From positions 1 through 46,135 of the forward strand of contig JAHJDP010000092.1 in NCBI GenBank assembly GCA_018831195.1: DNA of 46,135 bases. The letters are read 5' to 3'. Of the stretch, positions 1 to 46,135 are shown piece by piece. The first letter of the stretch is position 1. Every line of letters starts with the position of its first letter. The translations under genes were made by a program, and so were the position numbers. Under the pieces are notes generated by a model. The model did not search any database. It had not been told where the DNA came from and worked only from the letters and a program-made list of their open reading frames with translations. Origin of the DNA: Candidatus Eisenbacteria bacterium. GTDB taxonomy: Bacteria > Eisenbacteria > RBG-16-71-46 > CAIMUX01 > JAHJDP01.

Positions 1-228
1 GAGCGCGCGGAAGAGTTCCGGCCGTTTCAACCAATAGTCGGCCTGGAATGTCTGCCGGCTGAAATCGCGGTCACAATGCTGACATTTATAACGTTGCACA
101 CGATAAGGTTTTGTCTTGCGGGAAAAGAATCCCGCTTTCTTATACCGCCACCCCTCCGGCTTCTTGTGATACCGGCAATGCGGATTGGGACAGTGCGGCG
201 GCTTGAAATAGGTTCGACATTTCGACAT
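1..228 (-). CDS. Zinc-ribbon transposase-like protein, 5' part only
   Basis: The minus-strand frame starts at ATG 228, preceded in frame by a TAG four codons upstream, so the start is well fixed. It runs 76 codons without a stop off the window edge. The peptide begins MSKCRTYFKPPHCPNPHC and has two Cys pairs (CPNPHC near residues 13-18, CQHC near 49-52) about 30 residues apart, followed by a basic/aromatic stretch (YWLKRPELF). This is the N-terminal zinc-ribbon layout of IS1/IS1595/ISL3-type transposases; the catalytic domain would lie outside the window. A nearly identical start lies at the other end of the window in the opposite orientation. The transposase assignment is inference from the zinc-ribbon pattern and the repetition. 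Confidence 0.6.
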   Translation of the reverse strand, partial: MSKCRTYFKPPHCPNPHCRYHKKPEGWRYKKAGFFSRKTKPYRVQRYKCQHCDRDFSRQTFQADYWLKRPELFRAL

Positions 229-279
229 ACCCTGCTAGGTGTGCAGGAAACACGCCAAATGCAATCTTCGAAGCACAAG
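138..279 (-). mobile_element. Left copy of repeated mobile-element end (inverted relative to the right copy)
   Basis: Positions 279 down to 138 match 45994-46135 read forward over 142 bases. The first ~110 bases are identical, including ~51 noncoding bases upstream of the transposase start, and about four substitutions occur near the far end. Similarity stops sharply at 279, which marks the probable element end. The outermost bases contain the palindrome CTTCGAAG. The two copies point outward from the window. Confidence 0.7.
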
Positions 280-390
280 TAATTCTTTGGTGGCATTGGC
301 TCTACCAAACCCCTATTCTCATTGATGCGAGACAACACAGACCGCCCACTATTAATGGAGCCGGCAGGATATTGCCAATAGGAGGATCAC

Positions 391-966
391 ATGCTCATTG
401 GCGGAAAGGTGCGTCTACGAAAGGTTGAGAGGGAGGATCTGTGCTTTCTATTCGACCTACTGAATGATACCGGGCTGCAAAACTATGATGTCTCAATGCA
501 TGCCGCCATTTCTCGATATGCCCTTGATAGGGATTTCGAAAAGCTCTTCCACCGGCAAGGTTGGGAACGTTTCCTCATCACCTCTCATGACGGACAGGAC
601 AAATACGGTATTATTTCGGTCAAGGAAATCAAAGGCGTTCCGAACTGCTACACGCTTTCCATCGCCTTGACGACACGAAACACGGGTTGCGGCTATGGGT
701 CGGAGGCCATTCAGTTATTACTGGGCTTCATGTTTCGTAATCGCGCCGCCGTTCGCATTGGTCTGGAGGTTCGCTCCTACAATACGAGGGCGATTCATTG
801 TTTCGCAGGATGCGGATTTATTAGAGAGGGTACGCTCCGCCAAGCCAGCTTCCATGACGGTGCATATTGTGATGTTCTTGTCATGTCCATTCTCCGCACT
901 GAATTCATGGAGAAACAGCAAGGGAAGTCGCAAGGCCAGGACTCTTCATCGCAACATAAATGCTAA
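391..966 (+). CDS. GNAT-family N-acetyltransferase (RimJ/RimL-like)
   Basis: This 191-residue protein is of the Acetyltransf_3 (RimJ/RimL) type, which moves an acetyl group from acetyl-CoA to an amine, often a protein N-terminus or a small molecule; the substrate here is unknown. The acetyl-CoA loop is visible as RNTGCGYGSEA (residues 96-106), followed by a helix and then the late-domain signature NTRAIHCFAGCGF (131-143). The start is set by GGAGG eight bases upstream of ATG 391. A polar Lys/Gln/Ser tail ends the protein. The aminotransferase gene begins 29 bases downstream on the same strand, so the two are probably cotranscribed. Nothing is odd in length or motifs. Confidence 0.85.
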   Translation: MLIGGKVRLRKVEREDLCFLFDLLNDTGLQNYDVSMHAAISRYALDRDFEKLFHRQGWERFLITSHDGQDKYGIISVKEIKGVPNCYTLSIALTTRNTGCGYGSEAIQLLLGFMFRNRAAVRIGLEVRSYNTRAIHCFAGCGFIREGTLRQASFHDGAYCDVLVMSILRTEFMEKQQGKSQGQDSSSQHKC

Positions 967-995
967 TTTGACTTTATTCTCAGGAGGGTTGTGTA

Positions 996-2177
996 ATGGC
1001 AATTTCCAAAAAGATCGAGACATTCATGACCAAGGCCTCCTGGATTAGAAAGATGTTCGAGGAGGGTATCCGTCTGAAGAATGAAGTTGGCGAAGAGAAG
1101 GTCTTTGATTTTACCTTGGGTAATCCCATACTTGAACCACCTGAAGAATACCAAGAAATCCTCCGAAAATATATTGCTGAACCCACTCCTGGAAGCCATC
1201 GGTACATGCCCAATGCAGGATATCCCGCCACGCGCTTGAAGGTCGCTGATTACCTTAAGAAGACAACAGGAACCCCGCTTGAAGCCGGTGATATTATCAT
1301 GACATGCGGCGCCGGCGGCGCCATGAATGTGTCGCTCAAAGCCCTTCTGGATCCCGGCGATGAAGTTGTCGTGATCGCTCCCTTCTTCCCGGAATATCGT
1401 TTCTATATCGACAACCATGGCGGCTGCATGGTTATCGCCGAATCGGCAGATGATTTCGACTTGGATTTGGCCGCCCTAAAGGCGGCCATCGGCGGACGGA
1501 CGAAAGCCATTATTCTCAATTCACCTAACAATCCGACAGGAAAGATGTATACCGCCGAGCGCCTCCGGGAGCTTGGCGATCTCCTGGGCGAGAAGGAACA
1601 AGAAGCGGGACATCCGATAACCATCCTGAGTGATGAGCCTTATAGAAAGATAGTTTTTGATGGGAAAAAGACTCCCTCGATTTTTGACGCTCATGCCAAT
1701 ACCATTCTCATCACCTCCCATTCGAAAGATATTGGTTTACCCGGTGAACGGATCGGTTTTGCCGCCATCTCAGCACAACACCAGGACCGGTCCATACTCC
1801 GCGAGGCCATGACTTTCACAAACCGAACACTCGGTTATGTCAACGCTCCAGCTCTTTTCCAGAGGACAGTCGCCCTCGCCCAAGATATGAGTGTCCCGGT
1901 AGCGGTATATCAGAATCTTAGAGATCTCTTTTGCGTGGGCCTCAATGAGGCGGGACTCCGCATCTCCAAACCGGATGGCGCCTTCTATCTATTTCCAAAA
2001 ACACCGGGTGAGGATGATATGGCCTTCATTCGGGATCTGCAGAAAGAATATATCCTCGCTGTTCCGGGTTCCGGTTTTGGCCGTCCCGGCCATATCCGGT
2101 TGAGCTATTGCGTTACAGAAAAGGAAATAAGGGGCTCCCTCCCCGGCTTCAGGCGGGTCATGCAGAAGTACAACTAA
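996..2177 (+). CDS. PLP-dependent class I/II aminotransferase (AspC-like)
   Basis: This 393-residue fold-type I aminotransferase transfers an amino group between an amino acid and a 2-oxo acid in the cytoplasm. Visible residues are NSPNNPTG (175-182), the cofactor-binding Asp in SDEPY (D213), the Schiff-base lysine in SHSKDIGLPGERIG (K244) and the carboxylate-binding Arg in HIRLS (R368). The length is normal for the family. The start is supported by CAGGAGGG upstream of ATG 996. The amino donor cannot be told from the sequence; aspartate/aromatic or branched-chain substrates are possible. It follows the GNAT gene closely. A second aminotransferase of a different subgroup lies at 28066-29271. 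Confidence 0.88.
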   Translation: MAISKKIETFMTKASWIRKMFEEGIRLKNEVGEEKVFDFTLGNPILEPPEEYQEILRKYIAEPTPGSHRYMPNAGYPATRLKVADYLKKTTGTPLEAGDIIMTCGAGGAMNVSLKALLDPGDEVVVIAPFFPEYRFYIDNHGGCMVIAESADDFDLDLAALKAAIGGRTKAIILNSPNNPTGKMYTAERLRELGDLLGEKEQEAGHPITILSDEPYRKIVFDGKKTPSIFDAHANTILITSHSKDIGLPGERIGFAAISAQHQDRSILREAMTFTNRTLGYVNAPALFQRTVALAQDMSVPVAVYQNLRDLFCVGLNEAGLRISKPDGAFYLFPKTPGEDDMAFIRDLQKEYILAVPGSGFGRPGHIRLSYCVTEKEIRGSLPGFRRVMQKYN

Positions 2178-2312
2178 CTCATTCCATTTATTACGGTTAC
2201 AGCGCTTCTTGGTTGGAATGCCTGGGATCGCTTTGTTGACGCCCTGAATCTGATCTAATATGAGGTATCGCAGCCGGGGAATCGTGTTGAAAGGATTTGA
2301 AGGATATTCTCC

Positions 2313-2423
2313 ATGAACAATTCTCAGATCAACCAACTCGTCCCCTATCGGTTCGGATGGCCCTTCTGCAGCGCCTTCAATTCATGCATCCGATATGGAT
2401 TATCAAGAGACTTCGGGAAATGA
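2313..2423 (+). CDS. Possible 36-codon leader ORF overlapping the next gene
   Basis: ATG 2313 has a good ribosome-binding site (AAGGA eight bases upstream) and opens a 36-codon frame whose TGA overlaps the ATG at 2420 as ATGA. The peptide (MNNSQINQLVPYRF...) has no recognisable motif. The overlap would allow translational coupling to the secreted protein downstream. It could also be chance, because the long frame in the next entry is open across the same bases from TTG 2297. Confidence 0.2.
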   Translation: MNNSQINQLVPYRFGWPFCSAFNSCIRYGLSRDFGK

Positions 2424-4543
2424 GAAGAACATGGGTCGTTTTCGCTGGAGTGATTCTACTGGGATTGAGTCAGATACAGTGTCTTCTAAAACCCGAAGAA
2501 GGAGTTATTGGCAGTCCCCTTCCGAATGAGCGGCCCCACGTCCGGATTACAGGAGGTGTCTTCAACGAAGATCCAGCAGGAGTAGATTTTCGTGTAAAAT
2601 TTCTTTGGCATGGATGGGATAATGACGGCATAGTCACTGGATTTGAATGGGCTGTCGATGATACAACACTGGAACGGGCATGGCGAGGCACCTTCGAATT
2701 CGGTGAGGGTTTTAATTTTCGAGCAACAACTTTTGATCCAGCCGATTCATCATTCTATGATTGGCATCGATTCTTCATCCGATCCATTGACAACGAATTC
2801 GAGCGTTCAAAGATTGACTCAAGATACTTCAATGCAAGGACAATTGCCCCAAACACGAAAATCACCTTCCCCATTATAGCCGATGGTTCGCTTTTGCTTC
2901 GTAGACCACGCACCTTCAACGTAACTTGGAAGGGTGAGGATCTTGATTCCTCTACTCCGGTCAAATTGCCGGTCTATTATGAATACAAATTAGTTAATGT
3001 CAATTTGATGGATGATCCGGGGGAGGCTCTCATTCAAAATGACAATATATTTCTGGATACCCTTCTTGTTGGCGATAAAACCAAGTGGATAAGGATTTCA
3101 GCAGAGATCTCAAGCCTCCGGCTCACCGAACTTCCCTTGGGGGAACTCTATGTATTCGGCATTCGTGCCATTGATGAAGCGGGCGCTATTGAACCCTTTT
3201 TAGAGCAAGCACGTAACTATTTTCGATTTGAGGTGACGAACGAAGAATGCCAGCCCATCGTTACTATCAGGGAAAATCGACTGGGAGCATTTACCTTTCC
3301 AAGTGATGGAACCGTCTGGAAGGTTGAAGTTCCGAGCAAAACGCCGATTCGTTTTCGCTGGGAAGGAGATGCCGCCTTCTGCGGCAGCGGCCCTGGAAAT
3401 GTGAATTATTCTCTCGACATCGAGGACCCTGGCGATGAGTACACAAATGCACCGAATGGAATCGGCGGATGGATTGGCTGGGGCCTATGGGATGAAATCC
3501 AGACACCTTTGATGTTTCCGGATACTGATAACGGAATAACGCATAATTTCTATGTAAAAATGTTAGACGAATCAAATAATCCAAGATCCGTTCGCTTCTG
3601 CTGGGTTCAGATTAAAGTCATAGCCTTCAGTTTCAATAGAACGGCATTGATTGTCGATGACGCGACATTGAGGCCTTACTTTTATGGCAATGACGCCGTA
3701 CATGATGCCTTTAGAAACCGTCTATTTCAATGTGTCTATCAATTCATGGATCCGGGTGAAGCACTTGATGTTTTCGATATATACGGCAGACAGGATGAAC
3801 ATTTCAATGCCGCAAGAATACCTTTAGAATTGATAGCCTCCTATAAACTCCTGATATGGAATTCTTTTTTCTTCGGCACGCTCTCATCCGGACTGGCGCG
3901 GAATGAAGTTGAGAGCAGCCTATTGACAAATTACGTTGGGGCCGGCGGGCGGGTCTACTTCTATGGATCAAAAATAGTCGGGTGTCTTGCCGGCGACAAT
4001 TTCAATTATGACGATGACGGATTGTGCCCCAGTGTTCCCGGAGTTGATACCCCAGCTTGGGATCAAAATGACTTCATCTGGAAATTCCTTCATCTAAGAA
4101 ATTGCGTAAAGAAGCCCTCAAGTAACAGCCAGCAAGTAGATGGTTGGATTGGTTCCAGGGCGGTTCACCCACTCTATCCGGATCTCAGAATTAATCCAGA
4201 CGTTTGGGATCCCGAAACACCCCGCATCGCCGATGGTCTTCCGGTCGGCGGCACAATTTGGTTTGAGGTTTATAAAAAAGGCCGGACCATCCCCATAAGA
4301 CGCGAGCCCGGTCTTGATACGATCTACGTCGCCGAAACATTTAAATATCAAAATATACCATCACAAATAGACGGATGTCCCATTGCTCTGAGGTATGAAT
4401 CGACCTCGGAAGACTCGGCCCTAAGTCTGGATCAAGGTAGGATATTTTTCCAACTCTTCCCATTCTTCCCATGCCAAGAGGGGCCGGCCGCCGAGGCGGC
4501 CCGCAAAGCTGTTACCTGGATGATGACCGGGCGGGATGAATGA
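2420..4543 (+). CDS. Large exported protein with a GATase-like domain, function unknown
   Basis: From ATG 2420 this is 707 residues. The frame is open back to TTG 2297, but only the later start puts an export signal at the N-terminus: MRRTWVVFAGVILLGLSQ, then IQC-LL. The Cys sits where a lipoprotein Cys would be, but the lipobox (QIQC) is not canonical. After a linker come beta-rich segments with Trp/Asp-rich turns like Ig/FnIII folds. Around residues 410-530 a segment with ALIVDD, a later YKLLIWNSFF strand and a Gly-rich VGAGGRVYFYGS strand looks like a class I glutamine-amidotransferase-like (ThuA-type) fold. No sorting domain is seen at the C-terminus. The role is unknown; a surface or periplasmic structural protein is likely. 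Confidence 0.7.
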   Translation: MRRTWVVFAGVILLGLSQIQCLLKPEEGVIGSPLPNERPHVRITGGVFNEDPAGVDFRVKFLWHGWDNDGIVTGFEWAVDDTTLERAWRGTFEFGEGFNFRATTFDPADSSFYDWHRFFIRSIDNEFERSKIDSRYFNARTIAPNTKITFPIIADGSLLLRRPRTFNVTWKGEDLDSSTPVKLPVYYEYKLVNVNLMDDPGEALIQNDNIFLDTLLVGDKTKWIRISAEISSLRLTELPLGELYVFGIRAIDEAGAIEPFLEQARNYFRFEVTNEECQPIVTIRENRLGAFTFPSDGTVWKVEVPSKTPIRFRWEGDAAFCGSGPGNVNYSLDIEDPGDEYTNAPNGIGGWIGWGLWDEIQTPLMFPDTDNGITHNFYVKMLDESNNPRSVRFCWVQIKVIAFSFNRTALIVDDATLRPYFYGNDAVHDAFRNRLFQCVYQFMDPGEALDVFDIYGRQDEHFNAARIPLELIASYKLLIWNSFFFGTLSSGLARNEVESSLLTNYVGAGGRVYFYGSKIVGCLAGDNFNYDDDGLCPSVPGVDTPAWDQNDFIWKFLHLRNCVKKPSSNSQQVDGWIGSRAVHPLYPDLRINPDVWDPETPRIADGLPVGGTIWFEVYKKGRTIPIRREPGLDTIYVAETFKYQNIPSQIDGCPIALRYESTSEDSALSLDQGRIFFQLFPFFPCQEGPAAEAARKAVTWMMTGRDE

Positions 4544-5149
4544 CCCGCTGTCGGATGGTCATCCATCCTTCCCCGTAGTAAACTGCAGTTGCCGGATAAT
4601 ATTTGGCTATTAAATATCATTATAAATAATATTCCACCTGGTTTTGGAATATTTGGAACGATTCATTGAGCGCATAAGAGACATCCCATCAATGAAATAA
4701 TTCATAATTTTTGAAACAATTTCGTGGCCGATCCAGTAAAAGAGTTTTATACTCCTTGTGGCCGAAGTGGAATGGCCTGTCGAATGCATCCATGCCAATC
4801 TAATGACAGGCTGGAACGCTTAAGCATGAGAGATAGGAAGCACCAACCTCGAGTTTTTGCGGCGGCTGCAAAATGGATCGCAGCCAAAAGTGGGGATCCC
4901 CCGTCCTCCTGCCGGGGCGCGGACTACGGGGTTCCTAAGCAAAATTCCTTATTTAGGCCATCCAAGATGGGGATGCCTTAGTTCCCTAATTGGAATGGAG
5001 TCATCTGTAGGGAGTCCCCCCCTATTGGACGAGTATGTCCTTCGTCCGGGTTCTGTCGACCCGGATTATGGAGAGGAATGTCCAAAATCCGGCTGCAGGA
5101 TTTGTACATTCTTCAGTCCGAAAAGACACAACCAATGGAGGCGGAAAAC
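4544..5149. other. 606-bp region without a convincing gene; structured G/C-rich leader
   Basis: The first ~200 bases are AT-rich and could hold promoters. From about 4850 the sequence is G/C-rich with several dyads: GGCTGC...GCAGCC, the palindrome GGGGATCCCC, CCATC-CAA-GATGG, and TCCGGGT-N7-ACCCGGA at 5045-5065. These precede the ribosome-binding site of the gene at 5150 and suggest a structured 5' leader. I could not match it to a known riboswitch. Small open frames here have no motifs and poor start sites. Confidence 0.4.
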
Positions 5150-8100
5150 ATGAGGAAGATATTAGTCGTTGTGGTTTGTCTCTGTCTTTTGGGGGCTGCT
5201 TCGAGTACGCAGGCTTTTACACCACGGGCCGATCGTTTCCTAAACACAAAACAGGTCGTTGCAAAGGAGATGGATGGCGATAAACCTTTGACCACGGCAA
5301 ATACGTTCAGCCGGGCGGATACTATCTGCTTCGGTGGCCATGATGGGAATGGCTATGCCGTCGAAGGCGGTATCTGGGATTTTTCTGATGGAACAATGCA
5401 AGGTTGGTATGGCATTGATATGACCCAGAATTCCGGCCAGTACTGGTGGGCTCGTTATAGGGCGATAGATTATGAATGCCCCGCTTCCGCCCCGATGACC
5501 AATGCCAGTTCAGGCCACCTCTGGTGCGGCGGGGAACAATCTGACGCCGATGCGGGCTGCTGGACCTGTGACGCCGGCCTTGATTGCGCATTGGGTTATC
5601 CAAACAGCCTTTGTCAAAGAGCAACAGCGCCACTGATCCCCTACACTACCGGCGATATTTCGATCAATTTTCAATATTACACCGATTCTGAAGGCCTGAC
5701 CTTTGATTACACGAAGGTTCAGATTCTGGCATACGATGGATCCATCCTGATAGAAGCAATGGATGTGGATGATCTCGGCGGAATCAATGGGTTGCCGGGC
5801 AGTCCTGTGACCTTCTCCAGTGAGATTTATGATTTCAATATCCCTGAAGGGACAGACGGCCTCAAGCTGCGTTTTGAATTCGTTTCGGATACCTTTTGGT
5901 CGGATGAGGACGGCCTCTACTGCTCTACCTATGGCGCCATCGGTCTTGATAATGTAACCCTCGCAAGTGATGCCGGATCGACAACCTATGACTGGGAAAG
6001 CGATAGTGAAGGTTTTGTTTACGAGCATTGTCCAGGGGTAGGAAACTGGATAGCGATCAATCCGATCGATAACTATCTCATCCTGGATCCATGCGCCTGT
6101 GAGCTATCAAATTATGTGCTCGCGTTCCATGATGACAACCTTACTCACGGCGATCCCGGTGCAGAAAACAGTCAGTGGAACATGGCGGTAAGTCCCATCA
6201 TTGATAGGAGCGCCTATCCTGCGCCTGACTATAATTCCATCTTTGCCAGATGGGATATCTATTCCTGGCTTCCGCTCGAAAATGGGGTTTTGTATCGTCC
6301 CGGCTGGTTCTATTATCCTTGGGAATGTACAGAAACGGGTTCTTTGGGCTGGTCTCCACGGTCCGGCGATGATGACTACCTGTATGTTGGGACTGATCCG
6401 ATCTGCTACGAATCCAATGATAATGCAACGGAAAATGAAGTCCCAGGCGGTGCAACTTATTATCGGTTCTGCATAGAGGTGAAAGCCTGCTGCACTTGCT
6501 TTGGAATCACAAATTGTACAGGTGCCAGCAACGAAACACCGCTCATTGATAACATCCAGGTCTGTGTCACCGGAATTCCCGATGCCCCCGTCGCGGACTA
6601 TGGGAATGGATGTTACTACCAAGATGGATTCGGTCAATCCATGTTTATTGATCCCACGGCGACTGGACGTTGTGACTCATGGGACGTGGGCGCGGGAACA
6701 GCGCCGCCCTTCACATTGAGTGATTCGCTGTCCATTTCGGGTCCGCCGGTATTGGGTACAACGCCCTCATGGGAAGCTAAACTCTGGTTTAAACTTCCCC
6801 GGGTGGGGCCCGCCATCAACCAAACGGCCTACAATGCCTGGAAAAGCCGGCTGCCCGGCGATCCCGAGTTGGGATTTGTGGCGGTTAGAATGGACTCGTG
6901 TCAGACCATTATGCCCTTCAGCAATAAGTTCTGCTCCTACTTCCATGAGAGTGAAGCCGGGTTCAACATGGCTTTTAATGACCTGACCGATGAGAATGAG
7001 ATTCTTCCCGACGATCTCTTCACACCGGGAACTTTAATTCAGTACTTCGTAACCACGAATTATATCGGCAATCCACAATTTGCCTTTGTTGAGGACACTA
7101 CAAATGGTTTCTTCCGCGAGATTGAAATCCTGCCGAGCATGCGTGTGGATCCTGTTGCAGAAGAAATTGTTTGGCCTTGTGTCCTCTATGTGGACGCTTA
7201 CAATCGTGGAGCGGAAAACTTCATTCAACCGGCGCTGGATTACTTTCTCCAGGAAGTTCCCGGTGTCGGTCCGAACAATGATCGCTACGACGAGGATGGC
7301 GCCAGCACCAATTATAATGGAAGTTCTCTCTACCGTACTGGAAATAATGGAGCCACACTGCCGCAGCTTCTGGCCTATTCCGGAATCATCGTGAACTCCG
7401 GTTTATTCAGTGGCGGCGCCTTGGAGGAAACTGATTTCATCGGTTTGGAGGACTGGCTCCTGACTTCAATCTGTGATCAATCTGAAGTCCGCCAGGGCTT
7501 GATCCTGAACGGCGATGAGATGGCCCTCATTATTCAAGAACACAGACCCTCATTCCTCTTCGGCGCCCTCGGGACGGGGCTTGATTGTTCACCCTACCGC
7601 GACGCCGGCTGCCCCAGTGGAACGCCCGAAGATACTTCATTCTGTATCCAGGTCATCGATGTCGATATGCCGGTCTTCCCATCCTCAACGGACTACTGGG
7701 CTTATGGCAATGGGTGTCCCAATATCTACACTTACTCGGTCCTCTTTCCCCAGGGAACGGGCCAGGGCAACCGGAGCTGGTTCGATTTTGACTTCAGCGG
7801 TCCAAAGGGAGTCGTTGAATTCGCTCAGATCGTCAATGAAGATCTTGGCTTGAACAATTACCGGACCAGTGTTGAGGGTTACAGCTATCACCACATTACA
7901 AGCTCATTTGCCGGCGGCACTTGTGTTCCCGACAGCGCCGGCATTGTTTCAGCGGTGGCGTCCGAGCTTGTTGGAACGCTCAACTGGCTGTTTGATGGTC
8001 CTCCTCCGGCATTCTGCACGGATCCCTGCGGGATTACCGATGATGTTCCCGATGTCGACGGTGTTGAAGTTAAAATAAACCGTCTCTACCAAAATCGTCC

Positions 8101-8350
8101 CAACCCATTCAATCCGCGCACCGTTATCTCCTTCGCTATCGCCCAGCGAAGCGACGTTGAGTTGGCCATCTATGATGTTTCCGGCCGACTCGTGCGCCAG
8201 CTGAAAAAAGGCGTTATGGATGCGGGGCTGCAGAATATTGTTTGGGATGGAACCGATGATACAGGCCGGAATGTCTCAAGTGGGATCTATTGGTCTCAGC
8301 TGACTATTGGAGAATATCGGTCGAACAAGAAGATGGTGCTTCTCAAATAG
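5150..8350 (+). CDS. Large secreted protein with C-terminal FlgD-like (type IX-style) sorting domain
   Basis: The protein has 1066 residues. The start at ATG 5150 is chosen because GGAGGCGG lies just upstream and a clean signal peptide follows (MRKILVVVVCLCLLGAASS, probable cleavage after TQA at ~22). The frame is open back to 5078, but that start lacks both. The body is Cys- and aromatic-rich with carbohydrate-binding/jelly-roll-like patches. A segment near residues 680-850 (VLYVDAYNRG, later LLAYSGIIVNSG and GLILNGDE) resembles a GATase-like fold. Residues 974-1066 are a FlgD-like Ig/T9SS type A-like module: QNRPNPFNPRTVISF, VELAIYDVSGRLVRQL, WDGTDDTGRNVSSGIY, and the terminal KMVLLK. Such modules mark exported, surface-retained proteins in FCB bacteria. 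Catalytic function is unknown. Confidence 0.8.
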   Translation: MRKILVVVVCLCLLGAASSTQAFTPRADRFLNTKQVVAKEMDGDKPLTTANTFSRADTICFGGHDGNGYAVEGGIWDFSDGTMQGWYGIDMTQNSGQYWWARYRAIDYECPASAPMTNASSGHLWCGGEQSDADAGCWTCDAGLDCALGYPNSLCQRATAPLIPYTTGDISINFQYYTDSEGLTFDYTKVQILAYDGSILIEAMDVDDLGGINGLPGSPVTFSSEIYDFNIPEGTDGLKLRFEFVSDTFWSDEDGLYCSTYGAIGLDNVTLASDAGSTTYDWESDSEGFVYEHCPGVGNWIAINPIDNYLILDPCACELSNYVLAFHDDNLTHGDPGAENSQWNMAVSPIIDRSAYPAPDYNSIFARWDIYSWLPLENGVLYRPGWFYYPWECTETGSLGWSPRSGDDDYLYVGTDPICYESNDNATENEVPGGATYYRFCIEVKACCTCFGITNCTGASNETPLIDNIQVCVTGIPDAPVADYGNGCYYQDGFGQSMFIDPTATGRCDSWDVGAGTAPPFTLSDSLSISGPPVLGTTPSWEAKLWFKLPRVGPAINQTAYNAWKSRLPGDPELGFVAVRMDSCQTIMPFSNKFCSYFHESEAGFNMAFNDLTDENEILPDDLFTPGTLIQYFVTTNYIGNPQFAFVEDTTNGFFREIEILPSMRVDPVAEEIVWPCVLYVDAYNRGAENFIQPALDYFLQEVPGVGPNNDRYDEDGASTNYNGSSLYRTGNNGATLPQLLAYSGIIVNSGLFSGGALEETDFIGLEDWLLTSICDQSEVRQGLILNGDEMALIIQEHRPSFLFGALGTGLDCSPYRDAGCPSGTPEDTSFCIQVIDVDMPVFPSSTDYWAYGNGCPNIYTYSVLFPQGTGQGNRSWFDFDFSGPKGVVEFAQIVNEDLGLNNYRTSVEGYSYHHITSSFAGGTCVPDSAGIVSAVASELVGTLNWLFDGPPPAFCTDPCGITDDVPDVDGVEVKINRLYQNRPNPFNPRTVISFAIAQRSDVELAIYDVSGRLVRQLKKGVMDAGLQNIVWDGTDDTGRNVSSGIYWSQLTIGEYRSNKKMVLLK

Positions 8351-8362
8351 TCCTTCTCGTGA

Positions 8363-8416
8363 GAAAGGCACCCAGGCGGGCCAATCCAATGCCAGTGGAT
8401 TGGCCCGCAACCTTTC
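8363..8416 (+). terminator. Hairpin terminator after the FlgD-domain protein
   Basis: There is a perfect 13-bp stem (8376-8388 with 8396-8408, GCGGGCCAATCCA arm, 7-base loop). It is extended by an outer GAAAGG/CCTTTC pairing (8363-8368 with 8411-8416). It starts ~13 bases after the stop at 8350. No long T-run follows, so termination may be partial. Confidence 0.6.
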
Positions 8417-8522
8417 TATTGGGATTCCTATTCCGTGATGAGATTCTTGACCCCCGCATCTTGAAGACACACAATACCCGATGGGCGGGAGTTCGATTCC
8501 ACTCTCAAGAGAGATTTGTTTA

Positions 8523-9362
8523 ATGACTCAGATTGAAAAAGAGATCCCATCGCATTGGAGAAAAGATGTTTCTCTGGCCTCTTTCACCTCCTGGAGGATT
8601 GGCGGTCCGGCACTATATTTCGCGGAACCCCCCGATCCCTCCTCACTCGCGTCGGATCTCCGGGCCGGTTTTGATCTTCAGCTGCCCGTCTTCTTTATTG
8701 GAGGCGGAAGCAATATTCTGATTTCCGATCGGGGATTCCCCGGCCTCGTTGTGCGTTACAGGGATCGCTCTATTCGTCTCCACGTTGAGGAAGATGGCAG
8801 ATCAGCGCGGCTCCGGGCGGGCGCCAATGCCGCACTTGCCGGAACGGCCCGCGCCATGGCCTATCGGGGTTGGGCCGGACTGGAATGGGCGGAAGGTATT
8901 CCCGGCACGATCGGCGGCGCAATCGTCGGGAACGCCGGGGCCTTTGGCGGCGATATCAGCCAGGTCTTACTTCGGCTGGAGATCCTTGAAAAGGCATCAA
9001 AAATCATTCAATGGGACCCGGACCGGCTTTCCTATGGTTACCGGACGAGCGCTTTAAAGGAAAATCCGTCGGGTGATGTGCTCGTTTTAACGGGTGAATT
9101 TTTGCTACAAAGTGAAAACCCGACCGAGCTGAGAAGAAGGATGGTTCACTTTTCTCACAAAAGACGGCGATCGACACCAGCGAAAGCATCCTGCGGATCG
9201 GTTTTCAAAAACCCCCCGGGAGAAGCGGCGGGACGACTCATCGAGTCTTCCGGCCTCAAGGGAAAAATCTGCGGCAACATGATGGTTTCAGATATCCATG
9301 CCAACTATATTGTGAATCAGGGAGACGGCAAGGCAGTGGAAGCCCTGTCCCTCATTCGGTAG
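8523..9362 (+). CDS. murB: UDP-N-acetylenolpyruvoylglucosamine reductase (MurB), interrupted by an in-frame TAG
   Basis: MurB reduces UDP-GlcNAc-enolpyruvate to UDP-MurNAc with FAD and NADPH in peptidoglycan synthesis. The FAD-binding part shows FTSWRIGGPA (21-30), FFIGGGSNILISD (57-69) and EGIPGTIGGAIVGNAGAFGG (124-143). The substrate domain shows CGSVFKNP with the catalytic Ser at 226, followed by AAGRLIESSGLKG. The frame stops at TAG 9360-9362 after LSLIR (residue 279). The same frame then continues for 34 codons with the expected MurB C-terminus, VRDTVFEKTGIVLRPEIRFIG, including the conserved catalytic Glu (codon 296). As written the product lacks that Glu and should be inactive. The start ATG 8523 aligns with family N-termini; its ribosome-binding site is weak. 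Confidence 0.85.
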   Translation: MTQIEKEIPSHWRKDVSLASFTSWRIGGPALYFAEPPDPSSLASDLRAGFDLQLPVFFIGGGSNILISDRGFPGLVVRYRDRSIRLHVEEDGRSARLRAGANAALAGTARAMAYRGWAGLEWAEGIPGTIGGAIVGNAGAFGGDISQVLLRLEILEKASKIIQWDPDRLSYGYRTSALKENPSGDVLVLTGEFLLQSENPTELRRRMVHFSHKRRRSTPAKASCGSVFKNPPGEAAGRLIESSGLKGKICGNMMVSDIHANYIVNQGDGKAVEALSLIR

Positions 9363-9467
9363 GTCCGCGATACGGTTTTTGAAAAGACGGGAATCGTGCT
9401 GCGTCCCGAAATCCGCTTCATCGGCTTTGAAGAAGATGACATTGGCGACATTTTGTCGGTGGTTTAG
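9360..9467 (+). pseudogene. murB: Detached C-terminal segment of MurB beyond the in-frame amber codon
   Basis: TAG 9360-9362 is followed in the same frame by 34 sense codons ending at TAG 9465-9467. They encode the conserved last helix and strand of MurB, with the proton-donating Glu in LRPE. The restored protein would be 314 residues, normal for type II MurB. The extension ends on the convergent pheT stop (TAA at 9466-9464), the natural spacing for an intact gene. A single C-to-T change (CAG to TAG) would explain it. Confidence 0.8.
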
Positions 9468-11329
9468 CTCTTTCTCCATACATCCTGATTCACCGGGTTT
9501 TCTCCCATCAAGGCCAGCAGCGATCCTTCCATGACAATGACCGGATTTGTGAGACCCAATCGCTCGAGGATCTCAGGATGCACTTCACCGAAAATGAGAA
9601 CCTCGCTTTTCTCTCCTTGGGGATTGTTTCGAATGGCCCGCGCTCCGCGGCCCGCGAGGAATGGCGCTTCATCGTATGGTTCCAAATCCATGGTGCAATC
9701 GAATTCCAACGCGACTGACTGCGCAATGGCCTTCATTTCAGCAAAACCGGCGGAGGGATAAACAATAGCGCAGCCGATATGGCGTTCTTCGCGGGCGCCC
9801 GTTTCAGAGAACCGGTCCAACAAGGTGATATCACCAATCTCGAAGATGTTTTGTGGCAAGGGCCGATGCCGGTTTTGGTGAAGAATTTGAAGAAGACCCG
9901 GTATCAACTGTGTGCGCAACTGACTCTGATCACGACTGATGGGATTGTCGATACGCGCCGCATCCTTAGAAGGTTCCCGGCCGAGCATCAGGTCATTCGT
10001 TTCCGGATTGGTCAAGACTAATGCCATAACTTCAATCAATCCCAGACCCGTCAGGATTTCCCGGGCCTTCCCTGAATAGATTTCAACGGGCCGTTCAGAG
10101 GGTTTCGTGGTAACCGGTAGAAGTATCTTTGGAATTTTGTCATATCCATACGCGATGGCGAGATCCTCAAAGAGGTCCACCTCGTGGAGAATATCGTTCC
10201 GATAAGCGGGAATTTCCACAGCTATGGAATTTTCGCCTTCCGGCATCGCCCCATGTCGCATGCGCCTTAGGAGGTCGACCGCTTCATTTTGCGATAGATC
10301 AATACCCAGTACTTTCCGGGCCTCCCTCAATGAAATGATTCGGCTCTCCGATTTCAGGTTGGGCGTGATGCGTTCGTTTTTATCTGAATCCAGCACGCGG
10401 ACAGCCCGAATCCTCATCTCTGGAATCAATTCCTTTAGACTCGTAACAAGAATGTTCAGTGCCTTGCCGACCGCCCTATCATTATGACCGGTGACATCGA
10501 CAAAAAGTCTGGTTGAAGATTGCGTCACCCGCGTCTCCTCACTATTGATAATCGGCGGCATTGAGAGAACGCGGCCATCGGCATCATGGAGGATCGGATA
10601 ATGAGTAAAACCCTTCAGGAGATGCGTATACCCTACTCCCTTTGGATGCTCCTCCAGAATTCGATTCAGGCTCCAATCCTCTCCCTCTGTCGCACCTAAT
10701 GGTCTAAAAAAGAAGGAAGCAGGATCTTTCGCCGTATAGGTAAATGGAGGTTTAACACTATCCAAGTCATAAACGCCAATGCTGGCATGCCGTCGGTCCC
10801 GTCCCAAGGCCCAATGGAGATTCTCCTGAAGTTTCATCAGGATTTTAACGCGCTCCTCATCCAACGTCACATTTTCCAGGACGGCCACCGCGATCTTTGG
10901 GCGTAGAGAGGTCGGCCGGCTTACGATCCCGTCGACAGTGAGATCACAGCAGGGATCCTCGACTTTCAGCGTTCTAGGACCGGTTTCAATATTGAGGTAT
11001 CCGCGCAGGGCGCGGCCCAATCCGCCCGGGTCAAACAGATCAGGACGAACGGCCAGCAGATCCATCCTCAAGACCTCAAGATCAGGCAGAGGCTCCGATG
11101 CCCCCCTTTCACGCAATTCAAATCCGCACTCCGGACACTCGAGTGGAATTTCTTCTTGGGGTGATAACTCCAATATGAAGCGGCACTGGTTGCAGCGATG
11201 GCGCTGCATAACTTGCAGCCCCTCTACATCGCAACCCATAAGACCGAGGGTCTTCTCAAGTGACTCGGCCTCGATGGGCCTGCCAATGACTTCCTGTAAT
11301 TGTTCTACCGGGATTCCAACGACGGGCAT
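9464..11329 (-). CDS. pheT: Phenylalanyl-tRNA synthetase beta subunit, archaeal/eukaryal type, with a Cys4 insertion
   Basis: This subunit pairs with PheS to charge tRNA-Phe. From ATG 11329 it is 621 residues, starting MPVVGIPVEQLQEVIG, the usual opening of the archaeal/eukaryal PheT class; the long frame upstream only overlaps pheS. NRPDLL-like VRPDLFDPGGLGRALRGYL (~94-112), the B3/4 editing-like region, the B5 domain (SLREARKVLGI) and the catalytic-like C-terminal domain (IFEIGD, GARAIR) are visible. It lacks the bacterial-type N-terminal EMAP/OB domain and C-terminal anticodon-binding domain. An insertion near residues 44-75 carries CNQC (46-49) and CPEC (65-68), a zinc-ribbon pattern. It overlaps the 3' end of pheS by 25 bases. 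Confidence 0.88.
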   Translation of the reverse strand: MPVVGIPVEQLQEVIGRPIEAESLEKTLGLMGCDVEGLQVMQRHRCNQCRFILELSPQEEIPLECPECGFELRERGASEPLPDLEVLRMDLLAVRPDLFDPGGLGRALRGYLNIETGPRTLKVEDPCCDLTVDGIVSRPTSLRPKIAVAVLENVTLDEERVKILMKLQENLHWALGRDRRHASIGVYDLDSVKPPFTYTAKDPASFFFRPLGATEGEDWSLNRILEEHPKGVGYTHLLKGFTHYPILHDADGRVLSMPPIINSEETRVTQSSTRLFVDVTGHNDRAVGKALNILVTSLKELIPEMRIRAVRVLDSDKNERITPNLKSESRIISLREARKVLGIDLSQNEAVDLLRRMRHGAMPEGENSIAVEIPAYRNDILHEVDLFEDLAIAYGYDKIPKILLPVTTKPSERPVEIYSGKAREILTGLGLIEVMALVLTNPETNDLMLGREPSKDAARIDNPISRDQSQLRTQLIPGLLQILHQNRHRPLPQNIFEIGDITLLDRFSETGAREERHIGCAIVYPSAGFAEMKAIAQSVALEFDCTMDLEPYDEAPFLAGRGARAIRNNPQGEKSEVLIFGEVHPEILERLGLTNPVIVMEGSLLALMGENPVNQDVWRKS

Positions 11330-12867
11330 ATCGGCGCTTCCTTTAACCATTGAATATCGGGAAGGTAAAGATCCCGCATATGTGTCACTCCGTGGCGGAG
11401 CATGGCCAATCGTTCCAGACCCAGGCCCCAGGCCAGGACAGGGACGTTGCAGCCGAGAGGGCGCGTCACCTCCGGTCTGAAGACCCCCGCGCCGCCCATC
11501 TCGACCCACGTCTTTCTCGGTTCGTAGAAGATGAAGACCTCGACACTCGGTTCCGTATAAGGAAAGAATGCCGGCCGGAATTCATAATTTTTAAAACCCA
11601 TTCCTTCATAGAAGGCGCCAAGGGTGCCCAGAAGGGTGGAGAATGTTCCGGCGTCGTCGATGATGATGCCGTCAACCTGTGTAAAAACGGGGAGATGTTT
11701 GTACGTTATCGCCTCACGCCGGAAAACACGGCCAACACAGAAAACCCGTTGTGGCCCCTTCGGATTCTTGGCGAGGGCCCGAACGGTGGCCGCCGTTGTA
11801 TGTGTTCTCAAGACGGTCCCCTGGGCCAACTCCGGATTCCAGGGGATCTCCCATCCGCGCGATCCGGTCTCGCCCCCATCCTCATGAACACGGCGGACGC
11901 GCTCGACGAGGACACTATCCGCAGGAAGATCGGCGCGGGAAGGCTCCTTCATATAGAAGGTATCTTGCATTTCTCGGGCCGGATGATCCTGGGGTTGAAA
12001 AAGGGCATCGAAATCCCAAAAAGCCGATTCGACGAAGGGTGAGACGATTTCGGTGAACCCCATCCTCAGGAAAGCATTCCGGGTGCCTTGTATGACCGCC
12101 TGCAGCGGATGGATTTTACCGGAAACAACCGGTTTGACATCGAGGCGGACATCGTAGGGTTTCAGCTTGGCCTCTTTCCATTCACCACTGGCGAGGAGTT
12201 CGGGTGTTAGCTGCGACACCTCCAATTGAGGCTTTATTCCGACAAAGGCCGCCCGCCCCGCCTCCGACATCTTGGGGAAGCGCTGCTTTCGCGTCTTGAT
12301 GTCAAGGAGACGCCGCTTTTGACTCAGAGTCTGGATTTCCGCTTCCGATGGAATCGAAGGAGCGGACGCCAAAGCGGTCTCCGGCGCCCGTTGCTCCGGC
12401 TGTTGCGCCAGCCAGTTTAAAAACGCCTCTTCGGCCGTTTGACCCGCTAAATCCTTCCGGCCTTGTTCCGTTATGCGAAGGGAAGGACCCTCTTGCTCCG
12501 CCCAATCACGCTGCCGCAGGAAGCGCAATATACCGCCGACCGCCTTGGGCTCCATGCCTACCCTTCCGGCGATCTCTTGCATAGAGCATTGCCCATCCGA
12601 TTCCTGCAGGGCCCGAAGGATCCGGCGTTCCGGCAAACCATGTTCAACGGTTTCGATACCGGCTTCAGTTAAACAATAGATCCGTGTTTGAGTTTCTGTC
12701 GTCTCAACCCAGCCCCGCCGTTCCAGTAGAACGACCGCAGCGGCGACTTGGGATTGATCCGCACCGAGTTTCCGGGCCATGTCCTCGACATTCCCGGCAT
12801 CGCTTTCTTCAACCAGATATTGTAACACTTTGAACTCGGACTCGGGGATCCTGGTTTCGTTAGCCAT
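11305..12867 (-). CDS. pheS: Phenylalanyl-tRNA synthetase alpha subunit, archaeal/eukaryal type
   Basis: This is the catalytic class II aminoacyl-tRNA synthetase subunit. At 520 residues it is far longer than the usual bacterial PheS (~330-350) and matches the archaeal/eukaryal class. The first ~165 residues are winged-helix modules (LERRGWVE, FLRQRDWAE) in place of the bacterial N-terminal coiled coil. The core shows motif 2 (FRREAITYKHLPVF) and motif 3 (GLGLERLAMLRHGV), and ends YLPDIQWL. The start at ATG 12867 is preceded by AGAGGA; an in-frame ATG at 12888 lies inside rsmE. It overlaps pheT, a coupled operon. Known cases in bacteria (e.g. spirochaetes) are usually put down to ancient transfer. 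Confidence 0.9.
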   Translation of the reverse strand: MANETRIPESEFKVLQYLVEESDAGNVEDMARKLGADQSQVAAAVVLLERRGWVETTETQTRIYCLTEAGIETVEHGLPERRILRALQESDGQCSMQEIAGRVGMEPKAVGGILRFLRQRDWAEQEGPSLRITEQGRKDLAGQTAEEAFLNWLAQQPEQRAPETALASAPSIPSEAEIQTLSQKRRLLDIKTRKQRFPKMSEAGRAAFVGIKPQLEVSQLTPELLASGEWKEAKLKPYDVRLDVKPVVSGKIHPLQAVIQGTRNAFLRMGFTEIVSPFVESAFWDFDALFQPQDHPAREMQDTFYMKEPSRADLPADSVLVERVRRVHEDGGETGSRGWEIPWNPELAQGTVLRTHTTAATVRALAKNPKGPQRVFCVGRVFRREAITYKHLPVFTQVDGIIIDDAGTFSTLLGTLGAFYEGMGFKNYEFRPAFFPYTEPSVEVFIFYEPRKTWVEMGGAGVFRPEVTRPLGCNVPVLAWGLGLERLAMLRHGVTHMRDLYLPDIQWLKEAPICPSLESR

Positions 12868-12877
12868 CCGTTCCTCT

Positions 12878-13666
12878 TTATGTGGCAAGCAAACGATCCT
12901 GGAGAAGACTCAGAAGATTGACCACCGCTGTTTCGGATCGCAAGCGGTGCGGCCCAAGGGAAACAGCCCAACCGGGCACCCCTCGCAACTGCTCCTCCTC
13001 TTCCTCCTCCCATCCTCCTTCGGGACCAACCAGCGCGAGAAAAGTCCCATTCCCATCATGCCGCAACGTTTCGCCCGACGGAAGCCGCTCCCCGGAGGGG
13101 ACGGCCCAAACAATCCGCCGGTCGCCGCATCGGCTCAAGAGCGACTCAAGATCACTGGGAGGCTCCAGGCGGGGTCTCCAGGCTCGGCCGGATTGTTTCA
13201 TCGCAGAAATGATAACCCTCTCCCACCGCTCGAGCCGCTTGGGTAATCGCTCTTCGACGGGAATAACGGTCGTCCTTTGCGTTACGATGGGTTGAATTTT
13301 GCGCACGCCCAATTCCGTCGCCTTTTCAAGGATCCAATCGAGGCGGCTGGACCGGTGCAGCAGCGGCATCCCCAATGAAATGTCCCACGGAAACTCCCGG
13401 GATGAGGGGCGGCTATCCTCGATCTGGAGCTGCACCCGGCGTCCAAGGCTTTCACCGATAACAACAAGGAATTCATTTCCTTCGCCATCGATCCCGCGAA
13501 CCCGGTCCCCCTTCCTGAGGCGCCAGACCCTTAAGGCGTGATGTGACTCATCTTTTGAGAGGAGAGGGCCATCCGGTCCCTGAAGATCGCGCGGTGGGAC
13601 ATAGAGGAATCTCTCTTCTTCAACATTCCAAGCATTTGATGCATCTGTCGGGGGGCCGGAAGACAT
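12878..13666 (-). CDS. rsmE: 16S rRNA m3U1498 methyltransferase RsmE
   Basis: This SPOUT-class methyltransferase methylates U1498 of 16S rRNA in the assembled 30S subunit using SAM. The 262-residue protein has the PUA-like N-terminal domain (SHHALRVWRLRKGD) and the knotted C-terminal domain with LVGPEGGW followed by a Glu run, then SLGPHRLRSETAVVNLL, the family's SAM-binding motif. The residue before ETA is RS rather than the more common RT. It lies 6 bases after dnaJ and 10 bases before pheS. DnaJ-rsmE adjacency is common in bacteria, although prmA is missing between them here. Confidence 0.92.
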   Translation of the reverse strand: MSSGPPTDASNAWNVEEERFLYVPPRDLQGPDGPLLSKDESHHALRVWRLRKGDRVRGIDGEGNEFLVVIGESLGRRVQLQIEDSRPSSREFPWDISLGMPLLHRSSRLDWILEKATELGVRKIQPIVTQRTTVIPVEERLPKRLERWERVIISAMKQSGRAWRPRLEPPSDLESLLSRCGDRRIVWAVPSGERLPSGETLRHDGNGTFLALVGPEGGWEEEEEEQLRGVPGWAVSLGPHRLRSETAVVNLLSLLQDRLLAT

Positions 13667-13672
13667 ATCAGC

Positions 13673-14860
13673 TCATTCCTCAGAAACGCCAAACATCTCC
13701 TTAACGCGATCAAAGAAGCCCTTACCGGGTTTGGGTATCTCTTCCCCTTTGGTGTTCGCGAGTTCTTCGAACAGCTCGCGCTCCTTTGGATTCAATTTCT
13801 GGGGTGTCCAGACAAGGATGCGGATAAGAAGATCCCCCGTGCCGCTCCCCCTTACCCTGGGTAGACCCTTATTCCTCAGCCGCAGGATTTTCCCTGATTG
13901 AACACCGGGTGGAACTTGAAATCTGACCTTTCCATCCAATGTCGGCACTTCAACGGGTCCTCCTAAGGCCGCACGAGCAAAACTGATAGGGACGATGGTT
14001 AAGATGTTGTCTCCATGTCTCTCGAATTGATCATGCGGCTTCTCTTCAATAATCGCCAGTAAATCGCCGGCCGGCCCCCCGCGTAGTCCGGTATGCCCCT
14101 GTCCATCAAGTCTCAGATAGTTGCCGTTCATGACGCCTTTGGGGATATGAATCACGGTCGTTTCGGTCCCCTCGATCCGGCCGTCGCCGCCGCATACCTT
14201 GCAGGGATCGGCGATGATATTCCCTTCGCCATGGCAGCGGGGACAGGTCTGGACACTGACCATTTGACCGAAAAAGGATCGTTGAACCGTTCGAACTTGT
14301 CCGGCCCCCTGACATTGAAGGCACTCCGTTATGCCGCCGGATCCTTGGTATCCCTTGGTCCCACAGGCGACACACTTAATCAGTTTTTTGACCCTGACCT
14401 TTTTGTCCACGCCCTTGGCGATTTCCCCAAGACTCAGATGGAGATGGATTTGTATATCGCCGCCACGGCGGGAACGTTGCCGGCTTCGCCCCTGGGTCCG
14501 GCCACCGCCGAAGATATCCCCCAAGCCCCCCAAATCACCAAAATCACGCATGAAAGCACGAAGGGCGTCGGAGAGATCAAATTCGACGCCTCCCGGGCCA
14601 AATCCGCCGAATCCAGACCGCCCGCCGCCGGCCGGATCGAAAGCGGCATGGCCATATTGTTCGTAAAGCCGGCGTTTCTCTGTATCCCGGAGAATCTCGT
14701 AGGCTTCCGTCGCCTCCTTGAATTTTTCCTCGGCTTGCGCATCACCTGGATTGCGATCGGGATGGTGTTTCAAGGCGAGCTTACGATAGGCCTTTTTAAT
14801 TTCCTCTTCGCCCGCCTCCCGGGGAACACCCAATACCTCGAAGTAGTCGCGTTTACTCAT
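13673..14860 (-). CDS. dnaJ: Chaperone protein DnaJ (Hsp40)
   Basis: DnaJ delivers unfolded clients to DnaK and stimulates its ATPase. The 395-residue protein shows the J domain with HPD at 33-35, a Gly/Phe-rich linker, and four CxxCxGxG zinc-binding repeats ([32 protein letters not shown]). The C-terminal beta-sandwich domains carry [15 protein letters not shown]. The first repeat has Thr-Lys in place of the usual x-Gly. It leads the dnaJ-rsmE-pheS-pheT unit behind a sigma70-like promoter. No grpE, hrcA or dnaK is nearby, and I see no CIRCE element. Start ATG 14860 has AAGGAG about 12 bases upstream. Confidence 0.95.
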
Positions 14861-14996
14861 GCCCTCATTTGGCTCCTTCTTGTGAGCTGCTTCCCTTTTC
14901 TCTGTGCGCCATCGTTGAATGATACCAATTCAAGGACCACTCATCCGGGGCACATCAGTGAAATGCGTGGGGAAAGGTTATTGAGATCAGATTCAT

Positions 14997-15025
14997 AATG
15001 TAGCCCAGGGACCGGTGAGGGTCAA
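14997..15025 (-). promoter_or_regulatory. Candidate sigma70-type promoter for dnaJ-rsmE-pheS-pheT
   Basis: Read on the minus strand, -35 TTGACC (15025-15020) and -10 TACATT (15002-14997) are 17 bases apart. It lies in the only sizeable gap (14861-15075) between the sugar-transferase gene and dnaJ, leaving a leader of about 130 bases. No second feature is clear in the gap. Confidence 0.45.
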
Positions 15026-15075
15026 GTTGGCCCCCCATGGAAAGGGGATGGAGCGATCCTGTTGCCGGCCGGCCT

Positions 15076-16509
15076 TCAGTTCCCCCTTGAAACGATAACG
15101 GAACGGAGGGTCATGAAGAGGATGCGCAAATCCAACCAGAGCGACCAATTTTCAATGTAATAGAGATCGTACCGGGTCCGTTCTTCTATCGGGACGTTTC
15201 CTCGGAGTCCATTGACCTGCGCCCATCCCGTGACGCCGCTCTTGACACGATGGCGATCAAAGTAATCGGGTACATGGTCCTGGAATTTCTCGACGAAGTG
15301 GGGCCGTTCCGGCCGAGGGCCGACAAGGCTCATCTCCCCCTTAAAAACGTTCCACATCTGCGGAAGCTCATCCAAGCTCCACTCTCTGATGAATTGCCCC
15401 ACATGCGTCCTGCGATCATCATTTTCCCGGGCCCAAACCGGACCTGTTTCCGATTCGGCATCGGTCCGCATCGACCGATACTTAAACATATTGAAAATAC
15501 GGCGGTCTCTTCCGATGCGTTCCTGTTTGTAAAAGACAGGGCGACCCGATTCAATGAGGACCGCAAGAGCGATACCACCCATGAGTGGTGCGAACAGAAT
15601 TAGGAAGAGTGTGGATAAAATAAGATCGAGGGCTCGCTTGATAACGCCATTCCAACCGGCCAGCGGTATCTCCCGGAGACGGATGACAGGGACGCCGTCA
15701 ATCGTATCCATGCGCGTTGTATGTGTCATGAGTCCCAGGAGGCCGGGGATGAACTCATAGTCAATATCCAAATCGCGGCAGCTCTTTAATACATCCAACA
15801 GGATCGATTGATCCTCCATCGGAAGGGCCAGAATCAGGAGATCGAGCCTTTTTTCCTCGGCGATCCGGTGCGTCATCTTCCAGGAGCCCAATTGTCTCGG
15901 TGTGCTCTCCGGATCCTCGGGCCCAAGGATGTACCCCGCGAAGGCATAAGAAACCCCGCGAACATGCTGAAGCGCGGATGCGACCCGGTGGCCATGACTC
16001 GTGGCGCCTAAAACGGCGAAGCGAATCGGTTGCCGGCGGAGACGCCGCAGAAAAATCCGCGCGCCGTAGCGCCGGCCGGCGAGTATAAATCCCAGAGCAA
16101 GAACCCAGACAATAACCAGTGTGAGGCGTGAAAAAGAAACGCCGCGAAAAAAGAAGGTCAATGCCGCTGAGAGCAGGATGGCCAGAATAGAGGCCTTAAT
16201 AAGGGCCTCCATTCCGGGTCCGAACCCAGGACGGCGGATGGTATACAGACCGAAGGCATGGAAAATGGCCAGCCAAAGAAGGATGGAGGCCAATGCGGCG
16301 TAGAGATACAGGTCCAACCCGGGATCGCCTTTGGAAACCGGGAGAAGAGCGACAAAAAGCGGAAGGTGGAATCGAATGAAATAGCCGAGAATGAAGGCCA
16401 GCAGGATGCCCGTCACATCGGTCAGGTGACGGATGAACTGGAACCAGGTTTCACGTTTTCGCCGCTCGATATATCCCATGGCGCCCCTGGAAATCGGTAC
16501 GATCATCAT
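15076..16509 (-). CDS. Polyprenyl-phosphate sugar-1-phosphate transferase (WcaJ/EpsE-like)
   Basis: Enzymes of this family put the first sugar-1-phosphate on undecaprenyl phosphate to begin exopolysaccharide or O-glycan synthesis at the inner membrane. The 477-residue protein has several N-terminal membrane segments, a CoA-binding-like Rossmann middle (FAVLGATSHG), another membrane helix near residue 290, and the bacterial sugar-transferase domain (FYKQERIGRDRRIFNMFKYR, SLDELPQMWNVFKGEMSLVG, PRPERPHFVE, SGVTGWAQVNGLRG). A start at ATG 16479 (residue 11, with CAGGGG upstream) is also possible. It follows a family 4 glycosyltransferase by 17 bases. The sugar is unknown. Confidence 0.9.
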   Translation of the reverse strand: MMIVPISRGAMGYIERRKRETWFQFIRHLTDVTGILLAFILGYFIRFHLPLFVALLPVSKGDPGLDLYLYAALASILLWLAIFHAFGLYTIRRPGFGPGMEALIKASILAILLSAALTFFFRGVSFSRLTLVIVWVLALGFILAGRRYGARIFLRRLRRQPIRFAVLGATSHGHRVASALQHVRGVSYAFAGYILGPEDPESTPRQLGSWKMTHRIAEEKRLDLLILALPMEDQSILLDVLKSCRDLDIDYEFIPGLLGLMTHTTRMDTIDGVPVIRLREIPLAGWNGVIKRALDLILSTLFLILFAPLMGGIALAVLIESGRPVFYKQERIGRDRRIFNMFKYRSMRTDAESETGPVWARENDDRRTHVGQFIREWSLDELPQMWNVFKGEMSLVGPRPERPHFVEKFQDHVPDYFDRHRVKSGVTGWAQVNGLRGNVPIEERTRYDLYYIENWSLWLDLRILFMTLRSVIVSRGN

Positions 16510-16526
16510 TACAATCGATGTGCTTC

Positions 16527-17630
16527 CTACCGATTTCTTAGAACCTTCTCAATCTCCGTCTCCATTTGATCCCGATATCGTTGCCGGGAAAAGGCCAAGG
16601 CCCGCTCACGGATCTTTTCAGAGTCCCACTCCATCGACTCAAGCTTAAGGATGGCTTCGGAAAGCGATTCGGGCGTCGGCTCATTGAAAAAGATTCCCGT
16701 TGTGCCATCGACCACCGTTTCGAGAGCCCCTCCCCTGCCATAGGCGATCACAGGCCGGCCGCAGGCCATCGCCTCGAGGGGCACGATTCCGAAATCCTCT
16801 TCTCCCGGGAAGAGAAGGGCCCGGCAATTCCGATAATGCGTCCGTAATTCCCCCGTCTCGAGCCAGCCTAAAAAACGGACATCGGATCCGGCCAAACGCT
16901 CCAGGCGACGCCGTTCAGGACCTTCACCAACGACAACCACCTTGCGGCCCAATCGGGTTGCGGCGGTGATGGCCAATTCGGTCTTCTTGTACGGCACCAG
17001 GGCGGTCAAAATGAGATAGGGGGCGTCCGGCCCCGGTTCCGATCCGATCTGAAAGGCATCGGTATCGACCCAGGGATGAACAACCGACGCCGTTCGGTCG
17101 TAATAGCGCCTTATTCGTTCCGCGACCGCATGGGAATTCGCCACAAAGTGATCCACCCTTCGGCTCGATATCACATCCCACACCCGCATCCAAGGGCTGA
17201 GAAGCGTCATCATTCTTCCCGACATTGAACTGGATCGTGGACCTCCGAAGTATTCTTCATAAGAGCCCCATATATAGCGAATCGGCGTGTGACAGTAGCA
17301 GAGGTGGCGTGATTCGGGATGGACAATGACGCCTTTTGCGACGCAGTGACTCGTTGAGATAATGAGGTCATATCCGCGAAGATCGAATCGTTCAATCGCG
17401 GCCGGAAAGAGAGGAAGATACCAGCGGTAGTGTTTGATCCCCCGAGGGAGGTTTTGAATAAAGGATGTCCGAATTTCATGAGAGTTGATGAGCGGCGAAA
17501 CGGCGCCTTTGCGATACACTAATGTATAAATTGGAGCTTCCGGATAGATTTCACAAAGCACTTCGAGACACTTCTCTCCTCCCCTCATCCCCGTGAGCCA
17601 GTCATGCACGAGTGCGACTTTCAATGCCAT
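16527..17630 (-). CDS. GT4-family glycosyltransferase
   Basis: This 367-residue GT-B glycosyltransferase transfers a sugar from a nucleotide donor, with retention of configuration. The N-terminal domain begins VALVHDWLTGMRGGEKCLEV, typical of GT4 enzymes in polysaccharide gene sets. The C-terminal donor-binding domain shows LTALVPYKK, VVVGEGPERRRLE, and the E-x7-E signature in FPGEEDFGIVPLEAMACGRP. No membrane segment is seen, so it probably acts at the cytoplasmic membrane face. It lies between hemW (24-base gap) and the polyprenyl sugar transferase, which suggests a shared lipid-linked glycan pathway. Donor and acceptor are unknown. Confidence 0.88.
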   Translation of the reverse strand: MALKVALVHDWLTGMRGGEKCLEVLCEIYPEAPIYTLVYRKGAVSPLINSHEIRTSFIQNLPRGIKHYRWYLPLFPAAIERFDLRGYDLIISTSHCVAKGVIVHPESRHLCYCHTPIRYIWGSYEEYFGGPRSSSMSGRMMTLLSPWMRVWDVISSRRVDHFVANSHAVAERIRRYYDRTASVVHPWVDTDAFQIGSEPGPDAPYLILTALVPYKKTELAITAATRLGRKVVVVGEGPERRRLERLAGSDVRFLGWLETGELRTHYRNCRALLFPGEEDFGIVPLEAMACGRPVIAYGRGGALETVVDGTTGIFFNEPTPESLSEAILKLESMEWDSEKIRERALAFSRQRYRDQMETEIEKVLRNR

Positions 17631-17654
17631 TTGGACCTCTTGTCCGATTCCGGC

Positions 17655-18833
17655 CTAAACCGAGGCCGGTTCCCTCAATCCTTCATCCAAGACATGGATC
17701 AACTCTACGATAACAGCGTTGGAAATAAAGATCGCCTTTTCGGCCAAAGCGACTCTGCCTTGCTCGCGGTGAAGGAACCCACCCCTCACCATCGCCTCGA
17801 TCTTCTCCTCCATGGCCATCCGGCATTCACTTGGAAGTCCACCGGCGAATCGGCGCCAATGAATCCCCTCTTTCCTCCGAAGACCGAGGAAGATCTCTTC
17901 TTCCGTGATCTGCCTCTGGGTCAGTTGTTTTAATTCAGCGATCGGCCGCTGATGATGCTGCAGGAGAGAATCAAGATAAAGCCCGAGATGAGGATGATTA
18001 TTCATGCGGCGGTTTTTTAGAAATGAGTGGGCGCCCGGTCCCAGGCCGATATAGGGCTCCCGCCTCCAATACCGCTCATTGTGGATCGACCGCTGGCCGT
18101 TCCGGGCGAAGTTGCTGATTTCATAAGGCTCATACCCTCTTTCGGAGAGGGTGGAGCGGGTCCATTCGAAATCGTCGGCGCTGATCTCATCATCAGCCAG
18201 GCGCCATTCACCGGAATCGACCAGCCTTTGCAAGGGTGTCCCCTTTTCAATCGTGAGGAGATAACAGGAGAGATGACCTGGATCGATCCGGCAGGCGCAT
18301 TCCAGCGAGTTGCGGTAACTTTGCGACGATTCCGGGTCAATACCGAACAAGAGATCAATACTGAGGCGATGGAACCCGGACGATTTTAAAATCTCGATAC
18401 TTTCCATGGCCTTCCGCGCTGTATGAATGCGCCCCAAACGGCGAAGCTGGTTGTCATCAAATGACTGAACCCCGAGACTAACCCTGTTGATACCCTGGCT
18501 TCTCCAACCGGCGGCAAGCTCCTTTGTGATCGATTCGGGATTGCCTTCAATCGTGATTTCCAGATCCTGATTCCAATGCGTGTCCTTCAAAATGCGGGAC
18601 AGAATCGGCGCTATCTGCCGGTTCTTCAGCAGTGAGGGTGTCCCCCCCCCAAAATAGATTGATTCGATATCGGGCCGTCCCCCGGCCAGTTCTTCCCGGC
18701 GGATAAGATCCCACTCCTGGCACATGGCCGCGATCAAGCGGTCGCCCTCCGATTCACGACCTGTCTCACTATAGAAATCGCAATAGCGGCAACGACTCTG
18801 ACAGAAAGGGATGTGAAGGTAAAGGCTCAGCAC
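17655..18833 (-). CDS. hemW: Radical SAM protein HemW (heme chaperone family)
   Basis: HemW proteins resemble coproporphyrinogen III dehydrogenase but mainly bind heme and pass it to target proteins. The 392-residue product starts at GTG 18833, two bases past the lepA stop, with GAGGA nine bases upstream; the open frame further upstream lies inside lepA. The radical SAM cluster motif is PFCQSRCRYCDF with Cys 11, 15 and 18. Then come FGGGTPSLL, EITIEGNPES, RVSLGVQSF and the C-terminal domain with YGLGPGAHS-like YIGLGPGAHSFL. The cluster motif is CxxxCxxC without the extra Cys typical of HemN. LepA-hemW order is common in bacteria. Confidence 0.92.
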   Translation of the reverse strand: MLSLYLHIPFCQSRCRYCDFYSETGRESEGDRLIAAMCQEWDLIRREELAGGRPDIESIYFGGGTPSLLKNRQIAPILSRILKDTHWNQDLEITIEGNPESITKELAAGWRSQGINRVSLGVQSFDDNQLRRLGRIHTARKAMESIEILKSSGFHRLSIDLLFGIDPESSQSYRNSLECACRIDPGHLSCYLLTIEKGTPLQRLVDSGEWRLADDEISADDFEWTRSTLSERGYEPYEISNFARNGQRSIHNERYWRREPYIGLGPGAHSFLKNRRMNNHPHLGLYLDSLLQHHQRPIAELKQLTQRQITEEEIFLGLRRKEGIHWRRFAGGLPSECRMAMEEKIEAMVRGGFLHREQGRVALAEKAIFISNAVIVELIHVLDEGLREPASV

Positions 18834-18835
18834 CG

Positions 18836-20650
18836 TCAAGATTCCTCGTTTGGTTTCAGGAGAGCCAGAAAAGCTTCTTGCGGGATATTCACCGAACCAA
18901 CCTGCTTCATCCGCCGTTTTCCCTCTTTCTGTTTTTCTAATAATTTCCGTTTTCTCGTGATATCTCCTCCATAACACTTTGCGATGACATCTTTGCGCAA
19001 CGCGGGAAGGCTGGCGCGGGCAACGACTTTGCTTCCCAGGGAAGCCTGGATGGCGATCTGGAACATCTGGCGTGGGATCAGCTTCCTGAGCCGGTCCACC
19101 AATTCGCGGCCGATATAGTATGCTTTGTCGTTGTGGACAATAACGGAGAGCGCATCAACCATTTCACTGTTCAACAAGATATCAAGCCGGACGAGGTTTG
19201 AGAGGCGGTAGCTGTGAAATTCATAATCAAGGGTTGCGTATCCATGGCTCACCGACTTCAGACGGTCATAAAAATTCAACGCAATCTCGCTGAAGGGCAG
19301 TAGGTAGGTTAATCGTACGCGGTTCCCCTCCAGAAATTCCATCGATTGCTGCTCACCCCTCCGGTCCTGAAGCAGTTTCAAGATTCCCCCCAGAGAACTA
19401 GGCGGGGCATAGATATGCGTCAGGACATAGGGTTCTTCAACTTCGTAGCGGCGTCCCGGCGGCGGCATCTTTCCGGGGTGTTCAACAATGATTGTCTCAC
19501 GCGTTATACGATCGATGACCCTGACAGCGACATTCGGCGTCGTCGCGATCAACTCACAACCGAATTCCCGTTGGATCCTTTCTTGTACAATTTCAACGTG
19601 CAGCGGCCCCAGGAATCCGCACCGGAAACCGAATCCCAATGCGGTTGAGGTCTCCGGCTCAAAGACCAGCGAGGCGTCATTGAGACGAAGTTTGATGAGA
19701 GCATCTTTAAGCGGGAGAAAATCATCGTTATTGACCGGATAGAAACCGCACCAGACCATCGGTTTCATCGGTTTGTAACCCGGCACCGGCTTCGGTGATG
19801 GGTTCTGATCCCATACCACCGTGTCGCCGACCTGCGATTCAGAAACATCCTTGATACCGGCAATAAAATAACCGACCTCGCCCGCGCTCAGCGTCTCTTG
19901 TGGCACCGGGTTTAAACGCAAGAGCCCTACCTCCAGGACCTCATACCGCTTATTTGTGGAGAGAAGACGGATCCGGTCCTTGACCGAGATGGCTCCGTCA
20001 ACCACACGAATGAGGGAGATGACTCCGCGGTAACTGTCATACAACGAATCAAAAATGAGACCCCGCAGCGGGTGGCTGGGATGACCCTGAGGTTGGGGGA
20101 TTTTTTCGATAACCTTTTCCAGAAGTTTCTGCGTCCCTTGTCCTGTTTTTGCGCTGACAAAGAGAACCTCTTCAGGCGGAATTCCAAGGAGCGCCGCGAG
20201 ATCTTTCTGGACGCCTTCGACATCCGCCTCTTCCCGATCGATCTTGTTGAGAACCGGTATAATTTCGAGATTGTTATCCAGGGCCATATAGAGGTTGGCG
20301 ATGGTTTGGGCCTCGATTCCCTGGGTCGCATCAACGAGCAGAATCGCCCCCTCTGCCGAAGCCAGAGAGCGGGAGACCTCATAAGAAAAATCGACATGCC
20401 CCGGCGTATCGATGAGGTTGAGGCGGTAATCTTGGCCGTCATCCGCCCGATAGTCCATTGCAATGGCGTGGGCTTTGATGGTAATGCCGCGTTCCCTCTC
20501 AAGATCCATGTTGTCCAAAACCTGATTTTTCATACTCTTAGGATCGATTGTTCGAGTGATTTCTAGAAACCGGTCCGCCAGCGTGGACTTCCCATGATCG
20601 ATGTGGGCAACGACACAGAAATTGCGGATTCTTTCAAGTGGGTAGCTCAA
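18836..20650 (-). CDS. lepA: Elongation factor 4 (LepA)
   Basis: LepA is a ribosome-associated GTPase involved in back-translocation or initiation-stage quality control. The 604-residue length is standard. G motifs are AHIDHGKST (15-23), the G2 region with RERGITIKAH, LIDTPGHVDF and VLNKIDRE. Domain II, two ferredoxin-like domains and the LepA-specific C-terminus (RKRKLLEKQKEGKRRMKQVG) follow. The start is TTG 20650, which overlaps the stop of the DUF5683 gene as TTGA, suggesting coupled translation. No residue is obviously missing. Confidence 0.96.
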   Translation of the reverse strand: MSYPLERIRNFCVVAHIDHGKSTLADRFLEITRTIDPKSMKNQVLDNMDLERERGITIKAHAIAMDYRADDGQDYRLNLIDTPGHVDFSYEVSRSLASAEGAILLVDATQGIEAQTIANLYMALDNNLEIIPVLNKIDREEADVEGVQKDLAALLGIPPEEVLFVSAKTGQGTQKLLEKVIEKIPQPQGHPSHPLRGLIFDSLYDSYRGVISLIRVVDGAISVKDRIRLLSTNKRYEVLEVGLLRLNPVPQETLSAGEVGYFIAGIKDVSESQVGDTVVWDQNPSPKPVPGYKPMKPMVWCGFYPVNNDDFLPLKDALIKLRLNDASLVFEPETSTALGFGFRCGFLGPLHVEIVQERIQREFGCELIATTPNVAVRVIDRITRETIIVEHPGKMPPPGRRYEVEEPYVLTHIYAPPSSLGGILKLLQDRRGEQQSMEFLEGNRVRLTYLLPFSEIALNFYDRLKSVSHGYATLDYEFHSYRLSNLVRLDILLNSEMVDALSVIVHNDKAYYIGRELVDRLRKLIPRQMFQIAIQASLGSKVVARASLPALRKDVIAKCYGGDITRKRKLLEKQKEGKRRMKQVGSVNIPQEAFLALLKPNEES

Positions 20651-21252
20651 AAGTTAATCCTCAAACCCATCTGGAATTTCATGATTGGTTCATCCTCCCC
20701 AGCATCCTGGGCATCGAATTCGACATCAAAGTACCGCAGGTGAGCGTCGACAAAGGCGTCCCCCATGCTGAGAGCGATGGCGAAGGCGGACCACCAGGTA
20801 AAATCATTGCGCCGTTCCCGCTGGCGATCGGCTTCCGCTTCCCAGAACGCGGCTTCATCCGGCCGGCTCACCATCATATCTTCAGCGTCACGCCGCTTCA
20901 TTTCGTGGTCATAAAGGCGGTAGAGCATATACCCCTCCGCCCCGGCGACAACGATTGTCTTAATATATTTGCGATTCGTCAGCTGTCCCCAGCCGGGCAC
21001 CAGCATCGATCGAACCATCACCCAAAAGGGAGCTTTCAACCCCCTCCCCGAATTGGTGGGGATGGAATCATTGACGGCGACTCCTCGACCGGTGATAGGC
21101 GCTCTTTCTTTGATCCGTATGTCAGGATTCCCCTTTTCAGCGGATTGCGCCAGGGCTCCGCCGAGCATGACCCCACAGAGAAGACCGATGATAACCAAAA
21201 GACCCGGTGACCGGTGATACCCCGATCCGGGCCTCGTCATATATTCCGCCAT
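20647..21252 (-). CDS. DUF5683-type membrane-associated protein
   Basis: From ATG 21252 this is 201 residues; GTG 21273 and ATG 21240 are other possible starts. A signal peptide is visible (SPGLLVIIGLLCGVMLGG, probable cleavage at ALA-QS). The family mark is SMLVPGWGQLTNRKYIKT, in the Pro-Gly-x-Gly-Gln pattern of DUF5683 proteins of FCB bacteria, followed by a hydrophobic segment with GYMLYRLYDHEM. A second hydrophobic stretch (SAFAIALSMGDAFVDAHL) and a C-terminal MGLRINF, like a short beta-barrel end, follow. The function is unknown. It is translationally coupled to lepA. Confidence 0.65.
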   Translation of the reverse strand: MAEYMTRPGSGYHRSPGLLVIIGLLCGVMLGGALAQSAEKGNPDIRIKERAPITGRGVAVNDSIPTNSGRGLKAPFWVMVRSMLVPGWGQLTNRKYIKTIVVAGAEGYMLYRLYDHEMKRRDAEDMMVSRPDEAAFWEAEADRQRERRNDFTWWSAFAIALSMGDAFVDAHLRYFDVEFDAQDAGEDEPIMKFQMGLRINF

Positions 21253-21311
21253 GGAGGTTTCGGATTCCCTCACCGCAGCCTGATGAAAGGGTCACGGTCT
21301 GAGTTAGAATT

Positions 21312-21409
21312 TGGCGGGAACGCGTGGGAATCGAACCCACCCCGGACACCACGAGATGCCCGACAAGGGATTTGAAGTCCCTGGAGCCCACCAGAACCCA
21401 TGCATCCCC
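21312..21409 (-). tRNA. selC: tRNA-Sec (anticodon UCA)
   Basis: The 98-base gene including an encoded CCA reads 5'-GGGGATGC at 21409 to GCGTTCCC-G-CCA at 21312. It has the hallmarks of bacterial selenocysteine tRNA: an 8-bp acceptor stem, discriminator G, anticodon loop CTTCAAA (anticodon TCA) on an AGGGA/TCCCT stem, and a long variable arm (CGGGCA...TGTCCG, 6 bp). The T arm is GTGGG-TTCGATT-CCCAC. The D arm pairs less cleanly on paper. It lies between glmS and the DUF5683 gene. It implies that the genome encodes SelA, SelB and SelD and at least one selenoprotein, none of which I find in this window. Confidence 0.93.
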
Positions 21410-21520
21410 GCACATTCTGATGGTTGTTCCCGACCTTAAAGGCGGGTTGGACGCCTGTCAACGGTAAGCCCGGAGGCTTCGGAAATGAGGGAATGATTGG
21501 GGGTTGGCGTTCAGCCGGCC

Positions 21521-23359
21521 TTATTCGACGGTCACACTCTTAGCGAGGTTTCGCGGTTGATCGACATCACACCCTCGTAGGACGGCGACATAATAGGCCA
21601 AGAGCTGCAGGGGAACGATGGACAGCAAGGGCGTTATCAGAGGATCGCAATCGGGTATCGAGAATATCTGATCAGCTTGTCCGACAAGCAACTCATCCCC
21701 TTCGGTCACGACGGCCAGGATTCTCCCCTTTCGGGCGCGGACTTCCGACATATTGCTGAGAATTTTATCCATCCCCGGCCCCCGGGTTGCCAGAAAGATG
21801 ACGGGCATTTTCTCATCAATCAATGCTATCGGTCCGTGCTTCATCTCAGCCGCGGGGTACCCTTCCGCATGAATGTAGGAAATCTCCTTCAGCTTCAATG
21901 CGCCCTCGAGAGCCACGGGGAAATTGATGCCACGGCCCAAATAGAGAGCGTTATGTTCATTCCCAAAGGATGAGGCGAGATCCATAAGCCGGGCGCTGCC
22001 GGCAAGCGTTTCGGCCATCAATTCGGGGACCCTGTTGAGCTCCTTCAAAAGATGGGTGGCCCGTTCATGCGACATGGTACCGTTACTACGACCTAATAAT
22101 ATTGCGAGGAGCGAGAGGACGGTCACCTGGCCGGTAAAAGCCTTTGTTGAAGCGACACCGATTTCAGGTCCGGCGTGAATATATATCCCCCCGTCGGCCT
22201 CTCTGGCGATGGTCGATCCGACCACATTGCAGATTGCCAGTATCCGGGAGCCTAGGGCCCGGGCTTCGCGCATCGCCGCAAGAGTATCAGCCGTTTCGCC
22301 GGATTGGCTGATGCCAATCACGACATCATGGGGACCGAGAACCGGTTTCCGGTAGCGCAGTTCGGAGGCGTAATCAACATCGACTGAAATCCGCGCACAT
22401 TGTTCAATCAGGTACTCTCCGATTAAGGCCGCATGCCAGGATGTCCCGCATCCCGTCAAAGTAATCCGGCGGATTTTTTTCAGCTCGTCTTCATCGAGAT
22501 TCAGGCCGTCGAGATAGACCTCCCCACGTCGCGGGTCAATGCGCCGCCGCAACGCCATGGCGACGCTATTGGGTTGCTCGAAGATTTCCTTCTCCATGTA
22601 GTGTGTATAGCCGCCGGTTTCGATTTCATCCAACTCCCAGGTAATATGTTCGACTTCTTTAACAAGGGCTTTTTCCTGCAAATTGAACAATCGATAATTA
22701 TCGGGCGTGAGGACCACCAATTCCCCTTCACCAAGATAAATGGCGTCCCGGGTGTGCTCGAGGATTGCAGAGACATCCGAGGCAAGGAAATGCTCCCCCC
22801 GCCCCAATCCGACGATCAAGGGTGATCCCTTGCGGGCGCCGACGATGACGTGCGGGTCCAGCACGCTCATCACGGCCAAGCCATAAGTCCCCTCGACGAG
22901 ACGCAATGCATTGGCGACAGCCGCTTCCAATGTGGAATCTTCTTTTTCCCGGCAGGATTCGATCAGGTGGGCCAGAACCTCAGTATCGGTCTCACTCTTG
23001 AATTGATGGCCTTCATTGAGGAGTTGAACGCGGAGGGTTTCCGCATTCTCAATGATGCCGTTGTGAACAACAATGATCGTTTCGGAGCAATCGAAGTGGG
23101 GATGGGCGTTTTCGAAGGATGGGCTCCCATGGGTGGCCCACCGTGTATGGCCGATTCCGGTTGTTCCCTTGGGCGGATGATCCTTGAGCTTAGCGGCGAG
23201 AACCTGGATTTTCCCTGCTTCTTTTACAACCTCAATCCTTGATTCATCGGCGATGGCCAGCCCGGCGGAGTCATATCCCCTGTACTCGAGCCGCTGCAAT
23301 CCCTTGAGTAGGATGGGGCAACATTGGCGAGATCCGGTATATCCAACAATTCCACACAT
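21521..23359 (-). CDS. glmS: Glutamine-fructose-6-phosphate aminotransferase (GlmS)
   Basis: GlmS makes glucosamine-6-phosphate from fructose-6-phosphate and glutamine, the entry step to UDP-GlcNAc. The 612-residue protein starts MCGIVGYTG, where Cys2 becomes the N-terminal nucleophile, with GHTRWATHG in the glutaminase domain. Two SIS domains carry TGCGTSWHAAL, GISQSGETADTLAA and YLGRGINFPVALEGALKLKE. It ends KSVTVE, the usual C-terminus. GGGAGG four bases upstream of ATG 23359 is the ribosome-binding site and lies in a perfect dyad (23362-23378). It follows glmM directly, giving consecutive steps in one operon. No glmS ribozyme is seen; the upstream gap is only 24 bases. Confidence 0.97.
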   Translation of the reverse strand: MCGIVGYTGSRQCCPILLKGLQRLEYRGYDSAGLAIADESRIEVVKEAGKIQVLAAKLKDHPPKGTTGIGHTRWATHGSPSFENAHPHFDCSETIIVVHNGIIENAETLRVQLLNEGHQFKSETDTEVLAHLIESCREKEDSTLEAAVANALRLVEGTYGLAVMSVLDPHVIVGARKGSPLIVGLGRGEHFLASDVSAILEHTRDAIYLGEGELVVLTPDNYRLFNLQEKALVKEVEHITWELDEIETGGYTHYMEKEIFEQPNSVAMALRRRIDPRRGEVYLDGLNLDEDELKKIRRITLTGCGTSWHAALIGEYLIEQCARISVDVDYASELRYRKPVLGPHDVVIGISQSGETADTLAAMREARALGSRILAICNVVGSTIAREADGGIYIHAGPEIGVASTKAFTGQVTVLSLLAILLGRSNGTMSHERATHLLKELNRVPELMAETLAGSARLMDLASSFGNEHNALYLGRGINFPVALEGALKLKEISYIHAEGYPAAEMKHGPIALIDEKMPVIFLATRGPGMDKILSNMSEVRARKGRILAVVTEGDELLVGQADQIFSIPDCDPLITPLLSIVPLQLLAYYVAVLRGCDVDQPRNLAKSVTVE

Positions 23360-23361
23360 GC

Positions 23362-23378
23362 AGCCTCCCAGGGAGGCT
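23362..23378 (-). promoter_or_regulatory. Inverted repeat covering the glmS ribosome-binding site
   Basis: AGCCTCCC-A-GGGAGGCT is a perfect dyad with 8-base arms. On the mRNA the arm carrying GGGAGG is the Shine-Dalgarno sequence of glmS, four bases before its ATG. A 7-bp hairpin with a 3-base loop could hide it. It also sits between the glmM stop and glmS, so it may simply be an mRNA-stabilising hairpin. Confidence 0.4.
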
Positions 23379-23383
23379 CCGTT

Positions 23384-24727
23384 CTAGATCCTCCCGACCC
23401 GCCGAATTTTTTCAACCCATTCCTCAAGTTGGGCTTGAGTCGCCGTCTCTGCCGTCAAGCGCATCGCCGGTTCCGTACCCGATTTGCGGATGTGGATCCA
23501 TCCTCCCGGCACGAGCCATCTCAACCCATCGGATCGATCCGGCGCGGCGGAGAAGAGTCCTCGAAGTCGATCTTCCAGCTCACCTAAATCGTCGGGTGCC
23601 GGGAGCTTGACCTTGACCATGAAGAAAGATGGAAATTCCCTCGAAGCCCCTGCAACTCCACCCGGATATGAGGATTCCAGAGCCAGGAGGCGGGCGATCC
23701 CCACCCCTGAATCCCGGCCGAGATGAATCTGTGGATCGATGACGCCCCCATTCCCCTCGCCCCCAATGAGAGCCTCATACTTGAGGATTCCCAGCACGAC
23801 ATGGGCCTCGCCAACCGGGGTGCGATAGACGGGAACTCCAAATCGGCTCCCAACCCACTCCAGACGTCCCGAGCTGCTGAGATTGGTCACCAGAGGTCCC
23901 TTCTTGCTTTGGAGGACTTGGAAAGCGGCCAGAGGCAGCGTCCATTCTTCACCCAGAACCTCTCCACCCGGTGTCACCACCGCCAGGCGGTCTCCGTCCG
24001 GATCCGTCCTAAAACCGAGATCGGCGCCGACTTGGCGGACGGTCTCAAGGAGTTGGCCGAGGACTTCGGTGCGAGGCTCAGGATCAGCCGGGAGTTGTCC
24101 ATCGGGTTCGCAATCAATAGGGTGAACTTTGACACCCAACTGCTCTAGTAGAGGAAGAAGCAGAACTCCGCCGGCACCGCGAACGGCATCGACGACAACC
24201 TTGAAACCACCGGACCGGATTTTCTTTAACTCTTCCTTTTCAAAGGCTTGAAGGATTCTCTTGATATGTCTTGTTACGCTATCGGATCGCCTCTCTGTCC
24301 CGCCGATCCGCTCGTAGGGGACCCAGGCAAAACGGTTTTCATGATACTGCCTGAAGAGAATCTCAGCCCTGGCGGGCGAAAGAAAACGTCCATCCGGACC
24401 GACGAACTTGAGGGCATTCCATTGGGGAGGATTATGGGATGCCGATATGACGATCCCCCCGGCGGCCCCGTATTCTTCGACGGCGACCTGCACAGTCGGG
24501 GTTGTCACGATCCCCAAATCGCAGACGTCACACCCGACGCCTCTCAAGGCTCCGCCTGCGACTTGTGCAAAGTGTTCTCCACTGGGGCGGCTATCCCGTC
24601 CGATGATAATGAGACCTGGACCGACGAGGGTCCCAAAGGAGGCCGACAGCCGGGCGATGATGCAAGCGTCCAGGCCGTCACCAACCAGACCCCTTGCACC
24701 GGATATACTGGTGATCAGAGTGGGCAT
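23384..24727 (-). CDS. glmM: Phosphoglucosamine mutase / phosphohexomutase
   Basis: This enzyme converts glucosamine-6-phosphate to glucosamine-1-phosphate via a phosphoserine. The 447-residue alpha-D-phosphohexomutase has the catalytic Ser in ISASHNP (Ser97), the Mg loop DPDGDR (242-247), the sugar loop GGEGNGG and the phosphate loop RKSGTEPAMR near the C-terminus. The GGEGNGGVI form is closer to the archaeal-like GlmM/phosphomannomutase subgroup than to E. coli GlmM, so phosphomannomutase activity is possible. Placement just upstream of glmS favours GlmM. The start at ATG 24727 has AAGGAG seven bases upstream. It lies 40 bases after the tRNA-Thr gene. Confidence 0.85.
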   Translation of the reverse strand: MPTLITSISGARGLVGDGLDACIIARLSASFGTLVGPGLIIIGRDSRPSGEHFAQVAGGALRGVGCDVCDLGIVTTPTVQVAVEEYGAAGGIVISASHNPPQWNALKFVGPDGRFLSPARAEILFRQYHENRFAWVPYERIGGTERRSDSVTRHIKRILQAFEKEELKKIRSGGFKVVVDAVRGAGGVLLLPLLEQLGVKVHPIDCEPDGQLPADPEPRTEVLGQLLETVRQVGADLGFRTDPDGDRLAVVTPGGEVLGEEWTLPLAAFQVLQSKKGPLVTNLSSSGRLEWVGSRFGVPVYRTPVGEAHVVLGILKYEALIGGEGNGGVIDPQIHLGRDSGVGIARLLALESSYPGGVAGASREFPSFFMVKVKLPAPDDLGELEDRLRGLFSAAPDRSDGLRWLVPGGWIHIRKSGTEPAMRLTAETATQAQLEEWVEKIRRVGRI

Positions 24728-24767
24728 CGATTATCTCCTTGAATGGGGATTGTGCGAGGAAAGACAG

Positions 24768-24840
24768 AGCTGGTGAGCGGAGTCGAACCGCTGACCTGCG
24801 CATTACGAATGCGCTGCTCTACCAACTGAGCTACACCAGC
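24768..24840 (-). tRNA. tRNA-Thr (anticodon CGU)
   Basis: This is a standard cloverleaf on the minus strand. The acceptor is GCTGGTG/CACCAGC, the D arm GCTC-AGTTGGTA-GAGC, the anticodon stem GCGCA/TGCGC with loop TTCGTAA (anticodon CGT), and the T arm AGCGG-TTCGACT-CCGCT. The discriminator is T, and CCA is not encoded, unlike the neighbouring tRNA-Phe and tRNA-Sec. Confidence 0.93.
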
Positions 24841-24938
24841 TTGATTTAAACCGGCCTGATCTTCACCGGCCTGAATTACATCGGCTGGAACGACAACTGC
24901 CTGAGTCATGACAGCTGGTTCCGGAGGGTAAAAAAAGA

Positions 24939-25014
24939 TGGTGCAACCCCCCGGACTTGAACCGGGGACACCCAGATTTTCAGTCTAGTGCTCTACCAAC
25001 TGAGCTAGGGTTGC
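24939..25014 (-). tRNA. tRNA-Phe (anticodon GAA)
   Basis: This is a standard cloverleaf on the minus strand. The acceptor is GCAACCC/GGGTTGC with discriminator A and encoded CCA, the D arm GCTC-AGTTGGTA-GAGC, the anticodon loop CTGAAAA (anticodon GAA) and the T arm CCCGG-TTCAAGT-CCGGG. It would be the substrate of the archaeal-type PheRS encoded at 9464-12867. Confidence 0.95.
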
Positions 25015-25032
25015 ACCTTCATGATGGAACGG

Positions 25033-25061
25033 AAGCTATCAAAGCCTTGAAATGCTGTCAA
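25033..25061 (-). promoter_or_regulatory. Candidate promoter of the tRNA-Phe/tRNA-Thr/glmM/glmS unit
   Basis: On the minus strand a perfect -35 TTGACA (25061-25056) is followed after 17 bases by TAGCTT (25038-25033), 19 bases before the tRNA-Phe 5' end. The -10 is poor (3 of 6). The -35 lies inside the 3' end of the response-regulator gene. Confidence 0.4.
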
Positions 25062-25488
25062 GCCGGCGTGGATCCACCGCCCTCTCCATCTCCACTTTCA
25101 GCGGGGCGTTATTTACACCCTGCCTTGCTCCGGCCTTCCGCCTCAAGATTCTCGAGACCGCATCCTTCAGCGGCCCGAGATCCGCGGATTTCAGTATATA
25201 GGCGGCCGAGGACCAGGTTGAAAAGTCATTGTGGTGGATTGGATATGCGGTATTGATCACCACCGGCAATTCCGGAATCTCTTCAAGAGCCGTTCGAAGC
25301 ACCTGAATCCCCGAAATGTCAGGTAGTGACAGATCCAGAATGACAAGATCAATGCTGCCCCTTCGAATCAATTGCAGCCCCATTGCCCCCTCCGAGGCCG
25401 TGAGGACATGATATTCCTCATCCTCGAATTCGGCGCTGTAGAGATCCCGCAAGATCTCTTCGTCTTCAATGATGAGGATTGTCGCCAT
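25039..25488 (-). CDS. Single-domain response regulator (CheY-like receiver)
   Basis: This 149-residue receiver protein has no DNA-binding output domain. The acidic pocket is IIEDEE (7-11), the phosphoacceptor is Asp52 in VILDLSLPD, the switch Thr is Thr80 in VVINTAY, and the conserved Lys is Lys100 in YILKS. The start at ATG 25488 follows GGAGG; an earlier in-frame ATG at 25533 lies within the kinase gene. About 30 basic and polar residues follow the receiver fold without a known motif. It lies 22 bases after a histidine kinase on the same strand, so the two are probably cognate. Signal output would be by protein contact. Confidence 0.9.
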   Translation of the reverse strand: MATILIIEDEEILRDLYSAEFEDEEYHVLTASEGAMGLQLIRRGSIDLVILDLSLPDISGIQVLRTALEEIPELPVVINTAYPIHHNDFSTWSSAAYILKSADLGPLKDAVSRILRRKAGARQGVNNAPLKVEMERAVDPRRLDSISRL

Positions 25489-25510
25489 CCGGCCATCCTC
25501 CTCTTTTCCG

Positions 25511-27595
25511 TTATGCGGCTTCCCGGCGATCACGGCCTGAACGCCGGTTGCGGCCGCGCCGGTCCCGATTCAGCGCGATGGGGAATGCCAGGGTAAATAT
25601 CACGCTCCAGGTATCATCCGATCGAACAAGGATCTCTCCACCGTGATCTTTGATAATCTGCTGCGAAATCGCCAATCCCAACCCGTGTCCCTGAGGATGA
25701 CCGGATGTGAAGGGAACGAAGAGCCTTTCCAATATTTCGCCGGCCATTCTTTCACCTGTATTTGCGATTTCGACGAGAACCTTTTCCTCCGACATATAAG
25801 TGTCAAGACGGATCGTGTCCCCTTCTTCTGTGCTTTCACGCGCATTGTTTAGAACATTGACGAGGACTTGTTTAATTCTGTCGGTATCGAGTAAGACTTT
25901 AGGAAGATTCGGTGCATAATTCTCCTCGATAATAATTCCGCTCTCCATGAGGTCGCCGCGTGTCAATTCAAGGGCATCCCGGATGATGTTGTTAAGATCG
26001 ATGACTGTTTTTTGGGATTGAGACACGCGCGACATGTCTAGAAAATCAGACAGCATCCCCTCAAGACGCACAGCCTCTTTAACAATAAGATTCGCTTGGT
26101 CCCGGTTCGTATCTTCGGCAGCAAGAGATTTTGCAATGCGCCGTGCCAAGCCGCCGATCGCCGCCAGCGGGGACCGGACCTCATGGGCAAGCCGCGTGCT
26201 CAACTCCCCCACGGCGACCAGTTTCTCATTTCTTCTAAGCCGATTTTCCGTTTCACGCAGTTTTTCCTCTGAACATCTGATAAAATCCTGCAATTTGGCC
26301 ATGCGAGTCACGAGGGCAAGAAGTGAAGCCTGTGTTCGTATCCATGTTTTGTCCTCGTGTGAAAACTCGGTGCGTCCCTGGGGCAATGTGACTCCAATCA
26401 CACCCAGAATAAAGCCGTGGGCCAATAGGGGCTCCATAACGCAAGGGACTGGTTTTGCTGAGGGATTCCGATCCCCCGCCTCCGCCGCAAGGTCCAGTAT
26501 CGTTCGAGACGCCTCCATGTCGGCCACCTTCTGCGCCGCCGCCTCCAATCCCTCGGCCAGATCTGATGCGTTTTCGGGGGTTTCTTTGCGAAACTCGACG
26601 GCGGTATCAAAACGTTGGCTTTCAGGGTCCATCCTCCAGATGGTGACCCAAGATGCATTGACGGCCTCGGCCACTAGCCGGGCGGCATGACTCAGGATAT
26701 CAGGCAAATTTCCGAGCGTGACAACCCGGCCGATGAGTTCGTGAAAATAATTCAATGACCGGACGGCCGTATCGGTATCAATGGAGATAAGGCTTCTTTC
26801 AAGAGCTGCGGTACCCAGGCCACACCACCATTCCAGACCAGCCCTCTGCTCCGCGCTCGATTCCTCATCTGTGCCAAGATCGATCGCCAGGATACCCAGG
26901 CAGGATTCGAGTCCCTTCATGGGCAAGAAGAGGAAGTGCCCCTCTTTGGGACAGAGCTGGGATGGATTTTCCGAATCAAGATCGGTTTCAAGGTCACAAT
27001 CAAGATCACCGGCAAGATCACCGCTGAGATCACTGTCTAGCTCACTGCCGAGATCCCCGCCAAGATCACCGGGAGAAACAACGCACCCCTTTTGCGTGCT
27101 CAAGACGTGATTCAGAATGAATTGTGGGTTTTCACCCGGAGAGCTCACGCGGAATTCCCGGCCGGGAATTCCATTCCAGCTTCCCGAAAGCCCCTTAGCC
27201 TGGGCCTCGTGGAGCGCGTTCAGGAAAGGATCCCATGAAGCCGCCGACCTCTCTGTTGAATCCTGAGTCTCGTACGGGGAATTGGTTGCGAATGGCCAAT
27301 CGATCTGCCGAAGGTTTTCCCCTTGGAGCCCCATCCAGGCGTGAAGCCTGGTTCCCTCGGGCGAAAGCAAAAAGATCATGGCCTGCTTCATCCCAAACGC
27401 GCCGGACACTTTTGATCCGACAAGACCGGCCAATATGATCCGCCCTATCGATTCTGAATCCCTGGTTTTCCATAGGCCGGTGGATAAAGAAAGAGGCAGC
27501 GGGAGGGACAGCGGCATGGGGGTGTCTTTAGGGGCCTTACCCTTGTTATACTGTTTGTGGTTCTCGCTTTTTTGTATCACGCGAGGGCGAGGCAT
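25511..27595 (-). CDS. Soluble GAF-type sensor histidine kinase
   Basis: This 694-residue kinase has no membrane segments, so it senses a cytoplasmic signal. The N-terminal ~270 residues look like a degenerate GAF domain split by an acidic repeat (residues 176-209, units such as GDL, SDL, TDL). A second GAF domain follows (~280-435), then a coiled coil (EEKLRETENRLRRNEKL), the HisKA phosphoacceptor His471 in LAHEVRSPLAAIGG, and HATPase_c with N box QVLVNVLNNARES and G box GHGLGLAI (637-644). The expected DxGxG loop reads IANTGERM, so it is atypical. The C-terminus is an Arg-rich tail (RDRRGRNRRSGRDRREAA). The start at ATG 27595 has GGAGG eight bases upstream. Confidence 0.9.
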   Translation of the reverse strand: MPRPRVIQKSENHKQYNKGKAPKDTPMPLSLPLPLSLSTGLWKTRDSESIGRIILAGLVGSKVSGAFGMKQAMIFLLSPEGTRLHAWMGLQGENLRQIDWPFATNSPYETQDSTERSAASWDPFLNALHEAQAKGLSGSWNGIPGREFRVSSPGENPQFILNHVLSTQKGCVVSPGDLGGDLGSELDSDLSGDLAGDLDCDLETDLDSENPSQLCPKEGHFLFLPMKGLESCLGILAIDLGTDEESSAEQRAGLEWWCGLGTAALERSLISIDTDTAVRSLNYFHELIGRVVTLGNLPDILSHAARLVAEAVNASWVTIWRMDPESQRFDTAVEFRKETPENASDLAEGLEAAAQKVADMEASRTILDLAAEAGDRNPSAKPVPCVMEPLLAHGFILGVIGVTLPQGRTEFSHEDKTWIRTQASLLALVTRMAKLQDFIRCSEEKLRETENRLRRNEKLVAVGELSTRLAHEVRSPLAAIGGLARRIAKSLAAEDTNRDQANLIVKEAVRLEGMLSDFLDMSRVSQSQKTVIDLNNIIRDALELTRGDLMESGIIIEENYAPNLPKVLLDTDRIKQVLVNVLNNARESTEEGDTIRLDTYMSEEKVLVEIANTGERMAGEILERLFVPFTSGHPQGHGLGLAISQQIIKDHGGEILVRSDDTWSVIFTLAFPIALNRDRRGRNRRSGRDRREAA
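26969..27070 (-). repeat. In-frame acidic repeat (Gly/Ser-Asp-Leu units) in the kinase GAF region
   Basis: About 34 codons encode repeating xDL units (GDL, GDL, SEL, SDL, GDL, GDL, CDL, TDL). The DNA repeats imperfectly, with GATCT/AGATC-like 6-12 base periods. It looks like a slippage-expanded linker. Confidence 0.6.
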
Positions 27596-27717
27596 CTTTT
27601 ATCCTCCCATTGAGATGTGGGATAGTGTGTTGGTATGGCATTTCCCAAGTGACTCCAAAAGGAGAGATCGGAACCATGAACCTTTTGAATTGGGGCGGCA
27701 AACAGGAGAATAAACCG

Positions 27718-28014
27718 ATGGAACAGGACCAGAAAAAAACATCCGTCCAAGTTGACATTGATCCCAAGGAAGCCGAGGGGATCTACTCCAACCTCGTACT
27801 TCTTTCCCACTCACCCTCCGAATTCATTCTGGACTTTGCCCGGGTTCTTCCGGGAACTCGCAAGGCCAAAGTCTACTCGCGCATCATTATGACACCTCAG
27901 AACGCCCACTCGCTTCTCAACGCGTTACAGACCAATATCGAACGCTTTGAAAAGCAGTTCGGGAAGATCCGGGTGTCTGGAACAGATTCTAAGGGAGATA
28001 TCGGCTTTAAATAG
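27718..28014 (+). CDS. DUF3467 family protein
   Basis: This 98-residue protein begins MEQDQKKTSVQVDIDPKEAE. DUF3467 members share the core seen here: GIYSNLVLLSHSPSEFILD, then FARVLPG, a Lys/Arg turn and RIIMTPQNAHSLLNAL, ending in an amphipathic helix (NIERFEKQFG). The start at ATG 27718 has AGGAG nine bases upstream and gives the normal family length; in-frame ATGs at 27676 and 27610 would add an unusual N-terminus. Function is unknown for the family. It faces away from the kinase gene, leaving a shared upstream region of about 120 bases. The aminotransferase gene starts 51 bases later. Confidence 0.85.
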   Translation: MEQDQKKTSVQVDIDPKEAEGIYSNLVLLSHSPSEFILDFARVLPGTRKAKVYSRIIMTPQNAHSLLNALQTNIERFEKQFGKIRVSGTDSKGDIGFK

Positions 28015-28065
28015 ACTCTCTTGAGTTGAAATATCCTCGAACTGCCTGAAGGTAAGGAGGTTGTG

Positions 28066-29271
28066 ATGACGTATCGTGTGAAGGTTTCAGAGAGGGGAAG
28101 TGGCGCGCCATCCTCACCCATTCGTAAACTGGTTCCCTTGGCCGATGGAGCGAAAAGCAAAGGGCGGCACGTCTATCATCTGAATATTGGGCAGCCGGAT
28201 ATCCCCACGCCCGAACCGATGCTTCATGCCGCTCAAGAATATAAAGGTCCTGTTTTGAGCTATGGCCCATCGGGGGGATTGCCTGAGTTCATCAATGCCC
28301 TGGCTGGATATTACGAATCCTGCGCGATTTCGCTGCGGAAAAATCAGATCCTCGCGACCACGGCGGCAAGTGAAGCTCTGCTTTTCGCCCTGGCCGCTGT
28401 CACCGACCCCGGGGATCAGGTCCTCATTCCCGATCCGCTCTATGCGAATTACCTCGGTTTCGCTGCGATTCTCGGTGTAACGGTCACGCCCGCCGTTTGT
28501 TCACCGGAGGATGGTTATAAAATTCCCCCACCGGAAATACTCGACAAACTCTGCGGCCCTCGGTGCAAAGCGATGCTATTGTGCAACCCAGGAAATCCCA
28601 CCGGGCGCGTCACCAGCTCCGATGAACTGCGGGCGATAGGTGATTGGGCCAAAGCGCGAAATATATTTCTAATCGGCGATGAATGCTATCGCGAGTTCTG
28701 TTATGAGGGTTCGGCTCCTCCATCGGTTTTGAATCTTGAGGGATGTGAAGACCTAACGATCATGACCGACTCCATCTCGAAGAGATTTTCAGCCTGTGGG
28801 GCCCGGGTCGGATGCCTTGTCTCCCGTAATGAGGAGGTGATGGCGACGGTGATGAAATTCGCCCAAGCCCGGCTTTGCCCTCCCACCCTGGGACAACTGA
28901 TGGGGATAAAGGCTTTTACTGAGACGCCGCCATCTTACTATCAGAAAATCATCGATACCTATCGCGAAAGGCGTGATTTACTCTGTGAGAAGCTGAGTGA
29001 GATGCCGGGAGTTTCTTACCGGAAACCTGAGGGCGCATTTTACATTATGGCGACATTGCCCGTATCGGACAGTGAGGATTTCACGCGCTGGATGTTGACG
29101 GATTTCCATTTGAATAACAAAACCGTCATGGTCGCGCCCGGCGCAGGCTTTTATGCAACGAAGGGATTGGGCGCCAAGGAAGTCCGCATCGCTTATGTAC
29201 TGGAGTTGGTTCACCTCGAGACAGCGATGAAAGTTCTGGCTGCTGGTCTGAGGGCTTTCTCAGACCGCTGA
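28066..29271 (+). CDS. PLP-dependent class I/II aminotransferase
   Basis: This 401-residue fold-type I aminotransferase belongs to a different subgroup from the one at 996-2177. Visible residues are the substrate loop LNIGQPDIPTPEP (39-51), CNPGNPTG (173-180), the cofactor-pairing Asp in GDECY (Asp205), the Schiff-base Lys239 in SISKRFSACGARVG and Arg374 in VRIAY. The start at ATG 28066 has GGAGG five bases upstream; an adjoining GTG at 28063 is less likely. It converges on the LysR gene with only two bases between the stops. Substrate is unknown; members with this layout act on aspartate, alanine or aromatic amino acids. Confidence 0.88.
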   Translation: MTYRVKVSERGSGAPSSPIRKLVPLADGAKSKGRHVYHLNIGQPDIPTPEPMLHAAQEYKGPVLSYGPSGGLPEFINALAGYYESCAISLRKNQILATTAASEALLFALAAVTDPGDQVLIPDPLYANYLGFAAILGVTVTPAVCSPEDGYKIPPPEILDKLCGPRCKAMLLCNPGNPTGRVTSSDELRAIGDWAKARNIFLIGDECYREFCYEGSAPPSVLNLEGCEDLTIMTDSISKRFSACGARVGCLVSRNEEVMATVMKFAQARLCPPTLGQLMGIKAFTETPPSYYQKIIDTYRERRDLLCEKLSEMPGVSYRKPEGAFYIMATLPVSDSEDFTRWMLTDFHLNNKTVMVAPGAGFYATKGLGAKEVRIAYVLELVHLETAMKVLAAGLRAFSDR

Positions 29272-29273
29272 GA

Positions 29274-30179
29274 CTATCGTCCGGGTTTGACCGAGGACGG
29301 CAAATGAATGGTTAAATGTTCAACCCAGGCGGCGGCGATCTTTGATAGCGGCCGCCAGGTCGGCCATATCAGACCGCTCTGCCTCTCCAGATGCCAGCCT
29401 TGAATCCTGACCCGCCCGAGCAGTCCGCGGCGCAGGTCTTCCTTGACCAGGCTTTCCGGCAGAACGGAAATACCGAGGCCGACCCTGACCAGGCGCTTGA
29501 TCGGTTCGGGGTGTGACATTTCCATTGAGATACGGGGTTGCAGGCCTTGTGCGCGGAATACCGCTTCTATCGTTCGCCGGGTCACAGATTCCGGTTTGTG
29601 CAGGATAAGAGGTTCGTCTACAAGTCGTTCCAGTTTTACTTTCCGTTTGCCGGCCAGAGGATGGCGCGCCGGGGCTACAACGACGAGAGGCTCCCTGTGG
29701 ATCGGTTGAACGATGAGATCCTCCCGGCCCACCGGCATAGTGACCAGCGCCAATTCAACATCCCCTCGAAGGGTTTGTTCAACCAATGTCTGGCTGCCCT
29801 CAACATTGACAATAATTTTGATGGATGAGTGTTTTCTTAGAAAAGATCGGATATGACGAGGCAGCCAATGACTCGCCGGAACATCCGTCGTCCCCATCCT
29901 CAAATGACCCCGCTCCACCGTGCCCCAAATGCGGACTTCTTCTATGGTGCCTTCCATCTCACGCAACCAATCCTCGGTAAGACGAACAAAGCGACGTCCA
30001 ACTTCTGTCAGCTCAACACCGCTTTTTTTTCGATGGAAAAGACGCTGTCCCAGCTCTCTCTCTAAATTCCGCAGCTGCGTGCTGATGGCCGGTTGAGTTC
30101 TGTGCAGCGCCCTGGCGGCGGCTGTGAAGCTTCCCCTACGGCTGACCTCGAGAAAGGTTCGTAATTGTTGGAGCTCCAT
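29274..30179 (-). CDS. LysR-type transcriptional regulator
   Basis: This 301-residue regulator has an N-terminal winged HTH (MELQQLRTFLEVSRRGSFT, then AAARALHRTQPAISTQLRNL), a linker helix and a periplasmic-binding-like co-inducer domain (ALVTMPVGREDL, VVVAPARHPLAG, RLVRVGLGISVLPESLV). It is transcribed divergently from the myo-inositol-1-phosphate synthase gene with a LysR-type palindrome between them. By the usual rule for this family it probably controls that gene and itself. The inducer is unknown. Confidence 0.92.
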   Translation of the reverse strand: MELQQLRTFLEVSRRGSFTAAARALHRTQPAISTQLRNLERELGQRLFHRKKSGVELTEVGRRFVRLTEDWLREMEGTIEEVRIWGTVERGHLRMGTTDVPASHWLPRHIRSFLRKHSSIKIIVNVEGSQTLVEQTLRGDVELALVTMPVGREDLIVQPIHREPLVVVAPARHPLAGKRKVKLERLVDEPLILHKPESVTRRTIEAVFRAQGLQPRISMEMSHPEPIKRLVRVGLGISVLPESLVKEDLRRGLLGRVRIQGWHLERQSGLIWPTWRPLSKIAAAWVEHLTIHLPSSVKPGR

Positions 30180-30509
30180 AGCAACCTCCGCGACAAATTT
30201 CTAAATAGGACGCATAGCACTCTTCAATGCAACTCGCACAGCAACAGAGGGCGCAGCTTGCGCACGCGTTTTTGAGTTCAAATATAACCATAAATTAAAT
30301 TTATGGATACAAGAGAAACTATTATCTTTAAGAAATATGGACACGCATGGCATGCTGTCCGAGATATGACTCCGCATTCATGAGCGGTCCCGACTTTTGT
30401 CCGGCGTGACGATCCCGCCAATGAAAAACCAAGGAGATATCAGCTAACCACTGATATTACTGTGAGTTGCGTTGCCTATGCGGCAGCGGCTCTGGGAGGT
30501 ATCATCAGA
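30180..30509. promoter_or_regulatory. Divergent control region between the LysR gene and inositol-phosphate synthase
   Basis: This 330-base region contains no gene I can support. It holds the LysR-type palindrome at 30288-30306 and a smaller dyad GCGCA-GCT-TGCGC at 30251-30263. AT-rich sequence at 30280-30340 is the likely promoter zone for both genes, but I could not assign a clear -35/-10 pair. Confidence 0.5.
30288..30306. promoter_or_regulatory. Candidate LysR operator
   Basis: CCATAAATT-A-AATTTATGG is a perfect inverted repeat with 9-base arms. Inside it the T-N11-A core typical of LysR-family sites is centred on the dyad. It lies 109 bases upstream of the LysR start and about 200 upstream of the inositol-phosphate synthase start. 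Confidence 0.6.
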
Positions 30510-31817
30510 ATGAGTGTGAAAATCGATGAGCCGAAAGGCAAACTTGGAGTGCTTCTCCCCGGTATGGGGGCTGTGGCCACGACCTTTATGGCCGGTGTTC
30601 TATCCGCCAGAAAGGGTTTGGGGAAGCCGATCGGCTCCCTCACGCAAATGGGAACCATCCGCCTCGGGAAAAGAACTGAGGGCCGGAGCCCTATGATCAA
30701 TGAATTTATCCCCCTTGCCTCAATGGATGACCTCGTTTTCGGAGGATGGGATATCTTCACGGATAATGCTTATGAAGCCGCTCTCAACGCCGGCGTGCTC
30801 AGCAAGGCCGATCTCGACGCCGTTCGCCCGGAATTGGAGGCGATCCAGCCCATGAAGGCCGTCTTCAGCAAGAAGTTTGTCAAGAAGCTCGATGGAACCC
30901 ATATCAAAAAGGGAGATAACTGGTGGGACCTCGCCGGGCAACTGCGTGAAGATATCCGGAACTTTAAAAGTAAGAATGGTCTCGATAGATTGGTGATGGT
31001 CTGGTGTGCTTCAACCGAAATATTCCTGCGCCCAGGGCCGGTTCATCAGACAATTGAGGCCTTCGAGAACGGTCTAAAGAATAATGATCCGGAGATCGCT
31101 CCCAGCATGGTCTACGCCTATGCGGCGATAAAGGAAAGGGTTCCTTTTGCCAACGGCGCCCCCAATCTTTCCGCCGACATTCCCGCACTAATGTCACTCG
31201 CCAGGGAAATGTGTGTTCCCTTGAGTGGAAAGGATTTCAAGACGGGTCAAACATTAATGAAGACGATCCTCGCTCCGGGATTCAAGGCGCGCCTCATCGG
31301 CATTGCCGGCTGGTTCAGCACCAATATCCTGGGCAATCGCGATGGCGAAGTCCTCGATGACCCTGAGAGTTTCAAGACAAAAGAAGAATCGAAGCTTTCT
31401 GTTTTGTCATCGATTCTCCAACCTCACCTTTATCCTCAACTCTACAAGGATCTCTATCACAAAGTTCGGATAAATTATTACCCGCCGCGCGGCGATAACA
31501 AAGAAGGTTGGGATAATATCGATATCTTTGGTTGGATGGGCTACCCTATGCAGATAAAAATCGACTTTCTGTGCAGGGACTCTATCCTCGCGGCGCCGAT
31601 CGTTCTCGATCTGGCTATTTTCATGGATCTCGCCCAGAGAACCGGAATGAAGGGCATTCAGGAATGGCTGAGTTTCTATTTCAAGAGCCCCATGCACGCT
31701 CCGGAGCTGTATCCAGAGCATGATCTCTTTATCCAGCTCATGAAGCTGAAGAACACACTCCGCCATTTGAGAGGTGAAGAGTTGATTACACATTTGGGAT
31801 TGGAGTACTACGACTAA
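30510..31817 (+). CDS. ino1: myo-Inositol-1-phosphate synthase
   Basis: This NAD-dependent enzyme converts glucose-6-phosphate to 1L-myo-inositol-1-phosphate, the first step to inositol lipids or inositol solutes. The 435-residue protein has the N-terminal Rossmann loop GVLLPGMGAVATTF (13-26), then WGWDI-like FGGWDIFTDNAYEAA. The family core follows: GQTLMKTILAPGFK, STNILGNRDGEVL, SFKTKEESKLSVL (with KTKEESK lysines near the active site) and VRINYYPPRGDNKEGWDNID. The start at ATG 30510 has GGGAGG ten bases upstream. A strong terminator follows, so it is probably monocistronic. No inositol monophosphatase or phosphatidylinositol synthase is in the window. Confidence 0.93.
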   Translation: MSVKIDEPKGKLGVLLPGMGAVATTFMAGVLSARKGLGKPIGSLTQMGTIRLGKRTEGRSPMINEFIPLASMDDLVFGGWDIFTDNAYEAALNAGVLSKADLDAVRPELEAIQPMKAVFSKKFVKKLDGTHIKKGDNWWDLAGQLREDIRNFKSKNGLDRLVMVWCASTEIFLRPGPVHQTIEAFENGLKNNDPEIAPSMVYAYAAIKERVPFANGAPNLSADIPALMSLAREMCVPLSGKDFKTGQTLMKTILAPGFKARLIGIAGWFSTNILGNRDGEVLDDPESFKTKEESKLSVLSSILQPHLYPQLYKDLYHKVRINYYPPRGDNKEGWDNIDIFGWMGYPMQIKIDFLCRDSILAAPIVLDLAIFMDLAQRTGMKGIQEWLSFYFKSPMHAPELYPEHDLFIQLMKLKNTLRHLRGEELITHLGLEYYD

Positions 31818-31836
31818 ACAAACACAAATGACTCAC

Positions 31837-31873
31837 AAGAAAGGGCGGCCCTGAAGGGCCGCCCTTTCTTTCT
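31837..31873 (+). terminator. Intrinsic terminator of the inositol-phosphate synthase gene
   Basis: It is a perfect stem of at least 14 bp (arm AGAAAGGGCGGCCC, loop TGAA) 20 bases after the stop codon. The A/T-containing flanks (AAGA... TTTCTTTCT) would let it work in both directions, also ending transcripts from the minus strand. Confidence 0.85.
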
Positions 31874-31932
31874 GGATTGGGATCGATTCGGCTGGATTGA
31901 TGATTCTTCCTGCACTCTTCTGAGAAATGGAT

Positions 31933-32790
31933 CTATTCAACCGTATTCATGAGTTTTCCCACACCCTCTAATTCAATTTCAATCCTATCCCCGGCCTCGA
32001 TGAAGAGCGGGGGATCTCTAAAAACGCCGACACCGGCCGGCGTTCCGGTACTGACGACATCTCCCGGCATGAGGGTCATTTGGTGACTGATATAACTTAA
32101 GAGCTCGCGAATGCCGAAGATCATGTCGGATGTATTGCCATCCTGACGACATTCTCCGTTCACAAAACAACGAAGAGCAAGCCGTTGAGGATCCCCTATC
32201 TCGTCCAAAGTCACAACCCAAGGACCGATCGGTCCAAAGGTGTCAAAACTTTTTCCCCGGAACCACTGCCGGTCACCATATTGGGCCTCCCGTCCGGAGA
32301 CGTCATTCATTACCGTGATGCCGGCGATATATTCGTAGGCCTTTTCCGGGCGCACTTGACAAGCTCTTTTTTGAAGGATAAATGCCATTTCAGCTTCGAC
32401 ATCGGGCTTGCTCTCGCCGGCGGGGAGCCGAATAGGTTCTCCCTGGCCGATAAGGCATGAGGGAGCTTTGGCAAATAGTAATGGCCGCATCGGAGCCTCT
32501 TTTTTCTGTTCTTCGGCGTGATCTCGATAATTGAGCCCGATGGCGATCACCTTTGAGGGAGATGGGACCGGTGGGGCAAGTCTGAGTTTATTCAAGGGGA
32601 TCGGACCGCTCTTCCACATCTTCCGGTGGTATCGCTCGGAAATGTCCGACAATAGATTCTCTTCCAAGATCTTCTTCCATGAGCACGGCCAATCTTCTTC
32701 TTCCTCACAAAGATCTATGATCCCATTACTTTCCTGAAGCAGTACACCAGGCCGGACCTTTCCCCCATGATAGAAACTGAGCCAGCGCAT
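31933..32790 (-). CDS. Fumarylacetoacetate hydrolase-family protein
   Basis: Family members hydrolyse C-C bonds, decarboxylate or tautomerise 2-oxo acids such as oxaloacetate and acylpyruvates. The 285-residue protein starts at ATG 32790 after GGAGGG; the open frame further upstream lies within the acyltransferase gene. Family marks are AIGLNYRDHAEE (83-94), KPDVEAEMAF with metal-ligand Glu132 and Glu134, NDVSGREAQ (Asp163), GKSFDTFGPIGP with Lys180, and GDVVSTGTPAGVG. All metal ligands are present. It is last in a long minus-strand run of housekeeping genes. The substrate is unknown. Confidence 0.9.
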   Translation of the reverse strand: MRWLSFYHGGKVRPGVLLQESNGIIDLCEEEEDWPCSWKKILEENLLSDISERYHRKMWKSGPIPLNKLRLAPPVPSPSKVIAIGLNYRDHAEEQKKEAPMRPLLFAKAPSCLIGQGEPIRLPAGESKPDVEAEMAFILQKRACQVRPEKAYEYIAGITVMNDVSGREAQYGDRQWFRGKSFDTFGPIGPWVVTLDEIGDPQRLALRCFVNGECRQDGNTSDMIFGIRELLSYISHQMTLMPGDVVSTGTPAGVGVFRDPPLFIEAGDRIEIELEGVGKLMNTVE

Positions 32791-32837
32791 TCCTTTCCCT
32801 CCTCCATTGTACCGGCGATTGGCATTCCACTGCCATT

Positions 32838-33755
32838 TTACACGGCGCTTGTCTTCCAACGTCTGTGCATCCAGAACCATTGCTCGGGAAATCTACGGAT
32901 CACTCCCTCTAGATGTCTTATGTACAATCTTGTAATTCTGTCCACGTCCTCATCTTCGGAAAGATCGGGATCCGTTTCGATGGGAGGCTCTATCTCGAGA
33001 ACGAACCTCCCTCCCGGCCGCCGATAGCCATATCCAATAAGAATGCTGGCTCCGGTCCGGCGTGCGAAGAGAATGGGCCCGGTGGCAAACGATGCAGGTC
33101 TGCCCAAGAATTCGAAAAAGCGCCCATCATGCCCGGCATCCTGATCGAGTAAAAAAGCCACACATTCATTGGCCCTGAGGTGTTTGTAAATCAATCGAAC
33201 AGATGGGCCGACCGGAATGATGCCGACGCCGAGACGCCGCCGGTTCTTATTCAGGAATTCATCAACAAGCCGGTTTCTCTGCGATCGAACCAGGAAGTTG
33301 ATCGGATATCCCCGCAAAGCGAAATATCCGCCCAGATATTCCCAGTTACCGAAATGCGCCGACAGCAGAACTCCACCGCTCCCCCTCTCAAGGGCTACAT
33401 CAAAAGCCATCTCACCATGAGCTGTTTGACGCTTTAAGATATCCTCTTTTGAAAAACGGTTAAGAAGTCCAACCTCGATCATCGTCATGGCGAAATTTCT
33501 GTATGCCGAGCGTGCGACACGAAGAATCCAGGCTTGTTCCCTATCAGGAAAAGCACACCGCAGATTCTCTAATGTGACACCTCGCCTGATTCTGATAATC
33601 TCAAAGGCGATGTCACCCCAACGCCGGGCCCACCATAGCGCCACCGCTCTGGGCCCTATAGAAACAGCGCCGATAAAGAGCCGCAGGGCGGCGTACTGCA
33701 TACGGTGCGCAAACGTTATCTTCTGTGAGGAACCGCGCGGGAAAGCCCCTTTCAT
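32838..33755 (-). CDS. LpxL-like lysophospholipid/lipid A acyltransferase
   Basis: Members add a secondary acyl chain to lipid A precursors at the inner membrane. The 305-residue protein starts at ATG 33755, overlapping the dprA stop as ATGA. An N-terminal hydrophobic/basic segment (LRLFIGAVSIGPRAVALWWA) gives membrane association. The catalytic H-x4-E motif is HFGNWE (His134, Glu139). Later conserved patches are ECVAFLLDQDAGHDGRFFEF, ILFARRTGASI and EQWFWMHRRWK. It supports a Gram-negative envelope. Whether it is LpxL, LpxM or a phosphatidylinositol-mannoside-type acyltransferase cannot be told from the sequence alone. Confidence 0.88.
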   Translation of the reverse strand: MKGAFPRGSSQKITFAHRMQYAALRLFIGAVSIGPRAVALWWARRWGDIAFEIIRIRRGVTLENLRCAFPDREQAWILRVARSAYRNFAMTMIEVGLLNRFSKEDILKRQTAHGEMAFDVALERGSGGVLLSAHFGNWEYLGGYFALRGYPINFLVRSQRNRLVDEFLNKNRRRLGVGIIPVGPSVRLIYKHLRANECVAFLLDQDAGHDGRFFEFLGRPASFATGPILFARRTGASILIGYGYRRPGGRFVLEIEPPIETDPDLSEDEDVDRITRLYIRHLEGVIRRFPEQWFWMHRRWKTSAV

Positions 33756-34690
33756 GACCGGGTCTCCCAACTCCCGACCTCATCAGCACACTCAAATCCC
33801 TGCGGTCCCCTCCGTATGCGTCCATCGAGTTCCAACCGGCTTAGATGCCGACTCAGCTCAGATGGGGAAAGCTCAGGCATTGATAAATAGAGTCGCTCTA
33901 AATCGGCGGAACCTTTCTTTTTAATCTCCCCAAGAATCGCTTCCACCGCTGAGAGCCCATCAAGACGATTCGACGGGGCTATGGTTGAGGTGGCATCGTT
34001 CATTGGCTCGCGAATAAGGGCGTCGAGGCTTTCCACAATATCCCGGGCATCCGTCACCGGGCGCGCTCCATCGCGAATCAAACGATTGACGCCCTCCGAT
34101 CCGGAATCCCAGGGATTTCGGGGAATCGCCATGACCTCTTTGCCTTGCTCCAGACCCCATTGGGCCGTGATCAACGCGCCGCTGCGCAATTCCGCCTCGA
34201 CCACTAAAATAAGATCACTCATGCCAGCCAGTATCCTGTTGCGGCGTGGGAAATGATAGGCCAAGGGAGGCGTCCCATAGGGAAACTCACTGACAATCGC
34301 TCCCACCGCCGCAATATCACGCCTCAACTGATAATGCTCACGAGGATAATTGACATCGAGACCCGTCCCGATCACGGCGATCGTAACGCCCTTCGCCTTG
34401 AGCGCTCCCTCATGGGCGGCCCGGTCAATCCCCCGAGCGAGGCCGCTCAATATGACGATACCACGGAGAGCCAATTCATAGGCGATCTCCTCAGCTATCC
34501 CACGACCTCCAGCTGATGCGGCACGCGTTCCAACAATGGCGACAGAGGGGCGATGCCAATCGGTAAAGGGTCCTTGAATGTACAAGGGTTCGGGTGGGCG
34601 GTGGATATATCTCAATCGATTTGGATAATCCGGACTTCCTCGATCAAGCATCTTCCGAGGTATGCTGGTATTTAAATCCATGGGATCCAT
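33752..34690 (-). CDS. dprA: DNA-processing protein DprA
   Basis: DprA loads RecA on incoming single-stranded DNA during natural transformation. The 312-residue protein has the Rossmann core with AIVGTRAAS (51-59), SGLARGID (82-89), IGTGLDVNYPREH, FPRRNRILAG (147-156) and SGALITAQW. A C-terminal winged-helix domain occupies ~240-300. The N-terminal SAM/HhH-like domain of longer DprA proteins is missing or very short. The frame is open upstream of ATG 34690 for at least 15 codons without a good start, so the true N-terminus is uncertain. It overlaps the acyltransferase start as ATGA. Confidence 0.92.
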   Translation of the reverse strand: MDPMDLNTSIPRKMLDRGSPDYPNRLRYIHRPPEPLYIQGPFTDWHRPSVAIVGTRAASAGGRGIAEEIAYELALRGIVILSGLARGIDRAAHEGALKAKGVTIAVIGTGLDVNYPREHYQLRRDIAAVGAIVSEFPYGTPPLAYHFPRRNRILAGMSDLILVVEAELRSGALITAQWGLEQGKEVMAIPRNPWDSGSEGVNRLIRDGARPVTDARDIVESLDALIREPMNDATSTIAPSNRLDGLSAVEAILGEIKKKGSADLERLYLSMPELSPSELSRHLSRLELDGRIRRGPQGFECADEVGSWETRS

Positions 34691-34730
34691 AAAATCTTCT
34701 TGCAGCCGGAGTACTCGATCCGCAAAAGGA

Positions 34731-36690
<1,960 letters not shown>

Positions 36691-36990
36691 TTAATTCTTT
36701 TCTTTCTCGCTCTTGGTGCTGATCTTCCCGTCACTCTTCGAGTCACTCTTTGTTTCCACCTTGCTCTCGCTGCTCGTCGTGTCGATTGTCGAATGCGCCT
36801 TTTTCTCTGGTTTGCGATAGTCAGTGGCATAGAATCCGGAACCTTTAAAGATGATTCCCGCGCCGGATCCCACTAGCCGGCGAACTTTGTGACGGCATTT
36901 GGGGCATCGTTTACGCGGTTCTTCCGTCATTGACTGGAAAAGCTCATAACGATACCCGCAACTCATGCATTCGTATTCATAGGTGGGCAA
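36691..36990 (-). CDS. FmdB-family zinc-ribbon protein
   Basis: This 99-residue protein starts at TTG 36990 with AAGGAG eight bases upstream. The peptide opens LPTYEYECMSCGYRYELFQS, followed by RKRCPKCRHKVRRLVG, the CxxC...CxxC zinc ribbon of the FmdB/CxxC_CXXC_SSSS family. Then comes IIFKGSGFYATDYRK, also a family mark. The last ~35 residues are a Ser/Lys/Asp-rich low-complexity tail. The family was named for a putative formamidase regulator; its molecular role is unknown. An in-frame ATG far upstream (37143) lies inside coaD and is unlikely. Confidence 0.88.
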   Translation of the reverse strand: MPTYEYECMSCGYRYELFQSMTEEPRKRCPKCRHKVRRLVGSGAGIIFKGSGFYATDYRKPEKKAHSTIDTTSSESKVETKSDSKSDGKISTKSEKEKN

Positions 36991-37072
36991 TGAATCATCT
37001 CCTTCTAACGATGGGGTGTTTCCCCAACGACACCTAATTAATGAAAATGCAGGGCTCATGCCACGAAATGGG

Positions 37073-37594
37073 CTATGAATCCTTCCTCTTAATTTTATCG
37101 CCAAAGGCAATCCCGTAGTATTCTTGCAGTCTTTTTGCCACATAGGGCGATACCAGACCTGTTAAATCCCCTCCATACCGGGCCACTTCTTTTACCATTG
37201 TAGAAGTGATGAAGGAATAACGGGGTTGCGGGGCAAGGAATATCGTTTCCAATTCCGGCGCCAGGCGCTGATTCATGGACGCAATCTGAAACTCGTACTC
37301 GAAATCTGAAAGGACCCGAAGACCCCTTATAATGATGGTTATCCCCTTTTTCCGGGCGAATTCCACCTGGAGTTCCCGGAAAACCTCGATCTGGATCTGG
37401 TTTTTAATCCCATCCGGGAGGCTGTGGCGAATCATATCAATGCGGGATTTGGCATCAAAGATCGGATTTTTGCGATGCTGATCGGCAACGGCGATGACAA
37501 GCTCATCAAAGACCCGTAATCCCCGCTCCATGATATTGATATGTCCCAATGTGACGGGATCAAAAGTCCCGGGAAAGAGACCACGCTTAGCCAT
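37073..37594 (-). CDS. coaD: Phosphopantetheine adenylyltransferase (CoaD)
   Basis: CoaD transfers AMP from ATP to 4'-phosphopantetheine, giving dephospho-CoA, the fourth step of CoA synthesis. The 173-residue protein carries the nucleotidyltransferase motif TFDPVTLGH (10-18), the ATP-binding RGLRVLSDFEYEFQ segment with Arg, and YSFITSTMVKEVARYGGD near the C-terminus (STxxxKE pattern). ATG 37594 is preferred over TTG 37600. The start overlaps the rsmD stop. rsmD-coaD is a classic gene pair in bacteria. Confidence 0.95.
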   Translation of the reverse strand: MAKRGLFPGTFDPVTLGHINIMERGLRVFDELVIAVADQHRKNPIFDAKSRIDMIRHSLPDGIKNQIQIEVFRELQVEFARKKGITIIIRGLRVLSDFEYEFQIASMNQRLAPELETIFLAPQPRYSFITSTMVKEVARYGGDLTGLVSPYVAKRLQEYYGIAFGDKIKRKDS

Positions 37595-38147
37595 CCCCAA
37601 TATCTCCCCTTATAAAGATCTCCAACCGCGTGTCGCCATAGACCCTCCCAAGCCTCTCAACCCATAACGATTCCGGCCCTTCGATGAGTCGGTCAAACCT
37701 CGCTTCAAGCACGAAACAGCCCGCGGGAATTAGAATCCGTCCGAGCTGTCTCCAATCCTCCGGCTTGGGCCAGATCAGGTCATAGGGTGGGTCGGCGAGA
37801 ATCAGGCCTTTGGATCTATCGGCAATCGACGGCAAAGCCCGATCTGTCGATTGTATCAGAATCCGACCGGTTTTCTGAAGTCCACAATTCTCCAGGTTTT
37901 CCTTTAGAATTCTCGCCATCGGGCGATGATATTCCACAAATGTCGCTGATAAGGCGCCCCGGCTCAATGCCTCAATCCCCAGAGCTCCCGTCCCGGCAAA
38001 GAGGTCTAAAATATGGGCCCCGGCCACCCTATCACCCAACATGGAGAAGAGGGCCTCGCGGGTCCTTCCCAAACTGGGTCGGCATTGAATCCCGCGCACC
38101 GTCTTGAGCCTTCGTCCTCGGAGTGTCCCCCCCATGACATGAATCAC
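37587..38147 (-). CDS. rsmD: 16S rRNA m2G966 methyltransferase RsmD
   Basis: RsmD methylates G966 of 16S rRNA with SAM. The 186-residue protein starts at GTG 38147, overlapping the aroK stop as GTGA, with GGGAGG six bases upstream; this gives the usual start IHVMGGTLRGRRLK. An ATG at 38162 is the other candidate. Motif I is ILDLFAGTGALGIEALSRGA, motif II FVEYHRP, and the catalytic DPPY motif is ILADPPYDL. The RPSLGRTREALFSML segment is also typical. Confidence 0.93.
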   Translation of the reverse strand: MIHVMGGTLRGRRLKTVRGIQCRPSLGRTREALFSMLGDRVAGAHILDLFAGTGALGIEALSRGALSATFVEYHRPMARILKENLENCGLQKTGRILIQSTDRALPSIADRSKGLILADPPYDLIWPKPEDWRQLGRILIPAGCFVLEARFDRLIEGPESLWVERLGRVYGDTRLEIFIRGDIGDG

Positions 38148-38698
38148 TTCCGGCCCTCCCATCCCACGATGAGATCGCGGAGATCTGAGACAATCTCCTC
38201 CGGGGTCTGATCGTCCGTCGTGAGAGTCAGGTCGGCCTGGCTGTAATGAGCTTCCCGTTCGGCCAACAGCTGATGAATCATCTTTCTCAGGTTTCCGGCC
38301 TCAAGCAGTGGACGTTCCGGTCTTCCCGTGTCGGAGAGCCGCTGGTAAAGAGTTTCTTCGGAAACCTTTAGCCAGACACTAAAGCATCTCTCCTGCAAAA
38401 TCCGGCGATTCCCTTCTCTCAGAATGAGCCCCCCCCCACAACTGATGATGGAGCCCCTTGCCCCGCTCACCTCGTGAAAGACCTCACCCTCAAGCTCTCT
38501 GAATCCCCCCTCACCCTGAAGCCGGAAGATCTCCTTGATGGTCCTACCCGCTCGGTGCTCGATCATGAGATCCAGATCAAAATAAGGGGCGCCGATTTGA
38601 TGCGCTAATAATCGACCAACATGGCTTTTCCCAGCCCCCATCATGCCAATTAGCGCCAGATTGGGTCTGGGCCATAAGATTCCGCGGTGAGAGGTCAT
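38144..38698 (-). CDS. aroK: Shikimate kinase
   Basis: This enzyme phosphorylates shikimate at O3 in the chorismate pathway. The 184-residue P-loop kinase has Walker A GMMGAGKS (18-25), shikimate-binding Asp41/Asp43 in YFDLDLMIE, the TIKEIFRLQGEGGFRELE segment with Arg67, the GGG loop (88-90), and the lid with GRPERPLL. Nothing is missing. The start at ATG 38698 lies four bases after the tatA stop. The adjoining genes are not aromatic-pathway genes, so the order reflects cotranscription only. Confidence 0.94.
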   Translation of the reverse strand: MTSHRGILWPRPNLALIGMMGAGKSHVGRLLAHQIGAPYFDLDLMIEHRAGRTIKEIFRLQGEGGFRELEGEVFHEVSGARGSIISCGGGLILREGNRRILQERCFSVWLKVSEETLYQRLSDTGRPERPLLEAGNLRKMIHQLLAEREAHYSQADLTLTTDDQTPEEIVSDLRDLIVGWEGRK

Positions 38699-38702
38699 TC
38701 GG

Positions 38703-39143
38703 TTATTTTTTTGACGATTCCGGCGGGTCTTCCGTCGGGTCTTCCGTCGGGTCTTCCGTCGGGTCTTCCGTCGGGCCTTCCGTCAGCCCATCCGGCGGCC
38801 TTTCTGCCGGCTCCTCCAGAAGGTCTTCTGCCGGCTCATCAATGGGATGAGGCGTCGCGGATCGGGTCGGGCTCACTTCGGGGGGGAATTCCGCCGTTGA
38901 AACGCCTTTCTCAGCTACCGCAGCTTTGTCTGGCGCGGCCGGGAGACTTTGAGATCGCGGGCGCAAGTCTGTTTGTTGTTCCTCCGTAATGTTGACCTCC
39001 CGCTGCACCTCATTCAAGGCTTTGCGGAAATCCCTCATCCCATTGCCGATAGTGCGAGCCACCTCGGGGAGCCGGCGCCCACCGAACAACAGGAGCGTGA
39101 CCAGGAAGATGACCAGCAGCTCTTGCATTCCGAGATTGAACAT
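38703..39143 (-). CDS. tatA: Twin-arginine translocase TatA/TatB subunit with repetitive tail
   Basis: TatA/B proteins form the pore or receptor for folded-protein export. The 146-residue protein has an N-terminal membrane helix (MQELLVIFLVTLLLFGGRRL), the FG hinge, and an amphipathic helix (PEVARTIGNGMRDFRKAL). The Glu within the helix start (QELL) fits TatB as well as TatA. The long acidic Pro-rich tail ends in a 4-residue repeat (T-E-D-P) encoded by 12-bp tandem repeats. No tatC is in the window. Start ATG 39143 follows GGGGGAT. Confidence 0.9.
   Translation of the reverse strand: MFNLGMQELLVIFLVTLLLFGGRRLPEVARTIGNGMRDFRKALNEVQREVNITEEQQTDLRPRSQSLPAAPDKAAVAEKGVSTAEFPPEVSPTRSATPHPIDEPAEDLLEEPAERPPDGLTEGPTEDPTEDPTEDPTEDPPESSKK
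38725..38784 (-). repeat. 12-bp tandem repeat in the tatA 3' end
   Basis: Four exact copies of GGGTCTTCCGTC (plus strand) and a fifth with one change occupy 60 bases. Because the unit is 12 bases, copy-number change keeps the frame and only alters the number of T-E-D-P units in the TatA tail. Confidence 0.9.
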
Positions 39144-39589
39144 GCGATCCCCCAGTGTCTCGTGCCGTCCTAGGTGAGTCTAGTTCAGAGTCGGCATCTC
39201 CTTCAACAGAACTTCCACTGAAGAGATCGGCGGCTCGCCTGGAAGGATTCGAAAGATCGGGATTCGCTTTGGTGAAGATCCTCTCCATGAATATCAGGAT
39301 CAGTCCTGAAGATTTCCTCACAACTGGGTCAAATGCCCCAATCCCCGCGCCCATTTAATTCGCGACATTTCGGAGATCCGCGTCCTGCAATCGCCGACAT
39401 GCAGACTGCATGCATGAGAGTTTTTGTTGATGAGACGGCCTGAGGGAATAATTCCTCAACTTGTTGTTATTCATGCCGATACGTAAATCATAAATCCTAT
39501 TTCTTAAGGACGAGAAGGGCACGACTCCTGCAGTAACCCGTACGGGGAAGTAGTAGGAAATTTGATTTAGTGACAGGAGAACCGACGCC
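39144..39589. other. Intergenic region between tatA and the pseudopilin operon
   Basis: I see no gene I can support in this 446-base divergent region. It holds the exact inverted repeat CATGCAG-A-CTGCATG at 39398-39412, an imperfect dyad TGAGGGAATAATTCCTCA at 39441-39458, and a sigma54-like site at 39517-39532. The two dyads, 60-120 bases upstream of that site, could be activator-binding sites. A minus-strand open frame from 39354 runs into tatA in another frame and has no motif. Confidence 0.45.
39517..39532 (+). promoter_or_regulatory. Candidate sigma54 (-24/-12) promoter of the pseudopilin operon
   Basis: GGGCACGACTCCTGCA carries the invariant GG-N10-GC spacing and most of the TGGCACG-N4-TTGCA consensus, with T-to-G at the first base and T-to-C in TTGC. 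It predicts a start near 39543, about 45 bases before the ATG at 39590. Type IV pilin genes are often sigma54-dependent. Confidence 0.45.
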
Positions 39590-40114
39590 ATGACAATCCC
39601 GATCCACCAAAGATGGCCGAAATTTTTAGTGGACAGGTCCAGGAGGGCTTTACGGTTTCTGAAGTCAACAGGAGGCCGGCAAGAGGGTTTCACCCTTGTT
39701 GAATTGATGGTCAGTCTCCTGATTCTTTCCATCAGTATCATGGGGGTTGCAAGGCTCTTTATCTTTTCGAACCAACACTCCCTCTCGGGAAACAAGGAAC
39801 TCGTGGCGGCCTCGCTGATCCAAGAGATCAGAGAGAAGATCCTCAGCGAAACTTTCGATGACATTCCCTCCATCTTTGACGGTGTTGATACAAATTACGA
39901 TGAAAATATACCCGTACCGTGCCAGGCCTGGGCGGCGCATTTGGCTGCACAATTAGGCCAAGATGGGCGCGGTCGGATTGAGATTCTTGAACCCGGCGAG
40001 GAAGCCGCAATTCTCGACAGAATGGTAGGTGTCGTCATTACCATCAGCTGGCCGGAAAGGGGTGAAACAAATGACTTGGTTATGCGTTTCGCCCTCAGCA
40101 AAGTCGGTCAATAA
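39590..40114 (+). CDS. Type IV pilin-like protein, PilV-like minor pseudopilin
   Basis: This 174-residue protein has the prepilin peptidase motif GFTLVELMVSLLIL: cleavage would be after Gly, with Phe+1 and Glu+5. The hydrophobic helix follows. The leader is long (~32 residues) and basic. The soluble domain is small, with EIREKILSETFDDIP and a C-terminal ITISWPERGE. This fits PilV/GspI-type minor pilins that prime pilus assembly. The start at ATG 39590 has AGGAG ten bases upstream. It is first in a plus-strand operon of four pilin-like genes. Confidence 0.85.
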   Translation: MTIPIHQRWPKFLVDRSRRALRFLKSTGGRQEGFTLVELMVSLLILSISIMGVARLFIFSNQHSLSGNKELVAASLIQEIREKILSETFDDIPSIFDGVDTNYDENIPVPCQAWAAHLAAQLGQDGRGRIEILEPGEEAAILDRMVGVVITISWPERGETNDLVMRFALSKVGQ

Positions 40115-40130
40115 GCCTAAGGAGAATCCT

Positions 40131-41744
40131 GTGCCCTCCTCGAAAAGGAATAATCGGTTTGAATCACAGCGGGGTTCCGCCCTGGTGTTGACACTTTTGA
40201 TCCTTGGATCACTGGCGCTGTTGGGTACCTCGTTGGTCCTTTCTGCAGTTGAAGACCGGACGGTAACCCGGTATAGCCGCCATAGCATGGAGGCCTTGGG
40301 CGTCGCAGAAACGGGGATCGCATACGGAAAGCACCATATTCAGGACCTCACAGCGCCGATGGAAGACGCAGACGAAGATGGCCGACCAGATTTTACTCTA
40401 TCCGACAGTCTTACCTGGGGAGGCGGAGCCTATTATCTTGTGGCTGAGGCCACTGATGTCAAGGGCTTGGGAATTTCAGCCTATCGATCAAACGGCTTCA
40501 CCCTTATCGCCGAGGGTGATTTTGCCGGGGCGATCCGCAGGGTAAAAACTCAAATGGTTCATGACTCGTTCCTGAAATATGCTCGTTTTGTCGCTGCAAC
40601 AGGAACAAGTTACTCCTGCGGTGCCATCCTCACGGGGGCCGTCCATGTCGGAGCCGATCTAGGGGTCTCCTGCGGTTGCTCATCGGGTGATGAAGTGACA
40701 TTCCTGGAAGAGGTCACCGCGGTGGGAGATATTCCAAATGCAGGCTGCGCCATCTTCATGCGCGGTTATATTACAGATGCCGATCCAATAGACTTGGACA
40801 ATTCGGTCGACTTCACCGAGATCGCACAAAGGGCGAAAGGCGTCGCTGCAGATAATGCCTGTGAAGGAGTCGGTATGGTTGGCATTTATATCAGCCTGCC
40901 TTCAACCGATCCCCTCGGATTAGGTTCAATGGCGAAAACACTCAATCTCAGCCTTTTTGATTTCTTTGACACAACGACACAGCCTCCCGACACCCTCGTT
41001 CGCTATAACGGCAACCTTGTAATGAATACGGTCACAGGCTCTCCATTAAAGAATTCCGACTTCAACGGAATCGTGTTCTTCCAAGGTGATGGAAGAGTCA
41101 AAGGCAGGGCGGACGGAATCACGAGCCATAATCTTACCATATTCGCCAGCGATGACATGTTCGTTATGAATAATCTCACGACTGGACACACCGGATTTGA
41201 TCCTTTCACAAGAGTGGCGAACGGCACCGGTAATCCCGTTAATCTCGGATTGGTTGCAAACGACTACATATATATAGACGATGACACTCCCAGAGTCTTG
41301 GACATAGATGCCGCCCTGATGGCCGTTCACAATAATTGGTGTATCCTAGACGACGAATTTGGAGGTTCCGGCAGCATCTCTTCCCACCCCTCCGCGGCCC
41401 CCGGCCCATTGGATCTCGACCGCGATGGAATATATGGTGAAGCCCCGGTAAATAATGATCCCAGGCCCGGTGAGGGTTGGAATGAGTTCACCATCACTTC
41501 AAATACATGGGTGTTGAATATTAATGGTCCAATCATTACCTATAACGGCGGCAATGCCTGGCCATGGAATGATTCGAGTGTTTTGGCCAGCGCCTCCGGT
41601 CCAACCCGCCGGTACAACTATGATCTCGATATCACCGAATTCCCGCCGCCCTGCTTCCCGGTACCTTTGAATCTTTGGAAGGATGTCAGCTGGACCGAAA
41701 TCTTTGAAACAGATTCTACCTTGACCTCATATATGCCAAATTAG
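40131..41744 (+). CDS. PilX-like minor pseudopilin with large extracellular domain
   Basis: This 537-residue protein starts at GTG 40131 with AAGGAG upstream; the longer open frame overlaps the previous gene. The N-terminal segment RGSALVLTLLILGSLALLG followed by SRHSMEALGVAETGIAYGKH matches PilX/type IV pilus assembly proteins: the cleavage Gly is present but the Phe+1/Glu+5 pattern is weak, and the AExG motif is clear. The rest is beta-rich and Gly/Asp/Asn-rich, possibly a beta-helix or adhesin-like fold. A repeated-Cys patch near SYSCGAILTG and GVSCGCSSGDE could form disulfides. Minor pilins of this size are far longer than typical PilX (~160-200). Confidence 0.75.
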   Translation: MPSSKRNNRFESQRGSALVLTLLILGSLALLGTSLVLSAVEDRTVTRYSRHSMEALGVAETGIAYGKHHIQDLTAPMEDADEDGRPDFTLSDSLTWGGGAYYLVAEATDVKGLGISAYRSNGFTLIAEGDFAGAIRRVKTQMVHDSFLKYARFVAATGTSYSCGAILTGAVHVGADLGVSCGCSSGDEVTFLEEVTAVGDIPNAGCAIFMRGYITDADPIDLDNSVDFTEIAQRAKGVAADNACEGVGMVGIYISLPSTDPLGLGSMAKTLNLSLFDFFDTTTQPPDTLVRYNGNLVMNTVTGSPLKNSDFNGIVFFQGDGRVKGRADGITSHNLTIFASDDMFVMNNLTTGHTGFDPFTRVANGTGNPVNLGLVANDYIYIDDDTPRVLDIDAALMAVHNNWCILDDEFGGSGSISSHPSAAPGPLDLDRDGIYGEAPVNNDPRPGEGWNEFTITSNTWVLNINGPIITYNGGNAWPWNDSSVLASASGPTRRYNYDLDITEFPPPCFPVPLNLWKDVSWTEIFETDSTLTSYMPN

Positions 41745-41753
41745 GAAGGAATC

Positions 41754-42251
41754 ATGTTTAAGATTCACAGAAAACTAACAGGGTTGTCCCGAGGCTTCAC
41801 GCTGGTGGAGACGATGGTGGTTCTGCTGATCATGGCCGTAGTTCTTGGCACGGCTTTGCCGAATTTCGTCGATCACCAGAGAAGAAACAAGGTAGAAACA
41901 AGCGCTGAAAATCTGGCCGCCCGATTAAAACTGGCGCGACAAAAGGCGATCGCCCGCCGCACCAAGTATCGCCTCACCTTGAATACTGTATCCGGCACCT
42001 ACCAATTGGATCGCCGTGAGACGGGTGGCGCCTGGGTCGCTGATCCGCCGGAAGTCTTCATACTTCCTGACGGCATACAGATGGAAGCTGAACTTGGAGC
42101 CGAGGCATCTAATTTAGATATAATTTTGGGGCCACAGGGTACTGTCGATTCCATTGATGTCCCCGCCACCATCCATTTCATTTCAGAAGATGACACCCTC
42201 ACCGTCTCTGTGGTCCGCACGGGCCGGATCCGGGTCATTCGAGGCTCGTGA
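41754..42251 (+). CDS. GspH/FimT-type pseudopilin
   Basis: This 165-residue protein has the cleavage motif RGFTLVETMVVLLIMAVVLG with a Glu+5 and the FimT/GspH-like N-terminal helix (ALPNFVDHQRRNKVETSAEN, then LAARLKLARQKAIARRTKYR). The C-terminal beta-domain has IILGPQGTVDS, the G-x-x-x-P-x-Gly pattern of the family. The length is normal. It overlaps or abuts the next gene (TGA at 42249-42251). Confidence 0.88.
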   Translation: MFKIHRKLTGLSRGFTLVETMVVLLIMAVVLGTALPNFVDHQRRNKVETSAENLAARLKLARQKAIARRTKYRLTLNTVSGTYQLDRRETGGAWVADPPEVFILPDGIQMEAELGAEASNLDIILGPQGTVDSIDVPATIHFISEDDTLTVSVVRTGRIRVIRGS

Positions 42252-42271
42252 GATTGGAAAGGATGAGATTC

Positions 42272-45121
42272 ATGCGAACCCCTTTGAAAGCCTCATCACG
42301 CGGGTTCACCGTTGTTGAACTCCTGGTGGCCGTTGTCATTCTAGCAATCGTCGCAACCGGTCTATACGGTGTCTTGTATAGAACCCGGGACTCCTACGAT
42401 CTTCAACGGGATATCGTTGAGATGCGGGATAATACCCGCATTGCGCTGCAAACCGTCTCGGATGATTTCCGCCATGTAAGCTATGGAAAAGATCCAACGC
42501 AACCATCGATTCATTACGCGGGACCGGATTCTGTTACCTTCATTGCGGACATAGACAACACCATAACCGGCGCCGAGCTGATCAGCTATTTTCTCGGATC
42601 CGATGGCGATCCCGACACGCCCAACCCGAACGATACCGTTTTGATGAAAACAATCGCTGATTCAGGCGGCGTCGCAATATACTCGGCCCCGCAGGCATAT
42701 GGGCTCGCAATGGATGGAATACAATTCCGATATTTTAACGGCCAGGGAGTCGAATTGGCCAATCCTGTTCCTTCACCGGAACAGATTGGTGAGATTGAGA
42801 TTCTGGTCAAGGGCATGACAAAAAGGCCGCAGGGTGAGCAATACCAGGAAATGACGCTATCGACCACGATTTACCCACGGAATCTCCCCCTCTCACCAGC
42901 GCGTTCAAGACCCAGTACACCCGCCTGTGGACCGTTTAATTATCCTGATTGTCAAAGCGTGACCCAGGTCTGGACGACACCCACCACGAACACAGATGGC
43001 ACAGAGCTCGCTTTCAACGACATCAGCCATTTCAATGTCTATGTCGGCACAGATCCTGACGATTTACCCTTGCATTCCCGGTTAGCGAGAACTTTTAACC
43101 AATGGACAGTATCAGGTCTTGATCCGTCCGAAAGCAATTATATTTCTGTCACATGTGTCAGCCGGTCTGGTGTTGAAAGCTACCCCTGTTTGGAACTGGC
43201 GGCGCTCGGCAGTGCTCTGGAACCACAAATCCCACAGAACGTCACTGTCACATTTCCGGTGGGACTTAATGGTGTCCGTCTGTTTTGGGATCAGGTCACT
43301 GAATTCCAAAGCGGCGGCCAAATCACAACTCCTGTCAAATATTTTGTTTACCGTGATGTTGTTGATAATTTTGAACCGGATATCGGCAATCTGCTTGCTT
43401 CCATCGAAGTCATTACTCAATACGACGACACAACAATGGTGGATTGCCAGCAATATTTCTTTAGAGTGAGCGCTGAAGGCTGTGGGAATGAAGGAGAGGC
43501 TTCTTCGACCAACTCCGCCAGTATCCCCTCTCCTCCGACCTGCCCCAGCTTCCTATCAGGGAACATTACTGAGACACCGGGGATGGTCCAACTCAATTGG
43601 GGCATTCCGACCACACGAATGGATGGGAGCCCTCTCTCGCCGAGTGAAATCGGAGGATACTACGTTGTCTACGATTCCATTCCGGGTGGATACACATTCA
43701 CGCAAGATGTTCCCGATGGTGAAACCAACAACACAGCCATTTCCGGTTTGGAGCTTTGCAAAGACTATTATTTCAACATCAGAGCCTATGATCTTTGCCC
43801 TGCTCTTGGCGATATCTGCATGTATAATGAGATCCATCTTCACACTGCGCAGCCGTGCGATCCAGTCATTCCTGAAACACCCGGGAATCTTTCCCTCATT
43901 CCTCTCGATGATCGCTTGAATCTCGCATGGGACGCCAATCATACTGATTGTGACCTTTATGGTTATCGAGTCTACTACGGCGTGACGCCGGGTGGACCCT
44001 ACAATGGGGTTGGCGCCACTGAAGGGGATTCTCCTATCGAGCTGACTTTTGAAGAAGTAACTGTTGCTGATCAGTGTATCTTTACAATTAATGGACTCTC
44101 GGAATGTCAAGGATACAATGTCGTCGTCACCGCAATTGACAAATGTGATCCTGGAAATGAAAGTCCACCCTCGGCGGAGGCCAGCGGAGAGACTGATTGT
44201 ACGCCATGCATGCTTGAAGCCGGCTGCACTACATGGCAGGCTTCAGCATCAAACTATACCAGGGTCAATTTGGAAATTTATACACTGCAGTCTTCCTCAG
44301 AAACACTGAGCGAAATTACACCCCAATGGACAATGGGCCATCTCATCCGGCAGATTTATACAGGCAGACCCCTGCAGAAGATCTGGGATCAGGACGGTTC
44401 CGCTGGCGAAAATGGAAATATCGGACCGCAACCTGCAGGCGTCGCTCTGGATGTCGACGATATCGACATTGAGGGATGGACGGACGCCGCCGACGGCGAG
44501 CCTTTAACACTCGTCTTTGATGGCGATATGCGCGGAGATGAACTCCAGCTTGAATTCCGATCACTCGGGAGCCTCTGTTCCTCGTCAAACACAATTAGTC
44601 AGGGATGCTTATTTGAAAATCTTGATGACGGGCAGGCAAATGGATGGTCTTTTAATTCCGGCAGCTGGAATGTCATTAATGGAGAACTGTATCAGGGTAA
44701 TAGCTCTGTTACGGCATTAGCGTATGACACCAATAGCTGGGTGAGTGATTTTGTTTATTCAACAAAACTCAAAGTCGTTTATAGTCAAACACCCTATTTA
44801 ATTTTCAGAATGCAAAACACAAGCAATTACTACCTTGTGGGCTTGAAAACGTATGACAATACCATCCGTATCGGACGGATTGTCAATGGCGGCTGGACCC
44901 AGCTGGCATCCACGAATGTCGGGCTCAATAACAATACTTGGTACAATGTGACGGTAAGGGTTGATGGATCTCAAATTGACGTTTATCTCGACTGCAACCA
45001 TGTACTGTCTGATAATGTTTCTTCAATGTGGCCTTCCGGCTACTTGGGGTTGAGAACTTTTCAGACCAGGGCCTATTTCGATGATCTACAGGCCACGGTC
45101 TTGAATGTCTCGGGGCCGTAA
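42272..45121 (+). CDS. Giant PilW-like pseudopilin fused to fibronectin-III-like modules and a lectin-like domain
   Basis: This 949-residue protein starts at ATG 42272 (AGGA eight bases upstream; GTG 42248 and ATG 42263 are other candidates). The prepilin motif RGFTVVELLVAVVILAIV gives cleavage after Gly and Glu+5. The first ~205 residues form a PilW-like domain (MRDNTRIALQTVSDDFRHV). Four FnIII-like modules follow (~210-640) with Trp/Tyr landmarks such as VQLNWGIPTTRMDGSPL, YYFNIRAYDLCP, LNLAWDANHTDC and YRVYYGVTPGG. A linker of ~120 residues leads to a C-terminal jelly-roll/LamG-like domain (~775-945) with NGWSFNSGSWNVINGELYQG and YLGLRTFQTRAYFDDLQA. Cys-pairs within the modules could form disulfides. 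It ends TAATG with the next gene. Confidence 0.8.
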   Translation: MRTPLKASSRGFTVVELLVAVVILAIVATGLYGVLYRTRDSYDLQRDIVEMRDNTRIALQTVSDDFRHVSYGKDPTQPSIHYAGPDSVTFIADIDNTITGAELISYFLGSDGDPDTPNPNDTVLMKTIADSGGVAIYSAPQAYGLAMDGIQFRYFNGQGVELANPVPSPEQIGEIEILVKGMTKRPQGEQYQEMTLSTTIYPRNLPLSPARSRPSTPACGPFNYPDCQSVTQVWTTPTTNTDGTELAFNDISHFNVYVGTDPDDLPLHSRLARTFNQWTVSGLDPSESNYISVTCVSRSGVESYPCLELAALGSALEPQIPQNVTVTFPVGLNGVRLFWDQVTEFQSGGQITTPVKYFVYRDVVDNFEPDIGNLLASIEVITQYDDTTMVDCQQYFFRVSAEGCGNEGEASSTNSASIPSPPTCPSFLSGNITETPGMVQLNWGIPTTRMDGSPLSPSEIGGYYVVYDSIPGGYTFTQDVPDGETNNTAISGLELCKDYYFNIRAYDLCPALGDICMYNEIHLHTAQPCDPVIPETPGNLSLIPLDDRLNLAWDANHTDCDLYGYRVYYGVTPGGPYNGVGATEGDSPIELTFEEVTVADQCIFTINGLSECQGYNVVVTAIDKCDPGNESPPSAEASGETDCTPCMLEAGCTTWQASASNYTRVNLEIYTLQSSSETLSEITPQWTMGHLIRQIYTGRPLQKIWDQDGSAGENGNIGPQPAGVALDVDDIDIEGWTDAADGEPLTLVFDGDMRGDELQLEFRSLGSLCSSSNTISQGCLFENLDDGQANGWSFNSGSWNVINGELYQGNSSVTALAYDTNSWVSDFVYSTKLKVVYSQTPYLIFRMQNTSNYYLVGLKTYDNTIRIGRIVNGGWTQLASTNVGLNNNTWYNVTVRVDGSQIDVYLDCNHVLSDNVSSMWPSGYLGLRTFQTRAYFDDLQATVLNVSGP

Positions 45122-45993
45122 TGTTTTCCCCTAAAATCTGGGGGTTGTTATTTGTTTGCGTGGCTTTTTATACCCAGGTCCCGGCAACCGGATCCGAAAT
45201 CACCTCCACTGAATTGATACTCATCGCCTCGGCGGAAAGCCGGGGCGAAATCGATCCTTGTGATTGTCCCGTGCAGCCCTTGGGCGGCCTGCCCCGTCGA
45301 GCTTCTCTTCTGCGAGAGGTCAGGGACTCGGGTCATCCCGCCGTTCTCATTGAATTAGGTGAGGTGTTTCCTCCGGCATATCAGATGAGTAATTCATTTA
45401 CCTGGGCGGCGGCCCTCGGAACGGCCTATGGTTTCATGGGATACAATCTCGTCGTGTTTGGCGATGAAGACCTGGCTCTCGGAAAGGCGGTCCTTGATCG
45501 CTTTCAAGCGGCCTTTGTCGCAGAGAATCCCTACGGCAAAGTGGCGGTTCCCCCCAAAGGTGGGGCGGGATACTCCTGGATTCGATTCGACGCCCCAACT
45601 CGGGATCAACAGGACCTATCCCTATCCTTCCTCGTTGTCTGGCCCCCAGTGAATCCATCGGAGATTGCTGTATTATTGGACAGATACCATGAACAAGCAG
45701 ATATGAAAATCGCTGTCATTCACGGAAATCTGGTTGCGGCAAAGGGCCTTTTGGCGGATTCAACATTCTTTGATCATATTGTTGTCGGGGATGGATCCAA
45801 GTTCGACGAAGTAAGGCGAATCAACCGAACAAGCGTCTCCGGCCCGGGTATCCGTGGCCGGACTTTATCCTTTGCACGCCTCATATATGGAAGTAAAAAC
45901 GATTGGATTGTTGCCGGTTATCGATTGGTGCCTGTCACTCCGGATTATATGGATGATGTTGTTATCTCCGAAGTTATTCATGAATTGCATTAG
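45121..45993 (+). CDS. Secreted metallophosphoesterase-like protein, probably truncated by a mobile element
   Basis: The 290-residue frame starts at ATG 45121 (TAATG overlap). A signal peptide is present (MFSPKIWGLLFVCVAFYTQ, cleavage near TGS). The mature start (LILIASAESRGEIDPCDCP, then QPLGGLPRRASLLREVR) matches the opening of 5'-nucleotidase/metallophosphatase-like proteins that accompany multiheme cytochromes: a Cys pair (47, 49) and GGLxRR. Later patches are ELGEVFPP and GYNLVVFGDEDLALG. The expected metal-binding His/Asp motifs are only partly visible. The stop TAG 45991-45993 lies on the mobile-element boundary at 45994, so the C-terminus may have been lost to insertion. Confidence 0.65.
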   Translation: MFSPKIWGLLFVCVAFYTQVPATGSEITSTELILIASAESRGEIDPCDCPVQPLGGLPRRASLLREVRDSGHPAVLIELGEVFPPAYQMSNSFTWAAALGTAYGFMGYNLVVFGDEDLALGKAVLDRFQAAFVAENPYGKVAVPPKGGAGYSWIRFDAPTRDQQDLSLSFLVVWPPVNPSEIAVLLDRYHEQADMKIAVIHGNLVAAKGLLADSTFFDHIVVGDGSKFDEVRRINRTSVSGPGIRGRTLSFARLIYGSKNDWIVAGYRLVPVTPDYMDDVVISEVIHELH

Positions 45994-46135
45994 CTTGTGC
46001 TTCGAAGATTGCATTTGGCGTGTTTCCTGCACACCTAGCAGGGTATGTCGAAATGTCGAACCTATTTCAAGCCGCCGCACTGTCCCAATCCGCATTGCCG
46101 GTATCACAAGAAACCGGAGGGGTGGAGCTATAAAA
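45994..46135 (+). mobile_element. Right copy of repeated mobile-element end
   Basis: This 142-base stretch is the reverse complement of 279-138 with about four changes, all in its last 40 bases. It begins at CTTGTGCTTCGAAG, directly after the stop codon of the preceding gene, and runs off the window. Noncoding sequence and coding start are equally well conserved, so the whole element end is duplicated, not just the gene. Confidence 0.7.
46045..46135 (+). CDS. Zinc-ribbon transposase-like protein, second copy, 5' part only
   Basis: ATG 46045 opens the same frame as the left-end gene (MSKCRTYFKPPHCPNPHC...) and runs off the window edge after 30 codons. The only amino-acid difference in the shared part is Ser for Arg after KPEGW. 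The first zinc-binding Cys pair is present; the second lies beyond the window. Confidence 0.6.
   Translation, partial: MSKCRTYFKPPHCPNPHCRYHKKPEGWSYK

Follow-up and report, generated by a model that had tools for sequence, protein, structure and literature searches.

The window, by which we mean the whole stretch of DNA analysed here, is the entire contig C92 (46,135 bp) of an Eisenbacteria genome (G000; 5.24 Mb, 99% complete). Towards its end lie five tightly packed open reading frames (ORFs), all on the + strand and all intact in a check of the ORFs of the window, the last of which stops 142 bp before the contig end:

39590-40114, + strand: PilV-like ORF, 174 aa, intact
40131-41744, + strand: PilX-like ORF, 537 aa from a GTG start, intact
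41754-42251, + strand: FimT/GspH-like ORF, 165 aa, intact
42248-45121, + strand: PilW-like ORF, 957 aa from GTG and 949 aa from an internal ATG, intact
45121-45993, + strand: UshA-like ORF, 290 aa, intact

The FimT and PilW genes overlap by 4 bp and the PilW and UshA-like genes by 1 bp (TAATG), a pattern like that of a translationally coupled operon. An earlier reading from the sequence alone (hereafter the sequence-only reading) had given 537 aa for the PilX-like protein, which is correct when counted from the GTG, and 949 aa for the PilW-like protein, which holds for the internal ATG only. Elsewhere in the window, a TatA-like protein whose C-terminal tail is acidic and repeats DPTE units is found at 38703-38800 (- strand), a 1090-aa protein with a FlgD-Ig/Por secretion-type C-terminal sorting domain at 5078-8350, and PheRS genes of an unusual type at 9464-12888 (- strand). 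In the latter, PheS has N-terminal winged-helix/HTH matches and PheT carries B5 and CLM-type domains, both proteins recalling archaeal/eukaryotic PheRS.

Prepilin-type N-termini had been noticed in four consecutive genes of the operon, and this was borne out by Pfam, with N_methyl on three of the proteins and PilX_N on PilX. The class III signal peptide (G|FTLxE) and the alpha-1 helix of about 50 residues that characterise type IV pilins are present, the mature N-termini being FTLVE for PilV and FimT, FTVVE for PilW, and SALVL for PilX, which lacks Glu5. Tip subunits of type IV pili are without Glu5, and the occurrence of this residue in three of the proteins and its absence from PilX are as in a full H-I-J-K set whose tip subunit is of the K type. 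PilV scores above the Pfam cut-off for N_methyl (1.3e-7); its best equivalog-type match is TIGR02523 PilV (8.5e-7, under the cut-off of that model) and its position is unchanged in the related loci of the order and of a sister clade, so that 39590-40114 is assigned by homology to the PilV/PilI type. FimT matches N_methyl (2.4e-6), GspH (2.7e-5) and, under the cut-off of the model, TIGR01708 (2.6e-14), from which 41754-42251 is classed as a FimT/FimU/PilH-type minor pilin of the GspH family. With all four families side by side and the K-type member lacking Glu5, as is usual for the core minor pilins of type IVa pili (T4aP), the four genes are assigned as a complete core set, FimT being H, PilV I, PilW J and PilX K.

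The description of these proteins as pseudopilins had to be corrected to T4aP core minor pilins in view of their genomic context in relatives. In four loci of the sister clade (L053, L078, L080 and L081) the order is pilS-pilR-pilV-pilX-fimT-pilW-pilM-N-O-P-Q, and in G002 the cassette faces pilO-P-Q at a distance of about 3 kb. The order pilV-pilX-fimT-pilW is thus kept in related genomes and, in the sister clade, its place between pilSR and pilMNOPQ ties it to type IVa pili; on gene order, this synteny is taken as the strongest evidence that the four genes encode T4aP minor pilins. It had also been stated that PilA, the ATPase and PilQ are lacking and that the set must use machinery encoded elsewhere. 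The first statement is true of the contig, which ends 142 bp past the operon, and fails for the genome, where contig C61 carries pilB-pilT-pilC-pilS-pilR-pilA-(ABC transporter)-pilD-pilM-N-O-P-Q, including the pilA, pilB and pilD that had been proposed for checking; a genome devoid of the machinery can therefore be dismissed, the window being a whole contig. The second statement likewise applies to the window contig and fails for the sister genomes, in which the cassette lies inside the T4aP locus. Between them, the four sister loci and the C61 set provide pilB, pilC, pilD, pilM-Q and a major pilin, that is, a T4aP machine as known from its genes. No minor-pilin genes were recognised among the pil genes of C61, and only one PilD (prepilin peptidase) was found in the genome. 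Two further type IV filament systems occur on contigs C97 and C23, the former with its own pilins including a 442-aa PilX_N-like protein, and the assignment of the cassette to C61 consequently rests on synteny in relatives; it is plausible that C61 adjoins C92, as the pil genes adjoin in G002. A scan of the genome contigs with PilW as a single protein returned no match, and 12 loci were found with a PilX profile instead. Directly upstream of pilB in the window genome (L025:237-620) is a gene for a ComEA-like helix-hairpin-helix protein, suggesting a link to DNA uptake.

The gene at 40131-41744 encodes a PilX/PilK-type minor pilin with a large beta-rich domain, its PilX_N match (1.1e-5) being barely over the Pfam cut-off. 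Thirteen homologues share 45-63% identity with an invariant C-terminal PPPCFPVPxNL motif. An AlphaFold model (pLDDT 75.8) comprises a single long helix (alpha-1, residues 14-71), pilin strands and the large beta-rich domain, followed at the C-terminus by a conserved strand bearing this motif. The only significant matches of PilX among solved structures were the three chains of ComZ 6qvi (Foldseek E 7.7e-7 to 1e-5, the next match having E 0.6), with TM-scores that are low (0.20-0.27) despite these E-values; in sequence-profile searches ComZ ranked first with a non-significant E of 0.38. The likeness, as judged from the model, is at the level of the fold only. Two lysines have been implicated in DNA binding by ComZ. 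This pilin carries a large beta-solenoid as an insertion ahead of its last strand, has been argued to occupy the tip and binds DNA (PMC6561018). PilX departs from T2SS GspK, which is recognised by an alpha-helical insert and a gsp context, in that its domain is beta-rich and matches ComZ and that the context in sister loci is pilSR/pilMNOPQ. In G006 the large PilX is tandemly duplicated (L047:12955-16250), the copies being 43% and 59% identical to that of the window, and several f7 genomes have two PilX-like genes after PilW.

The gene at 42248-45121 encodes a modular PilW/PilJ-type minor pilin, with Pfam matches to N_methyl (2.6e-7), fn3 (4.7e-12) and 3keto-disac_hyd/LamG-like (1e-6). Its 957 aa are made up of a pilin module (~1-215), four fibronectin type III (FnIII) domains (~230-650), a beta-domain (~673-782) and a CBM66-like lectin domain (~790-951). 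The AlphaFold model (pLDDT 72.5) has a helix-compatible pilin N-domain ahead of the FnIII part, with a continuous alpha-1 (22-74) and a pilin beta-head (88-208), followed by a chain of beta-domains, the inter-domain geometry of which is unreliable (pTM 0.33, 10 sequences). The four FnIII-like modules proposed earlier are supported by AlphaFold and by Foldseek, the tandem matches including LAR FnIII 1-4 and fibronectin FnIII 7-10, and one only passes Pfam in the window protein. The LamG/jelly-roll domain proposed alongside them does appear as a lectin-like domain, for which CBM66-like is the better description: by sequence similarity the head falls with CBM66, matching that of the B. subtilis levanase (4azz) with an E of 4.9e-20 using the family profile and of 5.2e-7 as a single domain. 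Concanavalin-like domains related to CBM66 are also found in enzymes, and FnIII and CBM66 domains permit no certain statement on the ligand; the arm of PilW is thus described, from sequence similarity, as carrying a predicted carbohydrate-binding head that may bind glycans.

PilW orthologues of the FnIII-CBM66 type occur across the order and the sister clade (34-50% identity), full-length homologues reaching 44-50% in further families of that order and, in G145, 36%. Such conservation across Eisenbacteria (34-50%) argues against the FnIII-lectin part being a fusion error, a concern raised with the initial proposal: in all complete orthologues seen the FnIII part is fused to the pilin, and it is never a separate gene among the relatives examined. 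An assembly or annotation fusion of separate genes was therefore rejected, the fused protein recurring with a shared pilin boundary (PRNLP, around residue 215). PilW proteins of the order, the sister clade and families f5, f7 and f9 have proline as their last residue, in most cases preceded by a hydrophobic one (..LP, ..IP, ..VP), though the heads differ. The window PilW ends in ..GP (45110-45121), the proline ends include those of L047-L065, L080 and L081, and f10 proteins end mostly in ..VVFIR. The terminal proline is possibly a C-terminal assembly or sorting feature.

The fifth gene (45121-45993) is assigned from its sequence matches to a secreted UshA-like (seleno)protein family (NCBIfam NF041198, 9.5e-16, and NF049981, 3.3e-10, both under cut-off) and appears to be a conserved companion of pilW. 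Homologues lie directly after pilW in G002, G004 and G005 with PCxCP and GGLxRR invariant; in the sister clade, the interval from pilW to pilM yielded no UshA-like match. The window protein has PCDCP where the (seleno)protein family has PCGU, with cysteines instead. The label phosphoesterase-like given to it previously is appropriate at most at the level of the fold; phosphoesterase activity found no support beyond family resemblance, the aligned homologues having an invariant Cys-x-Cys and lacking a DxH motif at that place.

In diderm T4aP, the roles of tip adhesin and priming partner are ascribed to PilY1. It had been proposed that the cassette does without a separate PilY1, which holds genome-wide: no PilY1 (PF05567) was found in the window genome or in 10 genomes of the same order. 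Absence from the own genome was deemed insufficient by itself since no control genome matched, and the search was redone on 146, 47 (class) and 385 (overall) genomes, the model matching 24, 6 and 56 of them, respectively. Nearly every PilW in the 47 class genomes is a modular giant whose stalk and head vary by clade. These include FnIII-CBM66 proteins in the order of the window and the sister clade, a TG-rich linker with an FG-GAP propeller in families f7 and f9, an SdrD_B stalk with FG-GAP in f10 and some f7, and Invasin/Big_1 (Invasin-Ig) with FG-GAP in f5. Thirty-eight complete giant PilW loci of the class (712-1376 aa) have a large PilX (390-549 aa wherever separately measurable) and no PilY1 nearby, and at six loci a short PilW (182-186 aa) is accompanied by a PilX of 141 aa, with PilY1 adjacent. 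Every complete PilW of the class but one fits one of these two arrangements; the exception, on G016 C8 (L094/L115), combines a PilW of 252 aa with a PilX of 418 aa and no PilY1, and looks divergent. In this second cassette of G016 the pilin module of PilW ends alone and is without Glu5, a normal giant PilW being present on C10. In G039 (L086:2840-6967) PilW and PilX apparently form one frame of 1376 aa, an apparent J-K fusion.

The six short cassettes with PilY1 form a single clade in the tree (support 100/100), and the association between size and PilY1 within the class thus represents one evolutionary change; counting these cases as many independent events was ruled out on the same ground. 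Outside the class, PilW was short in all 11 loci (10 genomes) where it lies beside PilY1, and none of 27 giant PilWs in 25 genomes had an adjacent PilY1. The genome-level association there is modest (p = 0.048) and is based on open-frame lengths, not verified starts. G032, G034 and G286 have a giant PilW plus PilY1 at another locus.

Together, these data suggest that the four pilins probably form the core tip (priming) complex of a type IVa pilus, with PilW and PilX taking over the tip-adhesin role of PilY1. PilX, lacking Glu5, would cap the filament with its ComZ-like beta-solenoid, and PilW would sit beside it and project an arm of four FnIII domains ending in the CBM66-like module. Following processing by the single PilD, the tip complex would be assembled first by PilB, PilC and PilMNOP, would leave through PilQ and would move outward with the growing pilus. 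The arm may then bind a glycan, such as an exopolysaccharide (own or foreign) or a polymer resembling fructan, and retraction by PilT would pull. PilW and PilX together would assume the tip-adhesin role of PilY1 and possibly its priming role also. A broader proposal is put forward more tentatively, namely that priming and arming are PilY1-independent in such diderms, with J and K both being large receptors (a glycan arm and a ComZ-like solenoid) that jointly replace PilY1 and with heads exchanged between lineages on a common pilin base; if true, glycan and DNA would have separate receptors on a single pilus tip.

The reading of PilW and PilX as tip adhesins has a serious, though partial, competitor in a role of PilX in DNA uptake. 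The sole significant structural match of PilX is ComZ, the proposed tip DNA receptor of a competence pilus, the ComEA-like gene lies just upstream of pilB, ComEC is encoded in the genome and DprA in the window (33752-34690). That the tip complex serves mainly in DNA uptake, the PilW arm being an auxiliary contact with surfaces or biofilm, is nonetheless considered unlikely, as ComEC and DprA, being near-universal, have no diagnostic value, the similarity between PilX and ComZ is confined to the fold (sequence E 0.38), and an arm of about 740 aa with a carbohydrate-binding head would be needless on a DNA-only tip. A T2SS-like filament whose enlarged pilins recognise or export a substrate, for example the UshA-like neighbour, instead of forming an adhesive pilus exposed at the surface, would agree with the GspH models scoring best on FimT, the translational coupling of the UshA-like gene to pilW and the other secretin-bearing systems on C97 and C23; it is improbable given the cassettes within pilSR...pilMNOPQ loci in sister genomes, the minor pilins owned by the C97 system (including the 442-aa PilX_N-like protein) and the lack of an UshA-like match in the pilW-pilM interval of the sister clade. 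A place in the filament body is conceivable for modular pilins whose linkers are flexible (PMC8179133), and heads vary between clades, but a shaft or spacer position for modules that are a minor decoration without conserved function, the PilY1 role being simply absent, has very little probability because J and K subunits initiate pili in the T4aP studied (PMC7541494, PMC10191384) and nearly all cassettes in the phylum retain the arms along with a large PilX.

A PilW-PilX tip would have several implications. Eisenbacteria are known mainly from metagenomes, so that the cassette offers a first idea of their surface attachment or movement; a literature search on Eisenbacteria together with type IV pili yielded no publication dealing with this topic. 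The enlarged J and K pilins provide a concrete, testable answer to what replaces PilY1 where it is missing, and the phylum offers a natural series in which a homologous pilin base bears different stalks and heads, with G032 and G034 holding both solutions. The cassette would also link a ComZ-like tip pilin to T4aP well beyond Thermus.

Modular pilins are already an established kind, of which over 1,200 proteins with 264 architectures are on record, FnIII and LamG-like modules being among the commonest (PMC8179133); in the 2021 InterPro survey, the PF13385 lectin and IPR003961 (fibronectin type III) belonged to the 15 modules most often added (PMC8179133). What appears new, in the literature searched, is the enlargement of both J and K within the complete T4aP set of a diderm, the ComZ-like K, the varied heads across a phylum and the anticorrelation with PilY1. 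The closest counterpart of the set is FimU-PilV-PilW-PilX with PilY1 of Myxococcus xanthus and Pseudomonas, which comprises the same four families with a K subunit without Glu5 in a T4aP context (PMC7541494). The priming complex of M. xanthus, which consists of the four minor pilins plus PilY1, becomes the pilus tip, and PilX is without Glu5 there too (PMC7541494). Unlike these systems, the window genome is without PilY1; relative to the short forms in PilY1-bearing Eisenbacteria, its PilW is about 5 times and its PilX about 3.7 times as long. As modelled, PilX resembles ComZ of Thermus thermophilus (6qvi) in a large beta-rich domain that follows the pilin strands and precedes the last C-terminal strand, and a tip position is proposed for both, whereas PilX sits in a PilX_N-type T4aP minor pilin operon and resembles ComZ weakly in sequence. 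The CBM66 of the Bacillus subtilis levanase (4azz) is attached to an enzyme; the CBM66-like head of PilW is borne on a pilin via an FnIII stalk. In Streptococcus sanguinis, PilB (vWA) and PilC (lectin) are characterised modular pilins (PMC8179133, PMC9934059), with which PilW and PilX share an extra, putatively functional module, often a ligand-binding one in such proteins, grafted on a type IV pilin, and a proposed tip position. The Eisenbacteria system differs from S. sanguinis in belonging to a diderm with the full T4aP machinery, in having all of H-I-J-K with both J and K enlarged, in the four FnIII domains and CBM66 carried by J, and in a base shared across the phylum whose varied heads are anticorrelated with PilY1.
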